From the NCBI GenBank assembly GCA_027214385.1, contig JAPVXR010000010.1, positions 1-64,000 of the forward strand: a stretch of 64,000 nucleotides of DNA, given 5' to 3'. The position numbers were made by a program, and so were the translations under genes. Under the pieces are notes generated by a model. That model was not told where the DNA came from. It made no database searches and worked only from the letters and a program-made list of their open reading frames with translations. This DNA comes from Cryomorphaceae bacterium 1068 (lineage in GTDB: Bacteria; Bacteroidota; Bacteroidia; Flavobacteriales_D; Cryomorphaceae). Below, piece by piece: positions 1-64,000 of this stretch. How positions within the stretch are numbered: position 1 is the stretch's first letter; each line of letters opens with the position of its first letter.

Positions 1-84
1 ATTACTCAGCTATTTCTGTTGCTAATTCGTTTCTACTATCTTAGCAACATGCTGATATACAGTAAGTTAAATTAGTATCAAATA

Positions 85-102
85 TTTTGTATCGGGAAGT
101 AG
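85..102 (+). repeat. Direct repeat copy 1, matching the mnmE 3' end (candidate att site)
   Basis: TTTTGTATCGGGAAGT followed by AG. The 16 bases recur exactly at 2713. In frame they read Phe-Cys-Ile-Gly-Lys-stop, the invariant C-terminus of MnmE (TrmE/ThdF). Here a TAG stop lies only a few codons upstream, so no mnmE coding sequence precedes it and this copy is just the repeat. The last 18 bases of trmE/thdF are the known attachment site of SGI1-type integrative elements. The match to that site is seen; use as an att site is inferred. Nothing else is recognisable in bases 1-201. Confidence 0.6.
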
Positions 103-201
103 GTTCATTAGTTTTAGAAGCAGATTTGTAAACCCTACGGAAATAAACAGACTCTGTATCTTGTAGTCAGTCCATCAAGACATCAAACGCCTCTTCATGG
201 C

Positions 202-2109
202 TCAACTAAATCTTCGAACCAAAAGCTGAACGGTTGTACCCGTACCCGCCGTGCTATCCACTGTCATCTCACCTTTCAATTGTTTAGTAAGTGATGCAAC
301 CAGTTTTTGCCCAAAAGCATTTTCCCGAACCGCAGACTTATCAAATCCTACCCCATCGTCAATTACTTTGAGGAGGAGTTCGCTATTCTCGTGAATGAGC
401 GCCACTATTAGTTTTCCCGAACGGTCCTCAGGGAAGGCATACTTGAGAGAATTGGTAACTAATTCATTGATAATTAAACCAAGAGGCACCAAGGTGTCTA
501 CGTCTAACTCCTGAATCTCAATTTGATGAGTCAATTGTACACGGTCTTCTTCTACGTCGTAGGTGCGAAAGAGCTCGGAAGTAAGCTTCTCGACGTACTC
601 CTTTACATTTACACCTGTAAGGTTTTCTCGCTGGTAGAGGCTCTGATGAATAAGCGCCATGGAACGAACACGGCTCTTACCTGCATTGATCGCTTCGAGG
701 GCTGATTCATCATTGAGACTTCTACCCTGCAATGAAAGAAGGCTTGAAACGATTTGCAGATTATTTTTTACGCGGTGATGAATTTCTCGAAGCAGGAGCT
801 CTTTTGCAGACAACGCTTTGGACAGTTCCTCTTTCTGCTCGCGGTAACTGCGGAATAAGAAGAAGAGAACAACAGCCAAAACGGTGATAAGTGTGAGTCC
901 TATTCCACCAATGAGGATGGTGCGATCTTTTTGAGAAATCATGTCCTGAGAAGCTTTGTCTTTAAGGTCTAAAAGAGCAATTTGCTGTTCTCTTCGGTCT
1001 GTCTCGTACCTCACTTCTAGCTCATTGAGCTTTTCTCGACTATCAGCTCCGATTAGGCTGTCATTGAGGGATTTAAAAACCATATAATCATTTAGCGCAG
1101 ACTCAAAGTCACCATTTAGCCGATGCGCCTCAGCGCGCATTTCGATTATCTCCATCTCGTCTTTTAGTCCCAGCTCATGGTTAAGCATTCCCGATAAGGA
1201 ATCCATCATTTGTACAACTTGTGCATAATCCCCTTCTACCATCAAAATATCTCCAAAAAGTTGTCGACTTGCTACCCTAAGTGAAGGAATATTGATCCCA
1301 TCGGCTAGCGACATGCATCCCGAAACGAGGGGCTTCGCTTCGGAGTATCGTTTCAATTTTATGAGCACTGTCGCCAAGTTGTAGCGATTGATCACTTTAT
1401 TGTAGTCGCTGTTCATGCTTTCTCCCATATCATAAGCCTTTTTGTAGTACACATAGGCTGAATCCAACTGGTTCTGCTTTTCATAAGTCAGCCCCATATT
1501 GGTGTAGGTAATTTCCTCTTGCGGTAAGTCGGCAATAGCACGAGCCAGCAAATTGGAGCGATAATGATACTCCATCGCCTCCTCATACCGCTCTGCTTCG
1601 GTAAGCATATAACCGATTTTGCTACTCGCTATGATTACTAAGTGCGTATCACCTATAGCCTCAGCATAACTCATTGTTTCAGAAGCTGCTCCTGTGCTCT
1701 CTGCAAATTTCCCTTGGTCAGAATAGAGATTTGCTTTGGCCATTAACCCTGCAGAAATCCGAAACGTATCTTGTCTCTGCTTTTGAAAAGCTATATACGT
1801 ATCAAACCATTTCTCACTTTCATCAAAATTGCTGAGATTTTTGTGAGCAATTCCTTGGTAATAGTAAAGCACTCCCACTTTATGTGCCTTGTCCTGCTTT
1901 GTGTGCAGTTCCTTTACATCTTCAAGGATTTCAAGCATTTTTTCGGGTTGTGTGCGCGATACAGCCCACGCTTCATTGTAAAGCGAATCTATTTGTGCAT
2001 TAATTAGGTTACCAGAGCCTTGAGCGGAGACCTCATGGCTAACTAGGGCGTTGAGCAGTACTATGCAAAACATCGCAATTAGCTGTATTCGATTTAGATT
2101 AGGATTCAT
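202..2109 (-). CDS. Membrane sensor histidine kinase with TPR sensor region (HisKA_2 type)
   Basis: About 635 residues. The start at 2109 gives a signal peptide ending near VSAQ; the open frame runs 18 codons further up but those do not look like a leader. Residues roughly 45-330 are TPR repeats, expected in the periplasm. A membrane helix lies at about 398-420, followed by a short coiled coil and a HisKA_2 dimerisation box with the phospho-acceptor His at about 444 (EIHHRVKNNLQIVSSLL). A C-terminal ATPase domain shows an N box (NELVTNSLKYAFP) and DDGVGF. It should autophosphorylate and pass phosphate to a separate response regulator. No regulator gene is adjacent, so it is an orphan kinase. 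It lies between the two mnmE-like repeats and may be cargo of an old integrative element. Family assignment is firm; the signal is unknown. Confidence 0.9.
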   Translation of the reverse strand: MNPNLNRIQLIAMFCIVLLNALVSHEVSAQGSGNLINAQIDSLYNEAWAVSRTQPEKMLEILEDVKELHTKQDKAHKVGVLYYYQGIAHKNLSNFDESEKWFDTYIAFQKQRQDTFRISAGLMAKANLYSDQGKFAESTGAASETMSYAEAIGDTHLVIIASSKIGYMLTEAERYEEAMEYHYRSNLLARAIADLPQEEITYTNMGLTYEKQNQLDSAYVYYKKAYDMGESMNSDYNKVINRYNLATVLIKLKRYSEAKPLVSGCMSLADGINIPSLRVASRQLFGDILMVEGDYAQVVQMMDSLSGMLNHELGLKDEMEIIEMRAEAHRLNGDFESALNDYMVFKSLNDSLIGADSREKLNELEVRYETDRREQQIALLDLKDKASQDMISQKDRTILIGGIGLTLITVLAVVLFFLFRSYREQKEELSKALSAKELLLREIHHRVKNNLQIVSSLLSLQGRSLNDESALEAINAGKSRVRSMALIHQSLYQRENLTGVNVKEYVEKLTSELFRTYDVEEDRVQLTHQIEIQELDVDTLVPLGLIINELVTNSLKYAFPEDRSGKLIVALIHENSELLLKVIDDGVGFDKSAVRENAFGQKLVASLTKQLKGEMTVDSTAGTGTTVQLLVRRFS

Positions 2110-2605
2110 AGTGTAGTAATATTGATGAGAAGATATGTATTCCGCCGGTTTGGATAAGTGCAATCCGATGGGTTCAATTTACTTCCATTTTCTATTTCGA
2201 GTCGATGATAAAGCGGCATGGGTTTCAGAAGAAAGAAAATCTGTGACTTTGCCATCAAGGTGCCAAATGTGTGTAGCAGCATATCCATCAGCGCAAAAAT
2301 GCGAAAGATGCTCAAAGTGAGGCTCACCTGTATGGATGATTTTTGGATGGATGTCCGAATGAAGGTTTCCTGATCAAGATGATATTTTGGAAGCATTCGA
2401 CAGAATGGTTAACCATTGGCTGGCTGCTTATTAGCCCGATCAAATAAGCCGGTATCATCCAAAATAAATTCCAAAATAGGCCTACACTTATTCTTACAAG
2501 CCGTTTAAAATGATTTGTGTTCTCAATTTGCGGTTTTTTAGAGAATTACCTCATCAAAATTCGGCGAGGGCCAAAGGCTTGAGTCTCTTCTCAACCTATC
2601 TCTGA
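2110..2605. other. Non-coding / decayed stretch upstream of the mnmE remnant
   Basis: Small open frames on both strands here look random. It contains the perfect 14-base palindrome AATGGTTAACCATT at 2404-2417 and weak, out-of-frame resemblance to mnmE just before 2606. I see no gene. It presumably carries the promoter of the kinase gene. Confidence 0.5.
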
Positions 2606-2730
2606 TTGGAAAAAGGCGTCACAAGTGACTTTCTCGCGTTCGATATCCGCCGAGCTCTTCACCACCTCGGCGAGATCACGACAGATGATTTGCTGGGAAT
2701 ATCTTTTCGAAGTTTTGTATCGGGAAGTGA
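2606..2730 (+). pseudogene. mnmE: Remnant of the mnmE (trmE) 3' end, frameshifted
   Basis: MnmE is the tRNA-uridine-34 modification GTPase. Read from 2606, the frame gives LEKGVTSDFLAFDIRRALHH, then LGEIT, then TDDLLG. One base is missing in the G run near 2696. In the next frame it continues NIFSKFCIGK and stops at 2728-2730. This is the MnmE C-terminal helix and the invariant FCIGK end. About three codons of the usual GEITGxITTDD stretch are also lost. Upstream the similarity fades, so only the 3' end is present. It ends in the same 16 bases as 85-100. A displaced 3' end of the target gene is what integration at mnmE leaves behind. The active mnmE must lie elsewhere. Confidence 0.75.
2713..2730 (+). 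repeat. Direct repeat copy 2 (mnmE 3' end), with internal dyad
   Basis: TTTTGTATCGGGAAGT followed by GA; 16 of 18 bases equal the copy at 85-102. Here it is the genuine end of the mnmE remnant. The site also has dyad symmetry: TTTGTATC (2714-2721), a 7-base spacer, then GATACAAA (2729-2736), a layout compatible with a tyrosine-recombinase core. The first copy keeps the left arm and spacer but not the right arm. Confidence 0.6.
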
Positions 2731-2737
2731 TACAAAG

Positions 2738-2780
2738 AAAAAAGCCAAGGTTTGATAGTCATGGACTAACAAACCTTGGC
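2738..2780 (-). terminator. Intrinsic terminator of the T9SS Asp-box gene
   Basis: GCCAAGGTTTG (2744-2754) pairs with CAAACCTTGGC (2770-2780). After one A/A mismatch, an inner stem TAGTC/GACTA closes a 3-base loop. On the minus strand the hairpin is followed by a T tract (A run at 2738-2743). It lies 45 bases past the stop of the gene at 2826. Confidence 0.85.
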
Positions 2781-2825
2781 AGTTATCAATGTCAGCTAGG
2801 AATCCTAACCAAAAGTATAATTGGT

Positions 2826-4376
2826 TTAAAGCTTAACAAGCTTCTTTGTAGCCTTTTGTAGGTTCCCTCTTGTTTGATCAGATTTCAACACTTCGATAAT
2901 ATAGGTTCCTGAATCTAAAAATCCCAGATTCATTGATATTTGATTATCGCCTATATTTCCCTGGTATCTTCTTTCTGCGATCATTTTTCCTTGCAAAGTG
3001 AATATTCTGACATTCAACTCACTCGGTTCTTCCAGCATGCAATTTAAGCTGATTATATCCGAAAATGGGTTAGGATAAACGGACAACTTATTGCTTAATT
3101 CCCCATAATCATCGATACCCAATGTGGAGGAATCTATTTGATCTAAATGGTTGTAAAATAGAGAATCAGGGCCATAAGGCTCTACTTGTGAAACTCTTGA
3201 AACACTCATAAATTCAAGATCCGTAGTTTGATTGCTGAACTGATCCCTTGTCGGTAATACTCCTGCAAATAAAGTGTTATCAGCATATATAGGTTCTCCC
3301 CAAGTAACACCGTAATCCTCACTCACATACAATAACGCGGTGTCAGAGTTTAAAGGGTTGACAATCAAATCCAAAAACCCATAGTCCAAATAATGAAGTT
3401 TGATAGACTGAATCGTATCTACTAAACTTAAATCTATATCCATTTCAATGGGATCTTCCAATCCAATGGAAAGTGAAATCTGAGGGGTAGGATCATTGCT
3501 GAAATATGCTAACCAAGACCCACCATCCGTATCAGTGGTCATACTCCATGACACATAGTGATGCAAATCTCCTGTGATAGAATTAGGTTCTGACCAATTC
3601 TCTCCATCGTAGTGAATGGACAATAATTCAGGGTTTTGAATATTGTAGCTGTACCTGCAAAAGATTATATCCCTGGTTCCATTGATATTCAATACACTGT
3701 ACGAAAGAAATGTAAAATGATTGTCACTTGCTTCGCTGAATTCGTGAATAATGTTCAAATCAGACCATACTCCCTCGCTTCGTGTGAGCTCGTAAATGGC
3801 ACCACCATATGTCCACCATCCAAAACGATTTCCAATCAACACCAAATCACCATTCTGATCCATGTAAAGTTCGCTGACTTCCATACCGTAGTTGCTCGCA
3901 TTGCTTGTATAAACATTTTCAACTACCCAGTCTCCCTCATCCTTAAATAGGAAGTGCACATCAAATCTAAATTCCTCGCTGTAATCGATATTGGTAGGGT
4001 TTCCATAATTGAAATGCGGATTAACCGTCGCAGCGATATACGGATTCCCTTCAGCATCGGCATAAATCACAGCTAGTTTGTACGTACCATCTAAGTCAGT
4101 GCTGATTTCATCAGTGCTCCATGTGCTACCATAGTCAGATGAAAAACAATAAATCAATTTATAGTTTGATATAAACACCATGTGCAAACCGTCGTTTTCG
4201 TCCTTAAAAAAACTTCGATTCGTGTAGACCGAATAGTTTGTGTAGTAGTCGGTGTACCAACTTTCTCCCAGAGTTATGTAGGTACTGGTCAGGTTTAAAG
4301 AATCTATTCCCTGCGCTTCAATTTTGTGGAGCGTAAAGGAGAGTAAAACGAAAATTAGTAGTGCTATTCTTTTCAT
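2826..4376 (-). CDS. Secreted Asp-box (BNR-like) protein with T9SS sorting domain
   Basis: 516 residues. An N-terminal signal peptide ends near IEAQG. The body carries Asp-box/BNR-type repeats of the S-x-D-x-G-x-T-W form, for example SSDYGSTW near residue 80 and SEDYGVTW near 355, suggesting a beta-propeller as in sialidases, but I see no catalytic sialidase signature. The last 80 residues form a type A type IX secretion sorting domain (YPNPFSD... to ...KKLVKL), so the protein should be exported through the outer membrane and probably anchored at the surface. It is a single-gene unit with its own terminator. Codon usage is AT-richer than the housekeeping genes further on. The ligand is unknown. 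Confidence 0.88.
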   Translation of the reverse strand: MKRIALLIFVLLSFTLHKIEAQGIDSLNLTSTYITLGESWYTDYYTNYSVYTNRSFFKDENDGLHMVFISNYKLIYCFSSDYGSTWSTDEISTDLDGTYKLAVIYADAEGNPYIAATVNPHFNYGNPTNIDYSEEFRFDVHFLFKDEGDWVVENVYTSNASNYGMEVSELYMDQNGDLVLIGNRFGWWTYGGAIYELTRSEGVWSDLNIIHEFSEASDNHFTFLSYSVLNINGTRDIIFCRYSYNIQNPELLSIHYDGENWSEPNSITGDLHHYVSWSMTTDTDGGSWLAYFSNDPTPQISLSIGLEDPIEMDIDLSLVDTIQSIKLHYLDYGFLDLIVNPLNSDTALLYVSEDYGVTWGEPIYADNTLFAGVLPTRDQFSNQTTDLEFMSVSRVSQVEPYGPDSLFYNHLDQIDSSTLGIDDYGELSNKLSVYPNPFSDIISLNCMLEEPSELNVRIFTLQGKMIAERRYQGNIGDNQISMNLGFLDSGTYIIEVLKSDQTRGNLQKATKKLVKL

Positions 4377-4818
4377 GATTTAGGTTAAGATTGAAAATTC
4401 AGAAATGATAAATAATTACTGACTTCGAAAAAAATCACATTAAAGTTCAGTGCTTCCACGACCATATATTTTTTCCACTACGAAATTATCGTTTCAACCA
4501 TTGCTTTTCAGGTACCCCGGTCACTGCAAAATCCAAGTTTTGTGCGTACCTTAAGTGTCCTAAAAGCATCTGCTGATTTCAGCTCGGAACAAGGAGTTCC
4601 AAAACATTCAGATAAGAAAATAAGGGTGAAATTGAAATGACTCGAGCCTATCCCCAAACCACGTCAGAAATATCGGGTTTTGGGTAACTGTGAATATTCT
4701 AGTATCCTCTCGTTCAAGCGCACCCACAATACAGCCGCACTTCTCTCATTTAAAAACGATAATTAAGGTGTACTCAAACAGGAGTTCGCATTACGGGACA
4801 CTCAAGAATAACCCCAAT
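4377..4818. other. Intergenic stretch without recognisable genes
   Basis: About 440 bases. All six frames are broken by stops. The end nearest 4377 must hold the promoter of the minus-strand T9SS gene. I see no repeat or RNA structure that I can name; it may be decayed sequence, as the gene on its right is truncated. Confidence 0.5.
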
Positions 4819-4844
4819 AAAAAAGCCCCTAAATCGGGGCTTTT
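4819..4844 (-). terminator. Intrinsic terminator, possibly bidirectional
   Basis: AAAAGCCCC (4821-4829), loop TAAATC, GGGGCTTTT (4836-4844), with a T tract on the minus strand. It terminates the truncated T9SS gene at 4866. The same GCCCC/GGGGC design recurs at 55503. Confidence 0.85.
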
Positions 4845-4865
4845 CTGAATGAGTCAATGATCGTT

Positions 4866-5195
4866 CTATTGAATCGTAATCTTTTTGGTGCGTTTTCCTT
4901 CGGGAGATTGAATTTCCATAAGGTACATTCCGGGTGAAGCGCCTTCTATTTGAACCTCCATCAAAGTAGAAGTCCGAATCCGTTCTTGATGGATGATTCG
5001 GCCGCTGAGGTCATAGATGCCCATAAAAGCACCTGGATCAATGTCTGACACATCTATCTGGAAGCGACCATTGCTTGGGTTGGGATAAATCTTGAAATCA
5101 GGCAAGGTATTTTCTGCCAAACCGATTACATCAGTGAAGTAGGCATTTAGGAAAATACTTGACGGTATTGGTGCTTTCATGCATGTAAACCACAC
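4866..5195 (-). pseudogene. Truncated T9SS-exported protein: C-terminal sorting domain only
   Basis: The frame stays open up to a stop at 5235-5237 but has no ATG, no signal peptide and no catalytic domain; the first possible start is GTG at 5195. What remains is about 30 residues of unknown sequence followed by a full type A T9SS sorting domain (FKIYPNPSNGRFQIDVSD to TKKITIQ). Such a domain cannot work without an export signal and passenger, so this is read as the 3' stump of a larger secreted enzyme or adhesin whose 5' part has been deleted. It still has a good terminator. The original function cannot be told. Confidence 0.75.
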
Positions 5196-5257
5196 CTTGC
5201 GTTGTTCACTAAGAACTAAGATATCTTTCGTAATTTACCCTCACCAATCTTAAAACC

Positions 5258-5917
5258 ATGATCAAACAAAAAAGAGCTTTTTTAGGTGTCATCCTCGTCT
5301 TTATAGGAGCCGTGATCCTTCTCAACAAAATGGATATCATTCCCGGCAACCTTTGGTGGCTGTTGAAGTGGTACAGCATTGTGATCGTTGTCGGCATCTA
5401 CAATCTACTTACTGGTAGAGTCAATACGGGAATAATACTTTGTGCCATTGGAGGTGTCTTCCTGTTTGAGAACCTTGGATTCTACGAGTTGAATTGGTCC
5501 TACATTTGGCCAATAGCTCTGATTGGGCTTGGTTTGCTCTTTATATTCAGGAATTCATTAGGGAAATCTGGTGAAGAAATAACGGGAGATACCCATTTTG
5601 ACTCTACTAATATCTTGGGTGGTGGAAAACTTCGAGTGACTAGCTCACCTCTAAAGGGTGGAAAAGTGACCAGCATTATGGGTGGTTCTGAAATCAACCT
5701 GTCGAAAACGGAAATTCAAGGCGAAGCCGTAATCGATGTTTTCAGCTTGATGGGTGGAGCCGAAATTCGGACACCTGAAAATTGGAACGTCATTAATGAA
5801 GTTACTTCCATTATGGGCGGCTTCGAAGACAGTCGGTCTATTCAGCCTACCGAAGGTGCCCCTACCCTTCGCATCAAAGGGTTGACGATTATGGGTGGAG
5901 TAGAACTAAAGAGCTAA
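5258..5917 (+). CDS. LiaF-like membrane protein (DUF5668 plus LiaF C-terminal domain)
   Basis: 219 residues. Residues 1-100 hold about four membrane helices in two hairpins of the DUF5668 kind. Residues 110-219 are a beta-rich tail with repeated IMGG/LMGG turns (SIMGGSEI, LMGGAEI, SIMGGFED, TIMGGVEL), characteristic of the LiaF cell-envelope stress family. In Firmicutes LiaF holds back the LiaRS two-component system; no such system is adjacent, so the role here is open. A TATCTTTC -7-like box lies about 30 bases upstream of the ATG. The next gene starts 4 bases after the stop, so they are likely cotranscribed. Confidence 0.8.
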   Translation: MIKQKRAFLGVILVFIGAVILLNKMDIIPGNLWWLLKWYSIVIVVGIYNLLTGRVNTGIILCAIGGVFLFENLGFYELNWSYIWPIALIGLGLLFIFRNSLGKSGEEITGDTHFDSTNILGGGKLRVTSSPLKGGKVTSIMGGSEINLSKTEIQGEAVIDVFSLMGGAEIRTPENWNVINEVTSIMGGFEDSRSIQPTEGAPTLRIKGLTIMGGVELKS

Positions 5918-5921
5918 CTCT

Positions 5922-6308
5922 ATGTCAAAGACTATCTCCGGCTCTTTCGAAGTCAAGCTACAACCATTGGAATCTTCAGCTCAAGACCCACTGATGGGGA
6001 GAATGAGCATTGACAAATCTTTCACCGGACCTCTTGAAGGATCGAGTAAAGGCGAAATGCTTACCGCCAGAACCGCTGTAGATTCTACGGCGGGCTATGT
6101 CGCGATCGAGAAGTTTTCAGGAATACTCGAGGGAAAGAAAGGTGGCTTTGTCCTCCAACACTTCGGGATTATGAGTGGTGGCAATAACCGCCTTATCTTA
6201 GAAGTATTGCCCGACTCGGGCACGGATGAGCTCATGGGAATATCAGGAAAGATGGAAATCAAACGTGATAGAGGTCACCATTACGATTTCCATTACGATT
6301 TGATTTAA
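5922..6308 (+). CDS. DUF3224 family protein
   Basis: 128 residues, cytoplasmic, no signal peptide. Matches DUF3224 by its overall pattern: an N-terminal SGSFEVKLQP strand, KSFTGPLEGSSKGEML, then FSGILEGKKGGFVLQHFG and a C-terminal GISGKMEI. These are small beta-barrel proteins of unknown function. It follows the LiaF-like gene with a 4-base gap and precedes the racemase gene by 35 bases, so the three probably share a transcript. Confidence 0.75.
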   Translation: MSKTISGSFEVKLQPLESSAQDPLMGRMSIDKSFTGPLEGSSKGEMLTARTAVDSTAGYVAIEKFSGILEGKKGGFVLQHFGIMSGGNNRLILEVLPDSGTDELMGISGKMEIKRDRGHHYDFHYDLI

Positions 6309-6343
6309 GCGGTCTTCTTACATTCGTAGGAAATGCAGCATCT

Positions 6344-7024
6344 ATGAAAATATTGGGCTTAATCGGGGGCACCTCTTGGCACGCCACTCAAGAATATTAT
6401 CGATTGATCAATGAAGGATTTTGCGACGCCAACGGTAGCTTGGAAAGCCCAAAACTTATTTTGTACAGCATCAACATCGCGGTGATGCGCGCTCACGACA
6501 AGGACAAAATCATAGATACTTACACAGATGTTTCGAAAAAACTCGAGCAAGCGGGTGCGGAAGCCATCGTGATTTGCGCCAATACTCCACACTTGGTTTG
6601 CGATACTGTGCAAAAGGAAATAGGCATTCCCTTTCTCCATATCGCTGATGCGACAGGAAATGAAGCGAAGCGGCTGAGGCTGAACAAACTCGGATTACTG
6701 GGAACCAAACCCACTATGAAAGGTAGGTTCATCTCGGGGGTGCTTAAGGAAAATTTTGGCATGGAAGTCATCACACCCGAAGGCGATCGATTTGACACCA
6801 CCCACGATTACATTTCCAACGAGCTCACTCAAGGCATCTTTTCCGACGAAGCAAAAAGCTTTTATTTGCAGGAAATAAAAAGGATGAAGGAAAGAGGAGC
6901 CGATGGAATTATTTTGGGCTGTACAGAATTACCGATTCTGTTGAAAGACACAAAGGCGGATTTGCCCCTGCTGGCCACCACCGATCTCCACGCGCAAATG
7001 GCGGTAGACTTCATTCTCAGTTAG
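6344..7024 (+). CDS. Aspartate/glutamate racemase family protein
   Basis: 226 residues, the usual length for the YgeA-like branch of the Asp/Glu racemase superfamily. The N-terminal IGGTSWHATQEYYRLIN motif and the two catalytic-cysteine motifs are present: ICANTPHL near residue 77 and LGCTEL near residue 190. It should epimerise an amino acid by a two-cysteine, cofactor-free mechanism. Whether the substrate is aspartate, glutamate or a broad set cannot be told. The downstream small membrane gene starts 4 bases after its stop. Confidence 0.85.
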   Translation: MKILGLIGGTSWHATQEYYRLINEGFCDANGSLESPKLILYSINIAVMRAHDKDKIIDTYTDVSKKLEQAGAEAIVICANTPHLVCDTVQKEIGIPFLHIADATGNEAKRLRLNKLGLLGTKPTMKGRFISGVLKENFGMEVITPEGDRFDTTHDYISNELTQGIFSDEAKSFYLQEIKRMKERGADGIILGCTELPILLKDTKADLPLLATTDLHAQMAVDFILS

Positions 7025-7028
7025 TCAT

Positions 7029-7262
7029 ATGGAAGCAAGCAAACACAGTAAGCGCTGGCTGACCTTCGCCCCAATCGGGTTGATTTTGATCGGATCGGGA
7101 TTGTCCATGGCCATTGATGCAGGTTTTTACCGAATGAACGGAGCGGCAACAATCAAGTGGGTTTTATACGGAACGTGCGCTCTGATCGTTTTTAATGCGG
7201 GCTTGTCCTTTTTTGGTCAGGCCATAATTGAAAAAATAAAACACGACCAATCAAAACCATAA
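7029..7262 (+). CDS. Small two-helix membrane protein, unknown
   Basis: 77 residues with two hydrophobic helices (about 10-27 and 43-64) separated by a short polar loop, N-terminus rich in Lys/Arg, so probably a hairpin in the inner membrane. It starts 4 bases after the racemase stop and ends 10 bases before the next gene, which supports it as a real operon member. I do not recognise a family. Confidence 0.6.
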   Translation: MEASKHSKRWLTFAPIGLILIGSGLSMAIDAGFYRMNGAATIKWVLYGTCALIVFNAGLSFFGQAIIEKIKHDQSKP

Positions 7263-7272
7263 AACCACCGCG

Positions 7273-8022
7273 ATGAAACGGAACCTTACTCTCTTGCTGC
7301 TCAATTTTTTGTTTTTGACGGGCTACACCCAAAATGAAACACCACCGATTTATGTTGGTCTGCAGGTCAGCCCGAATTTTTCTTATCGGGTATTGTCTAA
7401 CAATTCGGGAGAATCGAGCGTCGACGATGATATCGATTACCTCAACAACCGCGAAGAAGCAGCCTTGGGTTATCGGTTAGCTGCAGTGATGGGAATCAAA
7501 GTTACTGAGCACTGGACTTTAGAAGCAGGTATCGCTTATTTAAGAAACTGTACCCGATTGAACGTCACATTTGGAGATGATATTGAACCGAGAAGAGGTT
7601 TCGTTAACGATAATGAATATACCGAAGGAGAGCTGGAGACATGCTTGTCTTATGTGGGTATTCCATTGAGAATCATATGGAGCTTGGGCACTGAGAAAAC
7701 GAAGGTATTGGCGTCTTTCGGCCTGTCACCTCAAATACTTTTGGCACAAAATACCACAGCAAAACTTTCGAATGGAGACAATACAGAAGAAATGGATATT
7801 GATTCCTTTGAAGATGCCACTGGTTTTAATCTCAGTCCATCTCTAGGATTAGGAGCAGAGTTCAAGTTGAGTGAAAACTTCTTCCTCAGAGCAGAAGGCA
7901 TTGCACGATTTGGAGTGGTAAATATAAATGAAGACTCTCCGATTAACTCATACACCTATAGCTCGGAACTAAATGTGGGAATCCATTACCTCCTTGTCAA
8001 AACACCACAAGGAGATTCTTAA
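7273..8022 (+). CDS. Outer-membrane beta-barrel protein (PorT/OMP_b-brl type)
   Basis: 249 residues with a signal peptide (MKRNLTLLLLNFLFLTGYTQ). The rest alternates polar and hydrophobic residues with aromatic girdles and Gly-rich turns (GLQVSPNFSYRV, GLGAEFKLSENFFLRAEG), typical of the small porin-like barrels of Bacteroidota annotated as PorT family. Such barrels rarely have known substrates. It is the last gene of the run starting at 5258. Confidence 0.75.
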   Translation: MKRNLTLLLLNFLFLTGYTQNETPPIYVGLQVSPNFSYRVLSNNSGESSVDDDIDYLNNREEAALGYRLAAVMGIKVTEHWTLEAGIAYLRNCTRLNVTFGDDIEPRRGFVNDNEYTEGELETCLSYVGIPLRIIWSLGTEKTKVLASFGLSPQILLAQNTTAKLSNGDNTEEMDIDSFEDATGFNLSPSLGLGAEFKLSENFFLRAEGIARFGVVNINEDSPINSYTYSSELNVGIHYLLVKTPQGDS

Positions 8023-8283
8023 ATTTTGAGGACTTCTTGCTCAGCTTCATATTTTGGTAATTTGTGGCATATGATTTGAAAAAGACGAAACCCTAAAAGA
8101 ATTCGAGTCGTAATAAGCAAGTAAGTTTGTGGTCGTTTATACTTACTGTGAAGTTGTTAGCGCAATGGTTGAATTTTATTAAATATTTCAATTCTTGCTT
8201 TGTCTATTGAATTTCATGGTAAAACGTTTGAGATTTTAGCTTAACATTCGCTAAACTTTCAAAAAGAGTCGACCTGAACTAGT
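8023..8283. other. Intergenic AT-rich region
   Basis: No gene is visible between the barrel gene and the deacetylase promoter. The sequence is AT-rich with no clear terminator hairpin. Confidence 0.5.
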
Positions 8284-8314
8284 TTTGATCCGACAAAAAA
8301 AAGGTCTATTTTTG
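8284..8314 (+). promoter_or_regulatory. Bacteroidota-type promoter of the deacetylase gene
   Basis: TTTG (8284-8287), 19 bases, TATTTTTG (8307-8314): an exact fit to the -33 TTTG / -7 TAnnTTTG consensus with normal spacing. The predicted transcript starts about 50 bases before the GTG start codon. Confidence 0.8.
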
Positions 8315-8372
8315 AGCTTGAAGTGCCAAAATGAAATTCAACCGCTCATTTGGCTTGAGTTGGAGGTAATTT

Positions 8373-9365
8373 GTGAATTCTAAAACAACCGAACTCGTGA
8401 ATACAGTATTCAGCATCGACGTAGAAGAATGGTTCCATATTTTGGAAACAGATTCTGTGTCCAAAACTATCTCTGACTGGGATAGATACCCTAGTAGAAT
8501 AAATGAGTCCATGAACATGCTTTTTGATGTTCTGGATAAGCACAACGTTAAAGCTACTCTATTCTTCTTGGGCTGGGTTGGTGAAAAATACCCCCACATC
8601 GTCAAGGAAGCTTGCAAGCGAGGACATGAAATTGCTTCTCACGGTTATTACCACGACTTGGTATATGAGTTGGGTTATAAGAAATTCAGAGAAGACATAC
8701 GGCGTTCAAAAGCTCTTCTGGAAGATCTTTGCGGTCAGGAAGTAAGAGGATACAGAGCACCGGGATTCTCACTTACTCCAGAAGCCTCTTGGGCATACCC
8801 GGCCTTGATAGAAGAAGGATTTACTTACAGTTCCTCTATTTATCCCGCTAAGCGCGCTCACGGTTTTTTCACTGATTTTGGCGATGAGCCACGTGAAATC
8901 ATTTATCAAGGAAACTCAATTGTTGAATTTCCAATGACCGTTTTGGAAGCTCCGTTTACTTCATTGTCCTGCTTTGGAGGTGGTTATTTCAGACTGTTCC
9001 CTGTTAGCTGGTACAAGGCTGCAGCCGAAATGTTGAAGAAAAAAGACAAGAATTTGATCTTTTATATCCACCCCAGAGATATTGATATCGAGCAACCTAA
9101 ACTGGACCTACCGATGAAGAGAAAGATCAAATCATACATCAATGTAGGAACTACCTTATCGAAGATTGATAAGATTTTGGAAGGTGAAAACTATACCAAC
9201 TTTGAAAAAGTAATCGAGAGAACTCAGATTAGCTCTTTGCCAAAGGCTATTGTCCACACAGAGAAAGGAATTGAACGGACCTTCTTAAATTTTGAAAAAA
9301 GAACAGGATCCGTCAAGGAAAAAAGAAACCCTCGTCGTGTGATTCCTATTGCCACTACTGAGTAA
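8373..9365 (+). CDS. Polysaccharide deacetylase, XrtA/PEP-CTERM type with DUF3473
   Basis: 330 residues. GTG start with a purine-rich TGGAGG 6 bases upstream, unusual here and supporting this start. The NodB-fold catalytic domain opens with FSIDVEEWFH (metal-binding Asp), then GHEIASHGYYHDL with the two metal His residues and RGYRAPGFS. The C-terminal third matches DUF3473, found in the deacetylase subfamily linked to exosortase/EPS loci. It should remove N-acetyl groups from a surface polysaccharide. No glycosyltransferases are adjacent, so it stands alone between its own promoter and terminator. Confidence 0.88.
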   Translation: MNSKTTELVNTVFSIDVEEWFHILETDSVSKTISDWDRYPSRINESMNMLFDVLDKHNVKATLFFLGWVGEKYPHIVKEACKRGHEIASHGYYHDLVYELGYKKFREDIRRSKALLEDLCGQEVRGYRAPGFSLTPEASWAYPALIEEGFTYSSSIYPAKRAHGFFTDFGDEPREIIYQGNSIVEFPMTVLEAPFTSLSCFGGGYFRLFPVSWYKAAAEMLKKKDKNLIFYIHPRDIDIEQPKLDLPMKRKIKSYINVGTTLSKIDKILEGENYTNFEKVIERTQISSLPKAIVHTEKGIERTFLNFEKRTGSVKEKRNPRRVIPIATTE

Positions 9366-9402
9366 AAAATTGCATTCAATATATCAGACACTCTCTAAGC
9401 GC

Positions 9403-9435
9403 AAGCCCTTCGAAAAATCGTTGGGCTTTTTTTTT
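9403..9435 (+). terminator. Intrinsic terminator of the deacetylase gene
   Basis: AAGCCC (9403-9408) pairs with GGGCTT (9423-9428), with an inner CGA/TCG pairing, followed by nine or more T. Confidence 0.9.
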
Positions 9436-9508
9436 GGATTAATTAAAGCCTATATAATTGTAATGTCAGATAGAATATGCCTACCATAGCTACTCAGTGA
9501 TACGTATT

Positions 9509-10873
9509 CTAAACACTCGGTGGTAGCTCTTTCTGAATCATATCCATTAACACAACCAGGTCTTCATCTTTAGCAAAGTTGCTTCCGTTTAGAAGCCTGA
9601 ACTGTTTGAAAAACTCTTCTCCTGAAAGCTTTATTTCCCTGTACTCAGCCGCCAACATTAAGGCCCTGATGTGTGGGTTGAACTTGCCTGAGGTCTCGCG
9701 TTCCGCTAATTTCCAACTACGGTTGATCTTCACCATCTGCTCTGTGTTTCCAATTTTCAGCTGAGCGTAGAAGTAGTTCCGAAAAAAGTAGTGCCATTTA
9801 AATTGGAATATTTTGCTGCCGAGCTCGTTGAAAAATCGTGTCGCAAACCCCACGCACTTTGCGTATTGTTGTTTCCGGTTCAAACACCTGCAATAATTAG
9901 AGGCAAAAACAACTCGTCTGCTCTGATCCAATGTGGCCTTGTACATCGGGAAAGTTTCCTGCATCTTCTTCATGGCTTCATCCGGCCGGTCGAGATGCAA
10001 TAAAACGCTCACGTAATTATTAAGGTAGTACAAGTAATCCTCTGTATGGTGCTTTACAGATTGAAATCCGAAATATGCAGCTCTTTCGTAATCGCCCTTA
10101 GAATTGCAAATAATGAGCTTATTTGCGTAAATATTAGCCAGAATACGTCGGGAATAAAAATCACCTTCAAACAATTCTTTCTCTAATTCTTCAAAAGGCT
10201 CAAAAAGTGAATCCCATTTTTTCTGACCGATGTGATACATGAAATAAGCCAATAAAGCATGAAACCGATTTTTCTTAGACAATTCCTTATCTCTGAAAGC
10301 GGATAGGAGCCACTCAATTTGAGTTTTTTCTAATTCTTTTTGTTCCGCGAAGGCGTTAATACGAGTGAGTTCGTTGACCTCTTCTTCTACGTTTCTATTC
10401 CTACTTACCGCAGCGCGAAAACGGTCTAAAAAAGCTTGAACCATGGCATAATCTGAGTGACGGAAACGCCTTAGAAGGTAGCCACCATAATTCTCTACTA
10501 AGCGATAGAAGCTGTCCATATGAAACCATCCGATTTCAAATACCTTCATCTCCTTCAAAATCCTGCTTTGTTCCTTTGGAGAGATAGAGTCTACCGTAAT
10601 CTGATAATTGGTCATGCTAATCCACTCAAAATAGGCATCGACATCCCGTTCTTTGAGCTTCTTGGAAATGCTCGCCATGAGCTTCGAATACTTTCGTAAA
10701 TCGATGGACGGATCAAACTCGATGCCTTTCCATGGTTCGCCTACCCTCAGCTCGATTCTCTCCAAGATTTGAATAATCTCCCTATCCTCGTACGAATTAT
10801 TCTTTTGTACATACTCTATTTCAGATGGAAACAGAGTATCCACAAAAGCCGTGAATTTCTTGAGCTTAGGCAT
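9509..10873 (-). CDS. Large helical (TPR-like) protein, unknown
   Basis: 454 residues, no signal peptide or membrane helix, rich in Lys, Glu, Tyr and Phe, all-helical in appearance. The centre (about 180-370) has degenerate TPR-like helix pairs, for example YERAAYFGFQSVKHH and DRPDEAMKKMQETFPMYK. Many Flavobacteriia have such long cytoplasmic proteins of unknown role. It begins 17 bases after the stop of the exported hydrolase at 10891, so it is probably the last gene of that unit, though the content does not suggest a shared job. Confidence 0.7.
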   Translation of the reverse strand: MPKLKKFTAFVDTLFPSEIEYVQKNNSYEDREIIQILERIELRVGEPWKGIEFDPSIDLRKYSKLMASISKKLKERDVDAYFEWISMTNYQITVDSISPKEQSRILKEMKVFEIGWFHMDSFYRLVENYGGYLLRRFRHSDYAMVQAFLDRFRAAVSRNRNVEEEVNELTRINAFAEQKELEKTQIEWLLSAFRDKELSKKNRFHALLAYFMYHIGQKKWDSLFEPFEELEKELFEGDFYSRRILANIYANKLIICNSKGDYERAAYFGFQSVKHHTEDYLYYLNNYVSVLLHLDRPDEAMKKMQETFPMYKATLDQSRRVVFASNYCRCLNRKQQYAKCVGFATRFFNELGSKIFQFKWHYFFRNYFYAQLKIGNTEQMVKINRSWKLAERETSGKFNPHIRALMLAAEYREIKLSGEEFFKQFRLLNGSNFAKDEDLVVLMDMIQKELPPSV

Positions 10874-10890
10874 TGCCGTCTAAGGTAACT

Positions 10891-11844
10891 CTAGTTCAGG
10901 AAATTCACGATCAACTGATTCACTTCGTCAGCTTTCTCGAACATTACAAAATGGCCCGCCTTTTTGATGACCTCTACCTGTGAGTTCGGAATGAGCTCGC
11001 CTCCATGTTCGGCAATTTTTGCTGAGCTTCCTCCGTGCAAGTATCGATTGGGAATAAGCTGATCAGCAGCTCCCATGACAATTAAAGTAGGCTGTTTGAT
11101 TTTTGATAAATCTCGGATGACGGGTTGATTGACCATTCCCTGAATGGACTTGGTAATGCCATAGCAATACCACAAAAAGTCCTCTCCTGCTCCTGTCATG
11201 GCATATCGATCTTCTACCATGAAAAAGGCGTCATCGGGCATCTTGTAAAAGTTGTGACCCAAGTTGGACTCTATGGCATCCAGAGGAGTAAGCATAACTC
11301 CCTTTGCGGTAATGGCATCCCTAAACCACTCTTTCTCTCCTTCGCTAAAGGTTTCAATTCCAGCCGGGGCTACAAGGACGAGTTTACTGACACGATCGGG
11401 ATGACTCAATGCCGTTACGATGGAGATTTGTCCACCCATCGAATGCCCCGCCAAAACCACTTTGTTCAAACCGATCGAATCCATAAAGGCAATTACTGAT
11501 TTGGAGAAAAAGGTCATCGAGCCTTCGTACTCTCCTTTGGAAGAGCGGCCATATCCGGGCAGATCAATAGCAATGCAACGGTAACTGTTTTTCAACTCTT
11601 CGATGTTCTTCTTCCAAGCGGGCGCATAACTCCCCAGTCCATGAATGAAGAGAATGGTCTCGCTTCCTGAGCCTTCGTCCATGTAGGCGATCTCCATCCC
11701 ATTAAATATGGCCTGTTTGGAAACAGAATAGGGATATTCAATCTTATCAAAGCTATCAACTCGCTCTAGATCTTTGTAAAAAGTTTGAGCTGTGATAGAA
11801 GCCGTAAAAAACAGACTTACGAGTATAAAGAGGTAGTTTTTCAT
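10891..11844 (-). CDS. Exported alpha/beta hydrolase
   Basis: 317 residues from the ATG at 11844; the six codons upstream overlap the previous gene and would spoil the leader. Signal peptide MKNYLFILVSLFFTASITAQ, so it acts in the periplasm or outside. Alpha/beta hydrolase fold: oxyanion region FIHGLGS, nucleophile elbow GHSMGG with Ser at 135, and C-terminal GHFVMFE His. The start is 2 bases after the stop of the outer-membrane barrel gene, so the two are cotranscribed. Likely an esterase or lipase; the substrate is unknown. A second, cytoplasmic alpha/beta hydrolase is coded at 17247. Confidence 0.87.
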   Translation of the reverse strand: MKNYLFILVSLFFTASITAQTFYKDLERVDSFDKIEYPYSVSKQAIFNGMEIAYMDEGSGSETILFIHGLGSYAPAWKKNIEELKNSYRCIAIDLPGYGRSSKGEYEGSMTFFSKSVIAFMDSIGLNKVVLAGHSMGGQISIVTALSHPDRVSKLVLVAPAGIETFSEGEKEWFRDAITAKGVMLTPLDAIESNLGHNFYKMPDDAFFMVEDRYAMTGAGEDFLWYCYGITKSIQGMVNQPVIRDLSKIKQPTLIVMGAADQLIPNRYLHGGSSAKIAEHGGELIPNSQVEVIKKAGHFVMFEKADEVNQLIVNFLN

Positions 11845-11846
11845 GA

Positions 11847-13445
11847 TCAAAACATTAACCATTTAAAAGCCAAATATGCAGTCCATGGATCAACGGGCCT
11901 AGTGCCTAATCGATCCTCGGCATCTACAAATTGATCTCCATTAGCATAAGGAGCATCGTAAAAATCGCCAAGCCATACATGGGCAGCACGAACTTCAATT
12001 TCCATCAAGGTTTTGATTTTCCAACGTATGCCGAAGTTGGCTTCCAAACCTATTTGGGTTCCTCCACGACTGAGGGCTGCATTGGACATGGCGTAGGCTC
12101 CATTTGCTGATAATATCCACTTATTCGGCACAACTGCTTTGCTTACCTGTACATTGACAGCGTTGAGCCCGGCACCCAAATTAGAAATATCACTGATCAG
12201 CGGCATGTATCGGTTGACTACATTCCCGGAAGGGAAAAGCACACTCGTACCTATACCAATTGGTAAGTTACCCGGTGCACCCCATGTATTCCCTGTTATT
12301 ACCCCTGTATACTCTCCATCACTTATTCCATCTTCATCACCGGTAGTGTAGAGATAATCAGCAGTGATCTGATCGTCGGGAGTATTCCCGAATCGGTAGC
12401 CGTAGCGAAGGTTTAAACCGAAACCATTGATATCAGCTACCCGACCATTTTCTCCTTCGATGTTTCCAAGGTTGTAGTTGAAGAACCCGGATAACTTGTG
12501 ATTGTGGTAGGTATACTCTCTGTTGTAATCAAAAAAGGTTCCCAGCCAAGTCACGTTGGTTTCGTAATCTGTATCGGGAAAGACAAACCTATATGCACCT
12601 GTATATTCAGTAAGTAAGCTCTTGGGGCCTTGACCCAGAATAGAGGCTCCTCCCCTCCCATTTGATTTGTCATTAACATGATACACCGATCCGCCGATGT
12701 TGAAGGCAGACATGGCTTTGTAGACTCCCATTGCTTTGTAAAGCCAAACATCATCGCGCAACTCGATGCGATTTTCCCAAAGGTTAAAGATGCCCGCAGA
12801 CACACTACCTCTCGCAAAATCGTGTCGGAAACTAATTCCGGCAGCATCTCCCGCCCAGTACATCAGCCTGTAACCGGTATCGAGGAGTTTATCCACAGTA
12901 GTACGATATGGATGATATGGAGTATCAAAGGTTCGCATCAAACCAAAATTGATGGCATAACCATAAGCAGGAATGATCTCGACCTCGATGTTTTGGGTTT
13001 GTAAATTGACGAAGTCAGCATTGAAACCTGCACCTTGATTTCCTCCCGAACCGTAAGCCGCATCACCCCATGTCCAGTCTATTTCGAATGATGCACGAAG
13101 AGTAACTTTTCCGTCCATCAATTTTGGCGTATACAGGAAAAAAGGTAAAAAACGCTGTTCCACAAAGGAAGTGTAGGTGGTATCTGATGATCGAGCGGTA
13201 CTTCTGCCAAACATACGTCCTATGACCTGACCTTGAAAAAAATCGTTTCGTGGAAAGTAGTTTGCAGTTACACCTTGGGTAAAAAAATAGGCGACAAAAG
13301 TCAATTCCTTATTTGCCTTTATTGGAATTTCCCGATTGAAATAGTACTCAGTATTTGTAGCATTGGTGTCGGGCAATTCTGCATCCTGACCCAAAGCGAG
13401 AATTGTACACAGTATAAAGGCGAAGAAAAGTCTGATGTGCAGCAT
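11847..13445 (-). CDS. Outer-membrane beta-barrel protein (porin-like)
   Basis: 532 residues, signal peptide ending near LALGQ. The remainder is rich in Tyr, Trp, Asn and Gly with alternating strands and ends in a hydrophobic strand with terminal Phe (AYLAFKWLMF), the hallmark of an outer-membrane barrel. Size fits a 16-18 strand porin of the alginate-export or capsule-porin kind. No plug domain is visible, so it is not a TonB-dependent receptor. It shares a transcript with the exported hydrolase. The ATG is only 7 bases past the terminator of the upstream operon, so its promoter must overlap that hairpin, or the gene depends on readthrough. Confidence 0.8.
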   Translation of the reverse strand: MLHIRLFFAFILCTILALGQDAELPDTNATNTEYYFNREIPIKANKELTFVAYFFTQGVTANYFPRNDFFQGQVIGRMFGRSTARSSDTTYTSFVEQRFLPFFLYTPKLMDGKVTLRASFEIDWTWGDAAYGSGGNQGAGFNADFVNLQTQNIEVEIIPAYGYAINFGLMRTFDTPYHPYRTTVDKLLDTGYRLMYWAGDAAGISFRHDFARGSVSAGIFNLWENRIELRDDVWLYKAMGVYKAMSAFNIGGSVYHVNDKSNGRGGASILGQGPKSLLTEYTGAYRFVFPDTDYETNVTWLGTFFDYNREYTYHNHKLSGFFNYNLGNIEGENGRVADINGFGLNLRYGYRFGNTPDDQITADYLYTTGDEDGISDGEYTGVITGNTWGAPGNLPIGIGTSVLFPSGNVVNRYMPLISDISNLGAGLNAVNVQVSKAVVPNKWILSANGAYAMSNAALSRGGTQIGLEANFGIRWKIKTLMEIEVRAAHVWLGDFYDAPYANGDQFVDAEDRLGTRPVDPWTAYLAFKWLMF

Positions 13446-13452
13446 GATGCAG

Positions 13453-13491
13453 AAAATAAAAGGAGGAGCTTCTTTAAATTAAAGCTCCTCC
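13453..13491 (-). terminator. Intrinsic terminator between two minus-strand operons
   Basis: GGAGGAGCTT (13462-13471) pairs with AAGCTCCTCC (13482-13491); on the minus strand the stem is followed by TTTTATTTT. It closes the six-gene operon ending at 13501 and lies directly before the ATG at 13445. Confidence 0.9.
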
Positions 13492-13500
13492 GTTGGTGAA

Positions 13501-14265
13501 TTATTCTACTCGTAGATATTTTTGTACTAGGTTATTTCCAAAAAACCCACCTGAAGTTGAACCAAATCCTCCTGATACTGTGGGAGGAGTAACCCCTGTC
13601 AGAGCAGGATCAGTCTGAACAACCTCGTACCACATTGAATCAGGAGACGCAGAATAAACTTGAACAATTCCCATAGCAGTGCGAGAATCCGGTGTGGTCT
13701 GAGACAAAGTTATTTCGTAAATACCCGCTACGTCATTGCCTGTGACCGTATAACTTCCGCTAAATTCAGTCACAGCTCCATCCTGCGTTGAAAAAACTTC
13801 ATATTGTTGATTACTCATGAAAGTGGCGTTGATTTCCGTTACACCTGCACCCGATAGAGTACCACCTACATCATAAGCTTCCCATTCTCCAACAATGGGA
13901 TTATCCGTAGCGGAACTCAACGGACCTGCATACGAACTGCTGCCATCAGCGCAATTATTACGAACATAGAAGTCATAATCGGTATCGCCCATCAATCCAT
14001 CTACTGTAAACGGATTGCTGTCAGCCGTAACTTCTGTTCCGCTTCCCTGGGCAAATCCGGTTTCACCATATTCAATAGTCCAAGCTGAACCTGTTGAAGT
14101 CCAAGATAATGTCACAGAGTTTGCTTCGGTGTCATCGACTAATAAGTCTGTAGGAGTCGCACAAGCACCCGGTGTGTTATCGTCATCGTCGTCATCATCG
14201 TTACATCCTGTAAAAACTAGACCAAGGCTCAATAGCCCCAAGAAAAAATACTTACTCATTTTCAT
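13501..14265 (-). CDS. Lipoprotein with fibronectin type III domain
   Basis: 254 residues. The leader MKMSKYFFLGLLSLGLVFTG is followed by a lipobox Cys (FTGC) and a run of Asp residues, a usual Bacteroidota outer-membrane lipoprotein start. Residues 38-120 form one fibronectin type III domain (PTDLLVDDTEANSVTLSW to DYDFYVRNNC). The C-terminal half resembles a lipocalin-like beta barrel (NPIVGEWEAYDVGGTL). The first ATG forms an ATGA overlap with the stop of the acyl-CoA ligase gene, so it is translationally coupled to it. In this operon it may be a binding or scaffold protein facing the periplasm or surface; that is inference. Confidence 0.8.
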   Translation of the reverse strand: MKMSKYFFLGLLSLGLVFTGCNDDDDDDDNTPGACATPTDLLVDDTEANSVTLSWTSTGSAWTIEYGETGFAQGSGTEVTADSNPFTVDGLMGDTDYDFYVRNNCADGSSSYAGPLSSATDNPIVGEWEAYDVGGTLSGAGVTEINATFMSNQQYEVFSTQDGAVTEFSGSYTVTGNDVAGIYEITLSQTTPDSRTAMGIVQVYSASPDSMWYEVVQTDPALTGVTPPTVSGGFGSTSGGFFGNNLVQKYLRVE

Positions 14266-15740
14266 GATTTTGTTGGTTTTTGAAGTTTAATTGATTTTGA
14301 AAGTTTCTGCTTGTCAATTTTCCCTGTAGCGTTTACGGGAAGTTCATTTTCAAAGAAGAAATATTTTGGAATTTTAAATTTTGCCAGATTCTTCAGACAG
14401 TACGCTTTTAGCTCATCTTGAGTGAGGGATTCATTCTGTTTGAGTACGATAAAACTCGCTCCAGATTCACCCCATTTTTCGTCGGGAACGCCTACCACTG
14501 CAACATCTGCAACGGCAGAATGGGATTGCAGTACCTTCTCCACTTCACGAGGGTAAACGTTTTCTCCACCGCTGATGTACATTTCTTTTTTCCGCCCCGC
14601 TACGTAAATATAGCCTTCGCTATCTTTCCTGACCAAGTCGCCCGTTTTGAACCAGCCTTCAGAGAAAGACTTTTGATTGGCCTCTTCGTTGTTCCAATAG
14701 CCCGGGGTCACATTGGGGCCAGCCAGCCATAATTCACCCACCTCATTGGGGCCACATTCAGCGCCCGAATCGTTCACGATTTTTCCATTGACGTAGAAAT
14801 TGTAAAACCCGATCGAGCCTCTCTTGCGAATGGTATCGCTCTGATGAAGGGAGGTAACATTTGGGCCGACTTCTGTCAAACCATAGCCCTGACGAATCGG
14901 AATATTCTTTTCAGACCAAAGTTCGATCATGGGGATGGGCAAGGCCTCACCACCAACGATGAAATAGCGGATGTTGGACAAGTCGGCTGTTTTGAACGCT
15001 TCGGTGTCCACCATCATTTTAAGCATCGTCGGCACAGCCATAAAGAGCGTAGAGCCGCTGCTTTCGAGCTTTTCCATAACTTCTTCGGCCACGAAATCGT
15101 TCTGCAACCAAATGGTTCCACCGCGATGCAGCAGCGGAGTGATCAGCACATTCCAGCCACCCGTATGGAAAGCAGGCATGCAGTTCAGTGTGACGTCATC
15201 AGAACTCAAATCCAGCCGAAGCGCCGTATTGACACTGTTCCAAAACAGCATCTTGTGGGTGTAAATCGCTCCTTTGGGAAAACCCGTTGTGCCCGAAGTG
15301 TAGAGGATGAAAATCGGATCATTTTCCTCGAGTGAGTTCAAATAAGGCTCAGCCTTTTTTCTCAGGTCGGCAAAACCGATCTGCGAGTTTTTGTTCTCGA
15401 CCAACTTTTCTTGGAAGGCAGGTTCCGACAAAACCAGTTTCGCTTTTGAATCTTCAATTTGGTACTCCACCTCGCGTGGGGTCAATCGGGTATTGATGGG
15501 CACTAAAATGTATCCAGCCTTTTGGGCGGCACCGAAGAGGGCGATCAGTTCAATCGAAAAAGAGGAAAGTATCGCTATTCGATCTCCTTTCTCCAAGCCA
15601 TAGTCGCGGTGCAATACCCCCGAAATATCAGATGCTTTATCATTTAGCTGCGCATATGTTATTTCTTTTTCGTCCTCTACCACAGCTACCTTTCCGGGAG
15701 AGAACTCAGACCATTTTACAAACCAATCAAACTCGTTCAT
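14262..15740 (-). CDS. AMP-forming acyl-CoA ligase (ANL superfamily)
   Basis: 492 residues. The P-loop-like ATP motif YTSGTTGFPKG lies near 147, the A5 motif GYGLTEVGP in the centre, TGDLV near 365 followed by the hinge GRKKEMYISGGENVYPREVE, and the A10 lysine in NATGKIDKQ near 473. All catalytic motifs are intact. It should activate a carboxylate to an acyl-adenylate and then to a CoA thioester; 492 residues fits medium/long-chain or aryl-acid ligases. It overlaps by 4 bases both the symporter gene before it and the lipoprotein gene after it. OleC of the olefin pathway belongs to the same superfamily, but nothing here marks this protein as OleC. Confidence 0.88.
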   Translation of the reverse strand: MNEFDWFVKWSEFSPGKVAVVEDEKEITYAQLNDKASDISGVLHRDYGLEKGDRIAILSSFSIELIALFGAAQKAGYILVPINTRLTPREVEYQIEDSKAKLVLSEPAFQEKLVENKNSQIGFADLRKKAEPYLNSLEENDPIFILYTSGTTGFPKGAIYTHKMLFWNSVNTALRLDLSSDDVTLNCMPAFHTGGWNVLITPLLHRGGTIWLQNDFVAEEVMEKLESSGSTLFMAVPTMLKMMVDTEAFKTADLSNIRYFIVGGEALPIPMIELWSEKNIPIRQGYGLTEVGPNVTSLHQSDTIRKRGSIGFYNFYVNGKIVNDSGAECGPNEVGELWLAGPNVTPGYWNNEEANQKSFSEGWFKTGDLVRKDSEGYIYVAGRKKEMYISGGENVYPREVEKVLQSHSAVADVAVVGVPDEKWGESGASFIVLKQNESLTQDELKAYCLKNLAKFKIPKYFFFENELPVNATGKIDKQKLSKSIKLQKPTKS

Positions 15741-17254
15741 AGTGGTTTTGTTTGAGGTTGAACAGAACTGACCTTTTGAGCAGAAAGTAAAATCAACAAG
15801 CCAATAGCCGAGGAAATCAGTATGGCATAAGTAGCGGCAATGGCAGGGTTGTTTATTGCGCCTTTCATGTAGGGGCCGATGTTTCCATAGTATACAGAAA
15901 AATGGACGAGAATGGCAGTGACGGAACTCACAATAGCGGCAATAGGAGAAGTCTTCTTGGAAAACATTCCCATGACCAGTGGGAAGAAAGCTGCACTGAA
16001 AAATGCATAGACTCCATTTTGGGCAAAAATGGCAACGCTTAAATCGGGATCAGCGATTTGCCGTGCCGATAAAATCACGGTAAGTACGGCCAGTCCAACG
16101 ATGACGCCTCGGTTGAGTAATATTTTCGAGCGATTCGACCACTCCGATAATTTGGTGGAATTAGAAAGAAAAAGATCATTCGTGAACGTAACCGAAAGAC
16201 TCTGAATTAACCCTTCCAGAGTAGATATTCCCGCGGCGATTAATCCCAGAGTCACCAAGAGTCCTGTGCCCACTCGGAAATTCTCAACGATATAAGCCGG
16301 CACGAGTTGATCGGGTGGCAAAGGATTGCCATTTAAAGTCATATCGGGAAAACTGATTCTCGCATAAAGCCCTACAATCACTACGGAAAAGAAAATGACC
16401 ATGGTGAGAATCGCCGTCAACAAATATTGATTGACTTGGGATTCATCTTTGAGAATTAAAGATTTAGTAATGATGTGAGGTTGACAAACCACCGCCACGC
16501 CGATTACAATTTGACAAAAGACAATTTCGAAATAATCACGGAATAGAAAACTATCAGGGTTGGTGTATTCGGTTAAGCGTGGATCGATGGTTTCCAAGGT
16601 GCTCATAAAACCTGACCAGCCCTCGGCGAAGTATTCGTGGCCGGACAAAATCAAAATCACGGCAACAATGAGCATTAGCAGTGCTTGGATGGTATTGGTG
16701 TAAACCAAGCTATTAGCTCCTCCAAACATCATGTATCCAAAGACGAAAATGACGATACCGACCATCACTACCGTCGGGTCGGCGCCAAGCGGAGCTGCAA
16801 GCAGCTGGGCTAAGCCCACTACGATCAATACGATGAAGGTGACCAGTAAAATGGACAAAAGCGCGAAGCCCGTTCCATAGGCCTTGCTTCCGAATCGATT
16901 GGCCATCCATTGTGCCATGGTCAACGCCTTTACTTTAGTGCCGTGCGCTCTGAATCGTTTGGTCAGAAGGACCAATGATATAAATGCAGCCGCGGGCAGA
17001 ACCAATACATAGGCGATCAATCCTGAAACGCCGTAGAGGCCGATCAAACCCGGATTAATAATAAAAGTAGCTGCGGAAGTCATGCTGGCCGCCAATGCCA
17101 GACCAACCGCTGCGGGCGAGAAGGCAACGCTTCCGAGCGCGTAGTCTTCAATATTGCCCGTGTTCTTGGCTCCCCGAAATACCACAACAAGAATGACGCC
17201 CATCAGAACGGCGAGCATCAAAAGAGTGGGCCATATTTCGGTAAGACTACCCAC
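15737..17254 (-). CDS. Sodium:solute symporter (SSS family)
   Basis: 505 residues with about 13 hydrophobic helices. GTG start, overlapping the hydrolase gene before it by 8 bases. The SSS core is visible: ALAASMTSAATFIINPGLIGLYG in the first helices (helix 1 substrate/sodium region) and GLIAAGISTLEGLIQSLSV in helix 8. It resembles the acetate/monocarboxylate/proline branch. Being placed directly before a CoA ligase, it most simply imports the carboxylate that the ligase activates; this is inference from position. Confidence 0.87.
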   Translation of the reverse strand: MGSLTEIWPTLLMLAVLMGVILVVVFRGAKNTGNIEDYALGSVAFSPAAVGLALAASMTSAATFIINPGLIGLYGVSGLIAYVLVLPAAAFISLVLLTKRFRAHGTKVKALTMAQWMANRFGSKAYGTGFALLSILLVTFIVLIVVGLAQLLAAPLGADPTVVMVGIVIFVFGYMMFGGANSLVYTNTIQALLMLIVAVILILSGHEYFAEGWSGFMSTLETIDPRLTEYTNPDSFLFRDYFEIVFCQIVIGVAVVCQPHIITKSLILKDESQVNQYLLTAILTMVIFFSVVIVGLYARISFPDMTLNGNPLPPDQLVPAYIVENFRVGTGLLVTLGLIAAGISTLEGLIQSLSVTFTNDLFLSNSTKLSEWSNRSKILLNRGVIVGLAVLTVILSARQIADPDLSVAIFAQNGVYAFFSAAFFPLVMGMFSKKTSPIAAIVSSVTAILVHFSVYYGNIGPYMKGAINNPAIAATYAILISSAIGLLILLSAQKVSSVQPQTKPL

Positions 17255-18272
17255 GCAAAAATGGATTTAGAATTTTCATAAAACCGTCCAAGTCTTCGAT
17301 GTAAGGTGAATGGCCGCACTCCTCCATCACCTCTTCACGGTAATTGAAACCCGCTTTCTCAAGTGCGTTACGGGTTTGCGAAACCATCGGTTGAGGGGCG
17401 CATTGATCAGCTCCGGGATAGTTTGGAATCAAACCGAGCTTACCCAGCACTGCCGTGTCAAAAAGAGATTCATCAGAAACGATCTTATCCTTTCCTCCTC
17501 GAATCCAAAGCGTTTCGGGCTTCTGAGTCACCTCCGATAATTGGTTGAGTATTCCTGTTTTGGAAAGCGGCGATGCACAGTTGATCTGCCCTTTATCTCC
17601 GGGCTTCGAAAAAGGAAAGCTTTCGGAAGGTGAGTGATCTCCCGGATAGAACTCCTCTCCCACTCTCATTCGAAGCAAACCCTCGAGCAAATCATTCACC
17701 CTTTCGGGAACGAATGGTGGCTCCCAATAAAAGGAGTTCATCACATTAAGCGGAGCGGATGGATTTCCCGTTCCCCTCTCTTTCTTTTGTAAAAGCTCAA
17801 CGAAATCGGGATTGATGACACCCGCGCCACTTCCAGCTCCATCGGGATAGGTAAGGCCTCCTTCCACGTTTGATGTTGCGCCAAATCCAAAAGGAGACGC
17901 GGGATTGACCAAGACCATTTTTTGGATTCTTTGGCTGTCGCGAAGCACCATTTCCCAAGAAATTCCCCCACCGAGGGAATGGCTGATGATGGTGTACTTT
18001 TCAATTTTTTCGCGATCAATCAAAGCGAGCAGATCATCTACAAAATCTCCGAAGCTTTTTTCCGCTTTGGCCGGCACTGCTTCCGTCAATCCGAAGCCCC
18101 TCAGATCAGGGGCAATGCAGGTATAGCGATCGGGCATGGCGTCCATCAGCTCTTCCCAGAATACGCTGTCGGATCCATTTCCATGGATAAACAGAATCAC
18201 TTCATCTCCCCCATTTCGGCGGCGAAGATGCTGCTTGATTCCATTGGCTGATATGTAAACCTGCTCGATCAT
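17247..18272 (-). CDS. Alpha/beta hydrolase, cytoplasmic
   Basis: 341 residues from the ATG at 18272, 2 bases after the KAS III stop; a TTG two codons upstream is less likely. No signal peptide. Oxyanion region FIHGNGSDSVFW, nucleophile elbow SHSLGGG with Ser near 99 (first Gly of the usual GxSxG replaced by Ser), acid in the cap/lid region and His in ECGHSPYIED near the C-terminus. A 100-residue lid between 120 and 240 suggests a bulky acyl substrate. OleB, the hydrolase of the olefin pathway, uses an Asp nucleophile, so this is not an OleB orthologue. Likely an esterase or thioesterase acting on a product of its operon. Confidence 0.87.
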   Translation of the reverse strand: MIEQVYISANGIKQHLRRRNGGDEVILFIHGNGSDSVFWEELMDAMPDRYTCIAPDLRGFGLTEAVPAKAEKSFGDFVDDLLALIDREKIEKYTIISHSLGGGISWEMVLRDSQRIQKMVLVNPASPFGFGATSNVEGGLTYPDGAGSGAGVINPDFVELLQKKERGTGNPSAPLNVMNSFYWEPPFVPERVNDLLEGLLRMRVGEEFYPGDHSPSESFPFSKPGDKGQINCASPLSKTGILNQLSEVTQKPETLWIRGGKDKIVSDESLFDTAVLGKLGLIPNYPGADQCAPQPMVSQTRNALEKAGFNYREEVMEECGHSPYIEDLDGFMKILNPFLRG

Positions 18273-18274
18273 TT

Positions 18275-19261
18275 TCAATATTTGTATAAGGCTCCCGCAA
18301 AAGCCAATCCGCCTCCCGATCCGATAAACATGAGGTAATCTCCTCGCTTGATTCGTCCCGCTTTATTGGCTTGATCAAGCGCCATCGGGATACAAGCAGA
18401 ACCGGTATAGCCATAGTGGTGCATCACGTACTCCGCTCGTTCGTGTTCGATATTCAAATTATCGAGCGTCTCGTGGATTGCGTTTATGTTAATCTGAGTA
18501 ATGAAAAAGCGATTCACATCTTGTGGGCTGATGTGGGCTCGCTTGCACAATTCCTGAATCATGCTCGTCCACATTTGTGGATTGAGCTCTTTGGGGAATT
18601 TGTGAACGAATTGAAGTAGCTGGGTTTTCTCTTCCAGAACCTTTTCGCTGACGGGTGTTTTTGCGCCACCCGCATAAATCCCCATCCAATCGGCGTATTC
18701 GCCTTTGGTCTCCAACATGGAAGCCAACAAACCTTCTTCACCTTCATGGGACGATAAAATGACTGCACCGGCTCCGTCGGCAAAAAGCGTCACGGTTTTC
18801 TTGTCGTGAAGATTGAGGTATTTCGACATGTTGTAAGTGCCTACCACCAATACTTTTTGGTATTGATCATCGGCGGAGATGTACTTCGCAGCCATATCAA
18901 GGGCCGTAACGAAGCCCGCGCAAGCGGTGTTGATATCGAATGTACCTGCTTTGGTGGCCCCCAATCTGTGCTGCACCACTGAGGCAGTGGAGGGAGAAAC
19001 ATATTCCGGAGTATCCGTGCTGATGATGATCAAATCGAGTTCTTCAGCTTTCACACCTGCAGCAGATAATGCAGCCAAGGCGGCATTCTCGGCCAAATCA
19101 GCTGTAGATTCATCGGCCTCAGTCCAGCGACGCTCAAAAATCTGCACGTTCTGACGTAACCAAGTATCGACGTCTTGGCCCAAAATTTCATTGAAATAAG
19201 AGTTGGGCACTACCTTTTCGGGGACGTACATTCCCGTGCCCAAAATCTTTGCGTTTCTCAT
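18275..19261 (-). CDS. KAS III-like protein lacking catalytic His and Asn
   Basis: 328 residues, normal FabH length. Start taken at the ATG 19261, 2 bases after the SDR stop. The active-site Cys is kept (DINTACAGF, Cys 114). Aligned with E. coli FabH, the HQAN box reads TQIN (His to Thr 255) and the HGNTSAAS box reads YGYTGSAC (Asn to Tyr 285). In FabH-type enzymes this His and Asn bind and decarboxylate malonyl-ACP. The C-terminus (GGLAFAGALYKY) is typical. So it can form an acyl-enzyme but should not do a normal decarboxylative condensation; acyl transfer, or an unusual condensation, is more likely. Two His residues at 281-282 could partly substitute. It sits between an SDR and a hydrolase in a tight operon. 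Confidence 0.88.
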   Translation of the reverse strand: MRNAKILGTGMYVPEKVVPNSYFNEILGQDVDTWLRQNVQIFERRWTEADESTADLAENAALAALSAAGVKAEELDLIIISTDTPEYVSPSTASVVQHRLGATKAGTFDINTACAGFVTALDMAAKYISADDQYQKVLVVGTYNMSKYLNLHDKKTVTLFADGAGAVILSSHEGEEGLLASMLETKGEYADWMGIYAGGAKTPVSEKVLEEKTQLLQFVHKFPKELNPQMWTSMIQELCKRAHISPQDVNRFFITQININAIHETLDNLNIEHERAEYVMHHYGYTGSACIPMALDQANKAGRIKRGDYLMFIGSGGGLAFAGALYKY

Positions 19262-19263
19262 GC

Positions 19264-20004
19264 TCAAAGTTTTAATCCTCCATCAACATTAAGCACAGCA
19301 CCAGTGATGAAAGAAGCTTTGTCAGATGCGAGAAAAACATAGGCATTCGCAATGTCTTCAGGCTGCCCGAGTCTTCCCAGCGGTGTTTGAACCCGCAACC
19401 CATCGAGTACTTTTTCAGGGACGGACTTGATCATATCGGTATTGATAAATCCCGGAGCTACCGCATTAGCCGTAATACCATATCGACCCAGCTCTTTTGC
19501 CCAAACTTTTGCCAAGCCAATCACACCTGTTTTGGTGGCAACGTAATTGCTTTGACCAAAATTTCCATTGTGAGCAACGACGGAAGAAGTATTGATTATT
19601 CGACCACCTCCCGTTTCCATCATGTGAATAGCCACTGCTTTACCACAATTGAATACACCAGTGAGGTTGACGTCAATTACTTTCTGCCATTGATCAGGCG
19701 TCATCTTTTTAAGCGTGCTATCGGCAGTTACACCGGCGTTATTAATTAGAATATCTACTTTACCGATGGTTTCAACCGTTTTGGCGACGGCTTCTTCGAC
19801 AGCCTCGTAAGATCGAATGTCCACCGACATAAAACCGATCATCGAAGACTGATCGCCAGCTAATTTTATGGTTTCAGCTGCCTGCTCTGAATTGATGTCC
19901 CAAATCATTACACGACATCCTTCAGAAACAAATTTTAGGGTAGTTTCACGACCGATACCATTTGCGCCACCAGTGATTATTGCTGTTTTATTTTCGAGTT
20001 GCAT
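19264..20004 (-). CDS. SDR-family oxidoreductase (FabG/PhaB-like)
   Basis: 246 residues from the ATG at 20004; a longer open frame adds 17 codons that do not fit the family. Cofactor motif TGGANGIG at about residue 10, NNAG near 86, catalytic Ser in NTSSV and YVATK (Tyr-x-x-x-Lys). Length and motifs fit 3-oxoacyl-ACP/CoA reductases. It is the first gene of the six-gene operon running down to 13501, and the 205-base AT-rich gap upstream, shared with a divergent gene, must hold the operon promoter. The likely reaction is NAD(P)H reduction of a 3-oxoacyl thioester or the reverse oxidation. Confidence 0.88.
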   Translation of the reverse strand: MQLENKTAIITGGANGIGRETTLKFVSEGCRVMIWDINSEQAAETIKLAGDQSSMIGFMSVDIRSYEAVEEAVAKTVETIGKVDILINNAGVTADSTLKKMTPDQWQKVIDVNLTGVFNCGKAVAIHMMETGGGRIINTSSVVAHNGNFGQSNYVATKTGVIGLAKVWAKELGRYGITANAVAPGFINTDMIKSVPEKVLDGLRVQTPLGRLGQPEDIANAYVFLASDKASFITGAVLNVDGGLKL

Positions 20005-20209
20005 TGTTTTTGTATTATGTGGGATGAAGGTAGTTTTGACGTGTAAAAATACCACATATCAAATTATTTATTAATATATGATTATTTACACAAATAGAAC
20101 TTATTACTCTACTAATCACTTCTTTAATACTAATATTTTTGATGTGATATAATGGTGTATGATTGACAATTTTGAGAATGAATGAGATATGGTTTTTTTT
20201 TAATATTCA

Positions 20210-20437
20210 ATGAGTTTTAAACCTGAGTTGCTCGTGGAATGTGTGAATATGAAAATGCCTTTCGGTAAGTACGAAGGGCGATATTTATGCGACCTACCGA
20301 TTTCGTACCTGGAATGGTTCAAGCGAAAAGGTGGCTTCCCTAAAGGAAAAATCGGAGTTTTACTCGAAACGGTCTATGAAATAAAACTAAATGGATTAGA
20401 CGAAATCCTTTTTGAACTTAAGCGAAGATTCAAATAA
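20210..20437 (+). CDS. DUF3820 family protein
   Basis: 75 residues. The MPFGKYEGRYLCDLPISYL motif followed by WF...GFPKGKIGVLLE is the DUF3820 signature. Members are small cytoplasmic proteins, sometimes labelled putative quorum-sensing-regulated virulence factor; related sequence occurs in exonuclease-associated proteins. Function unknown. It is divergent from the SDR operon. Confidence 0.75.
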   Translation: MSFKPELLVECVNMKMPFGKYEGRYLCDLPISYLEWFKRKGGFPKGKIGVLLETVYEIKLNGLDEILFELKRRFK

Positions 20438-20455
20438 AACTTCAACAAATTTTAT

Positions 20456-20488
20456 TTTGATTTCTGATCTCCTTTTTATCTACTTTCG
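20456..20488 (+). promoter_or_regulatory. Promoter of the polyamine operon
   Basis: TTTG (20456-20459), 21 bases, TACTTTCG (20481-20488): a good Bacteroidota promoter with one deviation in the -7 box. It predicts a leader of about 105 bases before speA. Confidence 0.7.
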
Positions 20489-20496
20489 CACAAAAT

Positions 20497-20541
20497 TGAA
20501 ACGGCTGAAATGATTGTTAGCAAGGTGCTTCCAACGTTTCA
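20497..20541 (+). promoter_or_regulatory. Possible structured leader of speA
   Basis: TGAAACG (20497-20503) pairs perfectly with CGTTTCA (20535-20541). The enclosed 31 bases hold a smaller AGCA/TGCT hairpin. It lies inside the predicted 5' untranslated leader. No known riboswitch class is recognised; regulation by polyamines is a guess from position. Confidence 0.35.
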
Positions 20542-20599
20542 GTACAAAACAAATATTAGTACACCTCACCTCACTTAAAACGTACGAACACCCACTGGA

Positions 20600-22045
20600 T
20601 TGAAAACGAAATACTTCGATCTTATTGATCAATCATTCTTCTTTCCCCAAGAAGAATTTACCCTAAACGGGGCAGAACTAAAGTTTCATGATATTGACCT
20701 GATGAAACTGGCTGAAGAATACGGCACCCCACTCAAGTTTACTTATCTACCCAAGATTAGCGATAATATCAATCGCGCGAAAGGCTGGTTTAAGGATGCG
20801 ATGGTAAAAAGCAATTACAAGGGAACTTATAATTATTGCTATTGCACCAAAAGTTCTCACTTCAAACACGTCTTGGATGAAGCGCTGAAAAACGATATTC
20901 ACATCGAGACGTCCTCGGCATTTGACATCAATATCGTTCAGAACCTAAAGAAATCAGGTGCTATTAAAAATGATACCTATGTAATTTGCAATGGTTTCAA
21001 GCGTGATCAATATGTGCACAACATAGCGGAATTGATAAACGGAGGACACAAAAAGTGTATCCCTATAATTGACAATTACGAGGAGCTCAACTTGCTCTCA
21101 GAACAGATCAATGAAAACTTTGAGGTTGGGATTCGCATTGCCTCAGAAGAAGAACCGAAGTTTGAGTTTTACACTTCAAGACTGGGTATCGGTTACAAAA
21201 ACATCGTTCCGTTTTACAACCGAGAAATAAAAGATCGGCCTGATGTAAAACTGAAAATGCTGCACTTTTTCATCAATACTGGTATCAGAGATACAGCCTA
21301 CTATTGGAATGAACTGCAAAAATGCTTGAAGGTTTATATAGACTTGAAGCGCGTTTGTCCTAACCTCACGGGGCTAAACATTGGGGGTGGCTTCCCCATT
21401 AAAAATTCACTGGCCTTTGATTACGATTACGCATACATCATCGATGAAATCGTAAATCAAATTAAGATGGCCTGTGATGAGGCCGGAGTGGATACCCCCG
21501 ATATTTTTACCGAATTCGGAAGTTTCACTGTAGGCGAAAGTGGTGGGGCCATTTACAAAGTACTTTACCAAAAGCAGCAAAACGACAAGGAAAAGTGGAA
21601 TATGATCAACTCATCTTTCATCACTACTCTACCCGACACTTGGGCGATCAACAAACGCTTTGTGATGCTTCCCATCAATCGCTGGAATGACGAATATGAG
21701 CGAGTGCTCCTCGGCGGCCTCACTTGCGATAGCGACGACTATTACAATTCAGAGCAGCACATCAACGCCATCTATCTTCCAAAGTATAGAAAGGACAAGC
21801 CACTTTACATCGGGTTTTTCAATACGGGTGCTTATCAAGATACTATTGGTGGTTACGGCGGATTGCAGCACTGCTTGATTCCTCAGCCAAAACAATTATT
21901 GATTAGCAAAGACGAAAGTGGAGAAATGAAGACAGAGGTCTTCGCACCACAACAATCTCAAGAAGCAATGCTCGATATTTTGGGTTACCAAAACGCCCTT
22001 GAGAAGGCTCCTGTGGTACCTACTAAAGTAGAACAAGTCAACTAA
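20600..22045 (+). CDS. speA: Arginine decarboxylase (PLP, alanine-racemase fold)
   Basis: 481 residues. Makes agmatine and CO2 from arginine. TTG start (MKTKYFDLIDQSFFFPQEEF after initiation); the next Met is at residue 35, inside conserved sequence, so TTG is preferred. The PLP lysine lies in NYCYCTKSSHF near residue 80; substrate and PLP-phosphate regions include NIGGGFPIKNS and TEFGSFTVGESGG. The CDSDDYYNSEQH motif near the C-terminus holds the second active-site Cys/Asp. This is the ~465-480 residue form common in Flavobacteriia, shorter than the E. coli-type SpeA. speB starts 1 base after its stop. Confidence 0.92.
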   Translation: MKTKYFDLIDQSFFFPQEEFTLNGAELKFHDIDLMKLAEEYGTPLKFTYLPKISDNINRAKGWFKDAMVKSNYKGTYNYCYCTKSSHFKHVLDEALKNDIHIETSSAFDINIVQNLKKSGAIKNDTYVICNGFKRDQYVHNIAELINGGHKKCIPIIDNYEELNLLSEQINENFEVGIRIASEEEPKFEFYTSRLGIGYKNIVPFYNREIKDRPDVKLKMLHFFINTGIRDTAYYWNELQKCLKVYIDLKRVCPNLTGLNIGGGFPIKNSLAFDYDYAYIIDEIVNQIKMACDEAGVDTPDIFTEFGSFTVGESGGAIYKVLYQKQQNDKEKWNMINSSFITTLPDTWAINKRFVMLPINRWNDEYERVLLGGLTCDSDDYYNSEQHINAIYLPKYRKDKPLYIGFFNTGAYQDTIGGYGGLQHCLIPQPKQLLISKDESGEMKTEVFAPQQSQEAMLDILGYQNALEKAPVVPTKVEQVN

Positions 22046-22046
22046 A

Positions 22047-22994
22047 ATGGAATCAAAAAGAACTTACGCGGGAATCGATAAAGAATTCGCATCTCCTGAA
22101 AAGTCAAAAATCGTTTTAATTCCCGTTCCTTACGATGGGACGAGTACTTGGCTAAAAGGCGCTGACAAAGGACCCGAAGCCTTTCTGAAAGCTTCTGAAA
22201 ACATGGAGCTCTATGACATCGAAACGGAGACTGAAGTCTACAAACAAGGTATTTACTTGCATGACCCCGTTACCGAAAAATCGAGTCCAAAAGCGATGGT
22301 CGAGGCAGTGCATGCTACGACGAAAAAAGAGATTACCAAAAACAAATTCGTAACCCTTTTCGGTGGTGAACACTCGGTTTCAATCGGAGCAATAAGAGCA
22401 TTCAATGAGTGCTTTGACAAGCTAACGGTTTTGCAAATCGACGCACATGCCGACCTCCGAAAAGAGTATGAAGGCACCCCTTACAATCATGCTTGTGCGG
22501 TTTACGAAGCGAGTCAAAACACCAACTTGATTCAGGTCGGAATCCGTAGCATGGACATTTCGGAAACCAGAGTGATGGATAAAGAAAAAGTCTTCTTTGC
22601 GCATGACATGGCTACCGACGAATACTGGCCCGATAAGGTAATGGAATTGCTAACCGATAATGTCTACATCACTTTTGACCTAGACGCTTTCGACCCCGGT
22701 ATTTTGGCTTCGACAGGCACCCCTGAACCGGGAGGACTTTTCTGGTATGAAACACTCGATTTCTTGCGCAATGTTTTTACGAGTAAGAATGTAGTCGGAT
22801 TTGACATTATGGAGCTCTGCCCGAATGAAGTTGATAAATCTTCCGATTTCGTTGCAGCAAAACTGTACTACAAAATGCTCTCTTACAAATTCATGAATAC
22901 GAATTTGGGAGATGATTTCGAGAGCGGTACTGAGACTGAAAAAAGTTCTTCAGACAAAAGAACAATGACAAAAAACTTTGACTACGATGAGTAA
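22047..22994 (+). CDS. speB: Agmatinase (ureohydrolase family)
   Basis: 315 residues. Hydrolyses agmatine to putrescine and urea. The manganese-binding signatures are complete: GGEHSVSIG near 108, QIDAHADLR near 131 and FDLDAFDPG near 210. The C-terminus carries a polar tail of about 25 residues rich in Ser, Glu and Lys beyond the usual end. It follows speA by 1 base and overlaps the next gene by 8 bases, so arginine to putrescine is encoded in one transcript. Confidence 0.93.
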   Translation: MESKRTYAGIDKEFASPEKSKIVLIPVPYDGTSTWLKGADKGPEAFLKASENMELYDIETETEVYKQGIYLHDPVTEKSSPKAMVEAVHATTKKEITKNKFVTLFGGEHSVSIGAIRAFNECFDKLTVLQIDAHADLRKEYEGTPYNHACAVYEASQNTNLIQVGIRSMDISETRVMDKEKVFFAHDMATDEYWPDKVMELLTDNVYITFDLDAFDPGILASTGTPEPGGLFWYETLDFLRNVFTSKNVVGFDIMELCPNEVDKSSDFVAAKLYYKMLSYKFMNTNLGDDFESGTETEKSSSDKRTMTKNFDYDE

Positions 22995-23955
22995 GCCAAT
23001 TACCGATTTTATCGAAAAATACTACCTGCACTTCAATGCAGCCACGGTTATAGATGCCTCAAAAGCCTACACTGCCCAGCTGGACCGAGGGGCCAAAATG
23101 TTGGTAACACTTGCGGGTGCGATGAGCACAGCTGAGTTAGGGAAAATCTTTGCGGAGATGATTCGCCAAGACAAGGTTCAAATCATTTCCTGCACCGGTG
23201 CAAATCTTGAAGAGGACATCATGAACTTGGTGGCCCATAGCCATTACGAGCGCGTCCCCAACTACAGAGATCTCACTCCTCAGGAAGAATGGGCTTTACT
23301 CGAAAGAGGGCTGAACCGAGTAACGGACACCTGCATTCCTGAAGAGGAAGCTTTCAGACGACTCCAAAAACACGTCTTCAAAATTTGGAAAGATGCCGAG
23401 GAAAAAGGGGAACGCTACTTCCCTCATGAGTTTATGTACAAATTGCTCCTGTCAGGAGTTTTGGAAGAGTACTACGAAATCGACGTTGCAGACTCATGGA
23501 TGTTTGCAGCGGCAGAAAAGAATCTGCCCATCGTTGTACCGGGCTGGGAAGACAGCACAATGGGAAACATCTTTGCCAGTTATGTCATGAAAGGTGAGTT
23601 AAAAGCCTCTACCATGAAATCGGGAATCGAGTACATGGGATTCTTAGCTGATTGGTACACGGCCAATTCTGAAAATGGAATCGGGTTTTTCCAAATCGGC
23701 GGAGGAATTGCAGGCGATTTTCCGATCTGCGTTGTTCCCATGCTCTATCAAGATATGGAGCGCACGGACACACCATTTTGGAGCTATTTCTGCCAAATTT
23801 CAGATTCTACTACGAGCTACGGTAGTTACTCAGGTGCAGTACCTAACGAGAAGATAACGTGGGGAAAGCTGGATTTGGATACACCAAAATTCATCATCGA
23901 ATCTGATGCGACCATCGTGGCACCGCTTATGTTTGCGCACATACTGGGCATGTAA
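22987..23955 (+). CDS. Deoxyhypusine synthase-like protein (possible homospermidine synthase)
   Basis: 322 residues from the ATG at 22987, which overlaps the speB stop by 8 bases; a TTG three codons upstream is weaker. NAD-dependent deoxyhypusine synthase fold: AGAMSTAELGKIF, SCTGANLEEDIMNL, FFQIGGGIAGDFPI for NAD binding, and ITWGKL containing the lysine (294) that carries the aminobutyl group in the family. Bacteria have no eIF5A, so bacterial members generally transfer the aminobutyl group to a small polyamine, giving homospermidine (speY-type). The linkage to speA and speB supports a polyamine product. The exact acceptor is not shown by the sequence. Confidence 0.85.
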   Translation: MSKPITDFIEKYYLHFNAATVIDASKAYTAQLDRGAKMLVTLAGAMSTAELGKIFAEMIRQDKVQIISCTGANLEEDIMNLVAHSHYERVPNYRDLTPQEEWALLERGLNRVTDTCIPEEEAFRRLQKHVFKIWKDAEEKGERYFPHEFMYKLLLSGVLEEYYEIDVADSWMFAAAEKNLPIVVPGWEDSTMGNIFASYVMKGELKASTMKSGIEYMGFLADWYTANSENGIGFFQIGGGIAGDFPICVVPMLYQDMERTDTPFWSYFCQISDSTTSYGSYSGAVPNEKITWGKLDLDTPKFIIESDATIVAPLMFAHILGM

Positions 23956-24026
23956 GGGTGAAAAAAAATCAAATAATTGAAAGGAAATTAAATACCTTCA
24001 ATATCGCCATCAAATTGGATACTTAA

Positions 24027-24440
24027 ATGAATACGCCATTTCACCTCTCCCTGCCGTGTCGTAGTGTGAGCACTACAAAGTCATTTTATGTAAAAAAAAT
24101 AGGTGCTGAAGCGGGACGCGAAGCTTCTACTTGGGTAGATATTGATCTCTATGGAAATCAAATCACCTTTATAAAAGACGAAAGTTTTCACTTTGACTAC
24201 CACAACTATCGTTTTGGTGATTCAATTATTCCTGCATTTCACTTCGGAGTATTATTGGAAAAAGATACTTGGGACGGCTTGTTTAAGCGATTGAATGAGG
24301 CGAAAATCACCCTCACCGAACAACGAAAGTATTTGGAAGGAGCCCCGGGAGAACATCAGTCCTACTTTTTGGAAGACCCCAACGGATACACCGTCGAGTT
24401 CAAATGCTTCTCTAAGGAAGGAGACACTTTTAATAAATAA
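24027..24440 (+). CDS. VOC-family (glyoxalase/dioxygenase-fold) protein
   Basis: 137 residues with two beta-alpha-beta-beta-beta modules. Likely metal ligands: His in PFHLSLPC, His in AFHFGVLL and Glu in YTVEFKCF. The pattern LEDPNGYTVEFK is typical of glyoxalase/bleomycin-resistance/dioxygenase folds. Function unknown. It lies 13 bases before the GNAT-nitrilase gene and is probably cotranscribed. Confidence 0.82.
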   Translation: MNTPFHLSLPCRSVSTTKSFYVKKIGAEAGREASTWVDIDLYGNQITFIKDESFHFDYHNYRFGDSIIPAFHFGVLLEKDTWDGLFKRLNEAKITLTEQRKYLEGAPGEHQSYFLEDPNGYTVEFKCFSKEGDTFNK

Positions 24441-24452
24441 CACACATAAGAT

Positions 24453-25985
24453 ATGCCTTCAACGAAGGAAATCCAGAACGTAGAACTACAGCTTCTGGAC
24501 TTGAACGATTACGCGGAGTTGAAAGATGCTATGATCGCGGCCTACAAATCAATGCCCGACAGCTATTGGAAGGAACATCACATAAAAACTCTTGTAGATA
24601 AATTTCCTGATGGTCAAGCTGTAATTAAAGTAGATGGAAAAATAGCGGGCTGCGCACTTAGTATAATAGTAGACTGGGACAAAACGCTCAATCACCACAC
24701 TTACAAAGACATCACCAAAGATTATACATTCGATTCGCATACCGGAAAGGGCGATATGCTCTACGGTATCGATGTGTTTATAAAACCAGAATATCGCGGC
24801 CTTCGATTGGGGAGAAGACTCTACGATTATCGCAAGGAGCTTTGTGAAACCCTAAACTTAAAAGGTATAGCCTTTGGCGGTCGCATTCCAGGGTATCACA
24901 ACTACGCTGACAAACTCTCTCCCAAAGAGTACATTGCAAAAGTACGTCTGAAAGAGATCATGGATCCCGTGTTGAACTTTCAAATTTCCAACGACTTTCA
25001 CCCCGTTCGAATTCTGAAAAACTATTTGGAAGGTGACAAAGCCTCTAACGAGTTTGCAGTACTGATGGAATGGGACAACATCTACTACGAGAAGCCGAAT
25101 AACGATGTTAGCGTAACGAAGACTGTCGTAAGACTGGGTTTGATTCAATGGCAGATGCGTCCATACAAAGACTTGGAAGAGTTGATCACTCAAGTGGAGT
25201 ATTTCGTTGATGCTGTATCAGGATACCGCTGTGACTTTGCCCTTTTCCCTGAGTTTTTTAATGCGCCCTTAATGGCTAAGGACAATCACTTAAAAGAGTC
25301 TGACGCGATCAGAGAATTGGCTGGCTACACTGAAGCTATCATCAAAAAAATGCGGGAGTTTGCAGTCTCTTACAACATCAATATTATTACAGGAAGCATG
25401 CCGCTTCTGGAAAATGATCATCTCTACAACGTCGGTTACATATGTCATCGCGATAGTACTGTCGAGCGGTATGAAAAACTGCATGTAACTCCGGATGAAG
25501 CCAAAGTATGGGGTATGCAAGGTGGTTCAAAACTACAGACGTTTGATACGGATGCCGGTCGGGTTGGTGTTTTGATTTGTTACGACTCTGAATTCCCCGA
25601 ACTAAGCCGCCTTTTGGCAGATGAAGGAATGGACATCCTCTTCGTCCCATTTTTAACCGATACCCAAAACGGGTACTCAAGAGTGCGTCATTGTGCCCAG
25701 GCCAGAGCCATCGAAAACGAATGCTATGTAGCCATAGCGGGAAGTGTCGGTAACTTGCCAAACGTTCACAACATGGACATACAATTCGCACAATCAATGG
25801 TATTTACTCCTTGCGATTTTGCATTCCCAACGAATGGTGTGAAAGCCGAAGCCACTCCAAATACCGAAATGATTCTCATCGCAGATGTAGACCTAAGTTT
25901 ACTTCGAGAATTGCATCAAAAAGGAGCGGTGCGGAACCTGATCGATCGCAGGAAAGATATTTTTGAGTTGAAGAAGAAAGTCTGA
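24453..25985 (+). CDS. GNAT acetyltransferase fused to a carbon-nitrogen hydrolase
   Basis: 510 residues in two domains. Residues about 10-215 are a GNAT fold with the acetyl-CoA loop region KPEYRGLRLGRRLYDYR. Residues about 225-505 are a nitrilase-superfamily domain with the full Glu-Lys-Cys triad: LFPEFF, YEKLHVTPDE and LICYDSEFPE. The fusion is known in Flavobacteriia and other bacteria. The hydrolase part resembles amidases acting on small amides; the proximity of polyamine genes makes an acyl-polyamine or carbamoyl substrate thinkable, but agmatinase already provides putrescine, so this is not needed. Substrate open. Confidence 0.88.
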   Translation: MPSTKEIQNVELQLLDLNDYAELKDAMIAAYKSMPDSYWKEHHIKTLVDKFPDGQAVIKVDGKIAGCALSIIVDWDKTLNHHTYKDITKDYTFDSHTGKGDMLYGIDVFIKPEYRGLRLGRRLYDYRKELCETLNLKGIAFGGRIPGYHNYADKLSPKEYIAKVRLKEIMDPVLNFQISNDFHPVRILKNYLEGDKASNEFAVLMEWDNIYYEKPNNDVSVTKTVVRLGLIQWQMRPYKDLEELITQVEYFVDAVSGYRCDFALFPEFFNAPLMAKDNHLKESDAIRELAGYTEAIIKKMREFAVSYNINIITGSMPLLENDHLYNVGYICHRDSTVERYEKLHVTPDEAKVWGMQGGSKLQTFDTDAGRVGVLICYDSEFPELSRLLADEGMDILFVPFLTDTQNGYSRVRHCAQARAIENECYVAIAGSVGNLPNVHNMDIQFAQSMVFTPCDFAFPTNGVKAEATPNTEMILIADVDLSLLRELHQKGAVRNLIDRRKDIFELKKKV

Positions 25986-26037
25986 TCCTGTTTTTATTGA
26001 GCACAGAAATTTCATAATTTGCTCAAAATTATAGGCG

Positions 26038-26349
26038 ATGCTGGGATTAATACTGATCTATTTTGTTGGAAAGGCATTTTATAATCTTGCCGAAAAACAT
26101 GGTAAGCAAAAATGGCTTTTTGCCATATTAGGAGTTCTGTCCTACTACTTCGGTCTTTTTAGTACAGGTATGGCATTAGGTGCCGTAGAAGTTCTGAATC
26201 CCAATCTCATCCTACCCGACAATGAATTGGTTCTCTCTCTTATGACATTGCCTGTAGGAGTCCTTTTTTGTTGGGGATTCTACAGGATTTTAAAGTACAA
26301 TTGGGAAAAATCAAAACACAATATTTCTGAAGATTTGCTCGACCTCTAA
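26038..26349 (+). CDS. Small membrane protein, unknown
   Basis: 103 residues with three hydrophobic helices (about 1-15, 24-50, 67-86) and a charged C-terminus. Many Flavobacteriia encode such small proteins of unknown function. A TAATTTGC box lies 14-21 bases upstream of the ATG and may be the -7 element. Confidence 0.6.
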   Translation: MLGLILIYFVGKAFYNLAEKHGKQKWLFAILGVLSYYFGLFSTGMALGAVEVLNPNLILPDNELVLSLMTLPVGVLFCWGFYRILKYNWEKSKHNISEDLLDL

Positions 26350-26379
26350 TCTTCTTTTCTCAATTGACATCTTTCAATG

Positions 26380-26387
26380 TATCTTTG
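26380..26387 (+). promoter_or_regulatory. -7 element before the BatA-type gene
   Basis: TATCTTTG fits TAnnTTTG and lies 7 bases before the ATG at 26395, predicting a nearly leaderless transcript. A TTGACA lies upstream at 16-base distance, shorter than the usual spacing. Confidence 0.45.
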
Positions 26388-26394
26388 AGCCTTG

Positions 26395-28461
26395 ATGGAA
26401 TTTTTGTACCCGAGTTTTCTCTACGCGCTAGCCTTTTTGGCTATTCCGATCATCGTCCATCTTTTCAATTTTCGGCGTTTTAAAAAGGTTCCGTTTACCA
26501 ATGTTCGCTTTTTACGCGAGATTAAGGTACAGACGCAGTCTCAAAACAAGCTCCGTCACCTTCTGGTACTACTCATGCGCTTGCTCGCTCTGGCATTTTT
26601 GGTCTTTGCCTTCGCTCAGCCTTATATTCCGGAGGACAATTCGGCCGATAAAGACCGTGGTCAGGCAGTCTCGATTTTTGTGGATAACTCCTTTAGCATG
26701 CAAGGCGAAAGTGAAGCAGGCCCTTTACTGGAAGTGGCTAAAAACCGCGCCATCGACATTGCCATGGCCTATGATGCTACAGATCGTTTTCAACTTCTAT
26801 CTCAAGATTTTTTAGGCGAGAACCAGCGATTCGTAAGTCGCACGGAATTCATTCAGAACGTAGAAGACTTAAAACTCAGCTCTAAATCGCGGTCGCTCGA
26901 AAGTATCGCAGAGCGACAGCAAGACCTTATGAGCAGCGCTCCTGACGACTTAGCAAAAGAAGCATACCTCATCAGCGACTTCCAAAAAAGCCAGTTTCCG
27001 ATGGGGTCATTCGCACCGGATACCTCTTTCAGTTATGGCCTTGTCCACTTGGAAAGAAGCTCTCCTTCGAACCTGTACATCGATTCGGTTTGGTTTCCAA
27101 CTCCCGTCAGGCGAGCAGGCGAAAGTGAAAATCTGAGTGTGAGAATCGTGAATACGGGAAGCCAAGATTTGGAAAATATTCCGCTAAACCTCTCGATCAA
27201 CGGAATTCAGAAGTCTATTGGAAGTTTCGCGGTAAATGCTCAGGCTTCCGTTGACACGGCCATCACCTTTGTGCACGACACACCCGGACTGAAATCGGTA
27301 GTTGTAGAAATAGAAGATTATCCCATCGACTACGACGATGCCTATTACCTCGGCTATCGTGTGCACGATAAGCTAAAGATATTGTCCATTTCACCTTCTA
27401 ATGGTGCTCTGACAAAAGACTTTATTGGCTCAGTTTACCGAGTAGACAGTGCCTATGACTTTCGTTCGACCAGCCTGAGCAGTTTGAATTATGCTGATCT
27501 TCAAAGCAACGACTTACTGATCCTGAACGAAATGTCTTCCATTCCCGGTGGACTGCGTCAGGAAGTGGTCGCTTTTGCGGCGAATGGTGGCTCTGTTTGG
27601 GTCATTCCTTCTTCGGAAATCGATCTCGCATCGTACAATGAGCTTTTGACCGAATTAAAAGCGGGGGCCTACCTTCCCTTGAAAGAAGAGGATGTGAAAG
27701 TACGATCGCTCAATGCTGAGAGCCCCTTATACAGAGATATATTCGAGTCGGTTCCAAAAAACATTGATCTACCAAGTGCTAAGGCATTTTATCCGATCAC
27801 CAGCTCATTGCGCTCCACGGAAGAATCACTTCTACAACTTCCCGGAGGGAATTCTTTTTTTAGCGCCTATCGCGAATCAGGTGGAAATATTTATGTCCAA
27901 GCCGTTCCTTTAAATTCAGAAAAGAACAATTTCTCCCGCCATGCTATTTTTGTGGCTACTGCCTTGAGGGTTGCAGAGTTGAGCCGCTCCACGGAAACTT
28001 ATGCTGTAGAAATTGGTAATGAATCATCCTTCTCCATTCCTTTTATAAGGACTCAAAATGAAGATGTATTCCACTTAATTCAATCGGAAACCGAGCTGGA
28101 TATTATACCCGCGTTCCAAGTATCAGAAGGAAGAATAGCTCTCTTCGCAGGTCAAGAGCTCAATCAGGCAGGAACGTATACTTTGGCCTTGGGCGATTCG
28201 GCTATAGCAGCCGTAGGATTTAATTTCGAAAGGATGGAGAGTGACTTAGCTTCCTATTCCGTGGAAGAATTGAAAGCAACCATCACTGCGATTACTGCAA
28301 GTAATATTACACTCTTTTCAGGCGAATCAGAAAATTTGGCTCGAGAAGTTCAACAGAAGGTTTCGGGCACAGAACTCTGGAAAATCTGTCTAATTTTGGC
28401 TTTAACTTTCCTTCTATTGGAAAGCCTACTATTGCGTTTCGGTAAAAGAAAAATGGCATGA
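26395..28461 (+). CDS. BatA-domain / von Willebrand A membrane protein
   Basis: 688 residues. ATG at 26395 (the frame has a TTG just before). The N-terminal 75 residues match the BatA aerotolerance domain: FLYPSFLYALAFLAIPIIVH, LFNFRRFKKVPFTNVRFL, then a second helix. A VWA domain follows with a MIDAS-like DNSFSM near residue 97. A long periplasmic region with beta-sandwich character comes next (about 220-640), and a final helix LWKICLILALTFLLLESLLL anchors the C-terminus. The family belongs with Bat/MoxR envelope systems, but no MoxR or BatB/C/D genes are adjacent. It overlaps the dihydroorotase-like gene by ATGA. Confidence 0.87.
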   Translation: MEFLYPSFLYALAFLAIPIIVHLFNFRRFKKVPFTNVRFLREIKVQTQSQNKLRHLLVLLMRLLALAFLVFAFAQPYIPEDNSADKDRGQAVSIFVDNSFSMQGESEAGPLLEVAKNRAIDIAMAYDATDRFQLLSQDFLGENQRFVSRTEFIQNVEDLKLSSKSRSLESIAERQQDLMSSAPDDLAKEAYLISDFQKSQFPMGSFAPDTSFSYGLVHLERSSPSNLYIDSVWFPTPVRRAGESENLSVRIVNTGSQDLENIPLNLSINGIQKSIGSFAVNAQASVDTAITFVHDTPGLKSVVVEIEDYPIDYDDAYYLGYRVHDKLKILSISPSNGALTKDFIGSVYRVDSAYDFRSTSLSSLNYADLQSNDLLILNEMSSIPGGLRQEVVAFAANGGSVWVIPSSEIDLASYNELLTELKAGAYLPLKEEDVKVRSLNAESPLYRDIFESVPKNIDLPSAKAFYPITSSLRSTEESLLQLPGGNSFFSAYRESGGNIYVQAVPLNSEKNNFSRHAIFVATALRVAELSRSTETYAVEIGNESSFSIPFIRTQNEDVFHLIQSETELDIIPAFQVSEGRIALFAGQELNQAGTYTLALGDSAIAAVGFNFERMESDLASYSVEELKATITAITASNITLFSGESENLAREVQQKVSGTELWKICLILALTFLLLESLLLRFGKRKMA

Positions 28462-29702
28462 AAACCCTGATTTCGCAGGCAAAAATCATCGACAAAAGAC
28501 ACGGCCAAAATGGCGAGATCGTAGATATTCTAATCGAAGATGGCGTCATTCAGAAAATAGGCGCTTCAATCAGTGAAGCTGCTGATGAGAAAATTGAAGG
28601 TGACGGTCTTTGTGTTTCCATCGGCTGGATGGACATGCGGGCAAACTTTCGGGATCCCGGCGAGGAGTACAAAGAGGGAATTTCAAACGGATTGAAGGTG
28701 GCCGCCAAAAGTGGTTTCACCGCCGTTTCATTATCTCCTGATACCACCCCAGCAGTTGATAACAAAGGTGCAGTGGAGTATATGAAAAATCGAGCCAAAA
28801 GCAGCGGAGTTGACATCCACCCTATTGGTGCCGTATCAGTAGGATTAAAAGGCGAGAGCATGTCTGAAATGTACGATATGCATCAGGCAGGTGCGGTAGG
28901 TTTTGGCGATGACAAACATCCGCTCAACGAATCAGGACTACTGCATAGAGCCCTGCTTTACACATCAAATTTTGATGCGCCCGTTCTCCATTTCCCCTAC
29001 GATTCTAAGCTTATCCCAAACGGACAAATCAACGAAGGTACCCTTTCAACGAGCCTGGGACTGAAAGGCATTCCCGCCATCAGCGAAGAAATGATGGTGA
29101 GACGAGACCTGACCCTTTTGGAGTACACGGAAGGCCGATTGCACCTCGGTCCGATTTCATCGGCCATATCAGCCGAGCTTGCCGATGAATCCAGACAAAA
29201 AGGATTAAGAGTTACAACTGAGGTCACTGCAGCTCACTTGGCTTTTTCAGAAGAGAAGCTAAATGACTTTGACAGCAACTTTAAGTTGATGCCACCGCTT
29301 CGAACGGAAGAAAACAGAAAAGCACTTATCGCGGCTTTGAAGTCGGGAAAGATCGATGTGATCTCATCCGATCATTCTCCCGAAGACGAGGAGCACAAGA
29401 AGCTCGAATTCGACTTGGCCAATTTCGGTATGGCAGGTATGGAACTGTTTTTCCCAATGGTGCTTAGTGCCGTAGGCAATGAAATTCCATTGGATGAATT
29501 GGTGGAAAAATTTTCCATCTCGCCGAGAGAAATATTGGGAATTGATGTTCCCTTAATTGCTGAAGGCGAGAAAGCGAATTTGACTGTTTTTAGCATAGAT
29601 GAGAGTGCAGATCCCATCAAGCTGCAGACAAAAGGCTACAACGTACCTCAAGCAGATCAAAATTTCAAAGGAAGAGTTATTCGAACCTTTCACTCCAATT
29701 AA
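28458..29702 (+). CDS. Dihydroorotase homologue, probably inactive
   Basis: 414 residues, amidohydrolase fold. Active dihydroorotases begin the metal site with D-x-H-x-H; here the position reads D59-M60-R61-A62-N63 (WMDMRANFRDPG), so both zinc His ligands are gone. The equivalent of the His before the Cys/Glu loop (LHFPYDS) and the Asp of the last motif (SSDHSPE) remain. Such pseudo-dihydroorotases are known (the pyrC' type in Pseudomonas) as structural partners of aspartate transcarbamoylase, and Flavobacteriia commonly have one beside a true PyrC. No aspartate transcarbamoylase gene lies nearby. It is coupled by ATGA to the BatA-type gene. Confidence 0.85.
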   Translation: MKTLISQAKIIDKRHGQNGEIVDILIEDGVIQKIGASISEAADEKIEGDGLCVSIGWMDMRANFRDPGEEYKEGISNGLKVAAKSGFTAVSLSPDTTPAVDNKGAVEYMKNRAKSSGVDIHPIGAVSVGLKGESMSEMYDMHQAGAVGFGDDKHPLNESGLLHRALLYTSNFDAPVLHFPYDSKLIPNGQINEGTLSTSLGLKGIPAISEEMMVRRDLTLLEYTEGRLHLGPISSAISAELADESRQKGLRVTTEVTAAHLAFSEEKLNDFDSNFKLMPPLRTEENRKALIAALKSGKIDVISSDHSPEDEEHKKLEFDLANFGMAGMELFFPMVLSAVGNEIPLDELVEKFSISPREILGIDVPLIAEGEKANLTVFSIDESADPIKLQTKGYNVPQADQNFKGRVIRTFHSN

Positions 29703-29839
29703 ACCCATTCAGTAAACGGTTTCTTCTCAGCAGAGATTTGTTGTACCGTTCGTATTCGAACTTATCCCTTTGATGAAATTGGAACTGGTTTTACGGTTTC
29801 TCTTTTCTAGATTCAATCATTCATCTAAAAATAAGAGCC

Positions 29840-31822
29840 ATGAAAAAACTATCCGTTTGTTTCGTGCTCTGCTCAATCCTTTGGACTGCAACTTGCTCAG
29901 CAGCCCAAGCCGATACCATCGAAGTAGAATCAAGCATTTCAGCAGTTAACGTCTTTTTTCAAGGGGCGAGGATAACACGGGCGGTGTCCTTAAACCTCAG
30001 TACGGGTAGACATGTACTACTGGTCCGAGGACTTCCTTTGGATCTTGATCCAAATCTTATAAAAGTCAATACCCCAAGTCGATTGAAGATATTGGCCGTG
30101 AGTCATAAAGTCAGAATACCCTCTCAAAAATCAATGGGTACCGAGCTGGCCATCCTCGAAGAGAAAAAAACGACTCTCGAAGACGAGATTGAATGGTTAA
30201 AAGCGAAAAAGCAAATCTTTGACGAAGAGGAAGCCTTGCTCACACAGAACACCGAATTGAAAAAAGCCGATGGAGAAAAGCATACCCTAGGTGTAAGAGA
30301 GGCGGCAGACTTCTACCGAGAAAGACTGACCGAAATTGCCAAATTGAAGTTTGACAATACAATGGACATTCGCAAAGCCCAAAAACAAATCAAACAAATC
30401 AATGCGAAGGTCAATTCCTTGCTGGCAGGGACAAAGGTTCCTCAAACAGAGCTACTCCTTTTTGTGGAAGCATCTTCCATCGTTTCGGAAAAACTCGACG
30501 TAGAGTATTTCACCAAAGCAGCTGGCTGGGAGCCGCTTTACGACTTCAGATTTGACGCTGTAAACAAGCCACTTGAATTGGTTTACAATGCCAATGTTTA
30601 TCAGTTCACCGGTGAGGACTGGAACGAAGTGGACCTTTCGCTCACCGAAGGTTTGCCCAAGCAGAAAGCCGAGCTCCCTGAATTTGATCGCTGGTACATC
30701 ACGCGGAAACCCAGCCCTAAACCCAAGGCCTCAATTAGTAACGAAAATCAAACGGGAAGTGGAACATTAAAAGGAACCTTAACTGACGCTGAAACGGGAG
30801 AACCGCTGCCATTTGTGAACATCATACTTCAACAAGGAAACAAACAGGTGACCGGTTCTGCGACGGATTTCGATGGAAATTATACCATAAAACCTATCCC
30901 ATCGGGAGTTTATGATGTGCTCGTTTCTTATGTGGGCTACAATGCCAAAAAAGTGGAGGGAGTGAGAATCAGCTCGAACAAAATCACGTTTACGAATATC
31001 GAGCTGTATTCAGGAGTTCAGCTTGAAACTTTTGAAGTGGTTGAGTATACTGTGCCATTGATCCAAAAAGACGGCGGATCATCAGGCGGATCGGTTAGCG
31101 TAAATGGTCTTCGTCGTATGCCGGGAAGAAACTTATCATCCTATGCTCAAATTGCTGGTGGAACAAAAAGTTCTAGTTACTTCAAACTCTTCATCGACGA
31201 GTCCCCGTCTATTTCTTCACCTAGAATATCTTACTCTGTCGACTACAAGTACAGCGTACCCTCGAGTGGAGAAGACCGCTTGCTGACTATCAAAACGGAA
31301 AAGGTTCCCGTTGCTTTTCTCTACAGAGCCATTCCAAAGGTAGATACCGATGTGTACCTCTTAGCGCGGATTACCGACTGGGGAAACTTGCAGCTCCTTT
31401 CTGGAAAATCAACCATCTATTTTCAGGGAGCCTATTCGGGCGAATCGACTCTGGATGCTGAAAGCGTGAAAGACACACTTGAGATTGCACTTGGCAGGGA
31501 TGAGAATATCTTACTGGAAAGAAGATTGAATCAGGACCTTTCCAAAGAACAAAGCTTTGGAAGTAAAGTGAAAAGAGAACTTCATTGGGAAATTGAAGTC
31601 CGAAGCAATAAATCACACCCGGTCATGCTGGAACTCATTGACCAAGTGCCCCTTTCGGATAACCGAAATGTGAATGTCGAAATCATAGACATTGGTGATG
31701 CAAAGAGCGAAAATGACAGTGGCAAACTGACTTGGGAACTGAGGCTTGAACCGAACTCTTCACAACAACTCGATTTCAGCTACGAGCTGAAATACCCCGA
31801 ATCGGCTTTGGTGTATAATTAG
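29840..31822 (+). CDS. MuiA-type (DUF4139) protein with inserted carboxypeptidase-regulatory domain
   Basis: 660 residues with a signal peptide (to about TCSAAQA). The N-terminal DUF4140-like domain (FFQGARITRAVSLNLSTGRH) is followed by a coiled coil (about 100-200). The DUF4139 body is then interrupted at about 305-395 by a carboxypeptidase-regulatory-like beta sandwich (GTLKGTLTDAETGEPLPFVN to VSYVGYNAKKVEGV), as at the N-terminus of SusC proteins. A short Gly/Ser-rich segment resembling the start of a TonB plug comes next (GGSVSVNGLRRMPGR), and DUF4139 resumes. Mucoidy inhibitor A is the namesake; the biochemical role is unknown. Expected in the periplasm. A clear terminator follows. Confidence 0.85.
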   Translation: MKKLSVCFVLCSILWTATCSAAQADTIEVESSISAVNVFFQGARITRAVSLNLSTGRHVLLVRGLPLDLDPNLIKVNTPSRLKILAVSHKVRIPSQKSMGTELAILEEKKTTLEDEIEWLKAKKQIFDEEEALLTQNTELKKADGEKHTLGVREAADFYRERLTEIAKLKFDNTMDIRKAQKQIKQINAKVNSLLAGTKVPQTELLLFVEASSIVSEKLDVEYFTKAAGWEPLYDFRFDAVNKPLELVYNANVYQFTGEDWNEVDLSLTEGLPKQKAELPEFDRWYITRKPSPKPKASISNENQTGSGTLKGTLTDAETGEPLPFVNIILQQGNKQVTGSATDFDGNYTIKPIPSGVYDVLVSYVGYNAKKVEGVRISSNKITFTNIELYSGVQLETFEVVEYTVPLIQKDGGSSGGSVSVNGLRRMPGRNLSSYAQIAGGTKSSSYFKLFIDESPSISSPRISYSVDYKYSVPSSGEDRLLTIKTEKVPVAFLYRAIPKVDTDVYLLARITDWGNLQLLSGKSTIYFQGAYSGESTLDAESVKDTLEIALGRDENILLERRLNQDLSKEQSFGSKVKRELHWEIEVRSNKSHPVMLELIDQVPLSDNRNVNVEIIDIGDAKSENDSGKLTWELRLEPNSSQQLDFSYELKYPESALVYN

Positions 31823-31842
31823 GTGGTTAGTTAAAAAAGGTC

Positions 31843-31879
31843 GAGTGCTGCCTAGAAGGCAGTGCTCGGCTTTTTTTCT
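31843..31879 (+). terminator. Intrinsic terminator of the MuiA-type gene
   Basis: GAGTGCTGCC (31843-31852) pairs with GGCAGTGCTC (31858-31867), two G-U wobbles, followed by GGC and seven T. It lies inside the longest open frame of the next gene, showing that gene starts later (31956). Confidence 0.8.
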
Positions 31880-31955
31880 TTTAAGGAATGAGTTTCCATT
31901 CAAAATTCTCGATCTCTTATATTGCGGGAAATTTAAACCGAACAATGTTCTCGCT

Positions 31956-32624
31956 ATGGTCGACAGATTTCTAAAAGCCAAACACTGGCAAATTTTTCTT
32001 TTTGGAGTTGGGATACCTTTCGTGCTTCAAATGATTCTATTTGGACTTATTGTTGGTCAAATTGCTAATCTTCAAAACGCAGAAAATCCTGCCTCAGCGT
32101 TTCTTTCCAGCGGTATAATCGGCAGCTATCTAGGCATCTTTGCCATTTCATTTCTTTCCTTTTTTATTCTTTACGGATGGATGTACTCAATTGGTGTAGG
32201 CCTCAAGAAGTACCTTCCGGCAGACGTTCATTCCCGTACGAAATTTTTCGTGTTTTGCCTTGTATTTCCCATAGCTTACATTTTTCTCTTTTTATTTCTC
32301 TATTTCCAAGCTTTCACTTCCATGATTGGGTGGGAATCGAGTACTCCTGAGGCAGCTTTCGGAGGCATGATGGGTATGTTCTTTCTCATTATTCCACTGC
32401 ATCTTTTCGCTATGTTCTGTGGAATCTATGTTCTGAGGTTTGTCGCCAAAATCATCAAGAGTGTAGAACTTCAACGGCGTGCCAGATTCAGCGACTACAT
32501 AGGGTATTTCTTCTTGGTTTGGTTTTACCCCATTGGAATTTGGATACTCCAGCCTGAAATCAATAAAATCGTATCAGGCGAAAACGCTGATCCCGTGAGC
32601 GAAGACGGCGTCTTGGACGCTTAA
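31956..32624 (+). CDS. Polytopic membrane protein, unknown
   Basis: 222 residues from the ATG at 31956 (MVDRFLKAKHWQIFLFGVG); earlier codons in the frame overlap the upstream terminator. Four to five hydrophobic helices: about 11-33, 50-72, 90-113, 135-160 and 190-206. The layout resembles small DUF-type membrane proteins of Flavobacteriia. No motif is recognised. It is convergent with the SulP gene. Confidence 0.65.
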   Translation: MVDRFLKAKHWQIFLFGVGIPFVLQMILFGLIVGQIANLQNAENPASAFLSSGIIGSYLGIFAISFLSFFILYGWMYSIGVGLKKYLPADVHSRTKFFVFCLVFPIAYIFLFLFLYFQAFTSMIGWESSTPEAAFGGMMGMFFLIIPLHLFAMFCGIYVLRFVAKIIKSVELQRRARFSDYIGYFFLVWFYPIGIWILQPEINKIVSGENADPVSEDGVLDA

Positions 32625-32634
32625 TCGAAGAGCA

Positions 32635-34164
32635 CTAGATAGCGTCAACCGCAACTTTGTAAGTCGGATCTTCCATCACATTCACATCAATGATCGCTTC
32701 AGCATTTTGCAAAAGCTGACGGCAGTCAGGGCTAAGGTGACGCAAATGAACTTTTTTCCCCACTTTGCGGTAGCGCTCGGTGACTTTGTTGAGAGCTTCG
32801 ATTGCCGACATGTCTACCACCCTGCACTCGGCAAAGTCAATGATCACCTCTTCTGGATCGTTGAGCACGTCGAACTTATCGTGAAAAGCAGCTACTGATC
32901 CGAAGAAAAGCGGGCCGTACATTTCGTAATGCTTGATTCCTTCTGCGTCAACACTTTTACGCGCTCGAATCCTTTTGGCATTGTCCCAAGCAAATACAAG
33001 TGCCGATATCACCACTCCAATCAAGACCGCCAAAGCTAAGTTGTGGAGGAAAATCGTTACCAGGGTCACGAGCACCATCACCAGAATATCCGATTTTGGC
33101 ATTCGCCTGATGGTGCGCAAACTGGCCCATTCGAAAGTACCGATAGCCACCATGATCATTAGTCCGGTAAGCGCTGCCATAGGTACTCTTTCTATTAATG
33201 ACGAGCCGAACATGATAAAAACCAAGAGCATTAAGGCGGCGACAATTCCTGAAAGTCGGGCTCTGGCTCCATTGGAAACGTTGATCAAGCTCTGACCGAT
33301 CATGGCGCAACCACCCATTCCTGAAAAAAGCCCCGATAGCAAGTTGGCACCGCCTTGGGCAATGGCTTCCTTGTTTCCACGTCCGCGGGTTTCGGTTATT
33401 TCATCTACGATATTCAATGTAAGCAAGCTCTCGATAAGGCCCACTCCTGCGACTATAGCTGCGTATGGAAAAACAATGGTAAGTGTCTCCAATGTAAACG
33501 GTACTTCAGGAATGTGAAATGGAGGGAAGGATCCCTTGATCGATGCCATGTCTCCTACTGTTTTGGTATCAATATCCAAAAAGAAGACCAGAGCGAATAC
33601 CGTCAGAATAGCGACCAAAGAAGCGGGAATGACTTTGCTCAACTTAGGTAGGCCCCAAATAATAAACATGGTAAGCAGTACCAATCCGAGCAGAATATAA
33701 AGAGAAGTTCCCGTCAACCAATCACCACTTGGATCTTTGAACTGATCGAGTTGTGACATAAAAATGATGATGGCTAAACCATTCACAAATCCAAAGATGG
33801 CGGGATGCGGAACGAGTCGCATCAGCTTCCCCAGCTTCAAGAATCCCGCTGCCATCTGAAGGATTCCGGCCAGGATAACCGCTGCGAAAACGTATTCAAC
33901 ACCGTGTGAAGCAGCCAACGTAACGATAACCACCGCTACAGCACCTGTCGCTCCGGAGATCATTCCGGGACGGCCACCGAAAACAGAAGTGACCAAGCCC
34001 ATCACAAAAGCTGCGTAAAGCCCCGTTAATGGGGAAAGACCTGCAATAATGGCAAATGCCACTGCTTCGGGAACCAAGGCTAAAGCCACCGTAAGTCCAG
34101 AAAGCACCTCTGTTTTGTAGTTGACTTTTTGTGATAGATCGAAGAGGTTGAAAAACTTAGTCAT
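32635..34164 (-). CDS. SulP-family anion transporter with STAS domain
   Basis: 509 residues from the ATG at 34164; a TTG two codons earlier is less likely. The first 390 residues hold 10-12 helices with the SulP signature (GLTVALALVPEAVAFAIIAG, then GLYAAFVMGLVTSVFGGRPG). The C-terminal 110 residues are a cytoplasmic STAS domain (EEVIIDFAECRVVDMSAIEAL). SulP carriers move sulfate, bicarbonate or other anions; the substrate cannot be told. The mRNA leader appears to contain a terminator-like hairpin just before the start codon. Confidence 0.9.
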   Translation of the reverse strand: MTKFFNLFDLSQKVNYKTEVLSGLTVALALVPEAVAFAIIAGLSPLTGLYAAFVMGLVTSVFGGRPGMISGATGAVAVVIVTLAASHGVEYVFAAVILAGILQMAAGFLKLGKLMRLVPHPAIFGFVNGLAIIIFMSQLDQFKDPSGDWLTGTSLYILLGLVLLTMFIIWGLPKLSKVIPASLVAILTVFALVFFLDIDTKTVGDMASIKGSFPPFHIPEVPFTLETLTIVFPYAAIVAGVGLIESLLTLNIVDEITETRGRGNKEAIAQGGANLLSGLFSGMGGCAMIGQSLINVSNGARARLSGIVAALMLLVFIMFGSSLIERVPMAALTGLMIMVAIGTFEWASLRTIRRMPKSDILVMVLVTLVTIFLHNLALAVLIGVVISALVFAWDNAKRIRARKSVDAEGIKHYEMYGPLFFGSVAAFHDKFDVLNDPEEVIIDFAECRVVDMSAIEALNKVTERYRKVGKKVHLRHLSPDCRQLLQNAEAIIDVNVMEDPTYKVAVDAI

Positions 34165-34168
34165 AACC

Positions 34169-34200
34169 AAAAAAATAGGGTGAGCCTGAAGGGATCACCC
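34169..34200 (-). terminator. Terminator-like hairpin directly before the SulP start codon
   Basis: GGGTGA (34178-34183) pairs with TCACCC (34195-34200); on the minus strand it is followed by TATTTTTTT and then, 4 bases on, the ATG at 34164. It may end the upstream gene at 34276, act as an attenuator in the SulP leader, or both. Confidence 0.7.
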
Positions 34201-34233
34201 GCAAATAAGTTTGTATACAATAAATTAAGGCGG

Positions 34234-34241
34234 CAAAGGTA
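34234..34241 (-). promoter_or_regulatory. -7 element of the SulP gene
   Basis: TACCTTTG on the minus strand fits TAnnTTTG and lies about 70 bases before the ATG, upstream of the hairpin. No -33 TTTG is visible at the normal distance. Confidence 0.5.
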
Positions 34242-34275
34242 AGTTCTTTTTAAAGAAGAGAACCTGATGTGAATG

Positions 34276-34818
34276 CTATTCTATCAGGTACATCAGGAGT
34301 TTGTCTTCAAGAGTCATGGCTACCATACCTTTGTTCTCTTGATAATAAGCGTAGGCTTTCGATCCTCCCGAAATAGACTCCACTACGATGCAATTTTCAA
34401 AAGTTCCCTCAGGAGTTTCAATGCTGCCCTTGGTAGATGTGATTCTAGACAAGCCCGAAAGGCCTGTCCAGCTGAAACCAACTTCGGGTTTTCCCGGGAA
34501 AAAGAGAAACTCTTCATCTGAAATGGCAAGGTTTATTCCGTAAAGGTTTCCTTTCTTTCCCTTGCGAAGTAGCACTGATGGAACTGACTCTTGTCCTGCA
34601 CTATCCCCAACGGTCAGTGTACGCATTTGTCGGTATGACTCACCATTCCAATCTACCGGTTCCTGACCGATATACATCGTCATATTTGGAGTGGAAGGAT
34701 GGGCATTTCCATAAGTCCATTCGGTACCGGGGTCGATCGGGAAATAGTCCTGACACATAAGGTTTCCGACTGTACTAAGCCAAAATAAAAGGACAACTAA
34801 AGCTGTTTTTTGATTCAT
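34276..34818 (-). CDS. Secreted small protein, unknown
   Basis: 180 residues with a signal peptide (MNQKTALVVLLFWLSTVGNL, cleaved near MCQ). The mature part, starting DYFPIDPGTEWTYG, resembles small beta-barrel proteins found in Bacteroidota periplasm; the conserved-looking opening 'FPxxxGTEWxY' occurs in many hypothetical lipoproteins and secreted proteins. No catalytic motif. It begins 8 bases after the membrane protein gene at 34827, so the two form an operon. Confidence 0.7.
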   Translation of the reverse strand: MNQKTALVVLLFWLSTVGNLMCQDYFPIDPGTEWTYGNAHPSTPNMTMYIGQEPVDWNGESYRQMRTLTVGDSAGQESVPSVLLRKGKKGNLYGINLAISDEEFLFFPGKPEVGFSWTGLSGLSRITSTKGSIETPEGTFENCIVVESISGGSKAYAYYQENKGMVAMTLEDKLLMYLIE

Positions 34819-34826
34819 TTCAAAAT

Positions 34827-36167
34827 CTAATTGGTGCTTCCCTTTAGCGAATCTCGTGCCGTTCCTATAGAAACATCCACAGGGAGTGCATCCTTAAAAA
34901 ATTCAACATCCGCTACCATCAGCGTATCTATACCTTCATCTGCTTGATCAAGTAGATAATACAGTTTTAGCTCATGCATTCCTCGAGAATATTCAGACAG
35001 ATCGAGATAAGTCAACAATCCGCTTCTTTCTAAAATTCGATCTTCAGTGTAAAAATAATCGGGGTGAATATACTGTCCGTCCAATTCGAGCAAAATAAAA
35101 CTCTTTAAACATGCCATCATCAGCGAATCGTAGGCTACCTCCTCCATCTCCATGGCCGCTTCATAATTGCATTGTTTAAGAATGTATTCTTCTTCATACT
35201 CGGAGCTATGGACAATCATGACTTTCGCGACATTTCTTTCAATGATATCTGATTCAAAGATGAGCCGTTTGGATGGCTTGCCCTCGGCAAGATTGGCATA
35301 GTTCAAAGCTGCAACATAATCTTCTCCATAGTTGATAGTAAGTTCTGTTGTGCTCAATAAATCAGCCTTCTCACGAATGGCCCAAACCATTACGAGGGTT
35401 CCGAAACAGAAAATCAGCATTGCTATGGTCACTTTCCACCACTTATGATTTGTAACAAATCCGTAGTAGATACTTCGGTACAACGGCGAAAGCGAGAGGA
35501 ATGACATGACTCGATAGAACGGAAAGTAAATTTTATTGATCAGTGGTATTCTCTTGACGATGCCTAAACCTATAAAGTCGATCAAATAAACGATTCCCAA
35601 AACTTGTAGAAAGGGGTCAGCATACTTATCAATCATATTAAGTTCGCCTCCCAGCTCCAGGTATGCGAAGGCAGCGACACCAATCCAACCAATGAAGACA
35701 AACACCCCCACTACGCACATAAACACCAAAAAGCTAGCCGCGAAAACTGTGCTACAAAACTTCTCTAGCTTGATAATGAGATTTTTATAATTGGAAGATT
35801 TGGCTATGACACGCTTGAAGTTCTCGGGATATTTTAAACGATCTACACGAACTCCATCGATATATACATAACTGAGACCTACGAAGGCTGCCCAAATACT
35901 TCTGCCAATGAGGTGAATCGAAAAACCAATAATGAGCCAATAATTTGCAGCCAGTAAGATTGCCGCAAGCGTTTCATCCACATTTCCGCCACTAAATAGT
36001 TGTCCCGAGTTTACGTTGAGATAAGCATTGGCTTGTTCAATGTATGGCGGAATCTGAAACAGGGCAAAAAGCACAATACCCGAAATCAGGATCTCCGGCT
36101 CCCAGCTTTGCTCTTGTACGCGCTGAAGCCAATTCCTATGATTTTCCGCTTTTTTATCCTCAGACAT
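34827..36167 (-). CDS. Polytopic membrane protein with large soluble C-terminus, unknown
   Basis: 446 residues. After a basic 25-residue N-terminus come about six helices (roughly 26-42, 68-98, 140-172, 187-205, 220-235, 245-265), then about 180 residues of soluble, acidic sequence with alternating strands (VMIVHSSEYEEEYILKQC, YDSLMMACLKSFILLELDGQ). Topology suggests the tail lies in the periplasm if the N-terminus is inside. I do not recognise the family. It is first in a two-gene unit with the secreted protein at 34276. Confidence 0.7.
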   Translation of the reverse strand: MSEDKKAENHRNWLQRVQEQSWEPEILISGIVLFALFQIPPYIEQANAYLNVNSGQLFSGGNVDETLAAILLAANYWLIIGFSIHLIGRSIWAAFVGLSYVYIDGVRVDRLKYPENFKRVIAKSSNYKNLIIKLEKFCSTVFAASFLVFMCVVGVFVFIGWIGVAAFAYLELGGELNMIDKYADPFLQVLGIVYLIDFIGLGIVKRIPLINKIYFPFYRVMSFLSLSPLYRSIYYGFVTNHKWWKVTIAMLIFCFGTLVMVWAIREKADLLSTTELTINYGEDYVAALNYANLAEGKPSKRLIFESDIIERNVAKVMIVHSSEYEEEYILKQCNYEAAMEMEEVAYDSLMMACLKSFILLELDGQYIHPDYFYTEDRILERSGLLTYLDLSEYSRGMHELKLYYLLDQADEGIDTLMVADVEFFKDALPVDVSIGTARDSLKGSTN

Positions 36168-36224
36168 GTTTCAAAGAAAGAAAAATCAATTGCAAGTCGA
36201 GAATTTCTTGCAGATTTGTGAGCA

Positions 36225-37136
36225 GTGAAGTACGCATTGTCCTGTTTTTATTTGGTGGTTTCTTTTTGTGCTTTCGCACAAGAACGCATTGATCTCTTGA
36301 CCCTTTCCACGCGATGGGGCCAGCCTTCGGCATATGATGACTTCGATGGAGAAGCTCAGGAATCGGGACTTTTTATCAATGCAAAAATGCCCGTAGTCCT
36401 TTCGGGAAAAACGATTTGGTTCAACAATGTGACCTACACAAGGAGCACGGTTAAGAATGAATTTGATTCGCCTGAACTATCAGCGCCCGACCTTAACCTC
36501 CACGCCTTTATTCTTCAGACGGGCTTGGTTCAAAAACTGGATAATGACCGCGCCTTCCAGCTTCTGTTCGTTCCCAGATTCATGAGCGACCTAAAAAATC
36601 CCGGTAGTGGTGCATGGCAATTTGGTGCCATTGGTCTCTACGAAAAGCGTTACCACGAGAAGCTTCGCTTGCGCTACGGATTTCTTTTCAACCAAGAATT
36701 GGCAGGGCCACTACTCGTTCCACTGGTCGATGTTCTTTGGCAATTCCGACCCAAATGGAGTCTGTCGGGGCTCTTCCCGATTTACGGAAAGCTGAACTAC
36801 TACGCAAACGAAAAGCTCACCGTTGGAATCTCGCACTTCGGGTTGATCACATCTTTTGATCTGGGTGAAGAAAACAGCGGAACCTACATGGAACGCACCA
36901 GCATTGATCTCAGCCTCTTTGCACGGTACAACTTATTCGGGAATTTTTTCGCCGAAGGGCGAATTGGCTATGCTCTCGATCGCAATTACGAGCAATATGA
37001 AGAAGACGAGAATATTGACTTTCGCATTAGCATCTTCCGGATCGGAGACAATCGAGGCGACCCGCTCAACGCGACTTTTGCAGACGGTTTGATTGCTTCT
37101 CTTAGAATGGTTTATAGTTTACCCATTCCTGAATAA
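36225..37136 (+). CDS. DUF6268 outer-membrane beta-barrel protein
   Basis: 303 residues. GTG start; signal peptide MKYALSCFYLVVSFCAFAQ. The body alternates like an outer-membrane barrel with repeated FxLxF/YxNxxL strands (LNLHAFILQTGLVQKL, LSLFARYNLFGNFFAEGRIG), matching the DUF6268 family of Bacteroidota. It ends in a hydrophobic strand before IPE. Function unknown. Divergent from the membrane protein at 36167. Confidence 0.75.
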   Translation: MKYALSCFYLVVSFCAFAQERIDLLTLSTRWGQPSAYDDFDGEAQESGLFINAKMPVVLSGKTIWFNNVTYTRSTVKNEFDSPELSAPDLNLHAFILQTGLVQKLDNDRAFQLLFVPRFMSDLKNPGSGAWQFGAIGLYEKRYHEKLRLRYGFLFNQELAGPLLVPLVDVLWQFRPKWSLSGLFPIYGKLNYYANEKLTVGISHFGLITSFDLGEENSGTYMERTSIDLSLFARYNLFGNFFAEGRIGYALDRNYEQYEEDENIDFRISIFRIGDNRGDPLNATFADGLIASLRMVYSLPIPE

Positions 37137-37243
37137 CCAATGGAGTGAGTCCGTTTTTCCTTTTAGAAAAGAGGGTTCTTGACATGTAATCTTTCAAAGA
37201 ATTTAGCTTGGTCCCCTCCACCCCTCTGCTCTATTTTTATAAC

Positions 37244-37837
37244 ATGAAATGGATTTGCTCTATATTGATTCTATTGACTGTTTCGGTCTCTGCGCAGGAA
37301 ATTACTGCCGGTAAGCAGTACTTCATTCTAGAGGGAGATACCATCGAAGGATTCTACTCAGATTTCGAAATTGAAAATGGAAAGTTTGTACAGTACAAGG
37401 TGATTGAATGCCCGAAAGATCGATATTTAGTTGGTTTCGCTACTGCTGCTCATGAAAGAGAACTGTCGTGGTCCCAAGTCTTACGAGGAGAATACAAAAA
37501 CTTCAAGCCTTCAGGTGAATGGTTTCAATGGCTCAGCTCCTCTAATTGTGAGTGCGGCGGAGGGTTTGCCTGGAAAAAAACAACTTACTTGCAGTGCGAT
37601 TCAATCCAACTGAATTACTGGAACTATCAGATTGTAATGACCTCAGACAGCTCCTACATCAAAGGTGAAACTTTTGAAGGCTACCATTCAAGTAAGGAAT
37701 GGGAATGCATCCAAGACGACTGCAAGATTTGGCTCCAATCAGGAAGCGACACGCTTGAATATTCCTTTATTGAGATTCTGATGCGCCTGGATACTTACTG
37801 GCTTAACCCTATGCCTTTTCAGCAAAAAGAAGATTAA
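37244..37837 (+). CDS. Secreted protein, unknown
   Basis: 197 residues from the ATG at 37244, which begins a clean signal peptide (MKWICSILILLTVSVSAQ); earlier codons in the frame do not fit. The mature part has five to six Cys residues, including CECGG and pairs spaced as WECIQDDCKIW, so disulfides are likely after export. No family recognised. Confidence 0.65.
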   Translation: MKWICSILILLTVSVSAQEITAGKQYFILEGDTIEGFYSDFEIENGKFVQYKVIECPKDRYLVGFATAAHERELSWSQVLRGEYKNFKPSGEWFQWLSSSNCECGGGFAWKKTTYLQCDSIQLNYWNYQIVMTSDSSYIKGETFEGYHSSKEWECIQDDCKIWLQSGSDTLEYSFIEILMRLDTYWLNPMPFQQKED

Positions 37838-37931
37838 AATCCAACGAAGGCTACTCAAGTTATCACTATGTGACTTTCATCTCTTTCAAAACAGTTTCAA
37901 CAGTTTATTTTTAGGGGTTCAAAAAGAAAAT

Positions 37932-38942
37932 ATGAATAAGAAGGCCATCATTATTCTATCAGCATTTGGAATGCTGACAATAGCGCATAGCTGTGGTACG
38001 AGCAACGAAAACCACCGGCAAACTGAAGCACCCGTCTCCATGATTCAAACGGACTTGAACAATGGATTCAACCTTTTGGACAAAAACTGCTTTTCCTGCC
38101 ATTCTCCAAAAGGAGCGCACGACGCCAGAATAGCACCTCCCATGGTGGCGATAAAGAAGCATTACATTGATGATCAAACCACGCTGGATATCTTTTCAGA
38201 TGATTTGATTGCCTTCGTTCAAAACCCAACAAAAGAAAACTCGAAGATGCCGGGAGCCATCGAAAAGTTTGGAGTAATGCCGAAAATGGAATTCTCTGAA
38301 AAAGACCTTCGCGACATTGCCGCTTACATTTTCGAAACGGATCTGGAAGAGCCCGCGTGGTTTGAAGAGCACTATCAGCAAGAGCGAAAGCGCTACCGTC
38401 AAGGGCAGCAAAAAGGAGAGGTAAACTATTTGGATAAAGGAAAGGAGATGGCCATGCAAACCAAGTCCCAACTTGGAAGTAATTTGATGGCGGCCGTAAA
38501 AGAAAAAGGCCCTGAAGGTGCCGTGGAGTTTTGCAATACCAGAGCTTATCCGCTCACTGATAGCATGGCAGTAGCGCTGGGAGCAAAAATCAAACGAGTA
38601 AGTGATCAACCTCGAAATCCGGCAAACAAGGCTAATGAAGCTGAGTTGAACTATATTCTGAATGCCAAAGCTCAATTGGCACAAGGAGAAACGGCAAGCC
38701 CGCAAATGACTGATATGGGAGAAACAATGGTGGGCTATTATCCGATCACTACAAATGCGATGTGCTTAAAATGCCACGGCGAACCGGATACACAAATCAA
38801 TCAAGCAACTCATGATGTGTTGAATGCGCTCTATCCCGAAGACGAAGCTACCGGTTACGGTGAAAACGAATTACGCGGTATCTGGGTAGTTGAAATGAAT
38901 AAAATTTCCCCTAAAAAGGGAAAAGGAAAAAAAGCTCAATAG
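37932..38942 (+). CDS. Di-haem lipoprotein: cytochrome c domain plus DUF3365/Tll0287-like domain
   Basis: 336 residues. Lipobox at IAHSC (Cys 21). The first domain (about 40-115) is a monohaem cytochrome c: CFSCH at 53-57 and a distal Met candidate in MPKMEFSEKDLRDIAAYIF. The second domain (about 150-325) matches DUF3365 (Tll0287-like c-type haem family) with its own CLKCH at 278-282 and the conserved GAVEFCNTRAYPL and RNPANKANEAE. DUF3365 domains occur as haem-based sensors. The fusion suggests an outer- or inner-membrane-anchored redox sensor or electron carrier in the periplasm. Haem attachment motifs are seen; sensing is inferred. Ends in a Lys/Gly-rich tail. Confidence 0.85.
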   Translation: MNKKAIIILSAFGMLTIAHSCGTSNENHRQTEAPVSMIQTDLNNGFNLLDKNCFSCHSPKGAHDARIAPPMVAIKKHYIDDQTTLDIFSDDLIAFVQNPTKENSKMPGAIEKFGVMPKMEFSEKDLRDIAAYIFETDLEEPAWFEEHYQQERKRYRQGQQKGEVNYLDKGKEMAMQTKSQLGSNLMAAVKEKGPEGAVEFCNTRAYPLTDSMAVALGAKIKRVSDQPRNPANKANEAELNYILNAKAQLAQGETASPQMTDMGETMVGYYPITTNAMCLKCHGEPDTQINQATHDVLNALYPEDEATGYGENELRGIWVVEMNKISPKKGKGKKAQ

Positions 38943-39012
38943 TAAGTGGTGTTGTGTCTTTCAGGTCTTATTTCACCATCATCTCTGCCTGTAGAGGCTC
39001 GACGAATGCAAT

Positions 39013-39321
39013 TTATTTACCGCGAAGCCAAAAGATAAATAGCTTGATGGTAGCCATGAATTTCCACTTATCAATTTTACCATCATAAATGGTGATGGCG
39101 GGTTTATCTGCAATCTCAATAGAAACACGCTGATCGAGATTCTTGGACAGTCCTAGTAATCGCTTCGGATTAGAAAACGATCCCTTCACACTTTCAAAAA
39201 AAGCGGATACAGTATTCCAATCTTCAAAATGAACGGTCAATACCTTATTCTTCGTAAGGATTTTGATGCTTCCCTGTTCAGATTGGAGCACTATATCGCT
39301 TTCAATGTGCAGTTTTTTCAA
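39013..39321 (-). CDS. Small protein, unknown
   Basis: 102 residues, TTG start (no ATG in a fitting place). A beta-rich first half (LTVHFEDWNTVSAFFESV) ends in a basic hydrophobic tail (MATIKLFIFWLRGK). Its position 17 bases after the small gene at 39339, on the same strand, supports it as real. No family recognised. Confidence 0.55.
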   Translation of the reverse strand: MKKLHIESDIVLQSEQGSIKILTKNKVLTVHFEDWNTVSAFFESVKGSFSNPKRLLGLSKNLDQRVSIEIADKPAITIYDGKIDKWKFMATIKLFIFWLRGK

Positions 39322-39338
39322 GGTGCCGATTAGTTTGC

Positions 39339-39542
39339 TTAAGCATTTCCTGCGCCTTCAGTGGTAGAGACGGTTACTTTGCCGTTTACCTTCCACTTGG
39401 CGTGTTGATTCTCTTTAGTTCCGCTGGGAACATCGATTTCCATGTGATCAAAATCATAGGAAATCTTCGCGTTTCTACCCGTTAACTTGTCGTAAAGGCC
39501 AATCGCTAAATCGGGCCATGTTTGTGTTTCGTTGCTTGCCAT
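39339..39542 (-). CDS. Small conserved protein, unknown
   Basis: 67 residues from the ATG at 39542 (MASNETQTWPDLAIGLYDKL). Half helix, half beta strand (AKISYDFDHMEIDVPSG, WKVNGKVTVSTTEGAG). Similar short acidic proteins are widespread in Flavobacteriia without known role. Probably cotranscribed with the gene at 39013. Confidence 0.6.
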   Translation of the reverse strand: MASNETQTWPDLAIGLYDKLTGRNAKISYDFDHMEIDVPSGTKENQHAKWKVNGKVTVSTTEGAGNA

Positions 39543-39632
39543 AATTATTATTTTTAGATTCAATAACCTAACAAGACAGAAATCAAATTGTTATAAATCC
39601 AGATAAAGGACAGGAGAGATCTTAAAAGCTCC

Positions 39633-40400
39633 CTAGTCAGATTCGACCACTAATCCATCAAAAGCCAAATGAATATGATCGGGCAGCTCTAGGCCCACAT
39701 CAGCATGTTTTCCCAAAAGGTGTGAAATGTGCGTGAAGTATGCACGCTTGGGCTTAAGCTCGTTCACAATAGCAATAGCCTCTTCCAAGTTGAAGTGAGA
39801 AATATGCTCTTTCTTTCGAAGTGCATTCAATACCAAAACATCCAGATTTTTCAATTTCTCTTTCTCTTCGGGAGCGATATAGTTGGCATCGGTAATGTAA
39901 GCGACGTCTTTTATTCTAAAACCCAGGACGGACATTTTGTAGTGCAACAGTTGAATCGGAGTTACCTCTGTACCGTCAATCGCAAAATTCTCTTTTCCGG
40001 AAATGGTATGTAAGTTGACTTTGGGTACTCCAGGATATTTCTGAGCCGCAAAAACATAGTGATACTCTCGCTTCAACGCCTCTTGCACGGCATTGGTGGC
40101 ATAGATTTCTATTGGCTTTCGGTATTTAAAATTGAATGCACGGATGTCGTCCAATCCCGCAATGTGGTCTTTGTGCTCATGGGTAAAAATCACCTTCGGC
40201 ATGTCTGTCGGAGTATTTCTGAGCATCTGCTGCCTGAAATCGGGGCCTGTATCAATGACGAAGGTATTCCCATCTGCTTCAATCATTGCCGACGTTCGAA
40301 GTCGATTATCCTTTTCATCCGCAGACATGCAGACTTCACAATTGCAACCAATCACCGGTACCCCCTGTGAGGTACCTGTTCCTAAAAAGGTAATTCGCAT
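39633..40400 (-). CDS. MBL-fold metal-dependent hydrolase (PhnP-like)
   Basis: 255 residues from the ATG at 40400. Metallo-beta-lactamase fold with GTGTSQGVPVIGC at the start, a Cys cluster (GCNCEVC) typical of the PhnP-type structural zinc site, the HxHxDH motif (FTHEHKDHIAGL) near residue 75 and later ITDANY and HISHLL metal ligands. PhnP is a cyclic phosphodiesterase; close homologues outside phn operons have undetermined substrates. A TAATTTCG -7-like box lies just upstream (40406-40413, minus strand). Confidence 0.88.
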   Translation of the reverse strand: MRITFLGTGTSQGVPVIGCNCEVCMSADEKDNRLRTSAMIEADGNTFVIDTGPDFRQQMLRNTPTDMPKVIFTHEHKDHIAGLDDIRAFNFKYRKPIEIYATNAVQEALKREYHYVFAAQKYPGVPKVNLHTISGKENFAIDGTEVTPIQLLHYKMSVLGFRIKDVAYITDANYIAPEEKEKLKNLDVLVLNALRKKEHISHFNLEEAIAIVNELKPKRAYFTHISHLLGKHADVGLELPDHIHLAFDGLVVESD

Positions 40401-40458
40401 TCTTGCGAAATTAGAATAATACACCGAACAATTCGTTGTGAAAATAAGGTGGAGATAG

Positions 40459-40490
40459 TTGGTTAAGTTCTATTAAAGACCTTAATTTTG
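40459..40490 (+). promoter_or_regulatory. Promoter of the conserved unknown gene at 40519
   Basis: TTG (40459-40461), 21 bases, TAATTTTG (40483-40490). The -7 box is a perfect TAnnTTTG. It leaves a leader of only about 20 bases and supports the TTG start. Confidence 0.65.
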
Positions 40491-40518
40491 AGCCACTCTA
40501 TAAAAGAAGGAAAACACA

Positions 40519-41958
40519 TTGGAAAGGGTAATTCTTACCTCCAAGCAAAAAGCACTTAGGATCAATCTTGATCCGGACATCTACGGAACCTTTTCGGAAA
40601 TCGGAGCGGGACAGGAAGTGGTGAGACACTTTTTTCGTGCAGGTGGTGCTTCCGGTACAATTGCGAAGGCTATGTCGGCTTATGACAAAGACTTCAGCGA
40701 TGCCATATACGGTACGGAAACGAACAATCGATATGTCTGTGAACCGCGACTGCGCAAGATGGTCGAGCATGAATATGGCTTGATTGAGGAGCGCTTGAGC
40801 CGCGAGAAACACCCTTCCAAAAAATTCTTCTCTTACGCGAATACAATTGCGACCATCGATTTTAAAAAGCGGTATCCGGGCCATGGTTGGATGGGAATAA
40901 AATTCCAAACCAGCCCTGAGAAAGAGCCAAACGAGGTAGTGTTGCACGTAAAGCTTCACGAAAATGAAGCTTCTTTTCAACAAGAAACCATCGGTGTTTT
41001 AGGTGTAAATATTCTCTACGGATGCTACTTCTATTACCAAAACCCAAGAGAATACCTAAAGTCGCTTTACGATAACTTGACGCGAGATCAGATTGAAATC
41101 GACATGATTTCGATGGAAGGTCCGGACTTTGAGGGTGTAGACAATCGACTACTCAGCTTGCAGCTAGTAAAGAATGGTTTTACAGATGCGGTAATTTTTA
41201 GCCCTGACGGAAAAAACCTTCAGCCTTCTGATCTACTCTACAAAAAGAATATCCTAACCATTCGTGGAAGTTTCCGCCCCGTAACGAAGGTGAACATTGA
41301 TATGATCATCAATGGCTACAACGCCTTTGTGAAAGAAAAGCGTGTAGACTCTGATGATCTTCAGGTTTTGTTTGAGATTACCCTCAGCAATTTGAAATCA
41401 GGCGGTGATATCGATGAACAAGACTTTATCGACAGAGCCGATATTTTATGTTCCCTCGGTCAAACGGTACTGATATCGAATTACCAAGAGTATTATAAGT
41501 TGATTCGCTACTTCTCTACCATGACGAAGAAGCGCATGGGACTCATCATGGGTACCAACAACCTGGATGCTCTATTCGATGAAAAATACTACCGCGATTT
41601 AGATGGTGGAATTCTTGAAGCATTCGGAGTGTTGTTCACGCGTGATTTGAAAGTCTACGTTTACCCATCAAAACTAGAAGACAAAGACGAGATGATCACC
41701 TGTGGGAACATGGATGTTCATCCAAGGCTGCGACCACTTTACAACTACCTACTCAGCAACGGTAGAATTGTAGATTTGGAAGAGCACGACCCTGATGTGC
41801 TTTGGATTCAGAGCAGAAAAGCCCTGCAAATGATCAGAAATGGCGAGCCGGGTTGGGAAAAAATGGTTCCGAATTATGTCGATGTAATGATCAAAAAGAA
41901 TCGCCTTTTCGGTTACGACCCCGAGCTTTTCGAAGAAGAAACCACGGAGTCGAAATAA
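40519..41958 (+). CDS. Conserved Bacteroidota protein of about 480 residues, unknown
   Basis: 479 residues, TTG start (MERVILTSKQKALRINLDP after initiation). Highly patterned, enzyme-like sequence without signal peptide: GTFSEIGAGQEVVRHFFRAG, ASGTIAKAMSAYDKDFSDAIYG, QLVKNGFTDAVIF, RMGLIMGTNNLDALFDEKYY. I recall close relatives across Bacteroidota that carry unreliable labels such as TonB-dependent receptor or nicotinate-nucleotide adenylyltransferase; neither fits, as there is no barrel, no signal peptide and no visible HxGH nucleotidyltransferase motif. A cytoplasmic enzyme is likely, with unknown reaction. It is monocistronic and ends 1 base before the convergent cysteine desulfurase gene. 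Confidence 0.8.
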   Translation: MERVILTSKQKALRINLDPDIYGTFSEIGAGQEVVRHFFRAGGASGTIAKAMSAYDKDFSDAIYGTETNNRYVCEPRLRKMVEHEYGLIEERLSREKHPSKKFFSYANTIATIDFKKRYPGHGWMGIKFQTSPEKEPNEVVLHVKLHENEASFQQETIGVLGVNILYGCYFYYQNPREYLKSLYDNLTRDQIEIDMISMEGPDFEGVDNRLLSLQLVKNGFTDAVIFSPDGKNLQPSDLLYKKNILTIRGSFRPVTKVNIDMIINGYNAFVKEKRVDSDDLQVLFEITLSNLKSGGDIDEQDFIDRADILCSLGQTVLISNYQEYYKLIRYFSTMTKKRMGLIMGTNNLDALFDEKYYRDLDGGILEAFGVLFTRDLKVYVYPSKLEDKDEMITCGNMDVHPRLRPLYNYLLSNGRIVDLEEHDPDVLWIQSRKALQMIRNGEPGWEKMVPNYVDVMIKKNRLFGYDPELFEEETTESK

Positions 41959-41959
41959 G

Positions 41960-43108
41960 CTAAGAAGCTACTTCTGAGGTTATCGTTACCAAGTGCTTAC
42001 TCAATTGGCTCACCACATAGTCCACCTCTTCTTTTGTGCTGTATCGGCTAAAGCTAAAGCGAATACTCGGCACAGATGTATCAGCATTGATAGCTCGCAG
42101 TACATGGCTTCCTTGGTTGCTACCGCTGGAACAAGCGCTACCTCCCGAGCAGGCTATTCCGTCAATATCCAACAAGAATAGAAGCATCTCAGCCTTATCC
42201 GTCTTAGGCAGCCTCACATTGAGAACAGTGTAAAGACTCCGCTCCAAACATCCGTTAAAATTCGATCCATGGATTTCTTCCCGCAACTTTTGACACATGT
42301 AATCCTTGATAGATTGAATATGCTCGCGGTGTTCATCCACATGCTCTAAAGCCATCTCCAAAGCTTTTGCCATCCCTACAATGCCGTAGATATTTTCCGT
42401 TCCGGCACGCATATTTCTCTCTTGTGAGCCACCTCGAATTAATGAGTTCACATGGACATCCTTATTAATGTAGAGAAAGCCTACGCCTTTTGGTCCGTGA
42501 AACTTATGTGCAGCACCGGTAATAAAATGAACTTTGGTTTTTGACAAGTCCATGGGGAAATGCCCCATTGTTTGAACGGTATCAGAATGAAAAAGGGCAC
42601 CGTACTCCTCGCAAATCTGACCGATCTCATCAATATCGATCATGGTACCGATCTCATTATTGGCGTGCATTAAAGAGACTAAAGTCTTTTTATCACTACT
42701 TGCTAAAAGCTCTTTGAGATGGTCTACATCAACATGACCAAGATCAGTTAACCTGACCATTTCGAGCTCAACATTGCAATTGGATTGGCAATGCTCCACG
42801 GTATGGAGCACCGCGTGGTGTTCTGCCAGTGATGAAATAATTCGCGTAACTCCAAGCTCTTCAATCGCTCCGTGGATGGCCATATTGTCGGCCTCTGTTC
42901 CACCTGAAGTAAAGCAGATTTCCATAGGGGAACAGTGAAGCAACTTAGCAATGGTTTTTCTGGCCATTTCAATAGCTGACTTCGTCTTTCTTCCGAATTG
43001 ATGTGTACTGGATGGATTCCCAAAATCGTCGCGAAGTAATGGCAACATTACGTCAAGCACCTCGGGTGCCAATGGAGTAGTTGCGGCATTGTCGAAATAA
43101 ACTCTCAT
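41960..43108 (-). CDS. Cysteine desulfurase (NifS/IscS class)
   Basis: 382 residues. PLP enzyme releasing sulfur from cysteine as a persulfide for Fe-S clusters and thio-modifications. Motifs: YFDNAATTPLAPEV at the N-terminus, TSGGTEADN, HSDTVQTMGH, PLP lysine in TGAAHKFHGPKG, and the mobile catalytic Cys in IACSGGSACSSGS, the group I pattern. No IscU, IscR or Suf genes are adjacent. It has its own -7 box within the end of the glmM gene. Confidence 0.92.
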   Translation of the reverse strand: MRVYFDNAATTPLAPEVLDVMLPLLRDDFGNPSSTHQFGRKTKSAIEMARKTIAKLLHCSPMEICFTSGGTEADNMAIHGAIEELGVTRIISSLAEHHAVLHTVEHCQSNCNVELEMVRLTDLGHVDVDHLKELLASSDKKTLVSLMHANNEIGTMIDIDEIGQICEEYGALFHSDTVQTMGHFPMDLSKTKVHFITGAAHKFHGPKGVGFLYINKDVHVNSLIRGGSQERNMRAGTENIYGIVGMAKALEMALEHVDEHREHIQSIKDYMCQKLREEIHGSNFNGCLERSLYTVLNVRLPKTDKAEMLLFLLDIDGIACSGGSACSSGSNQGSHVLRAINADTSVPSIRFSFSRYSTKEEVDYVVSQLSKHLVTITSEVAS

Positions 43109-43180
43109 TTGCTTAAAAATTTTTCGCAGCTACTCATTCTGCAGAATACTTTCTGCGCAAATGGAACCGCTTCGCTCTGG

Positions 43181-43188
43181 CAAAATTA
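43181..43188 (-). promoter_or_regulatory. -7 element of the cysteine desulfurase gene
   Basis: TAATTTTG on the minus strand, a perfect TAnnTTTG, about 73 bases before the ATG and overlapping the last bases of glmM. No clear -33 partner. Confidence 0.55.
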
Positions 43189-44574
43189 CGAAATCATTGA
43201 TTTGATTTCATCTATGATTCGCTCAGCCAATTGCTGCGCAGCTTCAGGGCTTTTACTTTCGGTGTAAACACGGATAATGGGTTCGGTATTTGACTTACGC
43301 AAATGGACCCATTCCTCCGCAAAATCAATCTTCACTCCGTCAATTGTATTTATATTCTCGTCCTTGTGATTTTCAGCCATTCTCTTGAGTATGTCGTCGA
43401 CATCAATAGCAGGCGTGAGCTGAATCTTATTTTTAGACATATAATAAGACGGGTATGACGCACGAAGCTCGGTCATGCTCATTCCGCTTTTTGCTAAATG
43501 TGTCAAGAACAAGCCCACTCCAATCAGCGCATCTCGTCCATAGTGCAGTTCGGGATCGATAATCCCTCCATTCCCTTCACCGCCGATTACTGCCCCTACT
43601 TGACGCATCTTCTCCACTACATTCACCTCACCTACTGACGAAGCGTGGTAAGTACCTCCATGCCTTTCAGTAACATCACGCAGAGCTCGAGTAGAAGAGA
43701 GATTCGATACCGTATTGCCTTTTTTCTGTGAAAGGACATAATCAGCCACTGCCACTAAAGTGTACTCTTCACCGAATACATCACCGTTTTCACTGACAAA
43801 GGCCAGGCGGTCCACGTCGGGATCGACAGTAATTCCCAGGTCGCATTCTTTTTCTCGAACAATATTCGAAAGTTCAACCAAGTGCTCCGGAAGAGGCTCA
43901 GGATTGTGCGGAAATTCCCCATTTGGTGTACAAAAGAGCTGCTCAACTCGCTTCACACCAAGCTCTTCCAACAGAGCAGGAATAAAAATTCCTCCACTAG
44001 AATTCACGGCATCCACGGCCACGTGAAAATCGGCTGCAGCAATCGCCTCTTTATCTACTAAAGGATGATTGAGCACCAATTCTATATGTCTCAACAAGTA
44101 TGACTCATCGACACGGTACGATCCCATTCCGTCGACCTCGGCGAAATCAATATCGAGAGTTTCAGCTAATTCGATAACCTGCTGACCGGCGTCAGCAGAG
44201 ATGAACTCACCCGATGAGTTGAGCAATTTCAGCGCATTCCATTGTCCTGGGTTATGGCTGGCCGTAATGATAATGCCACCGTTGGCTTTCTCTTCGGGCA
44301 CGGCAATCTCTACTGTGGGCGTTGTGCTTAAACCCAGGTCGATCACCTCTATTCCCATTCCCGTGAGAGTGGTTGAAACGAAGTTCCTCACCATCGGCCC
44401 ACTCTTTCTGGCATCGCGGCCTATGACCACCTTTACAGAATCGCCTACCGCAGAATTCTTCAAAATCTGGCCATAAGCGGCAGTAAATTTCACAATGTCG
44501 ATTGGTGTGAGGTTTTCTCCGGCTTTTCCGCCAATGGTACCTCGAATACCGGAAATAGATTTAATCAGTGTCAA
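43186..44574 (-). CDS. glmM: Phosphoglucosamine mutase
   Basis: 462 residues. Converts glucosamine-6-phosphate to glucosamine-1-phosphate for UDP-GlcNAc and peptidoglycan. TTG start giving TLIKSISGIRGTIGG, the usual Bacteroidota start. Phosphoserine loop ITASHNPGQWNALK, metal loop DPDVDRLAF, sugar loop GGEGNGG and phosphate loop RKSNTEPIIRVYTE are all intact. It belongs to the shorter archaeal/Bacteroidota-type branch. The -7 box lies only about 15 bases upstream, so the mRNA is nearly leaderless. Confidence 0.92.
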   Translation of the reverse strand: MTLIKSISGIRGTIGGKAGENLTPIDIVKFTAAYGQILKNSAVGDSVKVVIGRDARKSGPMVRNFVSTTLTGMGIEVIDLGLSTTPTVEIAVPEEKANGGIIITASHNPGQWNALKLLNSSGEFISADAGQQVIELAETLDIDFAEVDGMGSYRVDESYLLRHIELVLNHPLVDKEAIAAADFHVAVDAVNSSGGIFIPALLEELGVKRVEQLFCTPNGEFPHNPEPLPEHLVELSNIVREKECDLGITVDPDVDRLAFVSENGDVFGEEYTLVAVADYVLSQKKGNTVSNLSSTRALRDVTERHGGTYHASSVGEVNVVEKMRQVGAVIGGEGNGGIIDPELHYGRDALIGVGLFLTHLAKSGMSMTELRASYPSYYMSKNKIQLTPAIDVDDILKRMAENHKDENINTIDGVKIDFAEEWVHLRKSNTEPIIRVYTESKSPEAAQQLAERIIDEIKSMIS

Positions 44575-44589
44575 AGCTTACTTTTTTCG

Positions 44590-44597
44590 CAAAGTTA
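44590..44597 (-). promoter_or_regulatory. -7 element of glmM
   Basis: TAACTTTG on the minus strand, a perfect TAnnTTTG, 16 bases before the TTG start; supports that start. Confidence 0.6.
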
Positions 44598-44783
44598 TTA
44601 TTCACAGCGATTTTGACGGCCTCCCCGCGAATGAGTTTTCAACTCAAAGTACTTTTATTCCGACTGAGAAAGGCGTAACTTTGTAGGCTGTTTAAAAAAG
44701 GAGGAAAAGCGAATAAGGATTTTTCCATGGTAACGTTGTTAACAACAAAACAGCCCCTCCAAGATTAAACGGTGAGTGGTTTT

Positions 44784-44791
44784 CTAAATTT
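44784..44791 (+). promoter_or_regulatory. -7 element of the TPR-comA-aroE operon
   Basis: TAAATTTG fits TAnnTTTG and lies 28 bases before the ATG at 44820. No TTTG at the usual -33 distance. Confidence 0.5.
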
Positions 44792-44819
44792 GAGAATACT
44801 CATTTACCAATAAAGGCTT

Positions 44820-46244
44820 ATGACGGAATATTCGCACAACCTTTACCCGCAGTCTGACTCAGGTCTCGTCGAGAAATTTGAAAAGATGCTCAAGTTGAGG
44901 CAAGCTTATTTCTTCGATGTAGAGGAATTAGAGTCTTTAGCTGACTTCTATCTTGAAAAGAGTAATCACCGAAAGGCTAAGCTCGCTGTGAATCATGGAT
45001 TGTCCATCTTTCCTAGCTCTTCCACTCTACTCTTGAAAAAGGCACAAATCTTTGCGGCTTCAAAAGAGTCGACAAAAGCCTTGGAGATTTTGGAATTTTT
45101 GGAAGCTGCAGAGCCTACTAATACGGATATGCTTTTGTTTAAGGCCGTGGTACATCGAAACCTCAGTGATCACGAGGGTACAAAGTCCTGCCTTCTAAAG
45201 GCATTGGAGATTGCCCCGGAAAACAGAGAAGAGATTTTCATGGATTTGGCTTACGAGCAACAGATTGCCAATGATTATACCGGGGCAATTGACAGTTTGA
45301 AAGAGTCCCTGAAAATAAATCCGAACCACGAAGCGAGTCTATTTGAATTGAGCTACTGCTACGAGATGGCCAATCAGATTGAAGTAGGAGTTGAGTTTTT
45401 CCAAAGATATTTGAACAAATTCCCTTACAATTTTGTGGGCTGGTATAACCTGGCTCTTTGTTTTGATAAGATTGGTCTGTACGAGAAAGGCATTGAGGCG
45501 GCAGATTTCTGCATAGCCATCAGAGAGGACTTTGTAGCGGCCTACATCTTAAAAGGCAATCTGCTCACCTCTATGGATATGGACTTAGCTGCCGCTGAGT
45601 CGTATAAAGATTCTTTGGAGTTCGATAACGAAAACCCATTGGTGTATACCGCCATTGGCGAGTGTCAAGAGAGAATGGAGCTCTGGAATGCAGCCGAACT
45701 GAATTACAAAAAAGCGTTGGCTATCGATCCTGAATATGTCGAGGCATTAATGGGTATAGGAGCCATCCGCGAGAACGAAGGAGATTTATTGAATGCCACC
45801 ACTTACTACGAAGAGGCAGTGAGAAAAGATGACTTTCATCTCGATAACAGACATATCCTGGTAGAGACTTACATCAAGGCTGATAAACTAGCTGAGGCCA
45901 AACGTCATTTAGAGGAAATGATCAAAATATTTCCTGATGATGCGGAATCTTGGATTTCCTTAGCAGATTTATCTGCAGCTGAAGGATATAATATTTCATT
46001 GGAAATAATCAATCAGGCCATTGAGAGAATGCCCGACGTATACGACCTTAAATGGCATAAAATCAAGCATTTAATTAAGAATAAGAAACAACAACAAGCC
46101 ACGGAGTTGTTCTTGACTTGTTCTTCCGATAATCCTGAGGGTTTAAAATACTTCCTAACAATTTTCCCTGAAGCATTACAATTTCCGAATATTGCAGGCT
46201 TAATCGAAATTCAAGATAAAGCGCAGAAGGAAAATGAACTTTAA
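44820..46244 (+). CDS. TPR-repeat protein
   Basis: 474 residues, no signal peptide, almost entirely tandem TPR units from residue 45 to 440 (for example DYTGAIDSLKESLKINPNHE and LWNAAELNYKKALAIDPEY). A cytoplasmic scaffold or chaperone-like protein; close relatives are frequent in Flavobacteriia without assigned role. First gene of a five-gene operon; its end overlaps comA by 11 bases. Confidence 0.87.
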   Translation: MTEYSHNLYPQSDSGLVEKFEKMLKLRQAYFFDVEELESLADFYLEKSNHRKAKLAVNHGLSIFPSSSTLLLKKAQIFAASKESTKALEILEFLEAAEPTNTDMLLFKAVVHRNLSDHEGTKSCLLKALEIAPENREEIFMDLAYEQQIANDYTGAIDSLKESLKINPNHEASLFELSYCYEMANQIEVGVEFFQRYLNKFPYNFVGWYNLALCFDKIGLYEKGIEAADFCIAIREDFVAAYILKGNLLTSMDMDLAAAESYKDSLEFDNENPLVYTAIGECQERMELWNAAELNYKKALAIDPEYVEALMGIGAIRENEGDLLNATTYYEEAVRKDDFHLDNRHILVETYIKADKLAEAKRHLEEMIKIFPDDAESWISLADLSAAEGYNISLEIINQAIERMPDVYDLKWHKIKHLIKNKKQQQATELFLTCSSDNPEGLKYFLTIFPEALQFPNIAGLIEIQDKAQKENEL

Positions 46245-47019
46245 TTTACCCTTTATTCCCGAACGCACCGAAAGACCGCGTGACAATGGTCTTACTATGG
46301 TGATGGACAAAGGATTGAGCCTCAGAAGTGCGGCCAATTTTCTTGATGCAAACGGAACACTCACGGATATTATCAAATTGGGTTTCGGTACCTCATACCT
46401 AACCAAAGACCTGAAAGAGAAGATCAAGCTCTACCACGATGCTGATATGAAGGTTTACCTTGGAGGTACGCTTTTCGAAGCATTTATCGTGAGAGGCATG
46501 TTTGATGAGTATCGAAAGCTGCTCCTTGATCTGAAACTCGAAACGGTTGAAGTGTCCGACGGATCAATTGACCTTCCCCACGATGAAAAACTCGAGTTTA
46601 TCTCGAAGCTGGCAAAAGACTTTACGGTTTTATCAGAAGTGGGCTCCAAAGAAGAAGGAATCCTCATAGCCCCTGGAAAGTGGGTGAAAATGATGGATAC
46701 GGAACTCAGAGCAGGGTCGTGGAAAGTAATTGCAGAAGCTCGTGAAAGCGGAAACGTTGGTATTTATCGCCCCAATGGAACAGCACACGTCGTTTTGGTA
46801 AACAAGATATTGGCGAGAGTTAAATCAGAAGACATACTCTGGGAGGCTCCTCAAAAAGCTCAACAGGTCTGGTTTATCAAATTAATCGGGCACAATGTCA
46901 ATTTGGGAAACATCGCTCCAAACGATGTGATTCCACTCGAAACTTTGAGAATAGGTTTGAGAGGTGACACTTTTTTCGAATTTTTGCCCGAAGAAATTGC
47001 CGCGAATATGCGGCCATAA
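46234..47019 (+). CDS. comA: Phosphosulfolactate synthase (ComA family)
   Basis: 261 residues. The family adds sulfite to phosphoenolpyruvate giving (2R)-3-phosphosulfolactate, first step of coenzyme M synthesis in methanogens. Recognised by the TIM-barrel sequence and signatures RPRDNGLTMVMDKGLSL, YLGGTLFEAF, EVSDGSIDL, SEVGSKEEG and an Arg/Asp-rich C-terminal LRIGLRGDTFFEF. A Bacteroidota cell is not expected to make coenzyme M. ComB, the next enzyme, is coded at 57749, so sulfolactate formation is encoded. Use for sulfonolipid or sulfolactate pools is inference. Confidence 0.87.
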   Translation: MNFNLPFIPERTERPRDNGLTMVMDKGLSLRSAANFLDANGTLTDIIKLGFGTSYLTKDLKEKIKLYHDADMKVYLGGTLFEAFIVRGMFDEYRKLLLDLKLETVEVSDGSIDLPHDEKLEFISKLAKDFTVLSEVGSKEEGILIAPGKWVKMMDTELRAGSWKVIAEARESGNVGIYRPNGTAHVVLVNKILARVKSEDILWEAPQKAQQVWFIKLIGHNVNLGNIAPNDVIPLETLRIGLRGDTFFEFLPEEIAANMRP

Positions 47020-47027
47020 CTATTATC

Positions 47028-47345
47028 ATGTCGCACATCAGCGTTCAAGAACTAAAAGCCCTCTTGGATAAAGGGGAAGACGTTCAAATCATTGATATCA
47101 GAGAAATTCACGAGGTAGACTCCGGATCAATCGGTGGTATCCATATCCCAATGGCCAACCTACTCGAGCGTTCTGCCGAACTCAGAAAAGACATACCAGT
47201 CGTTATTCACTGCAAGAGTGGATCGAGGGCATCTGCCATGGTTCATATGCTGCGCACTGAAAAGGCATTTGATAATGTTGTTTTACTCGAGGGTGGCATT
47301 GAGGCTTGGGCGCGTGAAATTGATCCTACCGTAATCGTTTACTGA
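47028..47345 (+). CDS. Rhodanese-like domain protein
   Basis: 105 residues, single rhodanese domain: ISVQELKALLDKGEDVQIID at the start, IDIREIHEVDSG, and the active-site loop VIHCKSGSRASAM with Cys near 65. Cytoplasmic sulfur carrier or transferase. It starts 8 bases after comA, and its link to a sulfite-using enzyme may be meaningful or chance. Overlaps the next gene by 1 base. Confidence 0.88.
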   Translation: MSHISVQELKALLDKGEDVQIIDIREIHEVDSGSIGGIHIPMANLLERSAELRKDIPVVIHCKSGSRASAMVHMLRTEKAFDNVVLLEGGIEAWAREIDPTVIVY

Positions 47346-48286
47346 TGAGAACTCCAAAAGATTATGTTTACCTGGTCCTAAAAGGCATGGGAATGGGAGC
47401 GGCCGATGTGGTTCCGGGAGTATCAGGTGGTACAATAGCTTTTATCACAGGGATCTACGAAGAGCTGATTGACACCATCAATCGTGTCAACTTTGTTACT
47501 CTTCAGATACTTTTCAAAGAAGGTATTAAACCCTTTTGGAAGGCATTGAACGGAAACTTCTTGGTGGGATTATTCGCGGGAATCTTCATTAGTCTTATTT
47601 CTTTTGCCAAGCTTATCACTTATCTGCTCGATGCACATCCTATTGCGATTTGGTCGTTCTTTTTCGGTTTGGTATTGGCAAGTATCCCCTTGGTAGCAAA
47701 GTCGGTTCGCAATTGGTCGGGCTCGAGGTACTTTGGTTTTGCAGCAGGTACTATCATTGCTTATCTCATTACCGACTTGCCGCCAGTGGAAGATCCAGGC
47801 GCCACCTGGTACCTTTTTGTAAGCGGAATGATCGCCATTTGCGCGATGATCCTTCCGGGAATATCGGGAAGCTTTATTCTATTATTATTGGGCTCCTATT
47901 CCACCGTTCTTCAAGCGTTGAACGATCGTGATTTTCTCTCCATCGGAATTTTCGGAGGTGGATGCATTGTCGGGATTTTAGCATTCAGCCGATTCTTAAA
48001 ATGGATGTTCACTCGGTATCATGATGTAACGATCGCTGTTCTAAGTGGATTTCTCTTAGGATCACTTAATAGGATTTGGCCCTGGAAAGAGACCGTTGAG
48101 GTTTTTGTAAAGCACAAAGGCGAAGAGAATGAGGAAATTGTTCCGCTTGTTCAAGAGAACATTCTTCCTTCGACTTATGAAACAATCACTGGACTCGACT
48201 CTGAGCTAATGTTAGGTATTACTCTAGCCGTTGTGGGGATACTTATCATTTTCGTGATGGATCGGTTTGCGCCAAAAAAGATCTAA
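47345..48286 (+). CDS. DUF368 membrane protein
   Basis: 313 residues with about eight helices. DUF368 signature near the N-terminus: GMGMGAADVVPGVSGGTIAF, and a second related loop MILPGISGSFILLLLG in the centre, giving an inverted-repeat transporter look. Recent work places DUF368 proteins among candidate undecaprenyl-phosphate translocases in bacteria. Start overlaps the rhodanese stop by 1 base (TGATG). Confidence 0.88.
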   Translation: MRTPKDYVYLVLKGMGMGAADVVPGVSGGTIAFITGIYEELIDTINRVNFVTLQILFKEGIKPFWKALNGNFLVGLFAGIFISLISFAKLITYLLDAHPIAIWSFFFGLVLASIPLVAKSVRNWSGSRYFGFAAGTIIAYLITDLPPVEDPGATWYLFVSGMIAICAMILPGISGSFILLLLGSYSTVLQALNDRDFLSIGIFGGGCIVGILAFSRFLKWMFTRYHDVTIAVLSGFLLGSLNRIWPWKETVEVFVKHKGEENEEIVPLVQENILPSTYETITGLDSELMLGITLAVVGILIIFVMDRFAPKKI

Positions 48287-48287
48287 A

Positions 48288-49022
48288 ATGAGACGTTTTG
48301 GCTTGATTGGAGAGACACTCGCCTATTCTTTCTCCAAAGATTATTTCCAAAAAAAATTCACTGATCTTCAAATACGGGCGACATACGAAAACTTCGAACT
48401 CGCAGAGATAGAGGAAGTCGCAAAACTCCTTTCGATTGAGCAATTAAGTGGACTCAATGTCACCATTCCCTATAAGGAGGCAGTTATTCCTTTTTTGGAT
48501 GAAATCGATCCGACCGCCAAAGAAGTAGGTTCGGTCAACACGATAAAATTTAAAAATGGTAAGACCATCGGTTACAATACTGATGTGATCGGATTTGAAA
48601 ACAGCCTAAAACCTTTTCTGGAACATGGAATGGACAGAGCGCTCATTTTGGGTACAGGTGGTGCTTCAAAGGCAGTGGCTTATGTACTGAAGAAAATCGG
48701 ACTGGACTTGCTATTCGTTAGCCGAAATCCGTCTGGCTCTAATGAAATTTCATACCAAGAGTGCAATTCAAATGCGGTAAAGTGGCATCGCCTTATCGTA
48801 AATACGACTCCTGTTGGTACCTCACCAAATATTACTGATGCACCACCCATTGCCTACAAAGGCATTACAAAGAGCCATCTCTTGTATGATTTGATTTATA
48901 ATCCCCCAAAGACCCTATTCTTAAAAGAAGGAGAAGCACGAGGAGCTTCGATTCAAAATGGCTTGAGCATGCTCAAAATTCAAGCAGAGAAGAGTTGGGA
49001 TATCTGGAATTCAGAGACCTAG
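48288..49022 (+). CDS. aroE: Shikimate dehydrogenase
   Basis: 244 residues from the ATG at 48288, 1 base after the DUF368 stop. Reduces 3-dehydroshikimate with NADPH. Motifs: FGLIGETLAYSFSKDYF, catalytic Lys in NVTIPYKEAVIPF, Asp in YNTDVIGF, NADP fold ILGTGGASKAV and the C-terminal ARGASIQNGLSML. Slightly shorter than the usual 265-280 residues, as in other Bacteroidota. Its last 12 bases overlap the convergent gene at 49011. Confidence 0.92.
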   Translation: MRRFGLIGETLAYSFSKDYFQKKFTDLQIRATYENFELAEIEEVAKLLSIEQLSGLNVTIPYKEAVIPFLDEIDPTAKEVGSVNTIKFKNGKTIGYNTDVIGFENSLKPFLEHGMDRALILGTGGASKAVAYVLKKIGLDLLFVSRNPSGSNEISYQECNSNAVKWHRLIVNTTPVGTSPNITDAPPIAYKGITKSHLLYDLIYNPPKTLFLKEGEARGASIQNGLSMLKIQAEKSWDIWNSET

Positions 49023-49268
49023 TTCGGCCTTGATATCAATGGATCCTGCGTAATTCTCAGCGACTTTATCAATGTCGGCGACTTCAATCCAACAAACCTG
49101 ATCCAAATCGGGCCTCATCCATACTTCGGTGTAGAATCCTTCCACCTCATAAAGGTGGACGCGGTAAGTACCAAAGAACCGCGAGTCGATGTATCGCCCG
49201 CATTCTCTCAGATGTCGAAATCGGCCACCGAGATTTAGCTTTTTAAATTGACGAAGTTTTTGCTCCAC
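49011..49268 (-). CDS. Small conserved protein, unknown
   Basis: 85 residues, GTG start. Aromatic- and acid-rich, no signal peptide (FFGTYRVHLYEVEGFYTEVW, LDQVCWIEVADIDKVAENYA). Looks like a small alpha/beta cytoplasmic protein; similar short proteins occur in Flavobacteriia. It overlaps the end of aroE by 12 bases in the convergent orientation. Confidence 0.65.
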   Translation of the reverse strand: MEQKLRQFKKLNLGGRFRHLRECGRYIDSRFFGTYRVHLYEVEGFYTEVWMRPDLDQVCWIEVADIDKVAENYAGSIDIKAELGL

Positions 49269-49300
49269 AATACATAAATACTTGAAAAGGGCGGATTGTT

Positions 49301-50107
49301 CTACTCCTCCAAAATTTCTATCCGAATGATATCGTTTTCACGAATACCCAGAAGATCTGTTGCTCCACCTCCACTTCCTTCCACGCCGCGATTGATGGCA
49401 ATTTCTAGGTATCCCTCGGAAGTGAACAGTGCTACTTTCTCACCTTGAGGCACCTCGTTGTAGGTTCTGGAAATACGGTTCAGATCAGTATCGCCTCGGC
49501 GTATCACGATATTAAACTCTTTGGATCCAACTTCTTTTTCGAAAAGTTCTCTGGTGATGTTTGTAATCACATTGCCATAAGAATCGACGTAGATCGCCAT
49601 ACCGCGGATGTTGTCGTATTCAACTACAGGAATCGGTAGTGGTCGGCGGCGATAGCTTTCTACTTCAGTACTGAAATCATCTAATTCTTCAGCAGCGGCT
49701 ATTTTCGCAGCAATGCTCACAAAAATCGACTTAGCAGGAAAACTTAGATCTTCATCACCCTGTAGCTTGATGGTGCGAATCCAGTCGGGTACTGCAGTTT
49801 CATCAAAGAGCAAGGAAAAGAAACCATTGTCGGTACCGATGAAATACTGCCCTTGCATTTTTACGATGGCATAAGGTGTTTTCTTAGTCCACTCTGAAGC
49901 TACTCCAACGATGTGAATAGTGCCTTCGGGAAATTCTTTCCAAACATTCTTGAGGACAAAAGCAGCCTTAGCCATGTCAAATGGCGGAATATGATTGGAA
50001 ACATCGATCCACTTCACATCAGAAATCAGCCTGTAAGCTGTGGCTTTCACAGCCGCCAGGTAATAGTCTTTCGTACTTAAATCAGAAGTGAGGGTGATGA
50101 TTGGCAT
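49301..50107 (-). CDS. SAM hydrolase (SAM hydroxide adenosyltransferase, DUF62)
   Basis: 268 residues. The fluorinase/chlorinase/DUF62 superfamily: ITLTSDLSTKDYYLAAVKA at the N-terminus, ISHxI-like SNHIPPFDMAKAAFVLKN, FIGTDNGFFSLLF and the C-terminal domain with YVDSYGNVITNI. Bacterial DUF62 proteins hydrolyse S-adenosylmethionine to adenosine and methionine. The halide-binding loop of fluorinases is not recognisable, so hydrolase is the better call. Transcribed alone, divergent from phoH. Confidence 0.88.
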   Translation of the reverse strand: MPIITLTSDLSTKDYYLAAVKATAYRLISDVKWIDVSNHIPPFDMAKAAFVLKNVWKEFPEGTIHIVGVASEWTKKTPYAIVKMQGQYFIGTDNGFFSLLFDETAVPDWIRTIKLQGDEDLSFPAKSIFVSIAAKIAAAEELDDFSTEVESYRRRPLPIPVVEYDNIRGMAIYVDSYGNVITNITRELFEKEVGSKEFNIVIRRGDTDLNRISRTYNEVPQGEKVALFTSEGYLEIAINRGVEGSGGGATDLLGIRENDIIRIEILEE

Positions 50108-50225
50108 GGGAAAAAAGCGCTGTAGTCTACGCCGAAATATTCTTTATTTTTGGAATTCAAAAGTAAGAAAAAACCCACGGGCGATTCTCTTCGAAACAAA
50201 GTAAAAACAGCATATCCAAAAGCTA

Positions 50226-51176
50226 TTGAGCGAAAGAATAATTCCAATCGAAAACGTTGACCCAGTCGAGATCCTCGGGGTGAACAACTCCAAGTTTCAA
50301 TTCATTACGCGTCACTTCCCCAAACTCAAAGTCATAGCTCGTGGAAACATGATCAAAGCTATAGGCGAGCCTGAAGAAATTGATCACTTCGAGCAAAAGA
50401 TGAATTTGTTCATGCAGCACATGGATAAGTACAACCGGCTGACCGAAAGCAATATCGAGCGCTTGATGTCTGAAGATGCACCGAGTTTGATGATTAATGC
50501 AGGGGGCGACGGAATTTTAGTCCATGGAAATAATGGCTTAAAAGTTAAAGCCAAAACAGCCAATCAAAGGCGAATTGTTGAAGCAGTAGATGAGAGCGAT
50601 CTCGTTTTTGCGATTGGTCCTGCAGGAACGGGAAAAACCTACACGGCTGTTGCCCTTGCGGTAAGAGCCTTGAAAGACAAACAAGTTCGTAAAATCATAT
50701 TGACGCGTCCAGCGGTTGAAGCCGGTGAAAACCTGGGATTTCTTCCAGGCGATTTGAAGGATAAACTCGATCCCTATTTGCAACCGCTGTACGATGCGCT
50801 GCGAGACATGATACCACCTGAGCGCCTCCGCGACTACATGGAAATGGGAACCATCCAAATAGCCCCTCTCGCCTACATGCGCGGAAGAACTTTAGATAAG
50901 GCATTTGTCATTTTAGATGAAGCTCAAAACGCCACTATTTCCCAATTGAAGATGTTCTTAACCAGGATGGGAGAAACAGCCAAATTTGTGATCACGGGTG
51001 ATATGACTCAGGTGGATTTGCCCAAGAAACAAACGAGCGGATTAAAATATAGTATCGAAAAACTATCAGACGTGGAAGGTGTGAAATTGATCTTTCTAAA
51101 CGAAAAAGATGTCATGCGTCATCCCTTGGTTAAGCGAATCATCACCGCATTTGAAAGCAATAAAACTGATAAATAA
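50226..51176 (+). CDS. PhoH-family ATPase
   Basis: 316 residues; TTG start ([18 protein letters not shown]), which keeps the conserved N-terminal domain. Walker [17 protein letters not shown] near 135 and Walker [12 protein letters not shown] near 225, the PhoH pattern. PhoH/YbeZ-type proteins bind RNA and partner with the endonuclease YbeY in ribosome quality control. Its stop overlaps the purC start by 1 base (TAATG). Confidence 0.9.
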
Positions 51177-52120
51177 TGGAAGCTCCAGCTCAAATAGACT
51201 ACTCCTTTCCCAACCAAAGCTCTGTTTATCATGGAAAGGTGAGAGACGTTTATGGAATCGGCAATGACTTGTTGGTGATGGTTGCCAGCGATCGCATCTC
51301 GGCATTCGACGTCATTTTACCGAAAGGCATACCCGGAAAAGGAGCGATGCTCAACCTCATCGCCGCGAAGTTCTTGAACGCCACGGCAGATATTTGCCCG
51401 AATTGGCTGATGGCTACTCCCGCGCCCAACGTTGCCGTAGGACACAAATGCGAGCCCTTCCGCGTGGAGATGGTCATTCGCGCTTACCTCACAGGGCACG
51501 CTTGGCGAGAGTACAAGTCGGGCAAAAGAGTACTCTGCGGTGTTTCGATGCCCGATGGCATGAAGGAACACGACCGCTTCCCCACTCCCATTATTACTCC
51601 CGCGACCAAGGCCGAAGAAGGACACGATGAAGACATTTCGAGAGAAGACATTCTCGCGAAAGGAATTGTGCCACAAGATCATTACCTGAAAATGGAGGAG
51701 TATACTCATGCTCTTTTCCAAAGAGGAACGGAGATGGCAGCCGAGAAAGGATTGATCCTGGTTGACACGAAATACGAATTCGGACTGAAAGACGGTGTGG
51801 TGATGCTGATGGACGAAATCCACACGCCTGACTCGTCGCGGTACTTTTACGCCGACGGTTACGAAGAAAGACAATCCAACGGCGAAGCACAGAAGCAGCT
51901 CTCGAAAGAGTTCGTGCGCGAATGGCTGATCGAAAACGGCTTTCAAGGCAAGGAAGGACAGTCTGTGCCCGAAATGACTCCCGACCGTGTGGAGATGATC
52001 GCTGCGCGTTACCGCGAACTGTACGAAAAGATCACCGGTGAGGCATTCAATAGAAATGCAGAAAAACTGACTAAAAAAGAGGTGGAGAACCGAACGACCG
52101 AATATTTAAAGACCCTTTAA
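51176..52120 (+). CDS. purC: SAICAR synthase
   Basis: 314 residues, the longer (~300) eukaryote/Bacteroidota-type PurC. Condenses CAIR with aspartate and ATP in purine synthesis. Motifs: [12 protein letters not shown] near the N-terminus, [24 protein letters not shown] site around [20 protein letters not shown], and [10 protein letters not shown] followed by [15 protein letters not shown]. Base composition is GC-richer in the middle than in phoH. menB follows after 9 bases. Confidence 0.93.
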
Positions 52121-52129
52121 GAGACGGAT

Positions 52130-52972
52130 ATGAGCAAAGCCAACTGGATTAAAGTCAAAGACTACGAAGATATAACCTATGCCAAGTCGGGTAGTGTAGC
52201 TCGAATAGCATTCAATCGCCCCGAGGTAAGGAATGCGTTCAGACCAAAAACTGTGAAGGAGCTTTACAGCGCCTTTTTAGACGCTCGTGAAGATACTTCC
52301 ATTGGTGTAGTCCTGTTTTCAGGAGAAGGACCATCTGCGAAAGACGGCGGCTGGGCTTTCTGCAGCGGTGGAGATCAGAACGCTCGCGGTCAACAAGGCT
52401 ATGTCGATGAGGACGGAATGCCTCGACTCAATATTTTGGAAGTGCAGCGACTGATTCGGTTTATGCCCAAAGTGGTGATTGCCGTGGTGCCCGGATGGGC
52501 CGTTGGTGGTGGACACAGCCTGCACGTGGTTTGCGATATGACCCTTGCCAGTAAGGAACACGCCATCTTCAAACAAACCGATGCCGATGTGAGCAGCTTC
52601 GACGGTGGATACGGTTCGGCCTATCTGGCAAAGATGGTAGGACAAAAACGCGCCAGAGAGATTTTCTTTCTCGGCAGAAACTACTCCGCACAGGAAGCTT
52701 ACGAGATGGGTATGGTGAATGCGGTTATCCCTCACGCCGACTTGGAAGCCACCGCTTACGAATGGGCTCAAGAGATCTTGGAGAAATCGCCAACGAGTAT
52801 CAAGATGCTCAAGTTTGCATTTAACCTCACCGACGATGGAATGGTAGGTCAGCAAGTCTTTGCAGGAGAAGCCACACGACTGGCCTACATGACTGACGAA
52901 GCCAAAGAAGGAAGAGATGCCTTTTTAGAAAAGCGAAAGCCGGATTTCAAGGATATTAAGTGGATACCTTAA
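52130..52972 (+). CDS. menB: 1,4-dihydroxy-2-naphthoyl-CoA synthase
   Basis: 280 residues, crotonase fold. Closes the naphthoquinone ring in menaquinone synthesis. Distinctive MenB features: FNRPEVRNAFRPKTVKEL, the CSGGDQNARGQQGY loop, the oxyanion segment PGWAVGGGHSLHVVCD and the SSFDGGYGSAYLAKMVGQKR segment. No other men genes are in the window. Confidence 0.94.
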   Translation: MSKANWIKVKDYEDITYAKSGSVARIAFNRPEVRNAFRPKTVKELYSAFLDAREDTSIGVVLFSGEGPSAKDGGWAFCSGGDQNARGQQGYVDEDGMPRLNILEVQRLIRFMPKVVIAVVPGWAVGGGHSLHVVCDMTLASKEHAIFKQTDADVSSFDGGYGSAYLAKMVGQKRAREIFFLGRNYSAQEAYEMGMVNAVIPHADLEATAYEWAQEILEKSPTSIKMLKFAFNLTDDGMVGQQVFAGEATRLAYMTDEAKEGRDAFLEKRKPDFKDIKWIP

Positions 52973-53264
52973 TTAGAGAGGTCAGAGATCAGATTAGAGA
53001 GTTCAGATTAGAGTTATCAGTTTTTCAGTGGGGAGTGTAGAATGAAGGACGAGAGTCAGATTACTTAAAAATCGGGGGATTAAAACCTAGATTGGGCTTA
53101 ATTACCATGTCATCGACTTTTGATCTAAAATGAACACTTTAGGTCGTAAGTCACTTTTGAAGAACTACTGGTTACACTCGTTTTGATTTTGTAGATTTTG
53201 ATTCTTAACAGACTCTTAACTCTCGATTACCTCTGGATTTCTATCTTGTGTAAACTCTAAAGCC
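52973..53264. other. Intergenic region with short imperfect repeats
   Basis: TCAGATTAGAG occurs twice within 40 bases near 52990-53020, part of a low-complexity GA-rich patch. No gene or clear promoter is seen except a weak TATCTTGT box about 20 bases before the next ATG. Confidence 0.45.
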
Positions 53265-53801
53265 ATGAGACGGTTCAAATACATAGTTCTATTTCTCATC
53301 TTTCAGATCATTCTGTTTTCATGTAAAAAGGATGGTTGGAATCCTCCAAAAACCGGTGATTACTTTACTTGTTTGGTGAATGGGGAGCGTTTCGAAACGA
53401 AATACAGCTTTTACTGCAGCGGCAGATCATTTTATTATTACAGCGCAGGCACTGCTGGATTGGATGACAGCTACCTTCTTGCTAAAGGCGTTAATTGTGA
53501 TACCGGGGAAGGAGTTACATTAAGAATGAAAGGCTTGGAACCTCAGGCAGGCTATTACAACGTTCTTGATACCCTTCTTGCTGATTCAGTTTTTCCAGCT
53601 TACAACCGAGGCACTATTTTTTACGATCAACTCCAATCGGGCTATATTCAAATTGATGAATTCTCTCCACGCGATGGTGGTCAGGGCGAATTTGGAAACT
53701 TCGCGGGCAGTTTTGAATTTGCTATTATGAATGATACCTTGGATACAGTTATTCACATTACTGAAGGACAATTTCGTTTTGCTGTCCCGAACATATGGTA
53801 A
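53265..53801 (+). CDS. Lipoprotein, unknown
   Basis: 178 residues. Leader with lipobox (FQIILFSC, Cys 20) followed by KKDGW. The mature part has paired Cys (TCLVNGERF, YCSGRSF, NCDTGEG) and looks like a small beta sandwich of the kind many Bacteroidota lipoproteins show, ending in VIHITEGQFRFAVP. No functional motif. Single gene. Confidence 0.7.
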   Translation: MRRFKYIVLFLIFQIILFSCKKDGWNPPKTGDYFTCLVNGERFETKYSFYCSGRSFYYYSAGTAGLDDSYLLAKGVNCDTGEGVTLRMKGLEPQAGYYNVLDTLLADSVFPAYNRGTIFYDQLQSGYIQIDEFSPRDGGQGEFGNFAGSFEFAIMNDTLDTVIHITEGQFRFAVPNIW

Positions 53802-53859
53802 AAAAACCCCCACCTCGGAGAGCAGGAGTTTTTTTTATAAATGTTGCTTTGTGTCTCAA

Positions 53860-54162
53860 TTAATGATGCGACTTCAATTTATCTTTCTCCTTAGCGAGAA
53901 TGACTTTTAAACGGTCAAAGTTTTTCTGAGCTGCAGTTTTGAATGTATCCGCCTCATATTCTACGAAGACATCCTTGCCGGGAAGAAAAACCCGCACTTC
54001 AACCTTTTTTGCTCGCTCAGGAGTTTCACGTAGTGACTTTAAGTAAATATCTGCTTTAACGATCTGATCGTTGTAACGCACCAATTTGTCAAACATCTGT
54101 CCGACATTGTCAATTAATTCTTGGCTGGCGTTGAAGTTTACAGGTTCTATGGTTTTGTCCAT
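53860..54162 (-). CDS. Ribosome hibernation promoting factor-like protein (HPF/RaiA)
   Basis: 100 residues. Beta-alpha-beta-beta-beta-alpha pattern of the HPF/YfiA/sigma-54 modulation family: VNFNASQELIDNVGQMFDKL, KADIYLKSL, KKVEVRVFLPGKDVFVEYEA, then TFKTAAQKNFDRLKVILAKE. Only the short N-terminal domain is present, as in short HPF. Expected to bind idle ribosomes at the 30S decoding centre. Confidence 0.83.
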   Translation of the reverse strand: MDKTIEPVNFNASQELIDNVGQMFDKLVRYNDQIVKADIYLKSLRETPERAKKVEVRVFLPGKDVFVEYEADTFKTAAQKNFDRLKVILAKEKDKLKSHH

Positions 54163-54251
54163 GGTTATTGAGTTTACTTATTCGTTACTAATTTAGTCAT
54201 TCAAGGTAGTTGCAAACATGATATGCGTCACCAACTTTTTAAAATCTGTTA

Positions 54252-54626
54252 ATGCACATAAGGGATTACCTCTATAATCTAACATCAGAACAGGCAAGGA
54301 TTGTTCAATGCTTGCATGAACTCATTATGGAAACACCGGCGATAGAAGTCAAGCGTCGGTGGAATCTTCCTTTCTATTACCGAAAGTCGTGGATCTGCTA
54401 TTTCAATATCCTTAAGAACGGAAATATGGAATGGGCTTTCACGCGGGGGAATGAACTCAGCAATGAAGACAATTGGCTGGAGGCACGGGGTCGCAAGCAA
54501 ATCTTCAGTGTCAATTTTGCCACCGTTGATGATATCGATATGCAGTTAGCTAAAGTAACCTTACAAGAGGCGTTACTGCTCGATGAGCATGTTCCCTATT
54601 CCGCAGGGAAAAAGCCATCTCACTGA
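54252..54626 (+). CDS. DUF1801-family protein
   Basis: 124 residues. RRWNLPFYYRKSWICYFNIL followed by WAFTRGNEL and GRKQIFSV is the DUF1801 (YdhG-like) pattern: a small alpha/beta protein of unknown function with a conserved Arg/Trp face. Divergent from the HPF-like gene. Confidence 0.75.
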   Translation: MHIRDYLYNLTSEQARIVQCLHELIMETPAIEVKRRWNLPFYYRKSWICYFNILKNGNMEWAFTRGNELSNEDNWLEARGRKQIFSVNFATVDDIDMQLAKVTLQEALLLDEHVPYSAGKKPSH

Positions 54627-54805
54627 TTTTCAAATAGGTCTTTACTGCAAATCCCAGCGATTCACATGCAGAGAAACTAATTTCCTACAGGAATTGCATT
54701 GGGTCAATCGCAAAAATATTTCTTGAAATTGAATTTTTTCTTGAACTAAATGAAACCTTAATTCGAGCAAGGGCGTAAACGAGTGCAACAACTGCCTATA
54801 GAATT

Positions 54806-55423
54806 ATGCTAAAAGTGAAAATCGGACTACGAGGATTAAATCCCTCGGAAAAAGTAGAAAAAGCCCAACGTGTGGTGTCCGGGATGAGCAAAAGCCAAAT
54901 CTATAGCAAGAATAAAAAGTTGATAGAGGAATTGACATCGGCCCAAAACGCACTTAATAAGGCAATTGAAATGGCCGAATACGGAGACCGAAGAGCGATC
55001 GCAGCGAGAAATCTATGCGTGAAGAATTTGGATGCCAAATTGAGGCAAGCTGCCTCCTATGTCGAAGCCTTGAGCAACGGTGACAAAAAAGAGATTGAAT
55101 TGACTGGTTTTGAATTGCGAAAGCGCAACAATCAAGCCGCCGAGTTAATCCATCCGGAGAACTTTCGCATTAAGCGAACGGACAATACGGGAGAACTTCA
55201 ATTGATTTGGTCGCCCGTAAAGAATAGCAAAAATTACCTGGTTCAAAGTTGCCTTAAAAAGGAGGCAAAAAACACAGATTGGACAACCATTAGCTACAGC
55301 ACGAAAAGTCGATGCTTAGTGGACAATCTGGAGCCCGGAAAAACATATTACTTCAGAGTCCTGGCCATAGGTGCCGGGGGAATCGGCCCCCCTAGCAACA
55401 TTGAATCTATTATGGCCGCCTGA
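54806..55423 (+). CDS. Cytoplasmic protein with helical N-terminus and fibronectin type III domain
   Basis: 205 residues, no signal peptide. Residues 1-110 are helical with an AxxMAEYGDRRAIAARNLC stretch, found ahead of single FN3 domains in many Bacteroidota proteins. Residues 118-205 form an FN3 domain (NFRIKRTDNTGELQLIWSPV to GKTYYFRVLAIG). Such proteins are conserved but uncharacterised; several are annotated as phage- or cell-surface related, though no export signal is visible here. A strong terminator follows. Confidence 0.75.
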   Translation: MLKVKIGLRGLNPSEKVEKAQRVVSGMSKSQIYSKNKKLIEELTSAQNALNKAIEMAEYGDRRAIAARNLCVKNLDAKLRQAASYVEALSNGDKKEIELTGFELRKRNNQAAELIHPENFRIKRTDNTGELQLIWSPVKNSKNYLVQSCLKKEAKNTDWTTISYSTKSRCLVDNLEPGKTYYFRVLAIGAGGIGPPSNIESIMAA

Positions 55424-55462
55424 CATTACTACCCCCTTAAGCTGTATGTCGGTAAGGACAAG

Positions 55463-55492
55463 ACGCCCGAGTTAACGCTCGGGCGTTTTTTT
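55463..55492 (+). terminator. Intrinsic terminator of the FN3 gene
   Basis: ACGCCCGAG (55463-55471), loop TTAACG, CTCGGGCGT (55478-55486), then a T tract. Confidence 0.92.
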
Positions 55493-55502
55493 ATGAAAAC
55501 AG

Positions 55503-55525
55503 AAAAGCCCCGATAAACGGGGCTT
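55503..55525 (-). terminator. Intrinsic terminator of the DUF3298-HEAT operon
   Basis: AAGCCCCG (55505-55512), loop ATAAA, CGGGGCTT (55518-55525). On the minus strand the stem is followed by TTTTC. Same stem design as 4819-4844. It lies about 110 bases past the stop at 55634. Confidence 0.8.
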
Positions 55526-55633
55526 CTCAACGATATATTTGTTTAATCCAAACCCTCTAACGACTAATAACCAGCAAGATATCAATCGTAAGCAAGAAAA
55601 ATTCGGAAAGGCAAATGTACGTAAACTTTACGG

Positions 55634-56419
55634 TTAAGAAGCTTCACTTCGTGCTTCTAAATCCGAAATAGGAATGATCAACTCAGTTGTTCCCGTTGAA
55701 TACGGAGCCACTTCATATGGGTTGTAGATGAGAATCAGTCCTTTGGAAGAATAGCCGATATTATCCGGAAGGATAAACCCTTCTTCAGGAAAAATAAAGC
55801 CTGCATCATTAAGCGGTTCATTGATTGAGATACTGTGATGTGCTCTGAATTTTCGTTCGGCTACTTCCTTAAGATGGACTCCGTAACGCTCCACAAAATC
55901 AATTGGCATACCGTCTTTTAAACTGTAAGACTGAATAAGAGTTGCCGAGTTTCCATGAGCTCCTCCCATAAACTCGCTGTCATTCACCATTACCGTGAAG
56001 ACAGTATCGCCAACAATTGAAGACTCCCTTCCTTCCAGATAGAGATACCAAGACGTCGGATCATCCGGAAATTCCATCTTGAACAACTCATATCCCTCGA
56101 TAAAACTTGCTGCAAGTGATTCCCAAGATCCCGTGGATCGCGGCTCAGGCAATCTGGACCTGATCAGCTGCCGGTATTGGTCTTCAATATCTGTATTGAC
56201 TTCAGCTGTAATCACTGTGTCACCGCCTTTCAAAAATGGTAAAACTATTTTTACCTCTGTACATTGTTCGCTGGCACAGTCAGCCTCACGTTCAGAAAAT
56301 TCTTTAAAATCCACTGCATAAGTCGGTGCATTATCTGAGCTTTCTTCAGACGTATTTTCAACGGTGCTCCCACAAGAAGCAAGGAATAAAGTGAGAATAA
56401 GGGGAAGGAAATTTTTCAT
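55634..56419 (-). CDS. DUF3298-family lipoprotein
   Basis: 261 residues. Lipobox FLASC (Cys 16) after a short leader, then a Ser/Glu linker. The mature part fits the RsiV-like DUF4163/DUF3298 fold: VKIVLPFLKGGDTVI, SEFMGGAHGNSATLIQSYSL and a C-terminal LIYNPYEVAPYSTGTTELII, which is the family hallmark. Related to the lysozyme-binding RsiV domain of Gram-positives; role in Bacteroidota unknown. Its start directly abuts the stop of the HEAT-repeat gene. Confidence 0.83.
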   Translation of the reverse strand: MKNFLPLILTLFLASCGSTVENTSEESSDNAPTYAVDFKEFSEREADCASEQCTEVKIVLPFLKGGDTVITAEVNTDIEDQYRQLIRSRLPEPRSTGSWESLAASFIEGYELFKMEFPDDPTSWYLYLEGRESSIVGDTVFTVMVNDSEFMGGAHGNSATLIQSYSLKDGMPIDFVERYGVHLKEVAERKFRAHHSISINEPLNDAGFIFPEEGFILPDNIGYSSKGLILIYNPYEVAPYSTGTTELIIPISDLEARSEAS

Positions 56420-56953
56420 CTATAAATTGTATTGACCTTTTAAAACTGTTTTCAATTGCTCCAATACTGAAGCGTGGGGTGCATCGGGATACTCGTCCAG
56501 GAACTCATCAATATCGAGCATATACTGCTGAATCAAATCGGGATCTGTGAAGACATCCGAATTCTCCACGACAGTCACCACTTCCACGGCCACCATAAAA
56601 TCTCCCTTGATGGCACTGGAAATGAGAACATCCAATTCATCCGTCGGATAAATACCCGCATGCCAAAACACGGAAATGATCATGGCCCGCAGTTCTTCAA
56701 ACTCTTCATCTTGCAAAGCACTGATCAGTTCGGGAATCGCCTCTTGGGTTTTTAATTCTCCCAAGATCTTTTCAATCCTTGATCGAATATCTGTTTCGTC
56801 GGGCCAAGCCAAGTAAGCTCTGAGCAACGGCTTGATCAACGAAGCATTCCCCTGTTCGGGAATCTTTTGCAAGGCACCGATTACCTCAGTGGTTTTAGTC
56901 GAATGTAGAAGGCTCATTAAGGCCTCTACCCTTTTATTCTTTACTGTTGACAT
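56420..56953 (-). CDS. HEAT-repeat protein
   Basis: 177 residues, helical hairpins of the HEAT type (TKTTEVIGALQKIPEQGNAS, TQEAIPELISALQDEEFEEL). Cytoplasmic, likely a protein-interaction scaffold. First gene of a two-gene unit with the DUF3298 lipoprotein, 0 bases apart. The upstream gap contains a nested palindrome (57019-57065) that could be an operator. Confidence 0.78.
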   Translation of the reverse strand: MSTVKNKRVEALMSLLHSTKTTEVIGALQKIPEQGNASLIKPLLRAYLAWPDETDIRSRIEKILGELKTQEAIPELISALQDEEFEELRAMIISVFWHAGIYPTDELDVLISSAIKGDFMVAVEVVTVVENSDVFTDPDLIQQYMLDIDEFLDEYPDAPHASVLEQLKTVLKGQYNL

Positions 56954-57018
56954 TTATTCTAACTTTTATGACATTCGTTTATGCCTGATCTAGAGGGTTC
57001 ATTAGCAAGGCGCACGCA

Positions 57019-57065
57019 GTTTTAAAATTAAGGAGTTGACAAATGTCAATGACTGATTTTAAAAC
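57019..57065. repeat. Nested palindrome upstream of the HEAT-repeat gene
   Basis: The outer arms GTTTTAAAAT (57019-57028) and ATTTTAAAAC (57056-57065) are perfect inverted repeats. Centred inside is TTGACAAATGTCAA (57036-57049), itself an inverted repeat. There is no T tract, so it is not an ordinary terminator. It lies between yggS and the HEAT gene, about 66 bases before the ATG at 56953. Confidence 0.7.
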
Positions 57066-57101
57066 AAGTGGAACGAAGATAATGAGCCATATGGACAGGC
57101 A

Positions 57102-57758
57102 CTAATTAAAGACCGCAGAACCGATTCTTACCATCGTCGAATCGCATTCCACCGCAATTTTATAATCATTACTCATCCCCATACTGAGGGTTTTCATCTC
57201 CACATTTGAGGGGGTTTCGGCTTCCGCCAAACGGTCAAAAATCGATTTCAAACTTTCAAATTCACTTCTGATTACGGCTTCTTTATCCGTATTGGTGGCC
57301 ATTCCCATGAGTCCTTCTACTCGAACATTCTCCAGCTCAGCCAATTCGGCCGAGTGAATCAACTCCGTCAACTCGCTTTCGTCCAATCCGAACTTCGACT
57401 CTTCTTTTGCAATGTGCATTTGCAATAAAACGGGAATCACTCGATCGAACTTCTTTGCTTGTTTGTTGATTTCCTTTAAGAGCTTGAGGCTATCAACCGC
57501 ATGAATAAGGTGAATGTAAGGGGCGATATACTTCACCTTATTTCTTTGAAGGTGGCCAATAAAATGCCAGCAAACGTCGTCGGGAAAACGCTCTTTTCGC
57601 GCCGTTACATCTTGGGCTTTGTTCTCGCCAAAATCGCGATGCCCCGCCTTATAGGCTTCGAGAACGGCCTCGTCAGGGCTGTATTTTGAAACAGCGATAA
57701 GTTCTGTATTCTCGCCCAATTCACTATTTATTCGCGCTATGTTTTCCGCTATTCCCAT
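57102..57758 (-). CDS. PLP homeostasis protein (YggS/PLPBP family)
   Basis: 218 residues, single-domain alanine-racemase-like barrel. PLP lysine in LIAVSKYSPDE near residue 25, then HFIGHLQRNKVKYI, MGMATNT and the C-terminal LSMGMSNDYKIAVECDSTMVRIG, all typical. Binds PLP without known catalysis and balances B6 vitamers. Overlaps the end of comB by 10 bases. Confidence 0.92.
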   Translation of the reverse strand: MGIAENIARINSELGENTELIAVSKYSPDEAVLEAYKAGHRDFGENKAQDVTARKERFPDDVCWHFIGHLQRNKVKYIAPYIHLIHAVDSLKLLKEINKQAKKFDRVIPVLLQMHIAKEESKFGLDESELTELIHSAELAELENVRVEGLMGMATNTDKEAVIRSEFESLKSIFDRLAEAETPSNVEMKTLSMGMSNDYKIAVECDSTMVRIGSAVFN

Positions 57759-58480
57759 CCTTCCATTTTCACTAATGCACCGTCACGGTAAACAGGTATC
57801 ACACGGGTTTGGTTTGGCGTCAAGCAGTATTTAATATCCTCATTCAAATTGAGGTTTCTCAGTCTTCTTCTATGAGAAGAAGCTTTTAAAAATGCGAAGT
57901 AGTTATTTTTGGCTTGGCGGTAAAGAAACAAGGAAGCAATGGTGGAGTCTTCGTCGCTGATATAATCTCCAGTTTCCAACAAAGACTCCGTGATAGCTCC
58001 TGCACAAATACTGTCCTCCAAGTTGAACTTCCCTTGCCAACCTGAGGCCAACAACAAGACATCTCTGGGAGATTGACTGAGGTAGTCAATCACAGACTGA
58101 AGGTTTACCAGTGCACCAACAAGAACTTCGTGTGTCTTCGCTGCCTTATTGATGGCTTTCGTTCCATTCGTAGTAGTAAGCACGAGCGTTTGACCTTTTA
58201 CAAAATCCTTCATATAACTATACGGCGAGTTTCCGAAATCAAAGCCCTCAACGATTTTCCCATTGCGCTCCGCTCCTACCAAGTATCCTTCATCCTTAAA
58301 AGCTTGAGCCTCTTCTACGGAGCTAACCGGAATCATTTTGGCAGCCCCATTGTCAAAAGCTGCACAAATTGCAGTAGTAGCACGCAACACATCAATCGCC
58401 ACCACCGTGGTGTACTCTTGTTTATACAAATCAAACTCCTCAGGGGAGAAACAAACTTCTACTCTACTCTTGCTAGGCAT
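57749..58480 (-). CDS. comB: 2-phosphosulfolactate phosphatase (ComB family)
   Basis: 243 residues. Removes phosphate from 2-phospho-3-sulfolactate, magnesium-dependent. Family signatures: [69 protein letters not shown]. This is the step after ComA (46234), 11 kb away in the same window. It sits in a gcvT-comB-yggS operon, overlapping gcvT by 8 bases and yggS by 10. Confidence 0.9.
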
Positions 58481-59558
58481 TCTTGAAAAAGGGGAGTTTG
58501 ACCACTTTGGCCTTCAGGTTCTTATTTCTTACTTGAATGAAAATCTCCGAATCGGGCGATTTATAGTCATTGGCTACATATCCCAATCCGATGGCCGTTC
58601 CGAGCGATGGACTCATCGTTCCCGATGTCACCACGCCAATTTTCTCACCTTCGGAATTTACGATTTCGTAGTCCTTTCGGGGAATACCTCGGTCGATCAT
58701 TTCGAAAGCGACTAATCTTCTAGAGGTACCATTCTCTTTGTGACCTTTCAACACGTCCGCATCGACAAAGTCTTTGGCGAATTTGGTGATCCATCCCAAC
58801 CCCGCCTCAATCGGCGAGGTGGTATCGTCAATGTCATTGCCGTAAAGGCAAAAGCCCATTTCCAAACGAAGGGTATCGCGAGCAGCCAATCCGGCAGGCT
58901 TCATTCCGACCGCTTCTCCCGCTTTCAAAACTGCATCCCAGATTTCTTCGGCGTGCTCGTTCGGAACGTAAAGTTCGAAACCACCTGCACCGGTATACCC
59001 CGTTGCCGAAATGATAACGTCGTCCACTCCGCCGAGTTGATCAGCCGTGAAAGTATAGTAACCCATTTCAGACAAATCCACCTCAGTGAGCGTCTGCAGC
59101 GCCTCCGTTGCTTTAGGCCCTTGAACGGCCAGCAGCGAATAGTGATCGCTGGCATCTTCGAGTTCCGCTCCGAACTTATTTTGGCTTTGAATCCACTTCC
59201 AATCTTTCTCAATATTGGACGCATTTACCACCAGAAGGTATTCCGTTTCGGAAATGCAGTAAACAAGCAGGTCATCTACGATTCCACCTTTGCCGTTTGG
59301 GAGGCAGGTGTATTGCACCTTGCCGGGAAATAGCTTTGAAACGTCATTGCTGGTTACCCACTGCAAAAATTCGAGGGCATTCTCTCCGCTCACAAAGAAC
59401 TCACCCATGTGGGAAACATCAAAGAGGCCCGCGGCTTCTCTAACGTTGCGGTGCTCGTCATTTACTCCCGTGTATTGCACGGGCATTTCGTAGCCAGCGA
59501 AAGGAACCATCTTGGCCCCGAGAGCAATGTGCTTATCGTATAATGCAGTTTTTTTCAT
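58473..59558 (-). CDS. gcvT: Glycine cleavage system T protein (aminomethyltransferase)
   Basis: 361 residues, standard length. Transfers the aminomethyl-derived one-carbon unit to tetrahydrofolate. Motifs: [48 protein letters not shown], and C-terminal [10 protein letters not shown] and [16 protein letters not shown]. gcvP and gcvH are not nearby, as is usual in Flavobacteriia. First gene of its operon, with a clear -7 box. Confidence 0.94.
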
Positions 59559-59576
59559 GTGTTGATTTTACGCGGG

Positions 59577-59584
59577 CAAAGGTA
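59577..59584 (-). promoter_or_regulatory. -7 element of the gcvT operon
   Basis: TACCTTTG on the minus strand, a perfect TAnnTTTG, 18 bases before the ATG. The same TTACCTTTGC occurs before the SulP gene. Confidence 0.65.
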
Positions 59585-59620
59585 ACATTTCATCTTGTCA
59601 CCCTAAGCGTTGAATTCTCT

Positions 59621-59628
59621 TATATTTG
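59621..59628 (+). promoter_or_regulatory. -7 element of the sugar-dehydratase operon
   Basis: TATATTTG fits TAnnTTTG; a TTG lies 23 bases upstream. It sits 24 bases before the ATG at 59652 and inside the first codons of the longest open frame, showing that frame is too long. Confidence 0.6.
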
Positions 59629-59651
59629 GCTGGTTTATCAGCCTAAAATCA

Positions 59652-61520
59652 ATGCAGTTCCCCAGAAGAAACGTACCCAGATGGATCATTTTTTTGATCG
59701 ACACCTTTCTGGTGATGGTTTCGCTGTGGCTGGCCTACATGCTGCGGTTTGAATTCAAACTACCCGCGGTTGAAGTGGGCCCTCTGATTTTTGCATTCCC
59801 GATTTACATGATCATCCGCATCCTTTCCTTTATGACCGGAAGGACTTATGCGGGAATCATCCGATACACGGGCACCGAAGACTCCGTTCGCATTCTCAAA
59901 GTCATCATTGGCGGAAGCCTGCTCATGACTCTCTTCAACCCGATCAAGTATTTCTTTTGGGATGCGGCTTACTTCCTCCCCTTTTCGATCATCATCATCG
60001 ACGCCATTTTGAGCTCGATTTTGATGATTGTTTTTCGCATTGCGGTAAAAATGGCCTACGTGGAAATCAAGAATCCACGAAGTGAGCGAAAGCAGGTGAT
60101 TATCTACGGTGCGGGCGAAGCGGGTATCATCACCAAGCGAACCCTCGACCGCGATGGGGAAACGCGGTACCGCGTGGTAGCCTTTGTGGATGACGATGCC
60201 AAGAAACAGGGAAAGCGGATGGACGGCGTTCCGATTTTTCACACCGATAAGCTGGACGAATTGCTCCGATCCAACAGAATTGAGAACCTGATCATTTCCA
60301 TTCAAAATCCTCGTATCAGCAATCGGAGGCGAGTGATTGAAGCCGCCTTAAAACACCAGACACAAGTGCTCAATGTACCTCCCGTAAATCAATGGATCAA
60401 CGGAGAGCTGAGTTTCAATCAGATCAAGGACGTCAAGATTGACGACCTTTTGGGAAGGGAAGTCATCAAGTTGGAAGACGGCAAAGTCGAAGCCGCGATT
60501 AAGGGTAAAACCGTTTTGGTGACCGGCGCTGCGGGTTCGATCGGCAGCGGGTTGGTTCGGCAAATTGCGACTTATAGCCCCAAGAAAGTAATCGCCTTCG
60601 ACCAAGCGGAATCGCCGATTTACGATTTGGAAAATGAACTGAGGTCAAACTTTCCTGACCTAGAACTGGAAGTGGTGATTGGCGACATCTGCAGAACCAA
60701 ACGCGTGCACAACGTTTTCAAGACCTTCCGACCGGAAATGGTCTTTCACGCCGCGGCATACAAGCATGTTCCGTTGATGGAACTCAACCCCAGTGAGGCC
60801 GTTTTGACCAATGTCTTTGGATCCAGACTTTTGGTGGATAAGGCCATCGAGTTTGAAACCGAAACTTTCGTTTTGATCAGCACCGACAAGGCGGTGAATC
60901 CAACGAATGTAATGGGCGGATCGAAGCGGATCGCAGAGATTTACGCGCAGAGTAGCAACAAGCGGGGAAAGACAAAATTTGTGACAACGCGATTTGGTAA
61001 TGTTCTCGGTTCAAACGGTTCGGTCATTCCCCTATTCAAAAAACAGATCGAAGCCGGTGGACCGGTAACGGTGACTCATCCCGAGGTCACACGGTATTTC
61101 ATGACCATTCCCGAAGCTTGTCAATTGGTATTGGAGGCGGGGGCGCTTGGGCATGGTGGAGAAATCTTCGTTTTCGACATGGGCGAAAGCGTCAAAATAA
61201 TTGACTTGGCGAAGCAGATGATTCGCTTGAGCGGATTGGAGTTGGATCGAGATATAGCGATCAAGATTACAGGATTACGACCTGGTGAGAAGCTTTACGA
61301 AGAATTGCTCAACAACGAAGAGAATACCTTAGCCACGCATCACCCGCAAATTAAAATTGCGCAGGTAAGGGAGTATCCGTTTGAGGTGGTAAACGAGAAG
61401 ATAACCCATTTGGTGGAGCTCTTTGACCAACAAAACAACGACCTACTCGTTCAAGAGATGAAGGAGATTGTTCCAGAATTTAAAAGCAACAACTCCGAAT
61501 TCAGTAAATTTGACGCGTAA
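59652..61520 (+). CDS. CapD/WbpM-type membrane nucleotide-sugar dehydratase
   Basis: 622 residues from the ATG at 59652. N-terminal four helices (about 12-135) with an RFEF loop, then a CoA-binding-like Rossmann domain (IIYGAGEAGIITKR near 153), then the catalytic SDR domain (VTGAAGSIGSGLVRQI near 285, YKHVPLMELNP, STDKAVNPTNVMGGSKR with the Lys of the active site). Such proteins are UDP-GlcNAc 4,6-dehydratases or C5-epimerases that start synthesis of bacillosamine-, QuiNAc- or FucNAc-type surface sugars. Two small genes follow closely on the same strand. Confidence 0.92.
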   Translation: MQFPRRNVPRWIIFLIDTFLVMVSLWLAYMLRFEFKLPAVEVGPLIFAFPIYMIIRILSFMTGRTYAGIIRYTGTEDSVRILKVIIGGSLLMTLFNPIKYFFWDAAYFLPFSIIIIDAILSSILMIVFRIAVKMAYVEIKNPRSERKQVIIYGAGEAGIITKRTLDRDGETRYRVVAFVDDDAKKQGKRMDGVPIFHTDKLDELLRSNRIENLIISIQNPRISNRRRVIEAALKHQTQVLNVPPVNQWINGELSFNQIKDVKIDDLLGREVIKLEDGKVEAAIKGKTVLVTGAAGSIGSGLVRQIATYSPKKVIAFDQAESPIYDLENELRSNFPDLELEVVIGDICRTKRVHNVFKTFRPEMVFHAAAYKHVPLMELNPSEAVLTNVFGSRLLVDKAIEFETETFVLISTDKAVNPTNVMGGSKRIAEIYAQSSNKRGKTKFVTTRFGNVLGSNGSVIPLFKKQIEAGGPVTVTHPEVTRYFMTIPEACQLVLEAGALGHGGEIFVFDMGESVKIIDLAKQMIRLSGLELDRDIAIKITGLRPGEKLYEELLNNEENTLATHHPQIKIAQVREYPFEVVNEKITHLVELFDQQNNDLLVQEMKEIVPEFKSNNSEFSKFDA

Positions 61521-61529
61521 TTCAGCACA

Positions 61530-61928
61530 ATGACAGACAAGAACATCGAAATCGCTAATACCCAACGCGAAATCGAACAGTACATCGGATTAGGCCCGAA
61601 CAGTTTAATTTTCAATTTTTCCGAGACCAACGGCAAGACTTTATTGCACTTGGTCACTTTGAACCCACGTCACAATCAGTCCTTTCTCTTTCACGACGAA
61701 GAAGGCTACGACAAGGTGGACGTGATGAAGAAGATGCTGAAATACGTCAAAAATTACAAGGACAAAGAAAGTTCGTACACCATTCAGTGGAGACGAACGG
61801 ATGAGGACGTATTGAACACGTCTTACTTTAGTGCGAAGAATGTTCAATCGGCATTGGACAAGTTGTTTTATGATCGTGATCCGAATAGTATTATGGTATT
61901 CAGTGTCATCATGAACCCTACAACTTGA
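61530..61928 (+). CDS. Small conserved protein, unknown
   Basis: 132 residues, no signal peptide. Mixed alpha/beta (IEQYIGLGPNSLIFNFSETN, YTIQWRRTDEDVLNTSYFSA, SALDKLFYDRDPNSIMVFSV). Starts 9 bases after the dehydratase gene and overlaps the thioesterase start by 1 base, so it is a genuine operon member. Family not recognised. Confidence 0.65.
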   Translation: MTDKNIEIANTQREIEQYIGLGPNSLIFNFSETNGKTLLHLVTLNPRHNQSFLFHDEEGYDKVDVMKKMLKYVKNYKDKESSYTIQWRRTDEDVLNTSYFSAKNVQSALDKLFYDRDPNSIMVFSVIMNPTT

Positions 61929-62347
61929 TGCATAAAACATTTCCACTGCACATCCGATTCAATGATCTAGATGCGTTCGGACACGTGAATAACGCCGTGT
62001 ACATCACCTATTTTGAGGAAGGACGATCTCGTTGGTTTCAAGATCAAATCGGGAAAAATTGGGATTGGGCAACAAGCGGTTACCTTCTAGCAACCAATGA
62101 AGTGGAATACAAGCTACCGCTTCTTTTCACTGATGAGGCGTTTATCGAATTATGGATTTCACAGATCGGAACGAAGAGCTTTGAAGTGTCTTACCGCATT
62201 TACAAGAAAGTAAAGGACGAAAATATACTTTGTACCACAGGAAAGTCCAAGGGTGTCTGTTTCAACAATCGGACGCAAAAATCCATCGAGATCCCCGAAG
62301 AGTGGAGAAGAGTATTTGAAGCAGATTTAGACAAGGCTACGGCCTAA
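61928..62347 (+). CDS. Hot-dog fold acyl-CoA thioesterase (4HBT family)
   Basis: 139 residues from the ATG at 61928 (TGATG overlap with the previous gene). The 4HBT/YbgC signature IRFNDLDAFGHVNNAVYITYFEEGR holds the catalytic Asp near residue 12. Likely hydrolyses an acyl-CoA thioester; chain length unknown. Convergent with miaE, sharing the last 4 bases. Confidence 0.88.
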   Translation: MHKTFPLHIRFNDLDAFGHVNNAVYITYFEEGRSRWFQDQIGKNWDWATSGYLLATNEVEYKLPLLFTDEAFIELWISQIGTKSFEVSYRIYKKVKDENILCTTGKSKGVCFNNRTQKSIEIPEEWRRVFEADLDKATA

Positions 62348-62925
62348 CCATGAATCGTTTCCTTCTTCCCGTACTTTTCCATTAAGGTACTTTCGAATTC
62401 CAAGTACTCATTCCAACGTGCATCCACGTCAATGCCTTCGCCATATTTGCGTGCGAAGCGAAGGAAAAGGGTGTAGTGGCGGGCTTCACTGGCCATTAAG
62501 CCTCGGTAGAATTTGCGCAGGTCTTCATCGTTGATTTGCTCGGAAAGCAATCGAAATCGCTCACAGCTGCGGGCCTCGATCATAGCAGATACCAAGAGTG
62601 CTTCTACCAACTGATTCTGACGGCTACCTCCTTTTTTACTATAGGCTCGCAGATCATTCACATAAGCATCCTTTTTTTCAAATTCCAATTTGAATCCTCT
62701 CTCCGTCAGCTTTTCATGTACCATGGCAAAATGCTCCATCTCCTCCTTTGCCAACGCCGTAAATTCCTTGACCATATCAGGGTATTCAGGAAATCGAGTA
62801 ATCAGCGTGATGGCCATCGTTGCAGCCTTCTGCTCGCACCATGCATGATCTATAAGGATTTGGTCGATGTTCTTCTCCACGATATTCACCCACCTTGGAT
62901 CAGTGGGAAGTTTTAAGCCTAGCAT
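62344..62925 (-). CDS. miaE: tRNA-(ms2io6A) hydroxylase
   Basis: 193 residues from the ATG at 62925, where the family consensus MLGLKLPTDPRWVNI begins; the open frame has 14 extra codons. Ferritin-like di-iron protein: ligands in DHAWCEQKAA, KEEMEHFAMVHEKL (E-x-x-H), MIEARSCERF and ASEARHYTLFLRFA. It hydroxylates 2-methylthio-isopentenyl-adenosine at tRNA position 37. Single gene. Confidence 0.9.
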   Translation of the reverse strand: MLGLKLPTDPRWVNIVEKNIDQILIDHAWCEQKAATMAITLITRFPEYPDMVKEFTALAKEEMEHFAMVHEKLTERGFKLEFEKKDAYVNDLRAYSKKGGSRQNQLVEALLVSAMIEARSCERFRLLSEQINDEDLRKFYRGLMASEARHYTLFLRFARKYGEGIDVDARWNEYLEFESTLMEKYGKKETIHG

Positions 62926-63074
62926 TCCTTGAGTTTTGTGGGTACAAAAATCTCCATTTCGCATCAATCGACCAAGCGGTGTTCATTCTTTGATTGCCAA
63001 ATGGTGGGGAAACGACTTGCAAATCTGTATTTTGGTCAAGTGCAGTTCGACTGCAACGCTCAAATCCACCACCT

Positions 63075-63458
63075 ATGAAAACGACCCTCGGAGGCATTTT
63101 TCTCTATTCTGAAAACCCGAAGTACCTGGCAGACTGGTATAACAAGAACTTTGAAATAGAGTACGAGTACGCCGAAGATTACAAAGCCTATTACGTTTCG
63201 TTTCCCTACACGACGAAAGACGGAAAAGAGGAAAGCTACACCGTGTTTTCGATCCTCTACAACAAACACCGCCCTTTCGTAGATGGAAAATTCTTCACGA
63301 TAAACCTAAGGGTGCAAAACCTGGATGAGACCCTAGAAAAGCTGAAGGGAAACAAAGTCGAGGTCCGCGGCCCTGAAACCCACGACGAAGGAAAATTTGC
63401 CTGGACGAATGATCCTGAAGGGAACTTTATTGAGATTTGGGAAGACGCGAAAAGTTAG
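63075..63458 (+). CDS. VOC-family protein (glyoxalase fold)
   Basis: 127 residues from the ATG at 63075, matching the family start (MKTTLGGIFLYSENPKYLAD); the open frame extends 27 codons upstream without similarity. Pattern FAWTNDPEGNFIEIWED at the end carries the usual Glu ligand. Small-molecule binding or resistance protein of unknown substrate. Unrelated in detail to the VOC protein at 24027. Confidence 0.82.
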   Translation: MKTTLGGIFLYSENPKYLADWYNKNFEIEYEYAEDYKAYYVSFPYTTKDGKEESYTVFSILYNKHRPFVDGKFFTINLRVQNLDETLEKLKGNKVEVRGPETHDEGKFAWTNDPEGNFIEIWEDAKS

Positions 63459-63488
63459 TGAGCAGTTAAGAAGTGTTCAGTGAAAAGC

Positions 63489-63558
63489 GCTGTCATTTCG
63501 AGTGTCACGCGGAGGAACGGAGCGGGATGTATCGAGAAAGCAGGGCTGTCATTTAGAG
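63489..63558 (+). repeat. Dispersed intergenic repeat (REP-like)
   Basis: GCTGTCATTTCGAG (63489-63502) is followed after about 43 bases by GCTGTCATTTAGAG (63545-63558), with a GC-rich stretch between (CACGCGGAGGAACGGAGCGG). Sequence of the form TGTCATTTCGAG...GAGGAACGGAGCG...GAGAAA is a widespread intergenic repeat in Bacteroidota genomes. Only one cluster is in this window. Confidence 0.55.
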
Positions 63559-63635
63559 CAACCATTGTCAATACCCAATACTCCATACCCTATACCACTT
63601 CAAAAACCGATTGCCTTTTCGCGTGTTTCAATATC

Positions 63636-64000
63636 ATGAAAAACACATTCCTTTTTTTCATCCTCTTTTTCGTCATTGGCTGTAGCCCGAGCTCGGGGCA
63701 AAATGAAACGGATACGGTTTACACCCTCAAATCAGGCGACCAATTCGGAACGGGGAAATGGTACATGGGTCGCGAGATCGCTTATGTGATGGGCTTTCAC
63801 GGCATGGATTGGCTCGAAAGACCCGAGCGCGAGGAGGAAGAAAACGTCTCTAAACTTCTCAAAAACCTCGACCTCCAACCCACTGATGTGGTAGCCGATA
63901 TCGGCGCGGGATCGGGATACCACGTTTTTAGAATTGCTCCCAAACTCACGGAGGGAAAAGTCTATGCGGTAGACATTCAGAAGGAAATGCTCGATGTGAT
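63636..64000 (+). CDS. SAM-dependent methyltransferase lipoprotein, 5' part (runs off the window)
   Basis: About 121 codons are visible. Leader MKNTFLFFILFFVIGC with a lipobox Cys at 16, then a Ser/Gly linker. The class I methyltransferase motif I VADIGAGSGYHVFRIA and motif II VYAVDIQKEMLDV are clear, preceded by YMGREIAYVMGFHGMDWLER, common in this exported subgroup. A methyltransferase with a lipoprotein signal is odd because SAM is cytoplasmic, yet this arrangement is recurrent in Bacteroidota. The 3' end lies beyond base 64000. Confidence 0.82.
   Translation, partial: MKNTFLFFILFFVIGCSPSSGQNETDTVYTLKSGDQFGTGKWYMGREIAYVMGFHGMDWLERPEREEEENVSKLLKNLDLQPTDVVADIGAGSGYHVFRIAPKLTEGKVYAVDIQKEMLDV

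Follow-up and report, generated by a model that had tools for sequence, protein, structure and literature searches.

What does a cluster of genes do when it joins a KAS III-fold enzyme to an SDR, an acyl-CoA ligase, hydrolases and a symporter: does it build a product, or does it take up a substrate and degrade it? This question is raised by a minus-strand locus in the 64,000-nucleotide stretch of Cryomorphaceae bacterium 1068 DNA analysed here (the window). The preliminary description had seen in positions 13501–20004 a six-gene operon combining the four enzyme families of olefin or beta-lactone (Ole) synthesis with an importer and a lipoprotein. The features of the locus, listed in the order of transcription, are as follows.

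19264..20004, minus strand: SDR dehydrogenase, FabG/acetoacetyl-CoA-reductase-like (adh_short_C2, 5e-67), with an NAD-type Asp36 and the catalytic Ser-Tyr-Lys
18275..19267, minus strand: KAS III-fold enzyme (CTY-KAS), with Cys116-Thr257-Tyr287-Ser317 replacing Cys-His-Asn-Phe
17247..18278, minus strand: cytosolic alpha/beta hydrolase (Ser101-Asp264-His323), accessory and present in a minority of loci
15737..17254, minus strand: sodium:solute symporter, SSF/SSS (PF00474, 3e-36)
14262..15740, minus strand: AMP-forming acyl-CoA ligase, MenE/FadD13/feruloyl-CoA-synthetase-like (PF00501, 1e-79; PRK06839, 458.7 bits)
13501..14265, minus strand: lipoprotein with fn3 (Pfam) and a C-terminal lipocalin-like beta-barrel (predicted structure)
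13462..13491, minus strand: strong hairpin with a T-rich stretch behind it, in the gap that separates the lipoprotein gene from the porin gene (folding −19.7 kcal/mol, z −5.5)
11847..13445, minus strand: outer-membrane porin, Alginate_exp-like (PF13372, 1.6e-6)
10891..11862, minus strand: exported alpha/beta hydrolase (Ser141-Asp267-His304)
9509..10873, minus strand: TPR-like protein with no Pfam match, a neighbour in 12 of 63 loci

The six genes originally described are all present as open frames, and their families were matched as SDR, ACP_syn_III, alpha/beta hydrolase, SSF, AMP-binding and fn3. Their close coupling was seen as well: the frames overlap by 4–8 bases, and the 2-base gaps that had also been reported result from internal ATGs at 19261 (KAS) and 18272 (cytosolic hydrolase).

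The six-gene boundary proved too short. Two further genera of the window's family, one of them represented by Cryomorpha ignava, both carry the locus in the order SDR, KAS, hydrolase, symporter, ligase, lipoprotein, porin, second hydrolase and TPR-like gene. Their locus genes are 44–80% identical to those of the window, and the flanks differ. The order is thus common to three genera of one family, and since it is kept despite different flanks, the gene set is not a product of chance. The porin orthologues are 73–75% identical and occupy the same position in the relatives. As relatives with other flanks keep the order through the porin, the exported hydrolase and the TPR-like gene, the true unit spans approximately 9509–20004, an eight- to nine-gene locus that opens with the six genes. 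A unit of six genes is therefore ruled out. The locus is absent from a second genome of the window's own genus, and relatives from other families of the order show KAS matches at the FabH level only. The hairpin lies inside this unit. Three other genomes have hairpins of different sequence in the corresponding position, and we predict a terminator-like or processing element at 13462–13491.

A scan of the genome collection returned 43 KAS orthologues at 49–80% identity, the next matches being FabH proteins at no more than 39%. The orthologues are carried by Cryomorpha-type Flavobacteriales, Saprospiraceae, Chitinophagales, Fulvivirga and Nafulsella as well as by Ignavibacteria, Balneolales and Bdellovibrionota/Oligoflexia. 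The locus was found in 57 of the 395 sampled genomes of the phylum (38 of 171 genera), and the gene order is retained in about 60 loci across phyla. The preliminary description had made conservation of the gene set in relatives its own test, and the set proved to be strongly conserved. The open-licence literature yielded no description of a Cys-Thr-Tyr KAS III or of this locus; what it offers on degradative KAS III enzymes with retro-Claisen chemistry or an altered triad, on Bacteroidetes loci for 3-hydroxybutyrate and on PRK06840 did not touch the locus either. As far as the tools used here show, the locus is real, widespread and uncharacterised.

Gene content was counted in 43 loci flanked on either side by 7.5 kb or more, and 37 FabH loci handled in the same way served as the control. 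A ligase is encoded in all 43 long-flank loci, an SDR in 42 and a second, exported-type hydrolase in 42. An inner-membrane carrier was found in 36 (SSF in 35, MFS in one), and entry through the outer membrane is represented by a porin in 27 and a TonB receptor in 12. The lipoprotein is present in 27 loci, a MarR/GbsR-type regulator in 22 and the TPR-like gene in 12; the last two never co-occur. In the control, 29 loci contained an SDR (FabG), five a ligase, one a second hydrolase and none any other gene of the locus. The exchange of uptake parts (SSS for MFS, porin for TonB receptor) is as expected of a substrate-uptake locus. Outer-membrane entry, an exported hydrolase, a carrier and CoA activation form one conserved gene group, so the locus probably serves the uptake and catabolism of a substrate. 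It should be noted that the Bdellovibrionota loci keep the SDR, KAS, ligase and two hydrolases, with no uptake genes seen nearby. The recurrent neighbour families included no recognisable acyl-CoA dehydrogenase or enoyl hydratase.

These counts also bear on the opposite direction of flux, in which the ligase would activate an imported acid and the KAS would pass the acyl group to an acceptor, giving a lipid or a secreted ester. There are known acyltransferases that have the KAS III fold and an altered triad, and the cytosolic hydrolase beside the KAS in the window could edit the products. However, the porin or TonB receptor, the exported hydrolase and the importer point inward in nearly every locus, and the genes that recur nearby include nothing recognisable as a carrier protein, an acceptor enzyme or an exporter. 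We consider a biosynthetic acyltransferase locus improbable.

The central enzyme of the locus differs from FabH in its active site. In the alignment to S. aureus FabH, the His of the HQAN motif corresponds to Thr257 and the Asn of GNTS to Tyr287. Cys116, Thr257 and Tyr287 are present in 64 of 64 KAS proteins of the locus, whereas His and Asn are present in 40 of 40 FabH proteins. Ser takes the place of the gatekeeper Phe (E. coli F304) in 58 of the 59 readable rows of locus KAS. Arg249 of E. coli FabH is an ACP-docking residue; Asn occupies this position in 54 of the 64 locus proteins and Arg in 38 of the 40 FabH proteins. Arg36 of FabH is mostly Asn in CTY-KAS. In the tree, all Cys-Thr-Tyr proteins fall into one clade with a support of 100/100.

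The AlphaFold2 model of CTY-KAS (pLDDT 87.8) has a normal KAS III fold and matches FabH and BioZ at a Z-score of approximately 46. CTY-KAS thus shares with FabH the fold, and it also shares the length, the active Cys and the oxyanion glycines, but differs in the exchange of His244 for Thr, Asn274 for Tyr, Phe304 for Ser and Arg249 for Asn and in its different operon. In FabH, His244 and Asn274 stabilise the enolate arising from malonyl-ACP decarboxylation (PMC10054515). As these enolate-stabilising residues are lost, CTY-KAS should not perform decarboxylative condensation, and judging from its residues it would not be expected to behave like FabH or OleA, which decarboxylate a malonyl group. 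Without the docking Arg, the enzyme may also act independently of ACP. The solved structures gave no hint of the substrate, since they include no close relative and the nearest by sequence is FabH at about 30%. PRK06840 is another KAS III without His and Asn; unlike CTY-KAS, to which it is 23–24% identical, it has other residues at the His and Asn sites. A PRK06840 KAS scored above the cut-off in two loci.

CTY-KAS passes the cut-off of the PRK09352 model 'beta-ketoacyl-ACP synthase 3' (267.8 bits against 249), so automatic annotation likely calls it FabH. It also matches ACP_syn_III and ACP_syn_III_C. Thiolase_N covers only residues 51–155 (36 bits) and Thiolase_C does not match, so that the full N- and C-terminal thiolase domains are not found in this protein. 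The SDR, in turn, reaches 293.6 bits against the FabG model, marginally below the cut-off of 296. Such closeness to the FabH and FabG annotation models would fit a loose cluster of ordinary fatty acid synthesis or beta-oxidation genes. This explanation is nevertheless very improbable. The window's genome has separate FabH-type copies with His and Asn and, outside the locus, three ordinary thiolases, and the KAS is therefore not needed for standard beta-oxidation. Moreover, the catalytic residues are lost in every one of the 64 KAS proteins, and the conserved gene set with its importer is absent from the FabH loci.

The Pfam matches of the SDR are limited to adh_short_C2, adh_short and KR. The protein has the full Ser-Tyr-Lys set and Asp36 at the end of beta2, a position at which Asp is a classical sign of NAD preference. 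This Asp is present in 60 of 60 SDRs of the locus versus 11 of 29 FabG-like controls, so the NAD-type residue occurs in some of the latter as well. The invariant Asp favours NAD and hence oxidation rather than reduction, which speaks further against the biosynthetic direction. As an alternative to Ole, the preliminary description had proposed a pathway in which a carboxylate would be imported and activated, then transferred or reduced. The conserved locus bears out import and CoA activation, but reduction is not favoured. The ligase belongs to the AMP-binding family and its best annotation models are CoA ligases, with PRK06839 at the top; this model and PRK06840 are presumably named from Bacillus.

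The exported hydrolase has a complete Ser-Asp-His triad in 53 of 53 aligned segments. In the window it starts with a signal-peptide-like stretch, and many of its relatives carry a lipobox, that is, they appear as lipoproteins. In several lineages the exported-type hydrolase is present twice, and only one of the copies has a visible export signal; cutting of an oligo-ester both outside and inside the cell would lead one to expect this. The cytosolic hydrolase has a Ser nucleophile in 41 of 41 aligned segments and is an accessory component, found in 11 of 63 loci.

It was the Ole pathway with which the locus had initially been compared. Both bring together an SDR, an alpha/beta hydrolase, an adenylate-forming enzyme and a member of the thiolase superfamily, so members of four broadly similar superfamilies are indeed present. 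The adenylate-forming enzyme of the Ole pathway, OleC, works as a beta-lactone synthetase. OleA, however, has a Cys-His-Asn triad, OleD is of the 3-beta-HSD/extended SDR type and OleB is a hydrolase with an Asp nucleophile. The departures already listed in the preliminary description were found here as well: the SDR is short and FabG-like, the KAS III retains Cys and lacks His and Asn, and the hydrolase has Ser in place of Asp. This Ser hydrolase is, in addition, missing from most loci. CTY-KAS fails the PRK09258 model (104 bits against a cut-off of 285), far below its score with the FabH-type model, and the locus adds an importer, a porin and an exported hydrolase, that is, uptake genes. An Ole-type olefin or beta-lactone pathway, ruled out by the residues, the SDR family and the gene content, is the least probable of the explanations considered.

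The C-terminal domain of the lipoprotein is conserved in the locus and has no Pfam match above the cut-off. Its model (pLDDT 92) shows a lipocalin-like barrel, and the comparison with the Bacteroides lipocalin-family structure 4gzv gave a Z-score of 11.6 and an rmsd of 3.7 over 102 residues. On this modest Z-score, the protein is assigned to lipocalin-like barrels as predicted, with no precise family, and the barrel suggests that the ligand may be hydrophobic. The symporter has one weak relative among solved structures.

The uptake-and-catabolism locus would most likely serve an ester or oligo-ester of a carboxylic acid, probably a 3-hydroxy acid; we give this reading a probability of about one half. 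Gene content and order, the breadth of conservation, the lost decarboxylation and docking residues, the NAD-type motif of the SDR and the complete hydrolase triads were observed directly; the class of substrate, the way in which the flux runs and what the KAS III catalyses are inferred. The porin, or the TonB receptor in other lineages, would admit the ester, the exported Ser hydrolase would cleave it, and the lipocalin-like lipoprotein could hold the hydrophobic ligand. The SSS symporter would then import the released acid, the AMP ligase (a CoA-transferase in the Chloroflexota version) would make the CoA ester, and the NAD-type SDR would oxidise the hydroxyl to give a 3-oxoacyl-CoA. Finally, CTY-KAS would accept the acyl group at Cys116 and react with CoA alone, without malonyl decarboxylation. 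This step would be a C–C cleavage or an acyl transfer, most simply a retro-Claisen thiolysis. A ligase, a 3-hydroxyacyl-CoA dehydrogenase-like SDR and a thiolase-fold enzyme make up the last half of a beta-oxidation turn. As this half turn is encoded beside an exported esterase and inward transport, the simplest reading is that the cell uses a 3-hydroxy acid bound in an ester.

A distant version of the locus on a Chloroflexota plasmid supports the ester-bound 3-hydroxy acid reading. It encodes an SDR, a CTY-KAS (38%) that is a deep member of the Cys-Thr-Tyr group, a CoA-transferase instead of the ligase, a thiolase with DUF35, an alpha/beta hydrolase and an ABC importer whose binding protein is of the Peripla_BP_6 family. 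Among the plasmid matches listed it was the one outside Streptomyces; those in Streptomyces are at 34–36%. A true thiolase lies inside or next to the locus in this plasmid, in another distant version (L163) and in locus L176, being of the SCP2 type in two cases; the DUF35/ChsH2 partner of a neighbouring thiolase was seen once, in the Chloroflexota version. Comparable SDR and thiolase-fold C–C cleavage of CoA esters is found in BbsAB (benzylsuccinate) and Ltp2–ChsH2 (steroid side-chain), which the thiolase/DUF35 pair of the Chloroflexota version also resembles, although CTY-KAS is a KAS III and not an SCP2-type thiolase.

It is mainly these three thiolases, which would be redundant beside a KAS with thiolase activity, that cast doubt on the KAS itself being the thiolase. 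The locus could be catabolic with the KAS catalysing another reaction of a CoA thioester, of the acyl transfer or retro-aldol type, and with an ordinary thiolase finishing the degradation elsewhere. The three thiolases outside the locus in the window's genome are in line with this possibility, as is the Tyr in place of Asn, which alters the chemistry of the site. On the other hand, most loci have no thiolase, and Cys116, invariant here, is the acyl acceptor in thiolases and KAS enzymes alike. We regard this variant as a minority possibility. Slightly more credit, still tentative, is given to the proposal that CTY-KAS is a new CoA-dependent C–C cleaving enzyme, a thiolase derived from FabH through the change of His/Asn/Phe to Thr/Tyr/Ser, and the centre of a widespread, unrecognised pathway, now annotated as fatty acid synthesis, by which Bacteroidota and members of other phyla would degrade hydroxy acids bound in esters. 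No precedent for thiolysis by a Cys-Thr-Tyr KAS III was found in the open-licence literature. A KAS III belonging to this clade is encoded by one in seven of the genomes sampled from the phylum. If the catabolic reading is true, a carbon-use route of environmental bacteria is hidden under the names of fatty acid synthesis, and a few substitutions turn a condensing-enzyme fold to another reaction.

As for the source of the ester, the extracellular PHB depolymerase family PF10503 was detected in one of the 395 genomes of the phylum (E 1e-15) and had no match in the window's genome. Given this rarity, the PHB polymer, although the most familiar one built from 3-hydroxy acids, is not an obvious source and its use was rejected. 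The sole PF10503-positive genome carries the locus, a number too small to mean anything. The use of PHA oligomers, with an exported hydrolase and 3-hydroxybutyrate import, is similar in that a hydrolase of the locus resembles the intracellular PHA depolymerase model, below the cut-off, and the SDR is close to acetoacetyl-CoA reductase; it differs in that the locus lacks an extracellular PHB depolymerase and CTY-KAS replaces the thiolase. PHB oligomers are a possible source.

The MarR/GbsR-type regulator was present in 34 of the 63 loci compared around the KAS III-fold enzyme with Cys-Thr-Tyr (CTY-KAS) and the TPR-like protein in 12, and the two were found together in none of the 63, although these counts ignore shared ancestry. 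The TPR-like protein may take the place of the regulator.

The gap between the lipoprotein and porin genes contained a strong hairpin (z from -4 to -9.6) in four genomes, namely that of the window and three others:
Window 13462-13491, minus strand, strongly folding hairpin
L039 15790-15870, hairpin
L042 15795-15860, hairpin
L044 15823-15905, hairpin
The stems are wholly unlike in sequence among these genomes. The hairpin is possibly a mid-operon terminator or a processing element.

Two of the loci contain another KAS III besides the CTY-KAS, and it belongs to the PRK06840 type:
L176 13601-14632
L163 5359-6366
Both proteins likewise lack the His and Asn at the usual positions. The adjacent numbers of the PRK06839 and PRK06840 models suggest a related cluster in Bacillus. 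The L163 genome carries all of the following enzymes in a single gene run (CTY-type KAS, 44%):
L163 5359-13734, CTY-type KAS, PRK06840-type KAS, two ligases, cytosolic hydrolase and SCP2-type thiolase

A deep member of the system is found on a Chloroflexota plasmid, where the ligase and symporter are replaced by a CoA-transferase, a thiolase/DUF35 pair and an ABC importer:
L177 (CP069395.1) 6179-14951

The divergent neighbours of the locus in the window resemble a polyamine set, as judged from their translations alone:
Window 20600-23955, plus strand, arginine decarboxylase, agmatinase and deoxyhypusine synthase-like genes
A short frame lies between these genes and the SDR and may encode a DUF3820-type small protein:
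Window about 20200-20440, plus strand
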